IMG/VR virus record: IMGVR_UViG_3300032093_000295
Location: 1 to 41,227 of that record
Strand: one strand, 5' to 3'
Source: a virus
Length of the DNA stretch: 41,227 nucleotides
In this document: positions 1 to 41,227 of the stretch, piece by piece
How the letters are laid out: each line of letters starts with the position of its first letter
How positions within the stretch are numbered: the first letter of the stretch is position 1
Program-made: the position numbers and the translations under genes
The notes under the pieces: model-generated
What the model saw: only the letters and a program-made list of their open reading frames with translations
Told to the model about the DNA's origin: nothing
The model's database searches: none

Positions 1-2
1 GT

Positions 3-350
3 ATTGCCACTTATGCCGAAGTTTCTGGAATTTCAACATACTCTGAAGTTGCTGGGATTGCAACTTATGCTGTTAATGCTGGAGTCGCAACTTACTCTGA
101 GTATTCTGGAATATCTACATATTCTTCACTATCAGGTATTGCAACATATGCAAATAATGCTGGTGTAGCGACATATGCCAATAATTCTGGATTCTCCACA
201 TATTCGAATCTTGCCGGTATAGCAACTTATGCCGAAGTTTCTGGAGTATCAACTGTTTCTGGATACTCCGATTTTTCTAATTATTCAAATTCTTCTGGAA
301 TATCATCTTATTCTGAACTATCAGGAATATCAACAAATGTAATCGGTGGG
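3..350 (+). repeat. Nonapeptide (27-bp) tandem array, block 1, truncated by window start
   Basis: Twelve complete 9-residue units and one partial unit run in frame. The consensus is G-I/V/F-A/S-T-Y-A/S-x-x-A/S, and the last unit is GISTNVIGG. Units begin at 27, 54, 81 and so on, exactly 27 bp apart. Two degenerate units (243-296) lose the GIxTY core. Confidence 0.9.
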
Positions 351-1958
351 ATTGCATCTGTTACTAGATTAAACGTATCCGGAATTACAACACTTGGAGT
401 TGTAACGGCATCTCAAATTTCTGCCGGTATTATCACGGCATCTAATTTTGTTGGTGTTGGTTCGGGTCTTACTGGTGTTATTGGCGTATCGACTCAGTGG
501 ATTACAACCTCAGTAGGAATTCATACTCTATCTAAGGTTGGTATAGGAACCACTAGACCACTTTATGATTTGCACGTAAATGGTGAGGTTGTTGTTTCTG
601 GTGGAACATCGACAACTCAACATATTAAAATTAAGGCATACGAGCAAGATGGTGGGGCACTGAGTTTTGAGGGTTCATCTGGTCAATTACTTTCAGTTTC
701 AAATAATTTAACCGGAACTATTTTTGGAATTAATAATATAGTTGGCGTTCCAATTATTGAAGCCAATTCAAATGGGACAATTTCTCTTGGTGAGAGTGGT
801 GGTAATGTTGGTATCGGAACAACACTACCAACTTCAAGACTTTATGTAATTGGTGATGGGTACTTTACTGGTGTAGTAACTGCAACTAGATTTATTGGTG
901 ATGGAAGTCAATTAAGTGGTATCTCTGCCGGTATTGCAACTTATTCTGCAGCAGCTGGAATTGCTACATATGCCTCATTTGCCGGTATTGCCACTTATGC
1001 ACAAACTGCTGGCATAGCAACTTATGCTCAGGTAGCAGGTATTGCCACTTATGCTCAGGTAGCAGGTATAGCAACATATGCTCAGGTAGCAGGTATATCA
1101 ACTTATTCTATAACATCTGGCATTGCCACTTATGCACCACTTGCTGGTATTGCCACTTATTCTGAAGTAACGGGTATTGCCACTTATGCTCAGGTAGCAG
1201 GTATAGCAACCTATGCCCAGACTGCTGGTATAGCAACTTATGCTCAAACTGCTGGTATTGCCACTTATGCAAATAATTCAGGATTCTCCACATATTCAAA
1301 TACCTCTGGAATATCGACAAGTGTAATCGGTGGTATTGCAGATGTTACTACTTTACACGTAACTGGAATATCAACCCTTGGAGATGTTACAGTAACAGAA
1401 CTTGTATCTACTGGAATTGTAACGGCATTTAAGTTCGTTGGTGATGGTTCATTACTTACCGGAGTTATTCCATCATCATCGACTGGTATTAGTATTAGAA
1501 AGGATGATATTAATGTTGGTGTTGCAGTTACAATCAACTTTGGAAGATATCTAAATGTAAGTCCTGCTTCGGCAGGTATTGTTACAGTTACAACTCCATC
1601 ATCAATACCCACAGGAATTTCTAGAAATGCAACATCATTTATTGCAACTGAGGGGCAATCAATATTCTTAAGTGAATATGTTGTTGGAAGTATTGATGTA
1701 TTCCTAAATGGTATTCGTCTTAATGAATCTGAATACGTAGCATCTAACGGAACATCAATTACTTTAAGTGAAACTGCATCGGCAGATGACTTACTTGAAA
1801 TTGTTTCGAGTCAGATTCTATTCATTCCATTTGGTGATTATGGTGATTTTGGTGCGGTTACATCTGATGCATTTGGCATTCCTACTTCACCAACATTTGA
1901 TGCGCTAACTGACCCACCGGCAATAGTCGCAATAAATGACTTAGGTCCACTTTCTTAA
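3..1958 (+). CDS. Partial tail-fibre-like virion protein with nonapeptide repeat arrays (5' end outside window)
   Basis: The reading frame is open from the first complete codon, so the true start lies upstream; the first internal ATG is at 570. The visible 651 residues are modular. There is a nonapeptide array (consensus GIATYAxxA), then a 'VTASQISAGIITASNFVGVGSGLTGVIG' type linker and a 'VGIGTTRPLYDLHVNG' module. A second nonapeptide array follows, then a 'DINVGVAVTINF' beta module. The C-terminal 110 residues contain 'FIATEGQSIFLSEY..VGSIDVFLNGIRL', a small domain I know from phage fibre and appendage proteins. No enzymatic motif is visible. It is probably a trimeric fibre or decoration protein on the virion, named from module resemblance only. 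The stop codon is followed by a late-promoter-like octamer for the next gene. Confidence 0.85.
   Translation: MATYAEVSGISTYSEVAGIATYAVNAGVATYSEYSGISTYSSLSGIATYANNAGVATYANNSGFSTYSNLAGIATYAEVSGVSTVSGYSDFSNYSNSSGISSYSELSGISTNVIGGIASVTRLNVSGITTLGVVTASQISAGIITASNFVGVGSGLTGVIGVSTQWITTSVGIHTLSKVGIGTTRPLYDLHVNGEVVVSGGTSTTQHIKIKAYEQDGGALSFEGSSGQLLSVSNNLTGTIFGINNIVGVPIIEANSNGTISLGESGGNVGIGTTLPTSRLYVIGDGYFTGVVTATRFIGDGSQLSGISAGIATYSAAAGIATYASFAGIATYAQTAGIATYAQVAGIATYAQVAGIATYAQVAGISTYSITSGIATYAPLAGIATYSEVTGIATYAQVAGIATYAQTAGIATYAQTAGIATYANNSGFSTYSNTSGISTSVIGGIADVTTLHVTGISTLGDVTVTELVSTGIVTAFKFVGDGSLLTGVIPSSSTGISIRKDDINVGVAVTINFGRYLNVSPASAGIVTVTTPSSIPTGISRNATSFIATEGQSIFLSEYVVGSIDVFLNGIRLNESEYVASNGTSITLSETASADDLLEIVSSQILFIPFGDYGDFGAVTSDAFGIPTSPTFDALTDPPAIVAINDLGPLS
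930..1307 (+). repeat. Nonapeptide (27-bp) tandem array, block 2
   Basis: Fourteen consecutive in-frame units of 27 bp encode GIATYAxxA variants; GIATYAQVA and GIATYAQTA recur several times. The block ends in GFSTYSNTS and then GISTSVIGG, matching the end of block 1. Several units are almost identical at DNA level, which points to recent expansion by slippage or unequal recombination. Confidence 0.93.
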
Positions 1959-1966
1959 AATAAATA
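1959..1966 (+). promoter_or_regulatory. Late-promoter-like octamer AATAAATA
   Basis: AATAAATA begins immediately after the stop codon of the upstream gene and ends 14 bases before the ATG at 1981. It differs from the T4-type late -10 element TATAAATA only in the first base. No purine-rich Shine-Dalgarno sequence is evident between it and the ATG. Confidence 0.55.
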
Positions 1967-1980
1967 ATTAAAAAATAGAT

Positions 1981-4900
1981 ATGGCAGGCAAAAGTCGTCA
2001 ATCCGCAAATCTAACTTCTAAGAACAACATCTTTGTAGATGCGGTTGCCGATAATACTGGCATAGGAACTACAAGTCCCAAAAGTAAATTAGATGTTGTT
2101 GGGAATGCAAGAATTTCTGGCATTTTGACAGTCGGAGTATCATCATCTGTTACTATTGATGGTAATGCTGGAATTGTAAGTGCTACTAAACTATATGCTG
2201 CCGGTATTGACGTATCATCCTTTATTGCTGGTGCGGGTTATGCTAATACTTCAGGTATTGCTACTGTTGCTCTAGGGATTGTTACGACTGCAAATATTAA
2301 TACAATAGGAATTATAACTGCTTCTAATTTTGTTGGTAGTGGTGCTAGTTTAAGTGGAATTTTCATCAACCAATTAGAAGATGTAGATATTATAGAAGGA
2401 ACTATCAGTGATGGTCGCGCCTTAATTAATGTAAATGGTAAATGGAAAACCGGTCCTATCATTGGAGGATATGAATATTTTTCGGGTAATGACCCGTATA
2501 TTGGTAATGTAAGCATTGCTTTACCTTATGATACAGATTTCTTAGATAAAAGTGGTAATTTTGATCAAATTACTTCTATATTATCTGTAACACAAAGTGG
2601 TACACCTACTATTACTACAAGTACTAAAAAATATGGAGCAGGTGCTTTATCTTTAAATGGTACTAGTTATTTAAATTATACTACATTAACTAATCAATCA
2701 GACTTTAATATTGGAACTGGTGATTTCACATTTGAATTATGGGCTAGAGATACTAAGGGTTTTAGTGCTCGTGGTCTTTGCCTTTTCCACGGTATTGAAA
2801 TAGTAGTTGATTCTGGAAATAATCTTAGTATACAACTAGGTAGTAGTAACTTTAGTGTCAGTAGTACCTTCTTTAATATTATTAATAATTGGGTGTATAT
2901 TGCCATAACTAGGCAGAGTGGTACGGTAAGATTTTTTACTGATGGAGTATTGCGTAGTACACATACGGGAAATACTTCAAACATATCGTATGGTACTGGG
3001 TGGATAGGGAGGGCTAATCCGTCTTCTCCTTATAACTGGACAGGACAAATTGATGATGTTCGTTATACAAAGGGAATTGCCAGATATACTTCTACTTTTT
3101 CTCCTCCATCTGCGGCTATTTTAGGAGATTATATTTCTCTTCCATACTCTATTAATAATTTGGACGATGTTGATACATCTAGTAATGCACCAGTTACTGG
3201 ACAATCACTTGTTTGGAATCAATCTACTAGTAAATGGGAACCAGGATATACCGGACTAACGACAACTGCAAGTGTCAATACAACGGGTATTGTAACAGCA
3301 TCATCATTTGTTGGTGTTGGTTCTGGACTCACTGGAGTTATTGGTGTATCGACTCAGTGGATTACTACATCAGTAGGAATTCACACACTATCTAATGTTG
3401 GTATAGGAACTACAAATCCAACTTCAAGACTTGATGTTCGTGGTGATATTATTGTTTCTGGTGTAGTGACGGCATCATCATTCGTCGGCAACTTAACCGG
3501 AACTGCAACGACTGCTACTACATTAACAAGCGATGTTAGTGTTAATACTAGTGGTATTGTAACAGCAACAAAGTTTGTTGGTGATGGTTCTGGTCTGAGT
3601 GGTATCATTGCTGCCAGTAGTGGTGGAATATCACTTCAAAATGATAATAGTCCTGTAGGAACTGCCGGAACTATTAATTTTGATAATAATTTTGACCTTG
3701 AAATCTCCGGAGGAATTGCAACAGTTACTATTGTATCTGCTCCGGGTCTTACCACAACCGCAAGCGTTAATACCACAGGTATTATTACGGCATCTAATTT
3801 TTCTGGGAATTTTACAGGAACTTTTGTTGGTAGTGGTTCTAGTCTAACCGGAGTTGTTGGGTTATCAACTCAATGGATCACTACATCGGCAGGAATTCAT
3901 ACACTATCTAAAGTTGGCATAGGAACCACAAATCCAGTCTCAAATCTAGAAGTTTTTGGGACAGTGAGTGTTGCCGGAACTTCTGGCCAACTATTTTCAG
4001 TAGTCGATAGTTTGGCAACAGGAAGTATCTTCAGTGTCAATGATATTAGTGGAATTCCAAGTATAGATGTTGATGCTGATGGGTCTATTGAACTAGCACC
4101 TTTTAATGGTGATGTTGGAATTGGAACCACACGAGCAAGAGCAAGATTGGATGTTCTTGGTAGCGTATTGGTAACTAATATTTCTGCAGGTATTGTTACG
4201 GCAACAACGTTCTCCGGCAACATCGTAACTCGTGTGAATGGGAGTGTTGGTATTGTATCAGTAGGAATTGTCAGTATGTCTGACTTCCAGTATCAACCAC
4301 AAGGAGTTGTGACATTAAGTGATAGATGGGATTCTTATAATGCAATTAACTCTAGTGGTGGATGGGATATTTCAACAAATAATTCATTACCAACAATCAG
4401 ATTGAACTGGGTTCCATCTGTTTCTCAAAATGGAACTAGTGGAACTACTTGGAGAACCAATTTCTTAGATAAAGTTAAGACAGGGGATTTGGTTCAGTGG
4501 AGTAAAGATGGAATTAACTGGAACTCTTTTATACAACCATTTGATTCTTATTCACCAGGAAGCAATTCTGTTGCATTTTATGCTGGTGCTTCCGTTCCTA
4601 CTGGTGGCTCAATGTATGTTCGGTACATTACCACAAGAGCAACAGGAGTTCAGGCACTTCAAAACGGACAAATTTTACAGTATGATTCTGCATATACAAA
4701 ATGGATGCCATTTGGACCTTATGCAAACTGGGAATCAACATCTGCAGGAATTAACACCCTAAGAAGCGTTGGTATAGGGACCACAAATCCGCTAGGTATA
4801 TTACACATTTCTTCAACCGGTGTCACAAAGTTAATTATTGAAGCAGATTCTGATAATGTTAATGAGGCAGATAATCCTTTCATTATTTTCAGACAAGATG

Positions 4901-5898
4901 GTGGTCTAGAAGAGTCTGCTATTTGGAAAGGTAACACTGTTGGAACTAATGATAATTCTTTAAATATTGCAAATACATCGACAGTTGGTGCGGGCGGAAT
5001 TAGATTTTTAACCCAGGTAGCCATTGGATATACTAATGCCGTTGAAAGAATGGCAATTACAAATCCGGGTGATGTTGGAATAGGAACCACGAATCCAACC
5101 GCAAGACTTGATGTTCTGGGTAATGTTATTATTTCTGGAATAGTTACGGCATCATCATTTATTGGAACCACATTTAGTGGAACTACATTTGTCGGAAATC
5201 TAACAGGAACAGCAACTACTGCAATTAATTTAACAAGTGATACGAGTGTCAATACGACTGGTGTTATAACCGCAACAAAATTTGTCGGTGATGGTTCTGG
5301 GCTCACCGGAATTGTTGCGACAAGTAGTGGAGGTATTTTCTTACAAAATAATGATATTAATATTGGGGCGGCATCAACAATTAACTTTAGTAGTAATTTT
5401 GTTGTCGAAACTTCTGGTGGAATTGGAACTGTTGGTATTAATACTGCAAGCACAATAACTGCAGCGGCATTTGTTGGTGATGGTTCTGGACTTACAAATG
5501 TTTCTGGTGGTGGAGGAGCATCTTCAAGAACCATTGTTTCTGGTATTACTACTGCACTGGTAGTAAATGGTATTGGTAACACTGAGATAGCTGGATTTAA
5601 GACTTATGGGGTATTAAAAGTTGGCGTATCTAGTGCCGCTTGGGTGCGCCTATATACTGATAGCACTTCTAGGTCTAATGATGCATCTAGGTCAATTGAG
5701 GTAGACCCGATTACCGGAAGCGGGGTTATTGCTGAAGTTGCAACTGCCGGTATTGCCACCGTAAAAATGACTCCCTTTATTGTTGGATTTAATGATGATG
5801 ACCCAGTTACGACTACAATCTACGTAGCAGTTAAAAACTTAACCGGAATTACAACTAGCATTTCAGTCAATTTAACAATCTTAAAGATGGAGGAATAA
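1981..5898 (+). CDS. Large modular tail-fibre-like protein with a LamG/concanavalin-like domain (1305 aa)
   Basis: A 1305-residue mosaic. The start MAGKSRQSANLTSKNNIFVD is followed by a 'GIGTTSPKSKLDVVGNARISG' module. Residues about 176-380 look like a LamG_3/concanavalin-A-like jelly roll: the KYGAGALSLNGTSYL, GDFTFELWARD, NNWVYIAITR, FTDGVL and GQIDDVRYTKGIARYT strings are typical of that fold. Several copies of '[18 protein letters not shown]' and '[14 protein letters not shown]' modules follow. The last 125 residues (from about 1180, ending in a 'SISVNLTIL' strand) are clearly related to the end of the 238-aa protein at 23053. The LamG-like part suggests glycan binding; as part of a virion fibre it could recognise the host surface. 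The ATG follows a late-promoter-like octamer, and the next gene starts 2 bases after the stop. Confidence 0.85.
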   Translation: MAGKSRQSANLTSKNNIFVDAVADNTGIGTTSPKSKLDVVGNARISGILTVGVSSSVTIDGNAGIVSATKLYAAGIDVSSFIAGAGYANTSGIATVALGIVTTANINTIGIITASNFVGSGASLSGIFINQLEDVDIIEGTISDGRALINVNGKWKTGPIIGGYEYFSGNDPYIGNVSIALPYDTDFLDKSGNFDQITSILSVTQSGTPTITTSTKKYGAGALSLNGTSYLNYTTLTNQSDFNIGTGDFTFELWARDTKGFSARGLCLFHGIEIVVDSGNNLSIQLGSSNFSVSSTFFNIINNWVYIAITRQSGTVRFFTDGVLRSTHTGNTSNISYGTGWIGRANPSSPYNWTGQIDDVRYTKGIARYTSTFSPPSAAILGDYISLPYSINNLDDVDTSSNAPVTGQSLVWNQSTSKWEPGYTGLTTTASVNTTGIVTASSFVGVGSGLTGVIGVSTQWITTSVGIHTLSNVGIGTTNPTSRLDVRGDIIVSGVVTASSFVGNLTGTATTATTLTSDVSVNTSGIVTATKFVGDGSGLSGIIAASSGGISLQNDNSPVGTAGTINFDNNFDLEISGGIATVTIVSAPGLTTTASVNTTGIITASNFSGNFTGTFVGSGSSLTGVVGLSTQWITTSAGIHTLSKVGIGTTNPVSNLEVFGTVSVAGTSGQLFSVVDSLATGSIFSVNDISGIPSIDVDADGSIELAPFNGDVGIGTTRARARLDVLGSVLVTNISAGIVTATTFSGNIVTRVNGSVGIVSVGIVSMSDFQYQPQGVVTLSDRWDSYNAINSSGGWDISTNNSLPTIRLNWVPSVSQNGTSGTTWRTNFLDKVKTGDLVQWSKDGINWNSFIQPFDSYSPGSNSVAFYAGASVPTGGSMYVRYITTRATGVQALQNGQILQYDSAYTKWMPFGPYANWESTSAGINTLRSVGIGTTNPLGILHISSTGVTKLIIEADSDNVNEADNPFIIFRQDGGLEESAIWKGNTVGTNDNSLNIANTSTVGAGGIRFLTQVAIGYTNAVERMAITNPGDVGIGTTNPTARLDVLGNVIISGIVTASSFIGTTFSGTTFVGNLTGTATTAINLTSDTSVNTTGVITATKFVGDGSGLTGIVATSSGGIFLQNNDINIGAASTINFSSNFVVETSGGIGTVGINTASTITAAAFVGDGSGLTNVSGGGGASSRTIVSGITTALVVNGIGNTEIAGFKTYGVLKVGVSSAAWVRLYTDSTSRSNDASRSIEVDPITGSGVIAEVATAGIATVKMTPFIVGFNDDDPVTTTIYVAVKNLTGITTSISVNLTILKMEE

Positions 5899-5899
5899 T

Positions 5900-6931
5900 A
5901 TGGCAGTAACTAAAGTTGCATACACTTTAAACCCAACTTGGACTACGGCACAACACGCAGATTTAGTTCGTGATGCCTTTATTGATGCCGGTTTGATGAC
6001 TGCTTGGTACGATAGTTTCTTGTCTGGAACTATGGAAAATAGAATTCTTGAAGTTCAATATGATGCAGCAAAAACTTATGGAAGAACTTATTACTGGTTT
6101 ATATTTACTGGTGGGCAAATGTATATGGCTCTTGCCACCGGATGGAATGCCGTAACTCACGTTCCAACAGGGACTCAGTATCTAGATTTTTATGCAACAA
6201 CAACTAATGCGGTAACCAATCATAGACTAATTACTAGTTGGACAACAACAACAAATTTAGTTATTACTAGATATACAAGTCAGACTAATTCATCATTTAG
6301 TTGGTTTGTAATTAGAAACGGAACTTCCAGTACAACTAATTTCCATATTTCGAATGCTGCCGTAGGTTCCAAAATATCAACTTGGTATGATTTAAATAAA
6401 GTATTTTTCCATCACTATTTAATTGCAAATTTAAGTACTAATGGTACAATGGGGATAATTAGATTTAATCAGTATTATATGTTAAGAAGGTCATACCATC
6501 CATGGGGATTGGCAAATAGAGATAGTACAACACTTAGTGGATATAATGGAACGCAAACAGACTTTGCAGTACAAACATACGGTGCAGTTGGAAATTTCAG
6601 TGGCAGTAGAACCACAAATCTTGTAGCTGCAGATAGTTATTCCGTATGGGCTGATTCTCCAAAATATCTTCCAGTTGCATTTTCCAATGTAAATCCGACA
6701 TATGCAACTAACGTAACTCCGGTATTTACTGGAGCTCAATATAGTGATTTTCTATTTGAATCTATTCCAGAAGACTTTGGTTTATCTATGCACTATGCAA
6801 ACAATACAATGGCAGTTCAGGATACTCTAGTAGTTTCTGCCGGGGTTGAAGAATGGGAAATGATTAACGTTGCGAATAATGGCACTATAACTACAGGGGC
6901 TTCTCCAATGTTCTTGGCAAGGACTGTTTAA
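5900..6931 (+). CDS. Virion structural protein, fibre-region hypothetical (343 aa)
   Basis: A 343-residue protein rich in aromatic, Thr and Asn residues, with no signal peptide, membrane segment or catalytic motif that I recognise. It is preceded by a strong ribosome-binding site (GGAGGA at 5889-5894) overlapping the end of the previous gene. Two stretches resemble the 495-aa protein at 23779: 'AAKTYGRTYYWFIF' against 'NSKAYGETYWYF', and the C-terminal 'SIPEDFGLSMHY...DTLVVS' against 'YLPDDIVLIDFYYP...DTVTIS'. The two therefore look like diverged paralogues. Placement between fibre genes suggests a virion component, perhaps a distal knob or attachment subunit; the function is unknown. Confidence 0.75.
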   Translation: MAVTKVAYTLNPTWTTAQHADLVRDAFIDAGLMTAWYDSFLSGTMENRILEVQYDAAKTYGRTYYWFIFTGGQMYMALATGWNAVTHVPTGTQYLDFYATTTNAVTNHRLITSWTTTTNLVITRYTSQTNSSFSWFVIRNGTSSTTNFHISNAAVGSKISTWYDLNKVFFHHYLIANLSTNGTMGIIRFNQYYMLRRSYHPWGLANRDSTTLSGYNGTQTDFAVQTYGAVGNFSGSRTTNLVAADSYSVWADSPKYLPVAFSNVNPTYATNVTPVFTGAQYSDFLFESIPEDFGLSMHYANNTMAVQDTLVVSAGVEEWEMINVANNGTITTGASPMFLARTV

Positions 6932-6932
6932 T

Positions 6933-7154
6933 ATGGCATCATTTAATCAAAGTCCTCTAGGACAAACTACTGTTGGACTAGCATATTCCACATCAACGCT
7001 TGGTATTGGAACCATAAATCCAACAGAATTCCTTACTATTTACGTTAAATTTAATTATGCCGGGTCAATTTTTCTATCTCCAGATACAACTATTGATAAT
7101 ATTGCACTACCACTTGATTTACGTCCAACAGTCGGACTACTTTATCCACGCTAA
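6933..7154 (+). CDS. Small fibre-region protein (73 aa)
   Basis: Starts MASFNQSPLGQTTVGLAYST two bases after the preceding stop, in a TAA-T-ATG junction. It contains a degenerate 'LGIGTINPTEFLTIYVKFNYAG' segment reminiscent of the GIGTTNP fibre module. It has no enzymatic motif and no membrane helix. The C-terminus (LRPTVGLLYPR) is followed at once by a late-promoter-like octamer. Tight linkage suggests translation together with the 343-aa gene and a virion role; the function is unknown. Confidence 0.65.
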   Translation: MASFNQSPLGQTTVGLAYSTSTLGIGTINPTEFLTIYVKFNYAGSIFLSPDTTIDNIALPLDLRPTVGLLYPR

Positions 7155-7162
7155 CATAAATA
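7155..7162 (+). promoter_or_regulatory. Late-promoter-like octamer CATAAATA
   Basis: CATAAATA lies at the end of the 73-aa gene, ending 16 bases before the ATG at 7179. It differs from TATAAATA only in the first base. Confidence 0.55.
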
Positions 7163-7178
7163 ACTAAAAAGTATTATA

Positions 7179-10100
7179 ATGCCTACACAAGTTCAGTTTA
7201 GAAGAGGAAACGAAGGTCAAAATAATAACTTCAAAGGTGCTGCTGGAGAAATCTCCATCAATACCGATACTAATTCTGTTCGTGTTCATAATGGTATTAC
7301 CACGGGTGGTTTTGAACTAGCAAGAGATGACCTATCCAACGTAGGAAATGCCAGTATCTCAGGTATTCTTACCGCAACACAATTTGTTGGCGATGGTTCC
7401 GGACTCACTAACCTAGTTGCCACAGGAGTCGGAGTCGAGATACGAGATAATATCTCTGTTGTTGGAACTGCCGCAACAATTGACTTTGGTGATAATTTAG
7501 TAGTATCTCTTGCCGCAGGGGTCGCAACAGTTACTGCACTGAATACATCTAAATGGGAAGCAAGTCCATCTGGTATTGTTACTACATCAAACGTTGGTAT
7601 AGGGACCACAGACCCACAATATGCTCTGCACGTTATCGGTGATGTAAGAATTACGGGAATTCTTACTATTGGTAATTCATCGGTTACTATTGATGGTAAT
7701 ACGAATACGATTAATATTGGAACTGGAGTCACTGTTTATGGAAACACTGGTATTGTAAGTGCCAGTGCTCTTTATGTTAATGGTGCAAATATTTCTAATT
7801 CTTCTGGTTATGCATCTACCGCAGGTATTGCAACATATGCAACTTCTAGTGGTATTGCTACTTATGCATCAACCGCAGGAGTATCCACAACTCTTACAGC
7901 GACCTCAAGTGTCAATACAACTGGTATTATAACCGCAAGTAAGTTTGTCGGTGATGGTTCTGGAGTCACCGGAGTTATTGGTGTATCTACCCAGTGGATT
8001 ACAACATCTGCAGGAATTCATACTCTGGGTAATGTGGGCGTAGGAACCACAAATCCAAAAACAAGATTGGAAATTAATGGAGTTTTAGGATTTTCTACTG
8101 TTAATCGAAATATAAGAATTGGTGATAATACCACTGGAACTAATTTAACTACTGGGTCTGATAATATTTTTATAGGTTCTGGAGTAGGAAATTCTGCTAT
8201 AACTGGATATCATAATGTTTCCATAGGGCATCAATCTGGATATTTGGGTGTTACGACAACTACTGTAGGAAATACTTATGGGTTACATACTCCAGGAGTT
8301 CTTGTTATTCCCTCTCAAGCAAATCAAACATATGTTCTTACAAATCGAAGTGGCAATCTAAGTGGAACCGGATTTGGAATTACATTATATAGAAACTCTT
8401 TTGGATCAATAAATTCTTGGTCATTAAATAATGGTGGATCTGGGTTTGTTGCATATGAAAGAATTACAATTCCTGGAAATTTAATAGGTGGATCAACACC
8501 AACAAATGACATAACAATTACAGTACAAACAGTTTCTTCTACAGTAGTTCAATCAATTTTTGCTCCTGGTGTAAGCGTTATACAATCTCAAGCAAATCAA
8601 AGTTATTCACTAACAAATTTAAGTGGCAATATAAGTGGAACTGGATTTGGAATTAATATTACTAGAAATTCTTTAGGAGAAGCATCTTGGACTTTTACTT
8701 CGAAGGGAATTAATTTTGTAGAAAATGAAGTAATTGCTATTCCAGGAACTTCCGTAGGAGGATCTAGTCCTTCAGATGATATAAAACTACTAGTTGTTTT
8801 AGATAATTTTGATTCAAACCGCAGCACTAGAATTGGATACAAGGCAGGATATACATTTGGGGGAAATAAAAATAACTTCTTTGGTGCTTTCGCTGGATAT
8901 TCTAATTATAGTGGAAATTATAATAACTTCTTTGGTGCTTATTCTGGATGCAACAACACATCTGGAAAACAGAATACTTTTATTGGTAAATGTTCTGGTT
9001 ATTACAATACCACGGGAAATTGGAATGTCATTATAGGAGAAGAAGCAGGATTTTGTAATACTACTGGACCAGAAAACACTATAGTTGGTTCTTGGGCAGG
9101 ATTTTATAATACTACTGGTGGATATAATTCGTTCTTTGGATCTGGGTCTGGTCACTATAATCAAACTGGTTGCTTCAATACTTTCTTAGGAAATTATACT
9201 GGATTATCGACTTCAGCATCTTATAAAGTTGTTATTGGATCTGGTGAATTCTGGGGTAACAATTTTGATTCTCCAGATATCACTAAAGATAAGCAATTGG
9301 CGATTGGTGTAAGAACTGATGCTAATCCTGCAGAATACTGGTTAGTCGGTGACGAGAACTTTAACATTGGTATTGGAACCATAACCCCGACATCAAAACT
9401 CCAAGTAGGAGGAACAGTAACCGCAACGGCATTTGTTGGTGATGGTTCTGGACTGACAGGCATAGTTGGAACTGGATCTGGAGTAGAAGTTAGAGATAAT
9501 GGTTCTGTAGTTGGGACAGCATCCACAATTGATTTTGGTGATAACTTAACTGTAACATTCAGTGCAGGCATTATGACCGTTACTGGTCCTTCTCCCTCAG
9601 GATCAGGATCTGATTTTGTAAGGACTAGTGCTGGTATTCATACTTTGGGTAATGTTGGTGTCGGAACCACTAATCCAAGAACAGCACTCACCGTCAATGG
9701 AATTATTAGTTTCAGTAATACTAACGTAAGAATCGGTGGAACTGATACTGGTTCCAAAGTAACTACAAGCCTTAATAATGTTTTCATAGGAGTAGGAGCT
9801 GGTAATAGTATTTCAGATGCTGGTGCTGGTGGATATAATATTTTTATTGGTGAGTCTGCTGGAGGTAATGCTACTGGTGGTTATGATAATATTTTTATGA
9901 ATGATTCTGCTGGTTTTAATAATACTACAGGGTCTTCAAACAACTTCTTAGGTTATTATGCAGGACGTTACAACACCACGGGACAGTTCAATAACTTCTT
10001 AGGTCTTTATGCGGGAAGAGGAAACACCACGGGTAGTGATAATAACTTCTTAGGTGATCGTGCAGGAAGAGATAACACTACTGGAGTTTCCAACAATTTC

Positions 10101-12164
10101 TTTGGGTCATATGCGGGGAATAGTAACACCACTGGATATAATAATAACTTCCTAGGTTGTTCTGTAGGATATGCAAACACTTCTGGGCACGATAATAATT
10201 TCTTTGGTGCTCTGGCCGGTAAATGTAATACTACTGGAAATTGGAATAACTTTTTAGGTGGTTGTGCGGGAGAATGTAATACTACAGGTTGTTTTAATAA
10301 CTTTTTTGGTTCTTGGGCGGGATTTTGCAATACCACAGGACAATATAATTCTTTCTTTGGAAATGGTGCCGGTAATTATAATCAAACTGGTTCATATAAC
10401 ACTTTCTTAGGAACTTATACAGGTCTTTCGGCATCAGCATCTTATAAAGTTGTTATTGGATCTGGTAAAAATTGGGGAAATAATTTTGATTCTCCAGACA
10501 TCACTAAAGATAATCAACTAGCGATTGGCATAAGAACATCATCTGCTCCTGCAGAATACTGGTTAGTAGGTAATGAAAACTTTAACATCGGTATTGGAAC
10601 CACAAATCCCACCACAAAACTTCAAGTAGGAGGAACCGTAACCGCCACGGCATTCGTTGGTGATGGTTCTGGACTCACCAATCTGCCTGCTGGACCTGCC
10701 GGAACATCAGACTTCGTAAGAACTAGTGCCGGTATTCATACACTAGGTAATGTTGGTGTAGGAACCACTAATCCAAAAGTAAAACTACAAATCAACGGAA
10801 CTCTAGGATTTGAAGTTTATAATGCTACTGGGATATATACTGGTACTAATATTCTAATTGGAGATATAACAACTGGTTCTAATCTACTTCCAGATTCAAG
10901 TGGATATGGGTTGAATAATATCTTTATGGGTATTGGTGCCGGTAATAGCACAACCACCGGGTATTATAACAACTTCTTTGGTGCTTTTACAGGACAATCC
11001 AACACCGTTGGATTTAGTAATAACTTCTTAGGTTATCGAGCAGGATACTCCAACACCGATGGAAGTTGTAATAATTTCTTAGGTTTTTATGCAGGATACT
11101 GCAGCACCGCAGGATATGATAATAACTTCTTTGGTCATAATGCAGGATTCTACAACACCACTGGAAGTTATAATAACTTCTTTGGTAAAAATGCAGGACT
11201 CTGCAACACCACTGGAAGTGATAATAACTTCTTAGGTAGGACTGCAGGATACTGCAACACTACTGGAAACAATAATATCTTTTTAGGTGTAGAAGCAGGA
11301 TATTTAAACACCACTGGAAGTAATAATAACTTCTTAGGTTATTTTGCAGGAAAATTGAACACCACTGGATGTCAGAATACTTATATTGGTCATCAGTCTG
11401 GAACTTATGCAGAAACTGGATGTTTCAATACTTTCTTAGGTTCTTACTCTGGAACAATTGTTTCTGCAGCATCCAGTATTATAGCAATTGGTCATGCTGC
11501 AGGATATAATGCATCCGTTGGAACAAGAAATACTTTCCTTGGTTCCTATAGTGGTATGAGTGTAGATGCTGGAAGTAATAGCATTTATATTGGTGGATTT
11601 AGTGGATTAGGAACTGGATCTTATAAGGTTGTAATTGGTGAGGGTGGAAATAAATGGGGCAATCCAAATACTGAGCTATTTGACACACCATATCCAAATA
11701 AAAATTTCCAATTAGCAGTTGGTGTAAGAACTGATGCTAATCCTTCCAAATATTGGTTAGTAGGTGATGAGAACTTTAACATCGGTATTGGAACCACAAA
11801 CCCATCCGAGAAACTATCAGTCACTGGAAATATTGCCCTGAATCAGACTACGGTTTATGGTTCGGTTCAGGCATCAACGGCATCCACAAGTGTAACTGGA
11901 ATTCATTCTGGTCTTTCTACTTCTGTTTATCGCTCAGTTGAATACACAATTCAGGCAACCAGTGGAACGAATTATCAGGCAATTAAGATTCTTGCCATTC
12001 ACGATGGAACAACCGCATATGATACTCAGTATGGTAACATATATAATACTGAGGTCGCAACATTTGATGTTGACATTTCGGCAGGAAATGTTAGACTGGT
12101 AGCAGCAGCATCATCAACTTCAACCACGAATTATACTGTCAACTTTATCGCAACTAAAATATAA
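7179..12164 (+). CDS. Giant tail-fibre-like protein with YadA-head-like 17-residue repeats (1661 aa)
   Basis: The N-terminus '[39 protein letters not shown]' resembles the attachment module of many phage fibres. GDGSGLTNL, '[20 protein letters not shown]' and GIGTTDP modules follow. There are three blocks of about 17-residue repeats (consensus NNFFGxxAGxxNTTGxx) at residues about 549-688, 866-1093 and 1246-1485. Each block is closed by a conserved cap reading [10 protein letters not shown] ... [19 protein letters not shown] ... [15 protein letters not shown]. Residues 373-543 hold a 91-residue tandem domain duplication. The C-terminal 80 residues, with [18 protein letters not shown], look like a terminal domain common in cyanophage fibres. 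The repeats resemble the left-handed beta-roll of YadA-type adhesin heads. Likely a long trimeric fibre or spike; the exact structural position is unknown. Confidence 0.85.
8295..8808 (+). repeat. Tandem duplication of a ~91-residue domain inside the 1661-aa fibre
   Basis: Two copies start at 8295 and 8568, 273 bp apart in frame. Both begin GVxVIxSQANQxYxLTNxSGN and both end in an IPGxxxGGSxP strand. Related single copies appear in the 1752-, 495- and 2007-residue proteins of this window. Confidence 0.8.
8823..9240 (+). repeat. 17-residue (51-bp) beta-roll-like repeats, block A
   Basis: About seven units of [15 protein letters not shown] type, including units with NTTG cores, end at the cap module KVVIGSG. 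Edges are approximate because the terminal units are degenerate. Confidence 0.8.
9774..10455 (+). repeat. 17-residue (51-bp) beta-roll-like repeats, block B
   Basis: This is the most regular block. The NNFLG/NNFFG core recurs every 51 bp (for example 9991 and 10042). Eight units carry NTTG and three carry NATG, NTSG or NQTG in the same region. Some units carry Cys before the NTTG (KCNTTG, ECNTTG, FCNTTG). Confidence 0.88.
10914..11631 (+). repeat. 17-residue (51-bp) beta-roll-like repeats, block C
   Basis: The same unit as in block B, with [24 protein letters not shown] and [13 protein letters not shown] variants. The final units, with a [21 protein letters not shown] string, come closest to the classical YadA head repeat. 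Confidence 0.85.
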
Positions 12165-12171
12165 TTAAACT

Positions 12172-13074
12172 ATGACTGAAAAAAATAAGATTAAGGGTGG
12201 ATTCTTTTCTGCCACCAATGAACCTAATGCCCCAAAAACATTCTACTTTATGGCAGGACTCCCAAGGTCGGGTAGCTCTGCTCTATCGGCAATTCTTAAT
12301 CAAAATCCTAGATTTTATTCTGGACCTTCCAGTCCCGTCCTTTCTACGATGTTTGCAATTGAGAATCATCTGCAGAATGATGAACTATTTTTTGGTTATC
12401 CAAAACCGCAACAAGCGGATATGATGATCTCTTCGGTTATTCATCAATTTTATAGTGATGTTGATAAACCCGTAGTATTTGATAAGAATCGTGCCTGGAC
12501 TGCACGAGTTCCTTATATTGAAGGATACGTTCGTCAACAGGCAAAGATTCTTGTTCCTGTTCGTGATATTGAAGAAATTCTAACTTCAATGATTATGATG
12601 ATTCGTCGTAATCCATATAAGGAAGGGCAACCAAGAATTAATTTTGTTGATGAGCAATTGGTTAAGCAAAATATTCCCATTAATGATGATAATCGTTGTG
12701 AATTTATTGCCGGTTCTCAGGGTATTCTTGGACAATCGCTCAATGCCGTGATGGAAGCATTCCGTCAGGAGTTTGGTGATAGACTTTATTTTGTTGAGTA
12801 TAAGGATCTTGTAAATACTCCAGAAGAAACTCTTCGTGGAATTTATGATTTTCTTGGTGAAGAATATTATGAACACACTTTTGATAATCTAGAAAATCAA
12901 AATCGGGAACGAGATATTATTACTTATGGTCTTTCCGATATGCACGAAGTTCGTCCGGAACTAAAGGCAACCTCACCAGATCCATCCGAAGTTCTTTCTA
13001 AGGAAATTTTAGAAAAATGTAAGGGTATGGATTTTTGGAGACAGAAACCATCCGGTCTAAATATTGTTAATTAA
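12172..13074 (+). CDS. Sulfotransferase family protein (300 aa)
   Basis: Predicted to transfer sulfate from PAPS to a hydroxyl group of a glycan, protein or small molecule. Residues 24-40 (FYFMAGLPRSGSSAL) match the 5'-phosphosulfate-binding loop of sulfotransferases, with the PRSGSS core at 31-36. Residues 125-141 (KILVPVRDIEEILTSM) match the 3'-phosphate-binding segment, with R131-D132 in the usual VRD context. Residues 206-240 (YFVEYKDLVNTPEETL...IYDFLGEE) match the late conserved region of the family. The length is normal and no signal peptide is visible, so it should act in the host cytoplasm. It starts 7 bases after the giant fibre gene and lies at the head of a four-gene cassette. The acceptor is unknown; virion glycans or host surface polysaccharide are possible. 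Confidence 0.85.
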   Translation: MTEKNKIKGGFFSATNEPNAPKTFYFMAGLPRSGSSALSAILNQNPRFYSGPSSPVLSTMFAIENHLQNDELFFGYPKPQQADMMISSVIHQFYSDVDKPVVFDKNRAWTARVPYIEGYVRQQAKILVPVRDIEEILTSMIMMIRRNPYKEGQPRINFVDEQLVKQNIPINDDNRCEFIAGSQGILGQSLNAVMEAFRQEFGDRLYFVEYKDLVNTPEETLRGIYDFLGEEYYEHTFDNLENQNRERDIITYGLSDMHEVRPELKATSPDPSEVLSKEILEKCKGMDFWRQKPSGLNIVN

Positions 13075-13080
13075 GGAGAT
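13073..13080 (+). promoter_or_regulatory. Strong Shine-Dalgarno sequence for the 87-aa gene
   Basis: AAGGAGAT overlaps the stop codon of the sulfotransferase gene and sits 5 bases before the ATG at 13086. It is one of the best ribosome-binding sites in the window and implies high or independent translation of the small downstream gene. Confidence 0.7.
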
Positions 13081-13085
13081 TAAAA

Positions 13086-13349
13086 ATGCCACGTCCAGTA
13101 AGAGAAGAACTCACCGAAGCTCAACAGGCAGCAAAGCATCTTGAGGCAATGGGTCACAGCGTAGATCTCATTCTTCGCCTTGTTGCAGAAGATGTTCATT
13201 CGGATGAAATTCACGCAACAATTAAGAGAAATACCGACCATCTTGCTCTGATGCTTGGAAAAGGAATTATTACAAATTCAGGAGCAGATTTGACTAGTTT
13301 TCAAGAAGCAGTATCTGATGGTGAAGCATTTATTGCACAACCTGTATAA
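13086..13349 (+). CDS. Small acidic hypothetical protein (87 aa)
   Basis: Starts MPRPVREELTEAQQAAKHLE and is probably mostly alpha-helical up to residue 60, with an acidic charge and many Glu, Asp and His residues. No family is recognised. It has no membrane segment or signal peptide. The start is fixed by the strong AAGGAGAT site. It lies between the sulfotransferase and a 135-aa coil-like protein, in the same direction and with only short gaps. It could be a small structural or accessory virion protein; this is position only. Confidence 0.7.
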   Translation: MPRPVREELTEAQQAAKHLEAMGHSVDLILRLVAEDVHSDEIHATIKRNTDHLALMLGKGIITNSGADLTSFQEAVSDGEAFIAQPV

Positions 13350-13354
13350 TATAA

Positions 13355-13762
13355 ATGAAAAGTATAAATTCTAAACCAATCAAAATTAAAATAGAAACAA
13401 TGCTAGATAGACTTTCTAGAGTTAATGTTGAAACTCTTAGTCCAGAAGAACTTACAAGATATGAAAATTTAGTTAATGATTTGCAGATTAAATTGCAAGA
13501 TGTTAATATTATTGATGGTGTAGAATCTGAAATTAGAAAAACTACGATAGCAACTAAAAAAATTGAAACTGCAAATGATACTGCTAATGAAATTGTTCAA
13601 TTAATTTCTTCTAGTGATCCAAATACTAACCAAAAAATAACTAAAGGAGTTAGATATATAGAACACGTTCTTGCCGATAGCACAGTTCTTGAATTAAATC
13701 AAGATTTATCTAACTTATCTCAGGTTGTTTCCGACGCAAATCAATACCTTTCAACACTTTAA
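13355..13762 (+). CDS. Hypothetical helical protein (135 aa)
   Basis: Begins MKSINSKPIKIKIETMLDRL five bases after the previous stop. An internal ATG (codon 16, at 13400) is an alternative start, because no clear ribosome-binding site precedes the first. The composition (LSPEELTRYENLVNDLQIKLQ, ETANDTANEIVQ) suggests long amphipathic helices and perhaps a coiled coil. There are no catalytic motifs. It belongs to the sulfotransferase-to-glycosyltransferase cassette. The function is unknown. Confidence 0.7.
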   Translation: MKSINSKPIKIKIETMLDRLSRVNVETLSPEELTRYENLVNDLQIKLQDVNIIDGVESEIRKTTIATKKIETANDTANEIVQLISSSDPNTNQKITKGVRYIEHVLADSTVLELNQDLSNLSQVVSDANQYLSTL

Positions 13763-13780
13763 TATTAAAAACTTTACATT

Positions 13781-14686
13781 ATGAAAGAATCTTATAGTAT
13801 TTTCCACGTTCAAGGTGGTCTTGGAAAGCACATTGCCGCCACTGCAGTTGCAAAGTGTATTAAGAACAATTATCCTGATAGAAAACTCATCGTAGTTTGC
13901 GTCTATCAGGATGTTTTTATTAACTTACCATTTGTCGATAGAGTTTATCAACTGGGAAATACTAGTTATTTCTACCAAAATTATGTGGAAAATAAGGACT
14001 CTCTTATTTTTCATAATGAACCTTATTTCACAACCGATCATATTCATAAGAAACTTCCACTGATTCAAACTTGGTGCAAGATGTACCAACTTGAATATAA
14101 GGGAGAAACTCCTGAAGTCATTTTCAATGCTCTGCAAAGAAAAATTTCTAAGGATGTATGGGTCAAAAATAACAAACCAGTAATGGTTATTCACACAAAT
14201 GGTGGATTGATTTCACCAGATGCAAAACCTTATATGTGGGCACGAGATATGCCCTTTGATATTGCTCAACAGATTGTAGATAAGTATCACAAAAAATATA
14301 CAATTTATCAGGCAACCAAAAAGAATTCTGAGAAATTAGTCAATGCAATTCCAGTTCAATGGGATGAAACAACTCAATTATCCACAATGGAATACCTGAG
14401 TCTGATTATTCACAGCAAGAAGAGAATTCTAATTGACAGCTGCCTACAACACGCTGCAGCAGCACTAGAACTTCCTTCAGTGGTACTATGGAATGGAACA
14501 AGTCCAAAGGTCTTTGGGTACGATATTCACAATAATATTGAAACTGAAAAACCTCATAATTTTAAACTTCCCGGAAGTTATTTGTTTGATTTTGATTTTA
14601 TGGGAGCAGAACACGAATACCCATTCAATGAAAGAGAAGACATCTTTGATATTGACCAAATTATAGAGGCAATTGAAAATCAATGA
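13781..14686 (+). CDS. Glycosyltransferase family 9-like (heptosyltransferase-like) protein (301 aa)
   Basis: Predicted GT-B glycosyltransferase. The N-terminus FHVQGGLGKHIAATAVA (8-24) resembles the Rossmann-like opening of ADP-heptose:LPS transferases, a glycine loop followed by a helix. Residues 215-246 (RILIDSCLQHAAAALELP then VVLWNGTSP) match the family's donor-site signature 'IxxDSGxxHLAAALGxPVVxLFGPTSP'. The central part is divergent, so the sugar donor cannot be read from the sequence. It has no signal peptide and would act in the host cytoplasm. It is the last gene before a strong terminator and shares a block with a sulfotransferase, which suggests synthesis or decoration of a glycan. 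The target could be the phage fibres or the host envelope. Confidence 0.75.
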   Translation: MKESYSIFHVQGGLGKHIAATAVAKCIKNNYPDRKLIVVCVYQDVFINLPFVDRVYQLGNTSYFYQNYVENKDSLIFHNEPYFTTDHIHKKLPLIQTWCKMYQLEYKGETPEVIFNALQRKISKDVWVKNNKPVMVIHTNGGLISPDAKPYMWARDMPFDIAQQIVDKYHKKYTIYQATKKNSEKLVNAIPVQWDETTQLSTMEYLSLIIHSKKRILIDSCLQHAAAALELPSVVLWNGTSPKVFGYDIHNNIETEKPHNFKLPGSYLFDFDFMGAEHEYPFNEREDIFDIDQIIEAIENQ

Positions 14687-14688
14687 AC

Positions 14689-14713
14689 AAAACCTGCTTC
14701 GGCAGGTTTTTTT
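14689..14713 (+). terminator. Rho-independent terminator with UUCG tetraloop
   Basis: The stem AACCTGC (14691-14697) pairs with GCAGGTT (14702-14708) around the loop TTCG, closed by a C-G pair as in very stable UUCG tetraloops. Flanking A and T bases extend the stem, and the T-run reaches 14713. It starts 3 bases after the glycosyltransferase stop and should end transcription of the 12172-14686 cassette and anything reading through from upstream. Confidence 0.93.
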
Positions 14714-14720
14714 ATAAATA
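14713..14720 (+). promoter_or_regulatory. Late promoter TATAAATA
   Basis: An exact TATAAATA octamer whose first base is the last T of the upstream terminator. It would restart transcription for the 1752-aa fibre gene at 14750, 29 bases after the octamer. Confidence 0.8.
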
Positions 14721-14749
14721 CCTGAAAGCTAGTAGGGGATATTGGAACC

Positions 14750-17700
14750 TTGGCTAATCAGAATTTTAGAGTTAAGAACGGATTAGAAGTCGGAAATATA
14801 AAAATTGATGCAGGGTCGGGAATTATAACTGCGACTAAATTTGTCGGAGACGGTTCAAGTCTTACTAATCTACCCTCTGGAGGCGGTGGAACCTCTGATT
14901 TTGTAAGAACTAGTTCTGGCATTCATACACTTGGTAATGTTGGCGTCGGAACCACATCTGTTACTTCAGTATTAAATATTTCATCCCCTGCAATTGGGGA
15001 TACTTCAAATTATGTTGTAACTTATGGAAGTTTTGATCATTATGCCTGGGGTGGAATTGGAACTTTCTCAGCAAAGCATTTTGATTTTACAACAGATGGA
15101 AATAATAATACTTATGTTGTAGGAGGTCTTTATAGTGATTATGAGGACTATAACCAAAACCCACTCTATCCATATAGACCTTTTATAGTTAAAATAAATT
15201 CATCTCGCCAATTAGTATGGGACGTTTCTCTATCTTCTACAACACCTGATTATAATAAGTCTTCTGAAGTTTGTGGTATTTGTAGTGCTACAAATGGTGA
15301 TGTTATAGTGGCTATGAAGTCCTATAGATATACAAATCCAGTATATTCTGAAGAAGGATTAAGTCAGTTATCATTTGTCAAAATTAATACTTCCGGAACA
15401 ATACAGTGGCAAACAACAATTAATAATATTCAATTAAATGCTAATGAACTTAGAACCCCAACATATGATGTAGCGAATAGAAAAATATTCTTAAACACAG
15501 ATTCAAGTGGTAATATATATGCTTCAGGTAAATCTGCGGCCGCTCCATTTATCATTAAATTAGATTCTTCTGGAAGTGTATCATTTAGTAAAATATTATA
15601 TAATACAAATGGACCAAAACAATTTGTACTAAAGAATGGCAGCCTATATTGGTTTGGGCAAGTCACTAGTTCTGGAACAAAACTAAGAATTGTTAAATTT
15701 GATTTGAATGGTGATATTGTTTGGGATAGGTGGTTTAATACTAGAACTGCTTTTGGATATAATAGCGACAGCCTAGGTTATACCAAATTTAATATTGATG
15801 ACAGTGAAAACATTTATTTCTTCACAAGAACTCTAGATTGGGACTCTTTTGCACCATTCCCAAATCCGAGTTATGATGGATATGGAATAGGGTATCTGGT
15901 TGAAAAATATAATTCTAACCTCGAATTTCAGTGGTCCAAAAAAATTAATGCCACTGTTACTGGTGGCGACGGCACCAGCGAAATTTTTTATGGAATACCC
16001 GGTGCTATTGAAATTGATTCAAATCAAAATGTGTATGTAATTGCGCCCAATAATAATGAAAGATCCAGACATCCTTTTGGTTATGATATCTTTAAGTTAG
16101 ATTCTTCTGGATCATATGTTTGGAAGAGATTCTTAAGTACTCCAGGATTATCTTATGAGACTGATAATAATAACAATGAAACTGATTCAGTATTAATTTC
16201 AAAAATAGAAATTAAAGGAAATTATTTAAAATTTGTTGGAGACGTTAGAACTCCCAATGTATCCAAAGATATTCTTGGTGGGGATAGTAATTTCAATAGA
16301 GAAACTAATCCACAAACAGACTGGATTGAAAAATATAATAGTGACACTATATCGACTTTAGTTGCTAATTTAAATATAAATGGTGATAACATAGGATTAT
16401 ATGGGTCTTATTCTGTTGAAGATTTAGAAATAACAAGACTTCATGAGTATGCAAATTTCACTACTCGTGATAGATCTTCATTAGTTGTTCTTGATGTTGT
16501 AAATTCTAGTGGTGTATCTACTAATTTCTATCCTCTAGTTAGTAATGTTGGTATAGGAACAACCGTTGGTGTTTCTACATTTACTACCGGTTCAATTGGA
16601 CTTAGTACTACAACGTTAAAGGATATAAATGGGGGGTCAACATTTGCACAATATGAAAATTATCCTCACCTAAAATCAGATACTAGAAAATTATTTGATC
16701 TTACTATTTCAGGAACAACTAAATTATCAAAATTAATAGTTAGAGATATTGAATTCAGCTCAAGCGGACAATCTTTGCATACTATCGCAATTGGATATTC
16801 TTCAGGATTCTATAAGAATACTTCTGGTCGGGGTGCAGAAACAGATTATGGTGCGTGTTATAATACATTTATCGGAGCATATACAACACCTGGTCTTGAA
16901 AGCTATAATCCAATTAAATTCAATAATTTTATAGGATACAGATCTGGCAATTATATGTCTCAATCGTGTTATAATAATTTTATAGGAGCATTTACCGGAT
17001 ATTATAGTGGTGGATGCTATAATAATTTCTTTGGAAATTGTGCAGGATCTTTTACTAGTGGATCATCTAGAAATGTTTTTATAGGATGTCGTGCAGGATC
17101 CTTTATGACGTTTTCCAATAATTCTGTTGCTATTGGAGCAGCGGCTGGTGGATGGGGCGGTGGATATGGTGCGTGGAGCAATATATTCATCGGATCCTAT
17201 GCCGGAGCTAAAACTCCAGACAATATGTGTTATTATGGATATAATGACGGTAATATTTTTATCGGTGGTGGTGCAGGGTGTCGATCCGCAGGAAACTATA
17301 ATATTTTCTTTGGTGCGTATGCCGGAGCTTATAATGTAACCGGAGCTATTAATAATTTCATTGGATATCACGCTGGTGAATTCAATCAAACCGGAAATTA
17401 TAACAATTTCTTTGGATGTTGCCCTGGACCAAATAATACTACAGGAAGTTATAATAATTTCTACGGAAATATTTCTGGATTCTGTAACACTACAGGATGT
17501 TACAATAATTTCTTTGGTAACCAGGCAGGATACGGAAATACATCTGGATGTGGTAATAATTATTTTGGAGAACAATCTGGAGCGTGCAATACCACAGGAT
17601 CCTATAACAATTTCTACGGAACTTCATCTGGATATTGTAACACGACTGGAACTCGTAATAATTACTTTGGTAGTTTTTCTGGAAATTCTACTGAAGCATC

Positions 17701-20008
17701 ATTTAAGGTTATTATTGGATCTGCAAACACTCTTCAAGATCGTTTTGATTCCCCAAGCCCAGATAAAGATAAGCAATTAGCAATTGGTGTAAGAACTGAT
17801 GCTAATCCCGCAGAATACTGGTTAGTTGGTAATGAGAACTTTAACATCGGTATTGGAACCACAAATCCAACATCCAAACTTCAAGTAGGAGGAACTGTAA
17901 CAGCAACAGCATTTGTCGGTGATGGTTCTGGACTCACTAATCTACCAATATCCTCAGATTTTGTAAGAACTTCTGCTGGTATTCATACTCTAGGTAATGT
18001 TGGTGTCGGAACCACCAATCCTATATCAAAACTTACAATTGATGGAGTTCTATCATTCGCTAAAGAAAATACTGTTATTGATAGTGAAAATTTAAATATC
18101 ATTGCTTCTACTGGAGTTCCTGCAGGATTTGCTGGAACTGATGTATCCGGTGGATTTGTTGGTGCTGGATATACTATTAGTGTTGGACTTTCAACATTCC
18201 CAACAGCTCCAGAATTTTTCTCAAGTTATCTGGTAAAAGGATTAAATGGAAACCTTAATGGTAAAGATGCTTCATTCAGTATTTCTAGATGGAATCCTGC
18301 TCCAAAGTTTGGGGGTATTCAATATGTTGTAGTTGATAACTATGGATATGATTTTGTAGTTGGTGAAGTTATTACAATTCCAGGAACTTCAATAGGAGGA
18401 ACTAGTCCCGGCAACGATGTAAAAGTCTACCTTAATGGAGTTGGTCCATCAAGATCACATAATATTGTTATTGGTAAGGATGCTGCTGTTGGTTTTGGAT
18501 CAACAACATTTTATGGAAACTATAATACTGTAATTGGATTTGAAGCAGGCAAATGTTCCAATACTAGTATGGACTTTCCATTTGCTAATTGGTGGGATGG
18601 TGCGGGATCTAATGTAATAATTGGACCAAAATCTGGATATTATAATCAATCATATAATAATGTTTTTATAGGAAATAAGGTAGGATATTCAAATACTACT
18701 GGATATGAAAATATATTCCTAGGATCTTGTGCTGGATATTATAATTCAACTGGTTATGGAAATAATTTTATTGGTATAAATGTCGGATATAATAACACTA
18801 CCGGTTATTATAATAACTTCTTTGGTTATGGATATTCTTCTGGAAATACCACTGGAAGTTATAATAACTTCTTTGGTTATTCTGCCGGTCAATGTAATAC
18901 GACTGGAAGTTATAACAACTTCTTTGGTTATTATACGGGATGTTCCAACACCACTGGAGAGTGCAATAACTTCTTTGGGTATCAAACAGGATATTATAAT
19001 GAAACTGGATGCAATAACAACTTCTTTGGTCAGTATGCAGGATTATGCAATACCACAGGATCCTACAATAATTTCTACGGAACTTCATCTGGATATTGTA
19101 ACACGACTGGAACTCGTAATAATTACTTTGGTAGTTTTTCTGGACTTTCTACCGCAGCATCATTTAAGGTTATTATTGGATCTGGATGCGTTCTTCAATA
19201 TCCTTTTGATTCTCCAAATCCCAATAAAGACCTTCAGTTTGCCGTTGGTGTAAGAAGTGATTCTTTCTCATCCAGGTATTGGATAACGGGTGATGAGAAT
19301 ATGAATCTGGTATTCTACAATTCAGTCATTTTTAATAATGATAATATAAAAATAGGATATTTTGCCGGATGTTGCGCTAATGGTGGCGGTAATAATGTTT
19401 TTATAGGGTATGGTGCAGGATATAATAATTCAGGAGCATCAGATAATAACTTTATAGGACAAGGTGCGGGGTATTATAACACAACAGGACAATTCAATAG
19501 CTTCTTTGGAGAGCGTTCTGGAAATTCCAATACCATAGGATGTTGTAATAGTTTCTTTGGGAGAATGTCTGGATGCTGTAATACTACAGGATCTCGCAAT
19601 AGTTTCTTCGGCACAAGATCTGGAAGTGATAATCAAACTGGAAATTATAATTTATTTTTGGGTGCTTATAGTGGAATTTCAACGGCATCTTCTAACAAAG
19701 TAATTATTGGAGTTGGTACTGTAATTAGTAGTACTAGATACCTATTTGATTCACCAGACACCACCAAAAATACTCAATTAGCAATCGGTGCAAGAACTGA
19801 TGCTAATCCAAGTAATTATTGGTTAGTAGGCGACGAAAACTTCAATGTTGGTATTGGAACCACCAATCCAACATCCAAACTAACCGTAGGTGGTGATGTT
19901 AAGGTTGGGATCAATACCTCACAAGGTGTCATTCTCACTTCTCCAAACGGAACGGCATATCGTCTAGTCGTTGATGATTCTGGTAATCTTTCTACTACAC
20001 TTGTATAA
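14750..20008 (+). CDS. Giant tail-fibre-like protein with beta-propeller-like region and beta-roll repeats (1752 aa), TTG start
   Basis: The start is a TTG reading MANQNFRVKNGLEVGNIKID, a typical N-terminus of cyanophage fibre proteins. No in-frame ATG precedes it, and an AGGGGA site lies about 10 bases upstream. Residues about 92-470 contain blade-like repeats ('DSSGNIYASGKS...FIIKLDSSG', 'DDSENIYFFTR...', 'DSNQNVYVIAP...IFKLDSSGSYVWKR') resembling SBBP/PQQ-type beta-propellers. Three blocks of 17-residue NNFFGxxxGxxNTTG repeats follow at about 679-986, 1236-1474 and 1532-1653. They are closed by the cap modules KVIIGS and [18 protein letters not shown]. The C-terminus (DVKVGINTSQGVILTSPNG...) is related to the end of the 116-aa protein at 27979. 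Probably a fibre or spike that combines an adhesive head with shaft repeats. Confidence 0.85.
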   Translation: MANQNFRVKNGLEVGNIKIDAGSGIITATKFVGDGSSLTNLPSGGGGTSDFVRTSSGIHTLGNVGVGTTSVTSVLNISSPAIGDTSNYVVTYGSFDHYAWGGIGTFSAKHFDFTTDGNNNTYVVGGLYSDYEDYNQNPLYPYRPFIVKINSSRQLVWDVSLSSTTPDYNKSSEVCGICSATNGDVIVAMKSYRYTNPVYSEEGLSQLSFVKINTSGTIQWQTTINNIQLNANELRTPTYDVANRKIFLNTDSSGNIYASGKSAAAPFIIKLDSSGSVSFSKILYNTNGPKQFVLKNGSLYWFGQVTSSGTKLRIVKFDLNGDIVWDRWFNTRTAFGYNSDSLGYTKFNIDDSENIYFFTRTLDWDSFAPFPNPSYDGYGIGYLVEKYNSNLEFQWSKKINATVTGGDGTSEIFYGIPGAIEIDSNQNVYVIAPNNNERSRHPFGYDIFKLDSSGSYVWKRFLSTPGLSYETDNNNNETDSVLISKIEIKGNYLKFVGDVRTPNVSKDILGGDSNFNRETNPQTDWIEKYNSDTISTLVANLNINGDNIGLYGSYSVEDLEITRLHEYANFTTRDRSSLVVLDVVNSSGVSTNFYPLVSNVGIGTTVGVSTFTTGSIGLSTTTLKDINGGSTFAQYENYPHLKSDTRKLFDLTISGTTKLSKLIVRDIEFSSSGQSLHTIAIGYSSGFYKNTSGRGAETDYGACYNTFIGAYTTPGLESYNPIKFNNFIGYRSGNYMSQSCYNNFIGAFTGYYSGGCYNNFFGNCAGSFTSGSSRNVFIGCRAGSFMTFSNNSVAIGAAAGGWGGGYGAWSNIFIGSYAGAKTPDNMCYYGYNDGNIFIGGGAGCRSAGNYNIFFGAYAGAYNVTGAINNFIGYHAGEFNQTGNYNNFFGCCPGPNNTTGSYNNFYGNISGFCNTTGCYNNFFGNQAGYGNTSGCGNNYFGEQSGACNTTGSYNNFYGTSSGYCNTTGTRNNYFGSFSGNSTEASFKVIIGSANTLQDRFDSPSPDKDKQLAIGVRTDANPAEYWLVGNENFNIGIGTTNPTSKLQVGGTVTATAFVGDGSGLTNLPISSDFVRTSAGIHTLGNVGVGTTNPISKLTIDGVLSFAKENTVIDSENLNIIASTGVPAGFAGTDVSGGFVGAGYTISVGLSTFPTAPEFFSSYLVKGLNGNLNGKDASFSISRWNPAPKFGGIQYVVVDNYGYDFVVGEVITIPGTSIGGTSPGNDVKVYLNGVGPSRSHNIVIGKDAAVGFGSTTFYGNYNTVIGFEAGKCSNTSMDFPFANWWDGAGSNVIIGPKSGYYNQSYNNVFIGNKVGYSNTTGYENIFLGSCAGYYNSTGYGNNFIGINVGYNNTTGYYNNFFGYGYSSGNTTGSYNNFFGYSAGQCNTTGSYNNFFGYYTGCSNTTGECNNFFGYQTGYYNETGCNNNFFGQYAGLCNTTGSYNNFYGTSSGYCNTTGTRNNYFGSFSGLSTAASFKVIIGSGCVLQYPFDSPNPNKDLQFAVGVRSDSFSSRYWITGDENMNLVFYNSVIFNNDNIKIGYFAGCCANGGGNNVFIGYGAGYNNSGASDNNFIGQGAGYYNTTGQFNSFFGERSGNSNTIGCCNSFFGRMSGCCNTTGSRNSFFGTRSGSDNQTGNYNLFLGAYSGISTASSNKVIIGVGTVISSTRYLFDSPDTTKNTQLAIGARTDANPSNYWLVGDENFNVGIGTTNPTSKLTVGGDVKVGINTSQGVILTSPNGTAYRLVVDDSGNLSTTLV
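16785..17706 (+). repeat. 17-residue beta-roll-like repeats, block D
   Basis: Units such as NNFFGNCAGSFTSGSSRN and NNFYGNISGFCNTTGCY. The first half of the block is irregular and glycine-rich, and the second half has regular NTTG cores. Edges are approximate. Confidence 0.8.
17585..19144 (+). repeat. 99-bp direct repeat pair joining the ends of blocks D and E
   Basis: Positions 17585-17683 and 19046-19144 match at 97 of 99 bases by eye (two C/T differences near the start). They encode identical residues, [20 protein letters not shown] and beyond. The copies are 1461 bp apart in the same frame, and similarity continues past them into the cap KVIIGS. The span given covers both copies. Confidence 0.88.
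18456..19170 (+). repeat. 17-residue beta-roll-like repeats, block E
   Basis: Regular NNFFGYxxGxxNTTG units with several Cys-containing variants (QCNTTG, LCNTTG, YCNTTG). The last units are nearly identical at DNA level to the end of block D. Confidence 0.83.
19344..19707 (+). repeat. 17-residue beta-roll-like repeats, block F
   Basis: A short block of about six units with FIGYGAGYNNSG, FFGERSGNSNTIG and FFGTRSGSDNQTG variants. It ends at the cap KVIIGVGT. Confidence 0.8.
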
Positions 20009-20013
20009 TTATT

Positions 20014-20733
20014 ATGGCAATTAATTTTCCAAATATACCAACACCAAATCAGGTATTTCAAGACCCAACCTCAGGTGTTACATACATCTGGGATGGATCT
20101 TCCTGGGTTGGAACAAACCCTGGTGGGGTTCTCTATGCAGAACAAGTATGGGCAGAAAACTTAACTGGTATTCATACAACTAGAAAAGTTGGAATCAATC
20201 GAACTAATCCACAATTTGAACTAGATGTATCAGGAACAACAAGAATATCTGGACTAGTTACTTGCTCATCACTCCACGTTAATACAAATACTTTCATTTC
20301 GGGAATTACTACTATAAGTTCAACACTTGATGCCAAAGAAGTCAGAATCAAATCAACAGGTGAAAAATTAACCAGAGTAAGTGGAAATCTAGTTAGATTA
20401 AATTATAATTCTGATGGTGGTAATATTGGATACTGTACTGCACCCACCGGAGATATTACACTAGAAGTAACCGGAATTCCCACAGATTCTACATTCAATG
20501 AGCACTTAATTACTTTTTCAGTAGTGGTTGAACAAACAGGTATCGCAAGAACCTGTAATACAGTGAAATTAAACGGAGTAGTTGCCGACATTAAATGGCC
20601 AGATGGAATCCCTGGTATAGGGAATACCAATTGTTATGACATCTTTAATTTTACTGGTATAAATGTAATAGGATCTGCAAGTTCTACTGCTAACTACCTT
20701 GTATTGGGACTTGTAAATGGTAACTTTAAATAA
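20014..20733 (+). CDS. Fibre-like virion protein (239 aa)
   Basis: The N-terminal 35 residues, with FPNIPTPNQVFQDPTSG and TYIWDGSSWVG, match the start of the 238-aa protein at 23053. They form a short 'YxWDGxxWxG' module common at phage fibre N-termini. A 'KVGINRTNPQFELDVSG' unit follows (an altered GIGTTNP module). The second half, 'VRLNYNSDGGNIGYCTAPTGDITLEVTG...', is a distinct C-terminal domain, probably beta-rich, ending in VLGLVNGNFK. The gene starts 5 bases after the giant fibre and ends 2 bases before the next gene. Probably a short fibre or a subunit of the neighbouring one. Confidence 0.8.
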   Translation: MAINFPNIPTPNQVFQDPTSGVTYIWDGSSWVGTNPGGVLYAEQVWAENLTGIHTTRKVGINRTNPQFELDVSGTTRISGLVTCSSLHVNTNTFISGITTISSTLDAKEVRIKSTGEKLTRVSGNLVRLNYNSDGGNIGYCTAPTGDITLEVTGIPTDSTFNEHLITFSVVVEQTGIARTCNTVKLNGVVADIKWPDGIPGIGNTNCYDIFNFTGINVIGSASSTANYLVLGLVNGNFK

Positions 20734-20735
20734 TT

Positions 20736-23030
20736 ATGCCTGCGTTTAGTACATATAATCGAAACGGATTTAATTCCAGACTTAGAGATCAGGGTATAAC
20801 TAGACAGGTTTTCTCAAGATTTGGATCAACAGCAACAACATCAACAATTTCTCGTTCTTGTGTTGCCGAAGATTCCGAGTACTCAGTCTATGTAACTTCA
20901 AAGCAATCGAGTGGAGCAACACTTGTAAATCCCATAGTCTCAAAGTTTGATAAAAAGGGCGACGAGATTTGGAGTGTCGCAATAGAGGATACTTTTTCTG
21001 CCGATAAGTATACACTATATGCTAAAAATGTTAATGTACCTCTAAATGGAACCATAAGTGTAAATGTAAATTCTTTTAGTACAATCTCATTCTGGTTTTC
21101 AAAAATTACTGCGACCGGAATTGCTCCTTCTTCAGATTTATTGGCATCAACAACCAACAGTGTTTTCTGGATCGTTATCAATAATGATCCAACTAGAAAA
21201 TACAAATTATCATTTTCGGGAAATGAAACTGATTCTGGAACATATTATCGTCAATCAATTAATAAAAATCAATATGATGCCACGAGATTTATAAATGATG
21301 TAAATTCTAATGTCATAGCACTGGGAGATACTTTTCAATTATTTTTTGAAAATACCTATAAGTATGATGAAATCCCGATTGCAATTGATGCAGCAGATGA
21401 CATTATTGTGGCATATAGATCATATAAAAATTCATCTTCTATTCTTTATAGTGATAATTTAAACGGTAGTAATTGGACGACTTATTGTGGAAGTTCTTCT
21501 AACTTTACACCAAACACAACAGATCTTCCGGCACCGAACGGAACATTTACGGCATCGAAAATAGTTAGAAATAATGTTGCAAGTTGTAATTCATCAACAT
21601 CTTGGGGTAGACTTTGGAATTCATCTTCATTAGTTTCAACCGGAACAAACTATACCATAAGCATATATGTAAGAGGTGCAGTTGGTGGAGAAGTTGTAAG
21701 TTTTGGAATTGCCGATGGAAATGCCGCTAATTATACTTTAACGACTCAATGGCAAAAGATAACCTATACGGCAAATGCACTGAGCACTTCAAGGGGGTTG
21801 CAAATATTCAGTAGTCAAACCAATATAACTTTTTATATGTGGGGTGCAAGAGTCGAGAGGACAAGTTTGATTGATACTGAAAGAAGATATAAGATATCGG
21901 TATTTAAATTGGCGAAAAACAATGGGAGTATTAAGTGGTTCAGTGAATTAAGTTTAAAATCTGATGCTTATATTGAAAGCTTTACGACTACGGCACAAAG
22001 TGATGTTAAGGCAATTACTACCGATTCAAATAAAAATATCTACTTATGTGGTAGTGCCTTTGCCGCACAAGGTCCAAATAGTGGTGTAGGAAACAATTAT
22101 GGATTTGTTACGAAATTAAATGAATATGGAAATTTAATTTGGAAGAGCTTAATGTATGCCTCTCAGGGTCCTATACCAGAATCTGCAACCGATGCGGCAC
22201 AACAAATAACTTCATTATCACTCAGCCCAGACGGGTTCCTGTATGCCTCTGGTGGGAGCACTACAGTAAATGGTGCCGGTCCTTGCCTTTATAAACTAAA
22301 CCCAACAACTGGAAACTTAGAATCTGGTTGGCCAGTAATGTACAATCTAGATGTAAGTTTAAATAAGTTTTTATTCATAACAGAAATTGATACTGACAGT
22401 GAAGGAAATATCTATGGTATTGTGGGAAACTTGGGAGAACCAGAAAGTGTGTTTGACTATTCGGTTATAAAGTTTGATTCAAATGGTAATTTATTGTGGT
22501 GCAATCGTTATGATACTAATGATACTACAGAATCGGGATATAATTTAATTATAGATAGGACAGATATAGTTTATGTATCTGGACGTTGTGATACAGTTTT
22601 AAATGATAGGCCAGGAGTACTGGGATTAAATAAGGATGGAAGTGTCGAAGGGTTTAGGAGAATACGATATAGAAGAGAACCTTTCATAGATGAAACTAGT
22701 ATTTCAATGAGAAAATCAAAAACATTCTCAACTACACTCACTAGAAATCGCCATACATTTATTTTGAATGAGACTGGATTGAATGGTTTTGTAATTGGAA
22801 TGATACAGAAAGAAAAAACGAGTGTGGGCACATATGAAACTCCTTTGGATAGATATATTGTTAGTGGATCAAATCCGATTATAACCGACATTATATCAAT
22901 TTTAATTTCTAGGGGATATTTTATAGAATATGGAACTGATAATTATATGACACAGGCATTTGGAATTTCAAATACTATATCGCCACTATTAGATCACAGA
23001 GTTCTTTCTAAAGTTGAAGTTCCACAATAA
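20736..23030 (+). CDS. Virion protein with beta-propeller-like repeats and an inserted CBM-like domain (764 aa)
   Basis: Residues about 40-85 and 385-650 contain blade-like repeats ('VSKFDKKGDEIWSVAIEDT', 'TTDSNKNIYLCGSA...FVTKLNEYGNLIWKS', 'DSEGNIYGIVGN...VIKFDSNGNLLWC') related to the propeller part of the 1752-aa fibre. Between them, residues about 235-380 ('YSDNLNGSNWT...NYTISIYVRGAVGGEVVSFGI...LTTQWQKITYTA...ITFYMWGARVER') look like a galactose-binding-like jelly roll of CBM4/9 type. There is no signal peptide. A propeller with a carbohydrate-binding insertion fits a receptor-binding virion protein. The ATG follows the previous stop by 2 bases. The domain names rest on motif resemblance only. 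Confidence 0.78.
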   Translation: MPAFSTYNRNGFNSRLRDQGITRQVFSRFGSTATTSTISRSCVAEDSEYSVYVTSKQSSGATLVNPIVSKFDKKGDEIWSVAIEDTFSADKYTLYAKNVNVPLNGTISVNVNSFSTISFWFSKITATGIAPSSDLLASTTNSVFWIVINNDPTRKYKLSFSGNETDSGTYYRQSINKNQYDATRFINDVNSNVIALGDTFQLFFENTYKYDEIPIAIDAADDIIVAYRSYKNSSSILYSDNLNGSNWTTYCGSSSNFTPNTTDLPAPNGTFTASKIVRNNVASCNSSTSWGRLWNSSSLVSTGTNYTISIYVRGAVGGEVVSFGIADGNAANYTLTTQWQKITYTANALSTSRGLQIFSSQTNITFYMWGARVERTSLIDTERRYKISVFKLAKNNGSIKWFSELSLKSDAYIESFTTTAQSDVKAITTDSNKNIYLCGSAFAAQGPNSGVGNNYGFVTKLNEYGNLIWKSLMYASQGPIPESATDAAQQITSLSLSPDGFLYASGGSTTVNGAGPCLYKLNPTTGNLESGWPVMYNLDVSLNKFLFITEIDTDSEGNIYGIVGNLGEPESVFDYSVIKFDSNGNLLWCNRYDTNDTTESGYNLIIDRTDIVYVSGRCDTVLNDRPGVLGLNKDGSVEGFRRIRYRREPFIDETSISMRKSKTFSTTLTRNRHTFILNETGLNGFVIGMIQKEKTSVGTYETPLDRYIVSGSNPIITDIISILISRGYFIEYGTDNYMTQAFGISNTISPLLDHRVLSKVEVPQ

Positions 23031-23033
23031 ATA
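23026..23033 (+). promoter_or_regulatory. Late-promoter-like octamer AATAAATA overlapping a stop codon
   Basis: AATAAATA contains the TAA stop (23028-23030) of the 764-aa gene. It ends 19 bases before the GTG start at 23053. Confidence 0.5.
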
Positions 23034-23052
23034 GAGAAAAAAGAGAATAAAT

Positions 23053-23769
23053 GTGGCAATAAATTTTCCAATTAATCCTTCACCAAACGAAAGATTTACT
23101 GATCCAGTTTCAGATAATACTTATATCTGGAATGGTGAAGGGTGGATTGGATTTTCTGCCGGTGGATTAAGCAGGGACTCTATTTGGGCAAGAGGTCCAG
23201 TAGGTATTCACACTCTCACTTCAGTAGGAATTGGGACGATTATACCCAATTATCCGGTTCATATTATTGGTGATACAAGAGTAGAAGGAACATTAATTGC
23301 CAATCAAATTAATACTATTGGAGTAGTAACTGCTCTTTGTTATTATGGAGATGCAAGATGCTTATCAAATCTTCCTGTAGGACTTCAGAGTAGGGCAGTT
23401 GTAAGTGATACTATTGCTAATATAGAGCATTTGGATACTGAATTGTATGAATTTAGTGGATTCAAGTCCTATGCTCTTATAAAGATTCAAACAAATTCTT
23501 CTGCTTGGATACGACTATATACTGATAGTGTTTCTAGATCTGCCGATGTTTCTAATAGAAGTTTAAATGAAGACCCTGTTCCTGGAAGGGGTGTGATTGC
23601 AGAAGTTGTGACGAGAGAATTTCCTTTTCAACAAACTTTTACACCATACTCTATGGGAGGAAGTTCCGAAAACCCCCCAAGTAACACCATATATGCCGCA
23701 GTTACAAATCTTTGTGGAATCACTACAGATCTAACGGTTTCATTAACAATTTTACAATTAGAGGTATAA
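23053..23769 (+). CDS. Fibre-like virion protein (238 aa), GTG start
   Basis: The start is GTG (23053-23055), reading MAINFPINPSPNERFTDPVS; this aligns with the ATG start of the 239-aa protein at 20014. An out-of-frame ATG overlaps it (23051-23053) and would give only three codons. After the 'YIWNGEGWIG' module come a 'SVGIGTIIPNYPVHIIGDTRVEG' unit and a C-terminal domain (about residues 115-238) homologous to the end of the 1305-aa fibre. The shared strings are SSAWxRLYTDSxSRS, GVIAEVxT and an 'ITTxxxVxLTIL' ending. Probably a fibre subunit. Downstream, TATAAAATA at 23765 is too irregular to call a promoter. Confidence 0.8.
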   Translation: MAINFPINPSPNERFTDPVSDNTYIWNGEGWIGFSAGGLSRDSIWARGPVGIHTLTSVGIGTIIPNYPVHIIGDTRVEGTLIANQINTIGVVTALCYYGDARCLSNLPVGLQSRAVVSDTIANIEHLDTELYEFSGFKSYALIKIQTNSSAWIRLYTDSVSRSADVSNRSLNEDPVPGRGVIAEVVTREFPFQQTFTPYSMGGSSENPPSNTIYAAVTNLCGITTDLTVSLTILQLEV

Positions 23770-23778
23770 AATAAAAAA

Positions 23779-25266
23779 ATGACAATTAGCACAAATACAG
23801 TATATGTTAATAATGGTGTTCCTGGTTGGAACAGAGCAAATGTAATGCAGGGTCTAGAATCTGCATTTTCTTGGGCAAGATTGCACGGTGAGCCATTGAC
23901 CGGATTGGTCCAATCAGTATCCGCAACTAGTGGTGGTGGAACATATAATGGTGGAGATGTAACTTGGTACGATAGAACTCAAAATACAACTTCTGGTATT
24001 GGTACTGGCGCATCATTTAAAGTTGTAAGATCTGGAGCAACAGATACTGTAACTTCAGTTGTCATAAATCGACCAGGAAGAAATTACTCTAATGGCGAAA
24101 CCCTAATTATATCTGCAGAAAATATTGGACGGGCTGTTAATGGAGCTGCTAATTTAAGTGTTACTATTAATACAATTAGGGACGGATTTGGAAATCCAGT
24201 TTCTTATGGAACAACTCAAACATTTTTTGATAAAGATTTTTCTGATGGAAATCCTTGGGGTGTTTTGAGGACTGTTCAAGATAATAGTAAGGCTTATGGG
24301 GAAACTTATTGGTATTTTAGAAATACAAGTACTAGTACGCTAGAAATAGGATCTTCCGCTAAATATCATCCATATTATAGAAGATGGGCAGGAGAACCAG
24401 GATTTGATGGGGATACTAGTGATCCGACAACAAATGGTTCTAGTGATCTTATTACAGGTGGGTCATTAAAATCTACTACAATTCAATATTCGAATGGGGA
24501 TCAGAGTTATCCTCTAGAAATTTCTTGCTTCAGATCTGGATTAGATCCGGATTTTGCTATTTTCTCGTTCAAACAACCAACTCTAGCTTCTTCAACCCTT
24601 GCAAATCAGACGTATCAAACATTCTTCTTACATAATTACACCTCAACGTTTTTTGATTTAGATGAAGTTTGGATGGAAGGAATTAGTATTGTAAGTAGAG
24701 CAAATAGTTTCCAGACATCTTTTTGTGGTGCTAATTATACCAATGGTGCTACAAATTCTCCATCATTTAGGTTTGGAGTTTATGGTAGTGTAAGTAACAA
24801 TAGTGACCATAAGATGTCACATTCTAGACGTGCAGCTGAAGCAGGATATTGGAGAGCTGGTCAAAATAGACCATGGACTCAGTATCATTCTCAAGTATAT
24901 GGAGGAACTAGTGGTTGCACTGGAGATACCACATCTAATGATTACAGTTATATTAATTATCAAACTACAACTGTAGCGACTCAAAGAATTTACTACAGAA
25001 GTAACATTTTTGATGGTACAACTCCTGATATGAATTTTAATGCTGTGATTAAGGGGTTACCCATTAGTGCAACTTATGTTCCTTGCCCATATTATTTACC
25101 AGATGATATTGTCCTGATTGATTTCTACTACCCACAATCTTCGGCATTCATCGCTCAGTTTGATACAGTTACAATTAGTCCCACAGAAGTTTATACCGTA
25201 ATTGATGCATCATATAATCAATCCGGAGCTACTAGAGGAATGTTACTCTGTGGAAGAATAATCTAA
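23779..25266 (+). CDS. Virion structural protein with inserted GxGY-type domain (495 aa)
   Basis: The N-terminus 'MTISTNTVYVNNGVPGWNRANVMQGLESAFSWARLHG' resembles an assembly domain. Residues about 45-135 ('GGGTYNGGDVTWYDR...GASFKVVRSGATDTVTSVVINRPGRNYSNGETL') are one copy of the recurrent beta domain described in the findings. The rest parallels the 343-aa protein at 5900, with NSKAYGETYWYF and the terminal 'YLPDDIVLIDFYYP' region. It looks like the same protein type enlarged by an insertion. There are no enzyme motifs. It is located among fibre genes, and the next gene starts 2 bases downstream. Confidence 0.78.
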   Translation: MTISTNTVYVNNGVPGWNRANVMQGLESAFSWARLHGEPLTGLVQSVSATSGGGTYNGGDVTWYDRTQNTTSGIGTGASFKVVRSGATDTVTSVVINRPGRNYSNGETLIISAENIGRAVNGAANLSVTINTIRDGFGNPVSYGTTQTFFDKDFSDGNPWGVLRTVQDNSKAYGETYWYFRNTSTSTLEIGSSAKYHPYYRRWAGEPGFDGDTSDPTTNGSSDLITGGSLKSTTIQYSNGDQSYPLEISCFRSGLDPDFAIFSFKQPTLASSTLANQTYQTFFLHNYTSTFFDLDEVWMEGISIVSRANSFQTSFCGANYTNGATNSPSFRFGVYGSVSNNSDHKMSHSRRAAEAGYWRAGQNRPWTQYHSQVYGGTSGCTGDTTSNDYSYINYQTTTVATQRIYYRSNIFDGTTPDMNFNAVIKGLPISATYVPCPYYLPDDIVLIDFYYPQSSAFIAQFDTVTISPTEVYTVIDASYNQSGATRGMLLCGRII

Positions 25267-25267
25267 T

Positions 25268-27622
25268 ATGAGAACAGACTGGAATTTTACAGTTCTTGCA
25301 TTTACTACCAGATCATCTGTTCTGGGGTCAATAGGTGCTCTTGAAAATCAGTATCTAAGTTCTGCACCATTTTCCATACAAACTACAAAACCAGTAGTAA
25401 TTGATGCGAGAACAACCAATGTATTTGTTGGAATAGATTCTTCTAGTCTTTATGTTGGACAAGATTTATTTTATGTTCCAGGAATAATATATCCTAATAC
25501 AAAAATATTAGAGATAGTTGAAGGTAGAAATGTAATTAGTGCCCAAAGTATTCCAGTTGGTATTAGTACAACTATACTTACTAATGTTAATACTTCTGGA
25601 ATAACAACTCAAACAAAAATTTCATTATCTCAGAATGTAATTGCAGATGGAACTTCTATAGTTTCTGTCGGAACGAGCAGTCTTCAAATATTTCCACCAT
25701 CACTAAACTTTGCCGGAATTGCGACGAGATCTTTATCTTTTTATAATGGGAGTGGTGAATATAGCCTTACTTTGTCGGCAAGAACCACAAATAGTTTTGA
25801 AGAATTTATTAATCTAGATTTTGGAACTGGTTCAGTCACCGGAATTGGTTCTACGTTCATCTTTAATACAGATGCATATTATGGAAGTGGTGGTCCAATA
25901 ACCTTTGTTGGCGATGAACTTGGACAAACGTCCGGAATAATAACTACTGGATATTCTGTAACTGGAATTGATACCTATACTAGTTCATCTACTACAAATT
26001 TTAATATAAAAACCGAGATAGATGGTTACAAGTATCTTGAAGCGCGAACATATTCGGTAAATGTTGGTTCAATATCATCTTTGGTTGCGATTGGTGATTA
26101 TGTCAGGGGCCCATACTTTACCAGCAATACAACAGTAACTTCTATTAGTGGTAGTACCGTATCATTTGGATCATCATCAACAAATACATATGCACTAATA
26201 TCTGATGTAGGATTTACAAGACCAGTATCAGTTTCAGAAGTATCTAATGTTATTAATATCAATACCACCGGAATATTTGTCGGTGATTATGTAGTCAGTG
26301 CCGTACTTGAACCAAATACATATGTAGTTTCTGTAGGAGTAAATTCAATTACTCTTAATAATCCGACCATAAATGGAGCGGCAACTGTAGGTAGTCTTGG
26401 AATCACAACAAACATTATTACCGGAATTAGTACTTCAAGATTAGAAGTTGGTCTTGGAGTTGCACAAATTCCAGGTATTATTCCTAGCGGAACCACAATT
26501 ACCGGATTTGTAAAACAACCCACAATAATAGGAATTCAAACCAATGTTGTAGGAGTTCAAACCACAAGACTTTATGGTCTCGATACAACAAATATTACAA
26601 CTCAATCAAAACTATCAGCAGTATCGGGAATAATTGCCCAAGGAACCTACGTCAAATCTATTTTCACTACTTTTGGAACAAATGAAACTTTTGACAGTGA
26701 ATTAATTACCTTTGATAGTGAAAATAGTAAATTTGATTCTTTACCAGTAAGAGGATATGTTGAAATATTTCCAGCATCATTAAATACTGCCGGAATTGGG
26801 ACAACGACATCTCTAACATTTTTTAGTGAAACTGTAAATGTTCAGATCAATAACTTTACTCAAAATTCCACACCAATCCCAAGTCAATTATTAAATCTTT
26901 ATCTTGATGTAAGTACTGAATTTGCATTTGGACAATACTCAACAGTACAAAATCAAAAAAACAGAATTTATTTTAATAAATCCGGAATAAACACAGCTCC
27001 AATAAGTTCTGCCGGATTCACATTTGGATATACTGGACCCGTATCCAAAATCACTACTGCACAAGACTATGGTGATTTATTAAATGTTACATTTTCTCAG
27101 CAAAATAAATCTATAGGAATCAATACAAATATTATTGGGATTAATACGTCTCTAGTTTCTATAGGGCAGTTTATAAAACCAGTTACTGAAGTTTTTGATA
27201 ATGAATCAGGAACTTTTATTGAATCTATATTAGAAGGTGCAATTAAAACAAATGTTGGAACTTCTAATACAACCACAACATTAGTTAATTTTAAACTTGG
27301 AAATTTAATTACAAAAGAAAGTAAGAGATATCCTTTTGATACATTCGATTCTTACACTATACAATTTCTTAGTCAATTTCAGAGAGCTTTTGTTACTCAA
27401 AACACTAGTGTATTTCCGGCATATGCAAATCCACCAGGTTCAATATTTGGCGATCCATCACTAAGATACACATTCACCTCATTCCCAACAGATTGGGATA
27501 TTAATAAAGTTCTAGGAATAAAGAATTTTCCCTATGATGTTACCGCTAGAGAACGGGCAGCGGCAAGAGGAAGAAGAAGTTATGGTGGCCCATTTTATCC
27601 ACGTCACGTTTTTGGAAGATAA
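25268..27622 (+). CDS. Large beta-rich virion structural protein (784 aa)
   Basis: Starts MRTDWNFTVLAFTTRSSVLG. The body contains repeated short beta units of the type 'ISTSRLEVGLGVAQIPGIIPSGTTITGF', 'VFVGIDSSSLYVGQDLFYVPG' and 'INTNIIGINTSLVSIGQFIKP', that is ITG/TN..L.VGQ.V...I..GT.I. These suggest a repetitive beta-structured shaft or sheath-decorating protein. The C-terminus is basic and arginine-rich (ARERAAARGRRSYGG). Its stop TAA shares its last base with the next ATG, so the two are translationally coupled. It is not recognised as a named family; the virion assignment rests on context and composition. Confidence 0.75.
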   Translation: MRTDWNFTVLAFTTRSSVLGSIGALENQYLSSAPFSIQTTKPVVIDARTTNVFVGIDSSSLYVGQDLFYVPGIIYPNTKILEIVEGRNVISAQSIPVGISTTILTNVNTSGITTQTKISLSQNVIADGTSIVSVGTSSLQIFPPSLNFAGIATRSLSFYNGSGEYSLTLSARTTNSFEEFINLDFGTGSVTGIGSTFIFNTDAYYGSGGPITFVGDELGQTSGIITTGYSVTGIDTYTSSSTTNFNIKTEIDGYKYLEARTYSVNVGSISSLVAIGDYVRGPYFTSNTTVTSISGSTVSFGSSSTNTYALISDVGFTRPVSVSEVSNVININTTGIFVGDYVVSAVLEPNTYVVSVGVNSITLNNPTINGAATVGSLGITTNIITGISTSRLEVGLGVAQIPGIIPSGTTITGFVKQPTIIGIQTNVVGVQTTRLYGLDTTNITTQSKLSAVSGIIAQGTYVKSIFTTFGTNETFDSELITFDSENSKFDSLPVRGYVEIFPASLNTAGIGTTTSLTFFSETVNVQINNFTQNSTPIPSQLLNLYLDVSTEFAFGQYSTVQNQKNRIYFNKSGINTAPISSAGFTFGYTGPVSKITTAQDYGDLLNVTFSQQNKSIGINTNIIGINTSLVSIGQFIKPVTEVFDNESGTFIESILEGAIKTNVGTSNTTTTLVNFKLGNLITKESKRYPFDTFDSYTIQFLSQFQRAFVTQNTSVFPAYANPPGSIFGDPSLRYTFTSFPTDWDINKVLGIKNFPYDVTARERAAARGRRSYGGPFYPRHVFGR

Positions 27623-27954
27623 TGGCAAACTTTAACTTTTCCGAAACTATCACCAATGTTATTGATTATGAGTCTGTGAAAATCAATAGATATCAACCTG
27701 TTGATGCTACAGTGTTTGTTCAAGATATATTATTAGAAGGATACCCACTTGAAGTAAATTTTGATATTAATAATAATCCCAGCAATATTGAGAATTTATC
27801 GAATGAACTTTATATTCCATTTAACAATCTAGCTTTTACTACAATTAGAGGATGGGTATGGGGTCCAAGAACTCCGCACAGGGAAAAAATATACCCAAGA
27901 GGTGGTGGATATATACCTGTAGAACTTACTAATTATTTTGATGTTCCAAAGTAA
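27622..27954 (+). CDS. Hypothetical virion-region protein (110 aa)
   Basis: The ATG overlaps the preceding TAA by one base, implying reinitiation. The protein 'MANFNFSETITNVIDYESVKINRYQP...' has no recognised motif. Its C-terminal third, GWVWGPRTPHREKIYPRGGG, is basic and aromatic and resembles the end of the preceding protein (YGGPFYPRHVFGR) in style. It is probably co-assembled with the 784-aa product; the function is unknown. Confidence 0.7.
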   Translation: MANFNFSETITNVIDYESVKINRYQPVDATVFVQDILLEGYPLEVNFDINNNPSNIENLSNELYIPFNNLAFTTIRGWVWGPRTPHREKIYPRGGGYIPVELTNYFDVPK

Positions 27955-27961
27955 TTGTTAT

Positions 27962-27969
27962 ATTAAATA
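27962..27969 (+). promoter_or_regulatory. Late-promoter-like octamer ATTAAATA
   Basis: ATTAAATA lies in the 24-base gap before the ATG at 27979 and is followed by an AGAGGA ribosome-binding site (27971-27976). It differs from TATAAATA at two or more positions, so the call is weak. The gap itself and the ribosome-binding site support a new start of expression here. Confidence 0.4.
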
Positions 27970-27978
27970 AAGAGGAAA

Positions 27979-28329
27979 ATGCCAAAAGCACTTATTAGTA
28001 CAGGATCACTACCAAATGATGGATCTGGAGATACTCTTAGAACCGCAGGTCAAAAAATAAATTCTAATTTTAATGAGATTTATAATTCACTAGGAAACGG
28101 ATCAGTTTTAGCACCGGTTCTATGGGAAAATGGAGTTTTGGGTATTACTACAACATCCGATGTTGGTATAGGAACTACTAGTCCATCACAAAAATTTGAG
28201 GTTCAGAACGGGAATATTAAAGTTGGGGTAAATACTTCAAATGGACTCATTCTTACCGATTCGGATGGAGTTCCTTGGAAATTATTTGTGAATACGGACG
28301 GGACCGTTGGGACATCATCTGCAATTTAA
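27979..28329 (+). CDS. Short fibre-like virion protein (116 aa)
   Basis: Residues 1-40 ('ALISTGSLPNDGSGDTLRTAGQKINSNFNEIY') form a module I know from cyanophage fibre and structural proteins. A 'DVGIGTTSPSQKFEVQNG' unit follows. The C-terminal 'NIKVGVNTSNGLILTDSDGVPWKLFVNTDGTV' is homologous to the end of the 1752-aa fibre. It is thus a minimal fibre: an N-terminal module, one repeat and a terminal domain. It is the last structural gene before the tRNA island. Confidence 0.8.
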   Translation: MPKALISTGSLPNDGSGDTLRTAGQKINSNFNEIYNSLGNGSVLAPVLWENGVLGITTTSDVGIGTTSPSQKFEVQNGNIKVGVNTSNGLILTDSDGVPWKLFVNTDGTVGTSSAI

Positions 28330-28332
28330 CCC

Positions 28333-28361
28333 TTGACACCAGATCCCTGATGCCCTATAAT
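28333..28361 (+). promoter_or_regulatory. Consensus sigma-70 promoter (TTGACA-17-TATAAT)
   Basis: An exact TTGACA at 28333-28338 and an exact TATAAT at 28356-28361 are separated by 17 bases. It starts 3 bases after the fibre stop; initiation near 28368 would give a leader of about 20 bases for the 61-aa gene. This host-type element contrasts with the TATAAATA signals elsewhere and suggests early or constitutive expression. Confidence 0.93.
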
Positions 28362-28387
28362 ACCTAGGTAATCAAACGAAACGCCCG

Positions 28388-28573
28388 ATGCCTGCCGAAG
28401 AAGTACTAACCCGCTGTGTTGTTGACACACTGGCACGTAAGTTCTACCTGTACTCCGATCAAGGTGGAGAGCGAGTTGTGGAATGTCAAAGTGTAGATCA
28501 GTTTATGAACGTTCTTGAAGTTGTTCGTTCTAAACTTGACGGAGATACTTTGGTGTATTCCAACCCTTTCTGA
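28388..28573 (+). CDS. Small hypothetical protein (61 aa)
   Basis: The sequence MPAEEVLTRCVVDTLARKFY ... VYSNPF is compact and soluble, with a likely beta-alpha arrangement ('KFYLYSDQGGERVVECQSVDQFMNVLEVVRSKL'). Its family is not named here, but its size and style fit the small conserved cyanophage proteins near tRNA clusters. It is the first gene after the consensus sigma-70 promoter and is followed 22 bases later by the antitoxin-like gene, so the two probably share an early transcript. Confidence 0.75.
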   Translation: MPAEEVLTRCVVDTLARKFYLYSDQGGERVVECQSVDQFMNVLEVVRSKLDGDTLVYSNPF

Positions 28574-28576
28574 TAA

Positions 28577-28584
28577 ACTAAATA
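28577..28584 (+). promoter_or_regulatory. Possible late-promoter-like octamer ACTAAATA
   Basis: ACTAAATA lies in the 22-base gap before the antitoxin-like ATG at 28596. It departs from TATAAATA at the first two bases. Its position matches that of the better octamers, so a second, late start for the gene is possible but weakly supported. Confidence 0.3.
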
Positions 28585-28595
28585 GAAGACAAAAA

Positions 28596-28766
28596 ATGGA
28601 AGTTTTTACCGTGGAACAATTTCAACAACAATTTGACGAACTCCTTGAAAGAGTCGAAAATGGTGAGCACATAGGAATTGTCGGTGAAGACGGAAGAGCG
28701 GCAGTAATGATTCCTGCAGACGACGAGATTATACGAATACATACAGACCACGAAGAAGGTTGTTGA
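28596..28766 (+). CDS. Solitary Phd/YefM-type antitoxin-like protein (56 aa)
   Basis: The start chosen is the ATG at 28596, reading MEVFTVEQFQQQFDELLERV. An upstream in-frame ATG at 28515 lies inside the preceding gene and is unlikely. The pattern 'FTxxxFxxxFDELLERVENGEHxxIVGEDGRAAVMIPADDE' matches the N-terminal DNA-binding and dimerisation domain of Phd/YefM antitoxins, in which a short helix leads to a beta hairpin ending in a V-M/L-I-P/S motif. The family is usually 70-90 residues with a C-terminal toxin-neutralising tail. Here the tail is very short (IIRIHTDHEEGC) and no toxin gene is adjacent. It may neutralise a host toxin or act as a regulator only. Confidence 0.7.
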   Translation: MEVFTVEQFQQQFDELLERVENGEHIGIVGEDGRAAVMIPADDEIIRIHTDHEEGC

Positions 28767-28810
28767 TTCAAGGCAACGTATGGGTTTTATAAGTTGCTTC
28801 AAGGCAACTT
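28767..28810 (+). repeat. Duplicated TTCAAGGCAAC element with hairpin before the tRNA cluster
   Basis: TTCAAGGCAAC occurs at 28767-28777 and 28798-28808. The second copy forms the loop and right arm of a 7-bp stem, AAGTTGC (28791-28797) with GCAACTT (28804-28810). Only a short T-run follows, so it is a weak terminator or a processing hairpin at the 5' side of the tRNA-Ile precursor. Confidence 0.55.
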
Positions 28811-28814
28811 TTAT

Positions 28815-28886
28815 GGGGGTATAGCTTAATGGTTAGAGCGGCCTGCTTATAACGGGTTAGTCTGGGTTCAACTCCCAGTATCCCTA
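28815..28886 (+). tRNA. tRNA-Ile (anticodon UAU)
   Basis: A 72-nt cloverleaf: acceptor GGGGGTA/TATCCCT with a G-U first pair, D-stem GCTT/GAGC, anticodon stem GCCTG/CGGGT with loop CTTATAA, T-stem CTGGG/CCCAG with loop TTCAACT, and discriminator A. CCA is not encoded. It reads AUA, a codon that is rare in many hosts but common in this window. Confidence 0.88.
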
Positions 28887-28888
28887 TT

Positions 28889-28911
28889 GCTATTCGTTAT
28901 TTGCGAATAGC
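28889..28911 (+). other. Perfect 8-bp hairpin between tRNA-Ile and tRNA-Met
   Basis: GCTATTCG (28889-28896) pairs with CGAATAGC (28904-28911) around a 7-base loop, filling nearly the whole tRNA spacer. There is no T-run, so it is more likely a precursor processing or spacing structure than a terminator. Confidence 0.65.
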
Positions 28912-28915
28912 GAAT

Positions 28916-28988
28916 GCTCCTTTAGCAATCTGGTGAATGCAGCGAACTCATAATTCGCCTGAGGCGTGTTCGATCCACGCAAGGAGCA
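28916..28988 (+). tRNA. tRNA-Met (anticodon CAU), elongator type or Ile2
   Basis: A 73-nt cloverleaf: acceptor GCTCCTT/AAGGAGC fully paired, D-arm GCA/TGC, anticodon stem GCGAA/TTCGC with loop CTCATAA, T-stem GCGTG/CACGC with loop TTCGATC, and discriminator A. The paired 1:72 position and the lack of three G-C pairs in the anticodon stem exclude an initiator. If its C34 is changed to lysidine it would read AUA as Ile. CCA is not encoded. Confidence 0.88.
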
Positions 28989-28993
28989 CCTAT

Positions 28994-29086
28994 GGAAGTG
29001 TGGCAGAGCGGTTTAATGCAGGAGATTGCTAATCTCCCGATGTTCTTAATGGGCATCCGTTGGTTCAAATCCAACCACTTCCGCCA
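28994..29086 (+). tRNA. tRNA-Ser (anticodon GCU) with encoded CCA
   Basis: A class II tRNA: acceptor GGAAGTG/CACTTCC, anticodon stem GGAGA/TCTCC with loop TTGCTAA, a long variable arm (29038-29060), T-arm GTTGG/CCAAC, and discriminator G followed by an encoded CCA at 29084-29086. It reads AGU and AGC. It is the only tRNA of the five with an encoded CCA. Confidence 0.9.
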
Positions 29087-29158
29087 GGAATCGTAGCTCA
29101 GTGGTAGAGCACTCGGCTGATAACCGAGCGGTCACAAGTTCAAATCTTGTCGATTCCA
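29087..29158 (+). tRNA. tRNA-Ile (anticodon GAU)
   Basis: A 72-nt cloverleaf: acceptor GGAATCG/CGATTCC, D-stem GCTC/GAGC, anticodon stem CTCGG/CCGAG with loop CTGATAA, T-stem ACAAG/CTTGT, and discriminator A. Its first base follows directly on the CCA of tRNA-Ser with no spacer. It reads AUC and AUU. Confidence 0.92.
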
Positions 29159-29159
29159 C

Positions 29160-29188
29160 TTGACAACCTTAGCAAACACTGCTATAGT
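29160..29188 (+). promoter_or_regulatory. Sigma-70 promoter (TTGACA-17-TATAGT) for tRNA-Leu
   Basis: An exact TTGACA at 29160-29165 and TATAGT at 29183-29188 (one mismatch from TATAAT) with a 17-base spacer. It begins 2 bases after tRNA-Ile and would start transcription near 29195, just before tRNA-Leu at 29201. This gives the last tRNA its own host-type promoter. Confidence 0.85.
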
Positions 29189-29200
29189 TGTCTTATACAC

Positions 29201-29284
29201 GGGAGATTGGTGGAATCGGTAGACACACCAGACTTAAAATCTGTTGGGCGTATGCCCGTGGGAGTTCAAGTCTCCCATCTCCTA
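29201..29284 (+). tRNA. tRNA-Leu (anticodon UAA)
   Basis: A class II tRNA of 84 nt: acceptor GGGAGAT/ATCTCCT with a G-U first pair, anticodon loop CTTAAAA flanked by CAGA/TCTG, a variable arm formed by GGGC and GCCC, T-arm GGGAG/CTCCC with loop TTCAAGT, and discriminator A. It reads UUA and UUG. CCA is not encoded. Confidence 0.9.
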
Positions 29285-29289
29285 CTTAA

Positions 29290-29297
29290 AATAAATA
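29290..29297 (+). promoter_or_regulatory. Late-promoter-like octamer AATAAATA
   Basis: AATAAATA lies 5 bases after tRNA-Leu and 20 bases before the ATG at 29318. It marks the return from the tRNA island to late-type signals. Confidence 0.5.
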
Positions 29298-29317
29298 TAA
29301 GATATTGGAAAAACCCA

Positions 29318-29629
29318 ATGTCCTTTAAATACAAAATCACTCACGCACACTGTTGGTATAATAATGGCAGTATGATCGTGAAGATGTATTTCATTAACGA
29401 GATTCCATTTACATTCGATGAACTACCCGATGGTCATTTGTATGATCAAGAACTTTGTAGAGAAGCGGATAAGTATCGCACATTTGAGCCAGAAGACTTA
29501 TATAAAAATTCATTCTATCTAATAGATGAAGAAGCACATCCTTGCTTGTTTATGGTGGATCTAGAAAACCCAGAGGATATGCCCCCAGATATGGAATATC
29601 TTTTTGATGAAGAGGATTTGACTAGCTAA
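29318..29629 (+). CDS. Acidic hypothetical protein (103 aa)
   Basis: The chosen ATG at 29318 gives MSFKYKITHAHCWYNNGSMI. The open frame extends upstream to 29147, but that would run through tRNA-Leu and its promoter, so the long form is rejected. The product is strongly acidic (ending in ...MPPDMEYLFDEEDLTS) and has many aromatic residues. The N-terminal 'YKITHAHCWYNNGSMIVKMYF' may form a beta sheet. No enzyme signature is recognised. It resembles in style the small conserved proteins of cyanophages. The following gene starts 27 bases later. Confidence 0.75.
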   Translation: MSFKYKITHAHCWYNNGSMIVKMYFINEIPFTFDELPDGHLYDQELCREADKYRTFEPEDLYKNSFYLIDEEAHPCLFMVDLENPEDMPPDMEYLFDEEDLTS

Positions 29630-29632
29630 ATA
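29625..29632 (+). promoter_or_regulatory. Possible late-promoter-like octamer GCTAAATA
   Basis: GCTAAATA contains the TAA stop of the 103-aa gene and ends 24 bases before the methyltransferase ATG at 29657. Two of its eight bases differ from TATAAATA. Confidence 0.3.
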
Positions 29633-29656
29633 TTGAGTAATTGATTGTTATAAAAA

Positions 29657-30250
29657 ATGGAAGAGATTCTTTCACTTAAACCAGAATCCATTTTTAAAGT
29701 GGTCGATGACAGTATTTTTATTGAAAAAAATGATGCAAGGCATAATGATTATATGCACTGTGGTAATTACTACGAGATATATTATGCAATATCCAAATAC
29801 TACCAACCTAAAAGTATTCTAGAAATAGGTGTAAGGTACGGATATAGTTTATATTCGATGATGGCAGCAGCAGATAATTTGAACTATGTTAGAGGATATG
29901 ATATTGATGAGTATGATAGTGGTTCAATAGAAGAAGCAAATAAAAACATATCAAAAGTTATTTCTGATGATATAGATTTTAAAATTGAATTTAATGATTC
30001 TCAAAAGATTTCAGAACTGTCCCAAAGTTATGATTTAATTCATATTGATGGTGATCATTCCTATGAGGGGAAAATTCACGACTTAAACTTAACAAAAGGA
30101 AAATGTAAAGTCCTTATCATTGATGACTACAATCACATTGGGGAAGTTAAAAATGCCACAAATAAATTCATTGAAGAAAATTCCGAATTAATATCTAAAC
30201 ATTTTTCTATTGGTTCTATGAGAGGAACATATATTGTTGAATACAAATAA
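29657..30250 (+). CDS. Class I SAM-dependent methyltransferase (197 aa)
   Basis: Residues 53-63 (SILEIGVRYGY) form SAM-binding motif I. Residues 80-86 (GYDIDEY) carry the acidic ribose-binding position. Residues 128-138 (IHIDGDHSYEG) and 153-160 (LIIDDYNH) match the later motifs of the Methyltransf_24-type group, whose members often act on small molecules, sugars or cephem/glycan precursors. The length is typical of a single Rossmann domain, with no target-recognition or DNA-binding part, which argues against a DNA methylase. It lies between the tRNA island and a fibre gene and is followed by a perfect late octamer. The substrate is unknown; methylation of a glycan or a fibre is possible from context. 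Confidence 0.85.
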   Translation: MEEILSLKPESIFKVVDDSIFIEKNDARHNDYMHCGNYYEIYYAISKYYQPKSILEIGVRYGYSLYSMMAAADNLNYVRGYDIDEYDSGSIEEANKNISKVISDDIDFKIEFNDSQKISELSQSYDLIHIDGDHSYEGKIHDLNLTKGKCKVLIIDDYNHIGEVKNATNKFIEENSELISKHFSIGSMRGTYIVEYK

Positions 30251-30261
30251 TTTTTTGCCCC

Positions 30262-30269
30262 TATAAATA
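30262..30269 (+). promoter_or_regulatory. Late promoter TATAAATA
   Basis: An exact TATAAATA lies in the 52-base gap between the methyltransferase and the 2007-aa fibre gene, ending 33 bases before its ATG at 30303. Confidence 0.8.
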
Positions 30270-30302
30270 ACAGCATATGTAACTTTTGTAGATAATAATC
30301 AA

Positions 30303-33300
30303 ATGCCTCTTAATCAATTAGAGAATTTTATTAAAAACACTGAAGGTAGAATTCTATATGTTAACCCAAATGACTTAGACTCTACTGATAGTATACTTAA
30401 TCAAGGTAATTCCCTTACAAAACCTTTTAAAACTATTCAAAGGGCCCTTATAGAATCGGCAAGATTTTCTTATTTAAGGGGTAGAAATAATGATATCGTA
30501 GAAAAAACAACCATTCTTCTATTTCCTGGTGAGCATTTAATTGATAACCGTCCAGGATATGCAATTAAAGAAGAAGATAATACGGCAAGAGCTGTTGCTC
30601 CTAATGGACTAGATTTTTTAGCTAGAGATACACTTAGTTTAAATTTAACATCAAATTTTGATTTAACACAAGAAGATAATATTCTTCATAAATTTAATAG
30701 TATCTATGGTGGAGTTGTTGTACCAAGGGGTACTTCTATTGTTGGTCTAGATTTAAGAAAAATCAAAATTAGACCAAAATATGTCCCAAATCCTACGGAC
30801 GATAATGTACCAACTTCTGCAATTTTCAGAATTACTGGTGCCTGTTACTTTTGGCAATTCTCTCTATTTGATGGTGATGAAACCGGATTAGTTTATACTG
30901 ATAATACAGATTTTTCATCCGCTAATAGATCTACTCCTACTTTCTCACACCATAAACTAACTTGTTTTGAATATGCTGACGGTGTCAATATTCCTTCGGG
31001 ATATGATATCACTGATTTGGATATGTATTATGCCAAATTAACTAATGCATATAACGAATCTTCGGGTCCGGGAAGAGAAATTCCTGGCCCTGATAAGTAT
31101 CCGGCAGAGTTATTTGGATTCGCAAAGCAACGTCCAGAATGGGAAATTGTTGGTGCGTTTGCCCCAGATCCTTTTAGACTTACCTCAATTCAAGCTGGTG
31201 ATGGGCTAACTCCAAGTAATGTAATTACAGTTATTACAGAAAGACCTCACGGATTTTCTGCGGGGACTCCAATTAAAATTAGAGGAGTAGATATTCAGGA
31301 TTATAATATTTCAACAAAAGTTCAGAGTGTTGATCCAGATGATGAAAATAAATTTACATATGTGATTCCATTTGTAAGGAGTAATCTCCCTGCAAATCCA
31401 TCTCCAGCTTCTGCATCAGTTACAATCGAAACTGATACTGTTACTGGCGCATCCCCATATATCTTTAACTGCTCTCTCCGTTCAGTTTGGGGTATGAATG
31501 GCCTTCTTGCCGATGGTAGCAAGGCATCTGGTTTCCGTTCGATGGTTACTGCACAATTTACTGCAGTATCACTACAAAAAGATGACCGAGCATTCGTAAA
31601 ATATAATCCAGAACAAAGAATTTACGAAGGATTAAACCTTTCGGCAGTTAATGGTTCTCAATTATCTGCACAATCATCATCAACAGATAATAATGGCGTT
31701 TATCACCTAGATGCAGAGGCAATTTACAGAAGAGGTTGGGAAACAAGTCATATCAAATTAAAGAATGATGCATTTATCCAGATCGTTTCTGTTTTTGCAA
31801 TTGGATTTAACAAGCACTTTGATGCTGAAAGTGGTGGTGATGGATCGATCACCAACTCCAACTCAAACTTTGGACAATACTCACTAGCGGCAACTGGATA
31901 TAAAGCAGAGGCATTCTTAAAGGATGATACTGCTTATGTGACTTCAATTATGACGCCAAGAGCGATTGTAAGTGAAGAAGAGAAAGTTGATTGGGCTTCT
32001 CTTGATATTGGTCTAACAACCTCAGTTTCCATTCCAAATCATCTTTACATCTTTGGATTTAAGAATCCAGATGTTAAACCACCAATTATTCTACAACAGT
32101 ATAGACTTGGTGCAAAATTTGGAGATAAAGTTTATCTAGATACCCTGACTGGTATTGGTGGTGCCTTATCAGTTAAAGAGGCAAATATTTTCTTAACAAA
32201 TAACACTCCAAACACTTCAAATCCCGGCGTTTCAAATGTCGCAGAAGGAACTCAAACTGGAGAAAAATTATTTAGAGTTTCTTCTGTAGTAAATGATACT
32301 ACATTTAACCTTGGACTTGACCATCGTCTTCAAACTGGAGAAAAGGTTAGAATTTTTAGTGATAATGGAGATCTTCCAGAAGGATTGGTCGAGAACAGAT
32401 TATACTATATTATTAGAGTAACAGCAAGTTCTACAGAAGTTCAATTAGCATCCTCACTAACAAATGCTCAAATCAACAATCCAATCACAATTTCTGGTGG
32501 ATCAAATCTAACTATTGTCAGTAGAGTCTCAGACAAACAACCAGGAGATTTTGGATCACCTGTACAATATGATCCAGTAAATTCAAATTGGTTCATTAAT
32601 ACAAATTCAAACAACTCAATCTATACCACTCTACAATCTTTAGGTGTTGCTGGATTTGGTACGGACAGGACAGAAGTTACTTATATTAAGAGAAATCCAG
32701 ATTCTCGCAGTTTGGATGAAAAACTCTATAAAATGAGAGTTGTTATTCCTAAGGAGACTGTAAATGCCAGAGATCCTGTAGTTGGATTTGTTCTTCAAGA
32801 TTCTAGTCTAACTGCCGCACTGAACAACGCTGAATTTAGTAAGACAACATTAACATCTTCGGATTATAATTACGAAAGAAATCCAAGATATATTACAAAA
32901 GCTTCTGTCGATGGTACAGTAGTTACTATAATCTCGGATCGCCCACATAATTTAAAAACAGATGATATTGTTATTGTTGAAGGCGTCACTAGTAGCACAA
33001 ATACAGAGGGTGATCCTAAGATTGGATATAATGGAAGATTTGTAGTAAAACAGATTACAAATGCAAATACATTTACATATGAAACTACTGATATATTTGG
33101 AACAGTTCATAATCCAGGAACATTTACAAATAATACTAATGTAAGAAGTGTCCTTCTTCCAAGATTTAAGAGAAATGATCTACAATCAAATTACTTTGTC
33201 TACCGAAATGAAGTAATTTCACCATTCATTTATAATGTACAGGACGGAATCTATCATCTGTATGTTCTCAACGCTTCTAATAAAGTTATTGGTGAATTTA

Positions 33301-36300
33301 ATAACCTTCAATATTCCCAAAATATTGTTGATCTATATCCCCAATTAGATAATGATAATCCAAATGCCAACCCAAATTCGGCATCTACATTTGCAAAGAG
33401 AGCTCCACTGGGTGATGTTGTCACTAATGATCTCAAGAAGAGTATTACAAGAGAGTCTGTTGATAAGTTTGTCAGGGATGTTGGTATTGGACAATCAATT
33501 GTTGGAGTTTCTACGACATTCTCTTCAGTAACTGCAGGAACGGCAGTAATTACTTTCGGAAGAGAGCACGGATTAAATGGAATCACAACTTATACTAGTT
33601 TTTCTGGTGGTAGTGGATATACCGCAGGAACTTATTATAACGTAAAACTCAATAATTTTGGATCAACAACTTGGCAAGGAGCAACTGCAAAAGTTGTAGT
33701 GGCAGGAGTATCTAGTTCTGTTATTTCCGTTGATATCACTGCTAGTGGTTCTGGATACACTAACGGACAAGTTCTTGAGTTTGATTCGACTGTTATCGGT
33801 CCTGGCGTAGGAGCAGGAATTACCATCACTTCTGCTGGTATTTCAAATGATATTGGAAATACCATTCAAGTTACTGGTATTGGAACAACTTCAGATGGAT
33901 ATTATAGAATTGCTTCTATTCCATCAAGAACACAAGTTTCAGTAGCAGTAACAAATGGTGACCCTAGAATCGTTAGTGGTCAGTATGTATTAAATATTGG
34001 TCCATCTATTCAAATTACATCAACTTCATATAATTCATCTACAGGTATCTCAACATTTACTTGTACAACTGCTCACGGTTTAGTATTTGGTAATCAATTT
34101 AGAGTAATTAATACTTCTAATGTTAATGTTGGTGACTTCTTTGTAGTGGAAAAGGTTAGTGCCACGGTCTTCACGGCAAAAACCAATGCAGCATTGTCAG
34201 TAAATAGTGGTTATGTTCTCAAACACGGTCTATCATCCAATGAAGCAGTAACAGGAGTTGGTGGAGAAAATCTTGGAACCAGAGGAATGTTCATATATGA
34301 TAGTGAGACCACGACACTATCCGCAGATCTCACAGATCAAAGCACCACGATTACAATCCCAATTACCCAATCTCAACTAGGAAGATTCCCTCTAGGATCA
34401 TTCATACAGATTGATAACGAGATTATGAGAGTTGCAAGTAAAACTCTCACTGGTGCCGGTAATAATCAACTTGCGGTAATTCGTGGTTATTTGGGAACAA
34501 GAACACAATCTCACGTAATTGGAACATTAATTAAGAAAATAAAACCACTTCCTATTGAATTCCGTAGACCTTCAATTCTTCGTGCATCTGGACATACTTT
34601 TGAGTATCTTGGATTTGGACCTGGTAACTATTCTACCGGTTTACCACAGGTTCAGGTCAGAGCACTTACTGAGAGAGAGGCATTCTTATCACAATCACAG
34701 CAAAGATCTTGTGGAAGCGTTGTTTATACTGGTATGAATAATGACGGTGACTTCTTCATTGGAAACACCAAATATTCTGCAACCAGTGGTGAGCAAATTA
34801 CATTTGGAATTCCTATTCCAACAGTTACAGGAAGAGATCCATCTAGACTTAGTGTTGTATTTGATGAAGTTACAATTAAAGAGCGTCTAATCGTTGAAGG
34901 TGGTAATTCCTCAACAATTCTATCTCAATTTGATGGGCCAGTTAACTTTAATGGTGAAGTTAGATTCAATTCACCATTAACAATCAATGCATCACTCAGA
35001 GTTAATCAAAATGTAAGAGTAGATGGTCAATTCAGAGTTGAAGGTGAGACGGCATTTAATAATACAGCAGATTCTAGCAGTATAACTACCGGTGCTGTTG
35101 TAATCAAAGGCGGTGTTGGTATTGCCAAGACCGTAAATATTGGTGGAAGATTAAATGTTACCAAAATTACTACAATATTAGATGAAACTGAATCAACCAC
35201 AAAAGACAATGGAGCATTTGTAGTTGAAGGTGGAGTTGGTATTGAAAAGAATCTGAATGTTGGTGGCAATACCGCTATTACAGGATCTGTTACTGTTACT
35301 GGAACTTCTACTTTAGGTGGATTACTTACAGTCAACACTGGTATTGTCCCTGATACTGATGAAGGTGCTTATGTTGGAACAGCAGCACTGCCATTCAGTG
35401 AAGCTCACATTGGTGAGATTAGAATCGCAGATACAACTGATAATACAATTGATACTGCAACTGGAAACCTAGTTTTAGATGCTATTGGTGGAACAGTAAG
35501 TGTAACTCCCAATTTTACTGTTACTGGAACTTCTACTTTAGGTGGATTACTTACAGTCAACACAGGTATTGTTCCTGATACCGATGAAGGTGCATATATC
35601 GGAAGTTCATCCTTACCATTTGCCGAAGCACACATTGGTGAAATTAGAATCGCAAATGATGTCAATAATAATACTATTGATACTGTTACAGGAAACCTAA
35701 TTCTAAATTCTACTGGAGGAACAGTAAGTATCACTGACAACTTAACTGTTTCTAATGCTACTACGCTAAATTCAACCCTCACTGTTGCGGGTACTTCTAC
35801 TCTTAATGGGACAGTTTCCATTACTGGAGACTTTAGTGTTACCAGAGTTGGTAGTAGTTTAGAATATGGTGATGGTTTAGAACTTTATAGAAGTGGTGGT
35901 GCATATATTGACTTCAAACGATCCACTTCACAAGATTATAATGTAAGACTTGATAATTTTGACTCAGGAGCACTTAAACTGACTGGAGCTCTTAATGTTA
36001 CTGGAGATATTACTGCATTTGCATCTGATGAAAGGTTAAAAACCAATGTCAAACCAATTCGAAATGCTCTGGATAAAGTATTCGCTTTAAGTGGATTCAC
36101 GTATAACTTCAATGATATTGGAGAAAAACTTGGTTTCAGTAAAGAAAAGACGCACGTTGGGGTATCAGCACAACAAGTTCAACTAGTTCTTCCAGAAGCA
36201 GTTGTTCCTTGCCCCGCAGATAATAATTATTTAACTGTTAAGTATGAGAAAATAGTTCCACTATTAATTGAAGCAATTAAAGAACTCAAAGAAGAAGTTG

Positions 36301-36326
36301 ATCAATTAAAAAGAAAACTAAAGTAA
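30303..36326 (+). CDS. Giant tail-fibre-like protein with C-terminal S74-type intramolecular chaperone (2007 aa)
   Basis: The N-terminal region, with GRILYVNPNDLDSTDS and NSLTKPFKTIQRALIESA, looks like the start of a right-handed beta-helix protein. The middle contains at least four 'xxHGLxxGxxVxIxG' beta modules (for example RPHGFSAGTPIKIRG, RPHNLKTDDIVIVEG, TAHGLVFGNQFRV) and one GSGYT-type beta domain. From about residue 1550, 'GPVNFNGEVRFNSPLTINASLRV...' and 'TGAVVIKGGVGIAKTVNIGG' repeats form a shaft, including a 75-residue tandem duplication. The last 100 residues start at S1908 with SDERLKTNVKPI and end in a coiled coil (EAIKELKEEVDQLKRKLK). This matches Peptidase_S74 chaperones, which trimerise and then cut before the conserved serine. 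The next gene begins 2 bases after the stop. Confidence 0.87.
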   Translation: MPLNQLENFIKNTEGRILYVNPNDLDSTDSILNQGNSLTKPFKTIQRALIESARFSYLRGRNNDIVEKTTILLFPGEHLIDNRPGYAIKEEDNTARAVAPNGLDFLARDTLSLNLTSNFDLTQEDNILHKFNSIYGGVVVPRGTSIVGLDLRKIKIRPKYVPNPTDDNVPTSAIFRITGACYFWQFSLFDGDETGLVYTDNTDFSSANRSTPTFSHHKLTCFEYADGVNIPSGYDITDLDMYYAKLTNAYNESSGPGREIPGPDKYPAELFGFAKQRPEWEIVGAFAPDPFRLTSIQAGDGLTPSNVITVITERPHGFSAGTPIKIRGVDIQDYNISTKVQSVDPDDENKFTYVIPFVRSNLPANPSPASASVTIETDTVTGASPYIFNCSLRSVWGMNGLLADGSKASGFRSMVTAQFTAVSLQKDDRAFVKYNPEQRIYEGLNLSAVNGSQLSAQSSSTDNNGVYHLDAEAIYRRGWETSHIKLKNDAFIQIVSVFAIGFNKHFDAESGGDGSITNSNSNFGQYSLAATGYKAEAFLKDDTAYVTSIMTPRAIVSEEEKVDWASLDIGLTTSVSIPNHLYIFGFKNPDVKPPIILQQYRLGAKFGDKVYLDTLTGIGGALSVKEANIFLTNNTPNTSNPGVSNVAEGTQTGEKLFRVSSVVNDTTFNLGLDHRLQTGEKVRIFSDNGDLPEGLVENRLYYIIRVTASSTEVQLASSLTNAQINNPITISGGSNLTIVSRVSDKQPGDFGSPVQYDPVNSNWFINTNSNNSIYTTLQSLGVAGFGTDRTEVTYIKRNPDSRSLDEKLYKMRVVIPKETVNARDPVVGFVLQDSSLTAALNNAEFSKTTLTSSDYNYERNPRYITKASVDGTVVTIISDRPHNLKTDDIVIVEGVTSSTNTEGDPKIGYNGRFVVKQITNANTFTYETTDIFGTVHNPGTFTNNTNVRSVLLPRFKRNDLQSNYFVYRNEVISPFIYNVQDGIYHLYVLNASNKVIGEFNNLQYSQNIVDLYPQLDNDNPNANPNSASTFAKRAPLGDVVTNDLKKSITRESVDKFVRDVGIGQSIVGVSTTFSSVTAGTAVITFGREHGLNGITTYTSFSGGSGYTAGTYYNVKLNNFGSTTWQGATAKVVVAGVSSSVISVDITASGSGYTNGQVLEFDSTVIGPGVGAGITITSAGISNDIGNTIQVTGIGTTSDGYYRIASIPSRTQVSVAVTNGDPRIVSGQYVLNIGPSIQITSTSYNSSTGISTFTCTTAHGLVFGNQFRVINTSNVNVGDFFVVEKVSATVFTAKTNAALSVNSGYVLKHGLSSNEAVTGVGGENLGTRGMFIYDSETTTLSADLTDQSTTITIPITQSQLGRFPLGSFIQIDNEIMRVASKTLTGAGNNQLAVIRGYLGTRTQSHVIGTLIKKIKPLPIEFRRPSILRASGHTFEYLGFGPGNYSTGLPQVQVRALTEREAFLSQSQQRSCGSVVYTGMNNDGDFFIGNTKYSATSGEQITFGIPIPTVTGRDPSRLSVVFDEVTIKERLIVEGGNSSTILSQFDGPVNFNGEVRFNSPLTINASLRVNQNVRVDGQFRVEGETAFNNTADSSSITTGAVVIKGGVGIAKTVNIGGRLNVTKITTILDETESTTKDNGAFVVEGGVGIEKNLNVGGNTAITGSVTVTGTSTLGGLLTVNTGIVPDTDEGAYVGTAALPFSEAHIGEIRIADTTDNTIDTATGNLVLDAIGGTVSVTPNFTVTGTSTLGGLLTVNTGIVPDTDEGAYIGSSSLPFAEAHIGEIRIANDVNNNTIDTVTGNLILNSTGGTVSITDNLTVSNATTLNSTLTVAGTSTLNGTVSITGDFSVTRVGSSLEYGDGLELYRSGGAYIDFKRSTSQDYNVRLDNFDSGALKLTGALNVTGDITAFASDERLKTNVKPIRNALDKVFALSGFTYNFNDIGEKLGFSKEKTHVGVSAQQVQLVLPEAVVPCPADNNYLTVKYEKIVPLLIEAIKELKEEVDQLKRKLK
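35291..35563 (+). repeat. Direct repeat from a 225-bp (75-residue) tandem duplication in the 2007-aa fibre
   Basis: A 48-bp stretch at 35291-35338 recurs identically at 35516-35563. It encodes VTGTSTLGGLLTVNT, and the similarity goes on through GIVPDTDEGAY and EAHIGEIRIA. The 225-bp offset keeps the frame. Confidence 0.88.
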
Positions 36327-36327
36327 G

Positions 36328-37398
36328 ATGGCATTACAATCATCAGGACCAATTTCATTTTCACAAATTTCAGCAGAATTTGGTCTTCCTTCTGGAAATA
36401 ATTTGGGAGCATATCGTATTAGTGTTGATGTTGGTAGCCTTAGTGATTTACCTTTAGATACTAATGTGCCACAATCTGGATCAATTAAATTTAGTGATTT
36501 TTATGGCAAAAAACTCAATGTTGTTGTTGATTTATTTTCTGTATCTAATTTTTCGCAGAGATTGGTTGCTCGTTCTAGATATGATCTTAATTCAGTAGTG
36601 GTTGTTGGTGGATTTAAATCCAGACCAGCTAGAAGTTCCGGTAGTAAAATTATTGTTAATATTGACAAAACTGTAGCGTCTATTAAGGGATCAATAAACC
36701 ATGTGGCAGTAAGAACTGGGCCCTGGGATGCTGATACTCAATTAGAAGTTGAAATAGGACCTAATGGTGTATTATATGGATCTGGTGGAGACGGTGGTCG
36801 CGGAGCCAATGATTTAGAACAATACGCTCCAGGCGGAACCCCAGGATCTAGTGGATTGGGAATCGAGTATCCATCCGCCATTCGGAATCGTGGATTTATT
36901 CAAGCCGGAAGTGGTGGTGGAGGTGGTGGAGGGTGGTCAAATAGAACATCAAGAACAGGATCTATTACTCGTCGTAGAAGAGAGAACAGATCTCCTGGTA
37001 CTGGTGGTGGAGGTGGTGCTGGATATCCTGCAGGAAATGGTGGTGCTGGAGGCACTAAAAGCACTGGAAGAGGCACAGTCGCAGGGACTGCTGGTTCTCC
37101 CGGAACTCTTACAACAGGAGGAGCCGGGGGAGTACCTACACTCAAGGATAACGGAGAATTCTACCCTAATATTCGGGGAGGAGACGGTGGTTCTAATGGA
37201 AGTGCAGGAGCGACTGCTGGGAATGGTACTATTGAAACTAAAAGTTATAATAATGACATTCCTATTGGATACGGTGGTGCCGGTGGATCTAGTGGAAGAG
37301 CTATCATCATTTATAATAATGGAAGTGGAACTAGTATTACGAACCTTGGTTCAGGATCTTATACTGGGCCAATAGTTTATAACACCAATCCTACATAA
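36328..37398 (+). CDS. Glycine-rich adhesin-like protein, gp38-like in position and composition (356 aa)
   Basis: Residues 1-62 ('SSGPISFSQISAEFGLPSG ... IKFSDFYGKK') are an attachment module widespread in marine phage virion proteins. Residues about 63-147 form a beta-rich linker. Residues about 150-325 contain glycine-rich motifs (GSGGGGGGGW, GTGGGGGAGY, GNGGAGG, TGGAGGVP, GGDGGSNGSAG, GYGGAGGSSG) separated by polar or basic loops, including RRRR at 215-218. That pattern is the hallmark of T2/S16-type gp38 adhesins, whose motifs pack as polyglycine-II helices while the loops read the receptor. It starts 2 bases after a gp37-like fibre with an S74 chaperone. Likely the receptor-binding tip. 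Sequence identity to gp38 cannot be tested here. Confidence 0.72.
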   Translation: MALQSSGPISFSQISAEFGLPSGNNLGAYRISVDVGSLSDLPLDTNVPQSGSIKFSDFYGKKLNVVVDLFSVSNFSQRLVARSRYDLNSVVVVGGFKSRPARSSGSKIIVNIDKTVASIKGSINHVAVRTGPWDADTQLEVEIGPNGVLYGSGGDGGRGANDLEQYAPGGTPGSSGLGIEYPSAIRNRGFIQAGSGGGGGGGWSNRTSRTGSITRRRRENRSPGTGGGGGAGYPAGNGGAGGTKSTGRGTVAGTAGSPGTLTTGGAGGVPTLKDNGEFYPNIRGGDGGSNGSAGATAGNGTIETKSYNNDIPIGYGGAGGSSGRAIIIYNNGSGTSITNLGSGSYTGPIVYNTNPT

Positions 37399-37404
37399 TA
37401 AATA
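37397..37404 (+). promoter_or_regulatory. Late-promoter-like octamer AATAAATA overlapping a stop codon
   Basis: AATAAATA overlaps the TAA (37396-37398) of the adhesin gene by two bases and ends 19 bases before the ATG at 37424. Confidence 0.52.
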
Positions 37405-37423
37405 ATTAAAAATACCATATAAA

Positions 37424-39562
37424 ATGGCAAATATAAGAAAAAGTTTTAACTTTAGAAATGGTGTTCAAGTTGATGAAGATAATTTAATTGTTAATTCTGT
37501 TGGACTTGTGGGAATTGGCACATCCGTTCCTACCGAATCTCTAGATGTTAGAGGAACTGCAAGAGTTGTTGGTCTTATGACCGCAACGCAAATTAATTCT
37601 CCTAGTGCAGTCATTTCTGGTGTTGCAACGATTGGGATACTATCTGCAGCAAATATTTCCCTTAATTCTGGAATTATAACTTCAACCAATATTTCTGGAT
37701 TGGTCACTTATTATGGTGATGGTGGAAAATTATTAAATCTTCCAACTTCACAATGGGTAGACGTCGATAGTGGATTTGGATATACCAGCATATATGCAGC
37801 AGGAAATGTTGGAATCAATACAAATTATCCATATTCATCCTTCCAAGTTGGTGGAAATCCAATCAATCAAAAAGGTGTAGGAATTAATTCTGGTGGAGAT
37901 ATTAATGCAACTGGAATTGTTACCGCATATGAATTTGTTGGGTTCGGAACAAATATAGAAGGACTAGATGGTGCAAATATTACTACAGGAACAATAAGTG
38001 CGAATAGACTACCAACAATTGATAGTAGTGTCTTAGCACAAAGTATAAGTGTTTCTGGAATTATTACTGCACAAGGAGGATTTTCTGGTAATTTAACCGG
38101 TAATATTAATTCTTCTGGAGTATCTACAATAGCAAATCTCCAGAATACTCAGATTAATTCTGGAATTATTACTGCACAAAATAAGTTTTCTGGATTACTT
38201 GAAGGAACTGTAGTAGGAAGTCTAAATTCCTCCGGAGTATCCACAATAGCAAATCTTCAGAATACTCAGATTAATTCTGGAATTATTACTGCACAAAATA
38301 AGTTTTCTGGGTTATTGGAAGGAAATGTAATTTCTTCTGGAGTATCGACATTTTTTGAAATTAATTCTACCCAAATCACAAATACTGGTTTTATTACTGC
38401 CAGTTATTTTAGTGGTGGATTGATTGGAATTTCTTCCTTTGCCAGAGATTTAACATCTAATGCAAATATTGATATTTACAATGTTGTAACCGATACACTC
38501 ACTTCAGGAATAGCAACAATTTCCAGTAGGTTGAGAGTTTCTGGAAATATTGGGATTAATACTGATTCTCCACAAAGTAATATCCATATTTTTAGTGATT
38601 CAGGATCAAGACTACAGATTACTGGAACTGAATCTACAGTAATTGTTGGTAGTGCTTTAACACCAACATCGAATAGTGGCGGTATTAAATTTGGAAATAC
38701 TGCAGGAATATATCCATATAGTACGATAAAATCTCTAGACATCTTCAATTATGATTTAGGTAATTTGAATTATTACCTAAATTATGGAGTTGGTAATTTA
38801 GGTACAGGAAGTTTTAACTGGATAGATGGGCAAGATGCCTCAACAACTTTAATGACTTTAACTTATGATGGAAATCTTGGTATTGGTGATACGAACCCAA
38901 CTAAAAAACTTCAGGTTGTAGGAGACGCAGAGATTGTAGGAAATATTGATGTAGATACACTTAATGTAACAGGAGATATTACCTCTATTGGAGCTGGAAC
39001 TAGTTCAAGTGTAGAAACATTATATGTTTATGGAGGTTTACCTGCAATTTTGGGGCAGGATGGAGGTCAACTTATTATTCCACAAACAAATCAGAATTTA
39101 GATATTACTTCTGGAGTTTCAACCTTTTTCACTGCTTTTTTTGGTGACAAAATAGCAATTGGAAATACTAATCCTAGAGAGTTATTACATATAGGTTCTC
39201 AATCATTTTCATTAACTCCTGAGGATCCAAATGACGCAATTGATGCTCTTGTAATGAATGGTACTGGTATTGGAATTGGAAGAACTGATATAAGATTTGA
39301 TTTGGGAATTGATTGTCTACAATTTGGTGCAATTTTTGAATCAGTTGGAATAGGAACCACGAATGCAGAAAATCCACCAGGAAATAAGTTTTATGTTAAT
39401 GGTCCTAGCATTGTTAATGGAAATACTAGAGTTTCCGGAATTTTGACTTCAACTAATGGATTTACAAGTGGTATTGGAACAGCAGTACAGATTAGTACAA
39501 TTGGAAATCAATTAATATTTACAGTTCCTGGAGTTGGAACTACCAGTCTAACATTATTTTAA
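37424..39562 (+). CDS. Tail-fibre-like virion protein (712 aa)
   Basis: The N-terminus 'NIRKSFNFRNGVQVDEDNLIVNSVGLVGIGTSVPTESLDVRG' is a cyanophage fibre start followed by the GIGT module. The body is a series of short 'NSSGVSTIANLQNTQINSGIITAQNKFSG' units, including a 117-bp tandem duplication, and 'NIGINTDSPQSNIHIFSD' or GIGDTNPTKKLQVVG modules. The C-terminus (FTSGIGTAVQISTIGNQLIFTVPGVGTTSLTLF) lacks the terminal domains seen in the other fibres. It is followed by a long hairpin rather than another structural gene, so it probably ends the structural operon. No S74 chaperone is present. Confidence 0.83.
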   Translation: MANIRKSFNFRNGVQVDEDNLIVNSVGLVGIGTSVPTESLDVRGTARVVGLMTATQINSPSAVISGVATIGILSAANISLNSGIITSTNISGLVTYYGDGGKLLNLPTSQWVDVDSGFGYTSIYAAGNVGINTNYPYSSFQVGGNPINQKGVGINSGGDINATGIVTAYEFVGFGTNIEGLDGANITTGTISANRLPTIDSSVLAQSISVSGIITAQGGFSGNLTGNINSSGVSTIANLQNTQINSGIITAQNKFSGLLEGTVVGSLNSSGVSTIANLQNTQINSGIITAQNKFSGLLEGNVISSGVSTFFEINSTQITNTGFITASYFSGGLIGISSFARDLTSNANIDIYNVVTDTLTSGIATISSRLRVSGNIGINTDSPQSNIHIFSDSGSRLQITGTESTVIVGSALTPTSNSGGIKFGNTAGIYPYSTIKSLDIFNYDLGNLNYYLNYGVGNLGTGSFNWIDGQDASTTLMTLTYDGNLGIGDTNPTKKLQVVGDAEIVGNIDVDTLNVTGDITSIGAGTSSSVETLYVYGGLPAILGQDGGQLIIPQTNQNLDITSGVSTFFTAFFGDKIAIGNTNPRELLHIGSQSFSLTPEDPNDAIDALVMNGTGIGIGRTDIRFDLGIDCLQFGAIFESVGIGTTNAENPPGNKFYVNGPSIVNGNTRVSGILTSTNGFTSGIGTAVQISTIGNQLIFTVPGVGTTSLTLF
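38108..38324 (+). repeat. 117-bp (39-residue) tandem duplication in the 712-aa fibre
   Basis: Positions 38108-38207 and 38225-38324 are nearly identical and 117 bp apart. Both encode NSSGVSTIANLQNTQ, INSGIITAQNKFSG and LLEG. The few differences by eye are mostly third-position changes. Confidence 0.88.
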
Positions 39563-39582
39563 TCTTTTATAACTGTGTTAAA

Positions 39583-39609
39583 TAATGTAGAAAGAATCTT
39601 TCTACATTA
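39583..39609 (+). terminator. Long perfect hairpin after the fibre block
   Basis: A 12-bp stem (39583-39594 with 39598-39609) closes on a 3-base loop, with arms TAATGTAGAAAG and CTTTCTACATTA. No T-run follows, only TATATTA, so it could be a weak terminator, an RNase site or an mRNA-stabilising end. It lies 20 bases after the fibre stop and before the oxygenase operon. Confidence 0.6.
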
Positions 39610-39633
39610 ATATATTACTATTATCACAATAAT

Positions 39634-40320
39634 ATGAGCAATGATGAACAATTGAAAATATATGCTGAACCAATCACATCTTTATATTATATAAAATTAA
39701 AGATGCCTGATGATTTATTATTGAAAATAAATCAAGACATAGACTATTTGATTTTAAATAAAGAAGAATTTCAAAAATGGAATAAAAAATTAGCTGGAAA
39801 TATTGAAGAAGAGTATAAACTTTCAGATGAAACATTTTCACTTTTAGAAAATTTTTTCATTGAAGTTGCTCAAAACTACTTTCTTGTATTGGAAGATGAA
39901 ACATTAAATCCCACCAAAAAATGGGATCACGCCGAGGGATTTTTTGATAAGCAGGTATCATACACTCTAGAAAGTTTATGGGTTAATTTACAAAAAAAAT
40001 ATGAATTTAATCCAATTCATACACATTCTGGAGATTATTCTTTTGTAATATGGATTCGCATACCTTACAATTTAGAAGATGAATTAAATTTACATAATTC
40101 CAAAAATGCGAACCAACCTTGTAACTCACTTTTTGAATTTCATTTTCTTGCAGCTTCTGGGGATATACAATCCCTACCATTAAAAGTCGATAAAAATTGG
40201 GAAGGAACTATGGTAATGTTTCCATCTTGGCTTAATCATAGTGTCTATCCTTTTTACACTTCAGATGATTATCGCATTTCAATTTCAGGCAACATAAATG
40301 TTAATATAGGTGATACATGA
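39634..40320 (+). CDS. Putative 2OG-Fe(II) oxygenase 1 (228 aa)
   Basis: Predicted to use 2-oxoglutarate, O2 and Fe(II) to hydroxylate a substrate. The HxH-type metal motif is at 129-131 (NPIHTHSGDYSFV), the distal histidine is H202 in MFPSWLNHSVYPF, and R214 (DDYRISISGN) is in position to bind 2-oxoglutarate. The order and spacing fit double-stranded beta-helix oxygenases of the kind frequent in cyanophages. The N-terminal 100 residues are helical and not recognised. There is no signal peptide. The stop overlaps the next start in an ATGA junction, so the two genes are translationally coupled. The substrate is unknown. Confidence 0.8.
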   Translation: MSNDEQLKIYAEPITSLYYIKLKMPDDLLLKINQDIDYLILNKEEFQKWNKKLAGNIEEEYKLSDETFSLLENFFIEVAQNYFLVLEDETLNPTKKWDHAEGFFDKQVSYTLESLWVNLQKKYEFNPIHTHSGDYSFVIWIRIPYNLEDELNLHNSKNANQPCNSLFEFHFLAASGDIQSLPLKVDKNWEGTMVMFPSWLNHSVYPFYTSDDYRISISGNINVNIGDT

Positions 40321-40982
40321 GTAACATAAAAAAAACATACGAAGATTCAACAAGAATTCCACTTTTTCCAATTTCTTATTTTCATAGTAAAGTTGAAAAT
40401 AATGAAGAAATTAAGAATCTTTTAGTTTCTAAAATACTTAAAGATTCCGAAGAACTTCCGATTCCTGAAGGATGGTTTACCAATAAATTAAAAACATCTT
40501 TTTCAGGAGAAAAACCTGGAAAAGAGATATTCTTTGGTGAGGATAATACGTATCAGTCTATTTTACAAGAAAAATATGCAAAATGTCTTGACAGTTTTTT
40601 TGATTTTAATTATCGCATAATGATAGATGAAATATGGTATAACTGTTATACTGATGGAGAATATCAAGAAGAGCACGACCATTTAAGCAGTCCATTCAAT
40701 AATATTCATTTTTCGTGTATACATTTTCTATCTTTTGATAAGAATATTCATAGACCCCCAAAATTTAAGGATCCATTAGACCAACTTAGAACTATATCAT
40801 TGGAAATGAATAGAAATAATTACCAACCATATTACTATCCAGATATTGAGGAGGGAGACTTTATAATGTTTCCTTCATATCTTCGCCATTCTGTTGAACC
40901 CTGCGTGTATAGTGTGGACTATCCCAGAATTACAATTGCAATGAATATACAAGTTTTAGAATATGGAGGAAATTTGGAATGA
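40317..40982 (+). CDS. Putative 2OG-Fe(II) oxygenase 2 (221 aa)
   Basis: Shows the same architecture as its neighbour: EEHDHLSS holds H120 and H122, EEGDFIMFPSYLRHSVEP holds H191, and DYPRITIAMN holds R204. The proteins on the two sides of the junction are similar only around these motifs, so they are distinct family members rather than a recent duplication. It starts within the previous stop (ATGA, 4-base overlap) and ends in a second ATGA overlap with the next gene. It probably forms a coupled set acting on one substrate or a related series. Confidence 0.8.
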   Translation: MSNIKKTYEDSTRIPLFPISYFHSKVENNEEIKNLLVSKILKDSEELPIPEGWFTNKLKTSFSGEKPGKEIFFGEDNTYQSILQEKYAKCLDSFFDFNYRIMIDEIWYNCYTDGEYQEEHDHLSSPFNNIHFSCIHFLSFDKNIHRPPKFKDPLDQLRTISLEMNRNNYQPYYYPDIEEGDFIMFPSYLRHSVEPCVYSVDYPRITIAMNIQVLEYGGNLE

Positions 40983-41227
40983 GTATTAATGTTTATGATA
41001 ATTTTTTCTCTGAAGAAGACCATAATTATATCATAGAATACTGCAAAAATGCATCATATTATTATGGAGAATATGACAACGATCCTGATATTTTTGATGA
41101 GAAATATTGTACCGGTCTTGTACATGAAGTGTACCATTACACCGACAAATCTCCGCTAAAGGAAAAGACTTACCAACCAGGTGGAGGGCACAATAAATTT
41201 ATAAATCAGCGTAAAATGTTTGATTTG
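40979..41227 (+). CDS. Partial third 2OG-Fe(II) oxygenase-like protein (3' end outside window)
   Basis: Begins in the ATGA overlap at 40979 and is open for 83 codons to the window end. The start MSINVYDNFFSEEDHNYIIE and the later GLVHEVYHYTD and YQPGGGHNKFINQ segments resemble the N-terminal half of prolyl-4-hydroxylase-like 2OG-Fe(II) oxygenases found in cyanophages. The catalytic HxD and distal His would lie beyond the window, so the enzyme class is inferred. Translational coupling to the two preceding oxygenases supports it. Confidence 0.6.
   Translation, partial: MSINVYDNFFSEEDHNYIIEYCKNASYYYGEYDNDPDIFDEKYCTGLVHEVYHYTDKSPLKEKTYQPGGGHNKFINQRKMFDL

Follow-up and report, generated by a model that had tools for sequence, protein, structure and literature searches.

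Tandem arrays in a cyanophage fiber-region protein follow a three-residue Ala/Ser code and may form a thin trimeric beta-helical shaft

The deepest unit of two tandem arrays in a cyanophage protein is a triplet, x1-x2-[Ala/Ser], and not the nonapeptide GIA-TYA-xxA: Ala or Ser recurs at nearly all third positions. The arrays probably form a beta-helical rod that is very thin and without a counterpart among solved structures. Our leading explanation, held with somewhat less than even confidence, is that they make up rigid segments in the shaft of a homotrimeric cyanophage fiber, with three chains on a common axis and one triplet per layer. We regard the triplet code, the constraint on it, its restriction to phages and the geometric feasibility of three-residue sides as established.

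Both arrays are in one ORF of the window (the whole stretch of DNA analyzed, 41,227 bases). The genes of the window match cyanophage and tail families, and the source of the array gene is a T4-like cyanophage. The relevant features are:

3..1958, forward strand: ORF carrying both arrays, in the tail-fiber/baseplate region; 651 aa in the window, with the 5' end cut by the window start
3..242, forward strand: array 1, regular part; nine GxxTY nonapeptides, the first cut by the window edge
243..332, forward strand: array 1, degenerate part; the nonapeptide is gone and xx[AS] triplets remain (GVS TVS GYS DFS NYS NSS GIS SYS ELS GIS)
798..929, forward strand: module preceding array 2, GIGTT.P...L.V.GD...VTATRFIGDGSQLSGI, which recurs in related loci
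930..1307, forward strand: array 2; 14 nonapeptides, or 42 triplets, with the triplet pattern reaching 921-1316
7779..7886, forward strand: short triplet stretch in the 1661-aa ORF at 7179-12164; 12 triplets, with two full GIATYA units

The arrays are real, in frame, and far beyond chance. Runs of xx[AS] extend for 36 triplets in array 1 and for 27 and 16 triplets in array 2 (with one Thr between them); shuffling the ORF 2000 times gave runs of at most 9 triplets. A sequence-only reading had counted 14 units in array 2, which is exact, and 12 or more in array 1, which is fair given that three degenerate units keep the phase of the nine GxxTY nonapeptides. The related stretch that it placed near 7815 corresponds to the 12 triplets in the 1661-aa ORF. 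Its strict G-I-A-T-Y core did not hold up: positions vary between I, V and F and between A and S, and one Tyr is replaced by Val. The units of array 2 have a mean identity of 69% in DNA and 68% in protein and differ at synonymous positions, indicating that most copies are not fresh products of slippage.

Three near-identical contigs (L001-L003) extend the ORF upstream of the window start. In L001 the protein is 789 aa long, beginning with MAKFL, and the complete array 1 consists of 13 regular nonapeptides and then the degenerate part. The best family matches of ORF 3-1958 are PHROG 30808 (E 5.4e-24; stretch 315-394 of the ORF, within array 2) and PHROG 6942, tail fiber protein (E 4.1e-18), both of which are family library entries without a described structure or mechanism. 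The ORF also resembles Kyanoviridae proteins from the fiber/baseplate region, such as S-SRM01 gp333 and S-SSM7 SSSM7_233, the latter located close to gp9. A stretch in the L001 ORF 3-1400 that is related to the module preceding array 2 matches PF06598 (Chlorovi_GP_rpt). The 1305-aa ORF adjoining the array gene (1981-5898) has a LamG/ConA-like domain (PF13385, E 1.9e-14). In L003, where the array ORF is 1338 aa and open at the contig end, and in L005/L006, where it is 1380 aa, the array gene and its LamG-type neighbor are fused or interleaved, which suggests module exchange or an assembly join.

The spacing between cores follows the triplet even where the nonapeptide is broken. Core-to-core spacings below 40 were equal to nine in 745 of 816 cases. 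Across 129 loci, which include overlapping contigs, 55 distinct spacings differed from nine, and 54 of them were multiples of three, although 18, 27, 36 and 45 may reflect only a mutated unit. Among distinct spacings that are not multiples of nine (the class of 12, 15, 21, 24, 30 and 33), 33 of 34 were still multiples of three, and triplets inserted between cores nearly always had Ala or Ser as the third residue. In the isolate S-SRM01, a run of 47 triplets (one ending in Thr) combines a 12-residue repeat with the nonapeptide, and the triplets are kept throughout; triplet identity there was 0.30 at lag 4 versus 0.05 at lag 3. Longer runs of xx[AS] were found elsewhere, with 51 triplets in L001 and 91 in L013.

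We collected 168 distinct runs of at least 10 triplets, 3986 triplets in total. The first position was mostly Thr (0.41) or Gly (0.35), then Ser (0.08) and Asn (0.04), with Pro at about 1%. The second was Tyr (0.28), Ile (0.23) or Val (0.10), followed by Ser, Asn, Thr and Phe, and was a large hydrophobic or aromatic residue in about 69% of triplets. The arrays are rich in Ile and Tyr and almost uncharged, with charged residues at 2.9% of outer positions. The distance from one Gly to the next was one triplet in 47 cases, two in 231, three in 857 and four in 72. In 1004 nonapeptide units from the 129 loci, the positions were G (100%), I/V (96%), A/S (99%), T (99%), Y (99%), A/S (~100%), two free positions that are polar and variable (x7-x8), and A/S (99%). 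Because the pattern used to collect arrays fixes part of the core, the fairest count is that of the last position, which lies outside the pattern: its 1002 residues were Ala (0.65), Ser (0.34) and Thr (0.01).

The third residue is also constrained between relatives. The lineage of the window and that of L004/L044 have arrays of 51 and 43 triplets that align without gaps and are 80% and 71% identical, below the flanks (91% and 84%). Of 94 inner sites, 23 had changed, 21 between Ala and Ser and two between Ala and Thr, alongside 39 synonymous changes, while x1 and x2 had substitutions to many different residues. Array length can vary: in the neighboring S74 protein, L004 encodes more nonapeptides than L001 does.

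The arrays are restricted to phages. A two-unit DNA pattern matched at least 118 stretches in viral contigs. In 84,980 prokaryote genomes it matched once, in a Glaciecola MAG, at a contig end that lies outside any ORF of at least 100 aa; the ORFs of that length on the contig look like ordinary bacterial genes. Matches in Pseudomonas and Blautia phages were set aside: the two records examined were antisense to annotated genes and were attributed to chance, and eight other Pseudomonas records were left out. The antisense frame of one of these, L136 (Blautia phage Montmirail), has 47 xx[AS] triplets of the GCS/TVS/GIA type, and cautions that the triplet pattern can be imitated by repeats in DNA.

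Three-residue sides are geometrically feasible for both one and three chains. We searched, independently of sequence, for backbones with a three-residue period that turn 120 degrees per triplet and rise by 1.6 A for one chain or by 4.8 A for three. Right-handed all-Ala solutions were found for both, the best of them leaving no NH unbonded. Exactly one residue in three pointed inward in 20 of 20 listed solutions of the all-Ala search (CB radius 1.75-2.8 A) and in 16 of 16 listed solutions of a search that allowed one Gly position, exempt from the CB clash check. In the all-Ala search, clearance for a gamma atom was 2.4-3.4 A at the inner site versus 3.5-4.4 A outside, such that Ser can fit and larger residues hardly can. 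In the best right-handed solutions the residues ran in the order alpha-R corner, beta outer, beta inner, which would place G/T/S/N at the corner and I/Y/V at the beta position, matching the sequences of the arrays.

Based on these results, we propose that each triplet would be one side of a triangular right-handed beta-helix. The first residue (G/T/S/N) would be at the corner in the alpha-R conformation, the second (I/Y/V/F) would be an outward beta residue, and the third would point toward the axis, where hardly anything larger than Ala or Ser could fit. Each triplet would form one layer with the matching triplets of the two other chains, like stacked "beta-layers". Gain or loss of whole triplets would only change the length of the rod, predicted at ~14 A per nonapeptide, or ~20 nm for array 2 and ~24 nm for the complete array 1. 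The winding of the trimer, the role as a shaft, and these lengths are what we infer from the arrays. The most likely function, judged from position and regularity, is that of a stiff spacer between receptor-facing and baseplate-facing modules. We hold more guardedly, as a possibility, the fuller claim that this is an undescribed tripeptide-repeat beta-helix, made of uninterrupted three-residue layers with an Ala/Ser core and three chains, serving as a length-adjustable cyanophage shaft.

The closest competitor, which we consider somewhat unlikely, is a single-chain beta-solenoid with nine residues per coil and three faces of three residues: GI, TY, and a variable polar face, with ladders of Ile and Tyr. 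In a trimer, three of these rods may lie alongside one another, burying the GI and TY faces. This arrangement easily accounts for the conserved GI and TY and the polar, variable x7-x8. AlphaFold2 (AF2), run on a single chain, predicted a continuous beta-solenoid for both arrays. For the region 798-1592 of the window (75-row alignment), one continuous strand covered all 14 units of array 2 (residues 44-173), with a pLDDT by ten-residue block mostly of 83-98, dropping at the last residues, and flanks at ~47-84. For array 1 of L001, a continuous strand covered residues 100-221 at a pLDDT of ~90 in the regular part, the mean pLDDT of the five models ranging from 72 to 51. However, AF2 gives confident solenoids for repeats: in the available text of PMC11795689, 32 of 78 random repeat sequences were classed as beta-solenoids. 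The predictions for both arrays are therefore a hint and not proof. That both models are beta and not helical also counts for our favored explanation.

Searches for a solved counterpart gave nothing convincing. With the AF2 model there was no acceptable fold match in the PDB (Foldseek best E 0.059, TM ~0.1; VIA one chain, Z 2.0), and the best match in BFVD had E 2.6e-3 and TM 0.28. Sequence searches of the PDB returned chance matches only, and a profile match to Spt5 (8qsz, E 1.3e-6) was a low-complexity repeat. The earlier reading's caveat that the repeat might already have a solved structure was borne out neither by PDB sequence nor, convincingly, by fold. No published description of the repeat was found in a literature search that had little coverage of subscription journals and no matching by meaning.

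In the single-chain model, an inner residue has as neighbors the residues at nine positions along the chain (4.7 A) and at three positions (5.1 A); in the trimer model, it is in contact with its counterparts on the two other chains (3.8 A) and with the adjacent triplets (4.7 A). The nine-residue register of stacked residues is kept in the regular arrays of the window, and is absent in the 12-residue arrays of S-SRM01 and across triplet insertions elsewhere. The mixture of 12-mers and 9-mers in S-SRM01 keeps no nine-residue ladder and counts for three chains over one. Insertions of triplets are common, though in a single-chain solenoid each would rotate all later faces by 120 degrees. Coupling between Ala/Ser choices was strong at lag 3 for two of three position pairs (log odds of 1.11, 1.19 and 0.38, for the pairs of the first unit), and at lag 6 none was significant (0.07, 0.20 and 0.42). 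We counted the free insertion of triplets, together with the lag-3 coupling and the lack of significant lag-6 coupling, for three chains. We also counted for three chains the fact that, in L001, the AF2 solenoid of array 1 ends at residue 221 although the triplet run continues as far as 248.

Some of the evidence points toward a single chain. Coupling at lag 9 was 0.34, 1.17 (position 6) and 0.50, as a nine-residue coil would have it, and the strong value at position 6 is against the trimer unless it reflects duplication history. The crude backbone energy favored the single chain (-16.7, against -14.0 in the trimer), which counts against the trimer, although this energy is too crude to choose between them. 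The large hydrophobic or aromatic x2 residues would be outside in both the one-chain and three-chain models, and this counts against our favored model. Peptidase_S74 is a chaperone that acts on trimeric fibers. It was found in 9 of 10 array ORFs scanned, which we counted, as an indirect indication, for the trimer; these ten had been selected from 86 stop-closed ORFs for carrying an S74-like motif, and two of the nine, L001 and L042, come from one contig. The family search of ORF 3-1958 of the window found neither Peptidase_S74 nor any other known trimer domain, which counts against the trimer.

It is improbable, in our view, that the arrays are a flexible or disordered linker, or have some undescribed fold unrelated to triplet layers. 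The confidence of AF2 can be an artefact, as the available text of PMC11795689 indicates, and the PDB sequence searches yielded no solved relative. Against this are the changes at inner sites, confined to Ala/Ser exchanges and two of Ala/Thr, the constant length over 94 triplets in arrays that are only 71-80% identical, and the abundance of Ile and Tyr with charge at so few outer positions.

Our initial hypothesis, an alpha/beta coiled coil of nonads (Hartmann 2016), now appears quite improbable. It describes a parallel trimer in which IAT is a beta-layer and YAxxAG is a short helical segment. The nonad period fits, and in the register xAG-IAT-YAx the layer positions agree well: beta1 is hydrophobic (1.00), beta2 is Ala or Val (0.76, the rest nearly all Ser) and beta3 is D/N/T/S (1.00). 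Stretches of solved structures given in the available text of PMC4786415, MAT-KDD-IAN (5APZ), IDG-LAT-KVE (2C3F) and AVN-YAQ-LKR (2YO3), resemble IAT-YAQ-VAG. The helical positions do not agree: in 611 frames, a was a large hydrophobic residue in 0.18, e was K/R in 0.00 and g was D/E/Q in 0.14, and the outward positions b and f, expected to be free, are Ala or Ser. Neither single-chain AF2 array model had any helix, although AF2 is biased for repeats. We dropped the hypothesis after these results and those on the triplet spacings.

A collagen-like or polyproline-type triple helix would share the three-residue period and the trimeric fiber context and is very improbable, as every third residue is Ala or Ser and not Gly (Gly starts 35% of triplets), Pro is rare (~1% of first positions), and the ORF has no collagen family match. 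The sequence-only reading had offered a regular beta-solenoid or a collagen-like structure; the solenoid half gained from the AF2 prediction and the feasibility of three-residue sides, and the collagen half failed on its small residue. The RTX beta-roll has the motif GGxGxDxUx. Each of 1004 array units has a single Gly, and Asp is fixed at no position; judged by sequence, both collagen and RTX are excluded. The octapeptide VxGxxxxx of T4 gp5 was also rejected, since the arrays have a period of 9/3 and no octapeptide.

The best analogue of the arrays is the beta-layer, and most array triplets have beta-layer composition. As described in the available text of PMC4786415, beta-layers of the alpha/beta coiled coil (Tcar0761, PDB 5APZ) share with the arrays three-residue layers, a small central residue, a hydrophobic first and a T/S/N/D third residue, a period of nine, and occurrence mostly in phage proteins; they also shift the path of the chain by 120 degrees round the trimer axis, as our favored model would. 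Unlike in Tcar0761, every array triplet has layer composition, position a is polar, and no helical spacer is needed, so that layers would stack without interruption. A 125-aa ORF in four contigs (L129-L132) has two consecutive LATKD-type motifs nine residues apart that resemble the DUF1640/DUF3782 beta-layer motif (PMC4786415, available text). A longer natural array of MATKDD-type nonads was not found in the viral contigs, which contained just this two-motif protein.

Other thin beta structures are less similar. The triple-stranded beta-helix of T4 gp5 (PMC4576200, available text) has, like our favored model, three phage chains corkscrewed round one axis with a repeating motif; its VxGxxxxx repeats have large inward residues in part of the helix, whereas the arrays would have three residues per side and only Ala or Ser inside. 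The Orsay virus delta beta-bracelet (PMC7565637, available text) is likewise a thin oligomeric beta fiber with short repeats that is very long per residue, but it is a pentamer of five-residue strands and three-residue loops with a hydrophobic core. The AF2 model of the arrays is a regular coil with a short repeat per face, as in left-handed hexapeptide solenoids, pentapeptide repeats and insect antifreeze proteins. To our knowledge, none of these beta-solenoids is as small as a coil of nine residues with three on each face would be.

If the favored model is true, the arrays would be a very thin natural beta-helix, and would show that beta-layers can stack with none of the helical spacers known to date. 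In the available text of their paper, Hartmann et al. speculated only on a six-residue version (PMC4786415). If the three-residue code holds, it would provide a simple rule for reading many unannotated cyanophage fiber proteins, with shaft length given by the sequence. The favored model and the single chain make clearly different predictions of length, 14 A versus 4.7 A per unit, and the arrays are a natural test of the AF2 bias toward solenoids.

The tyrosine rows had been suggested to serve for stacking on glycans or for sulfation. We found no positive evidence for stacking, and nothing in support of sulfation beyond a sulfotransferase gene in the window. That gene (12172-13074; PF13469, E 1.4e-15; phrog_27463) is directly after the 1661-aa fiber. 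It is matched by 10 phage records, which include just two of the named phages that have an array-type match, S-SRM01 and S-SKS1. The 1661-aa fiber has an N-terminal Major tropism determinant domain (PF18454, E 4.9e-9) and 51-bp tandem repeats at 9942-10340 and 10990-11369. Tandem repeats of a similar kind (51 bp, 17 residues) are at 18808-19608 in the ORF at 14750-20008, and two-copy tandem repeats are in other large ORFs at 35290-35750 (225 bp, 82% matches) and 38108-38329 (117 bp, 92% matches). Two adjacent 2OG-Fe(II) oxygenase genes (PF13759) are at 39634-40982.
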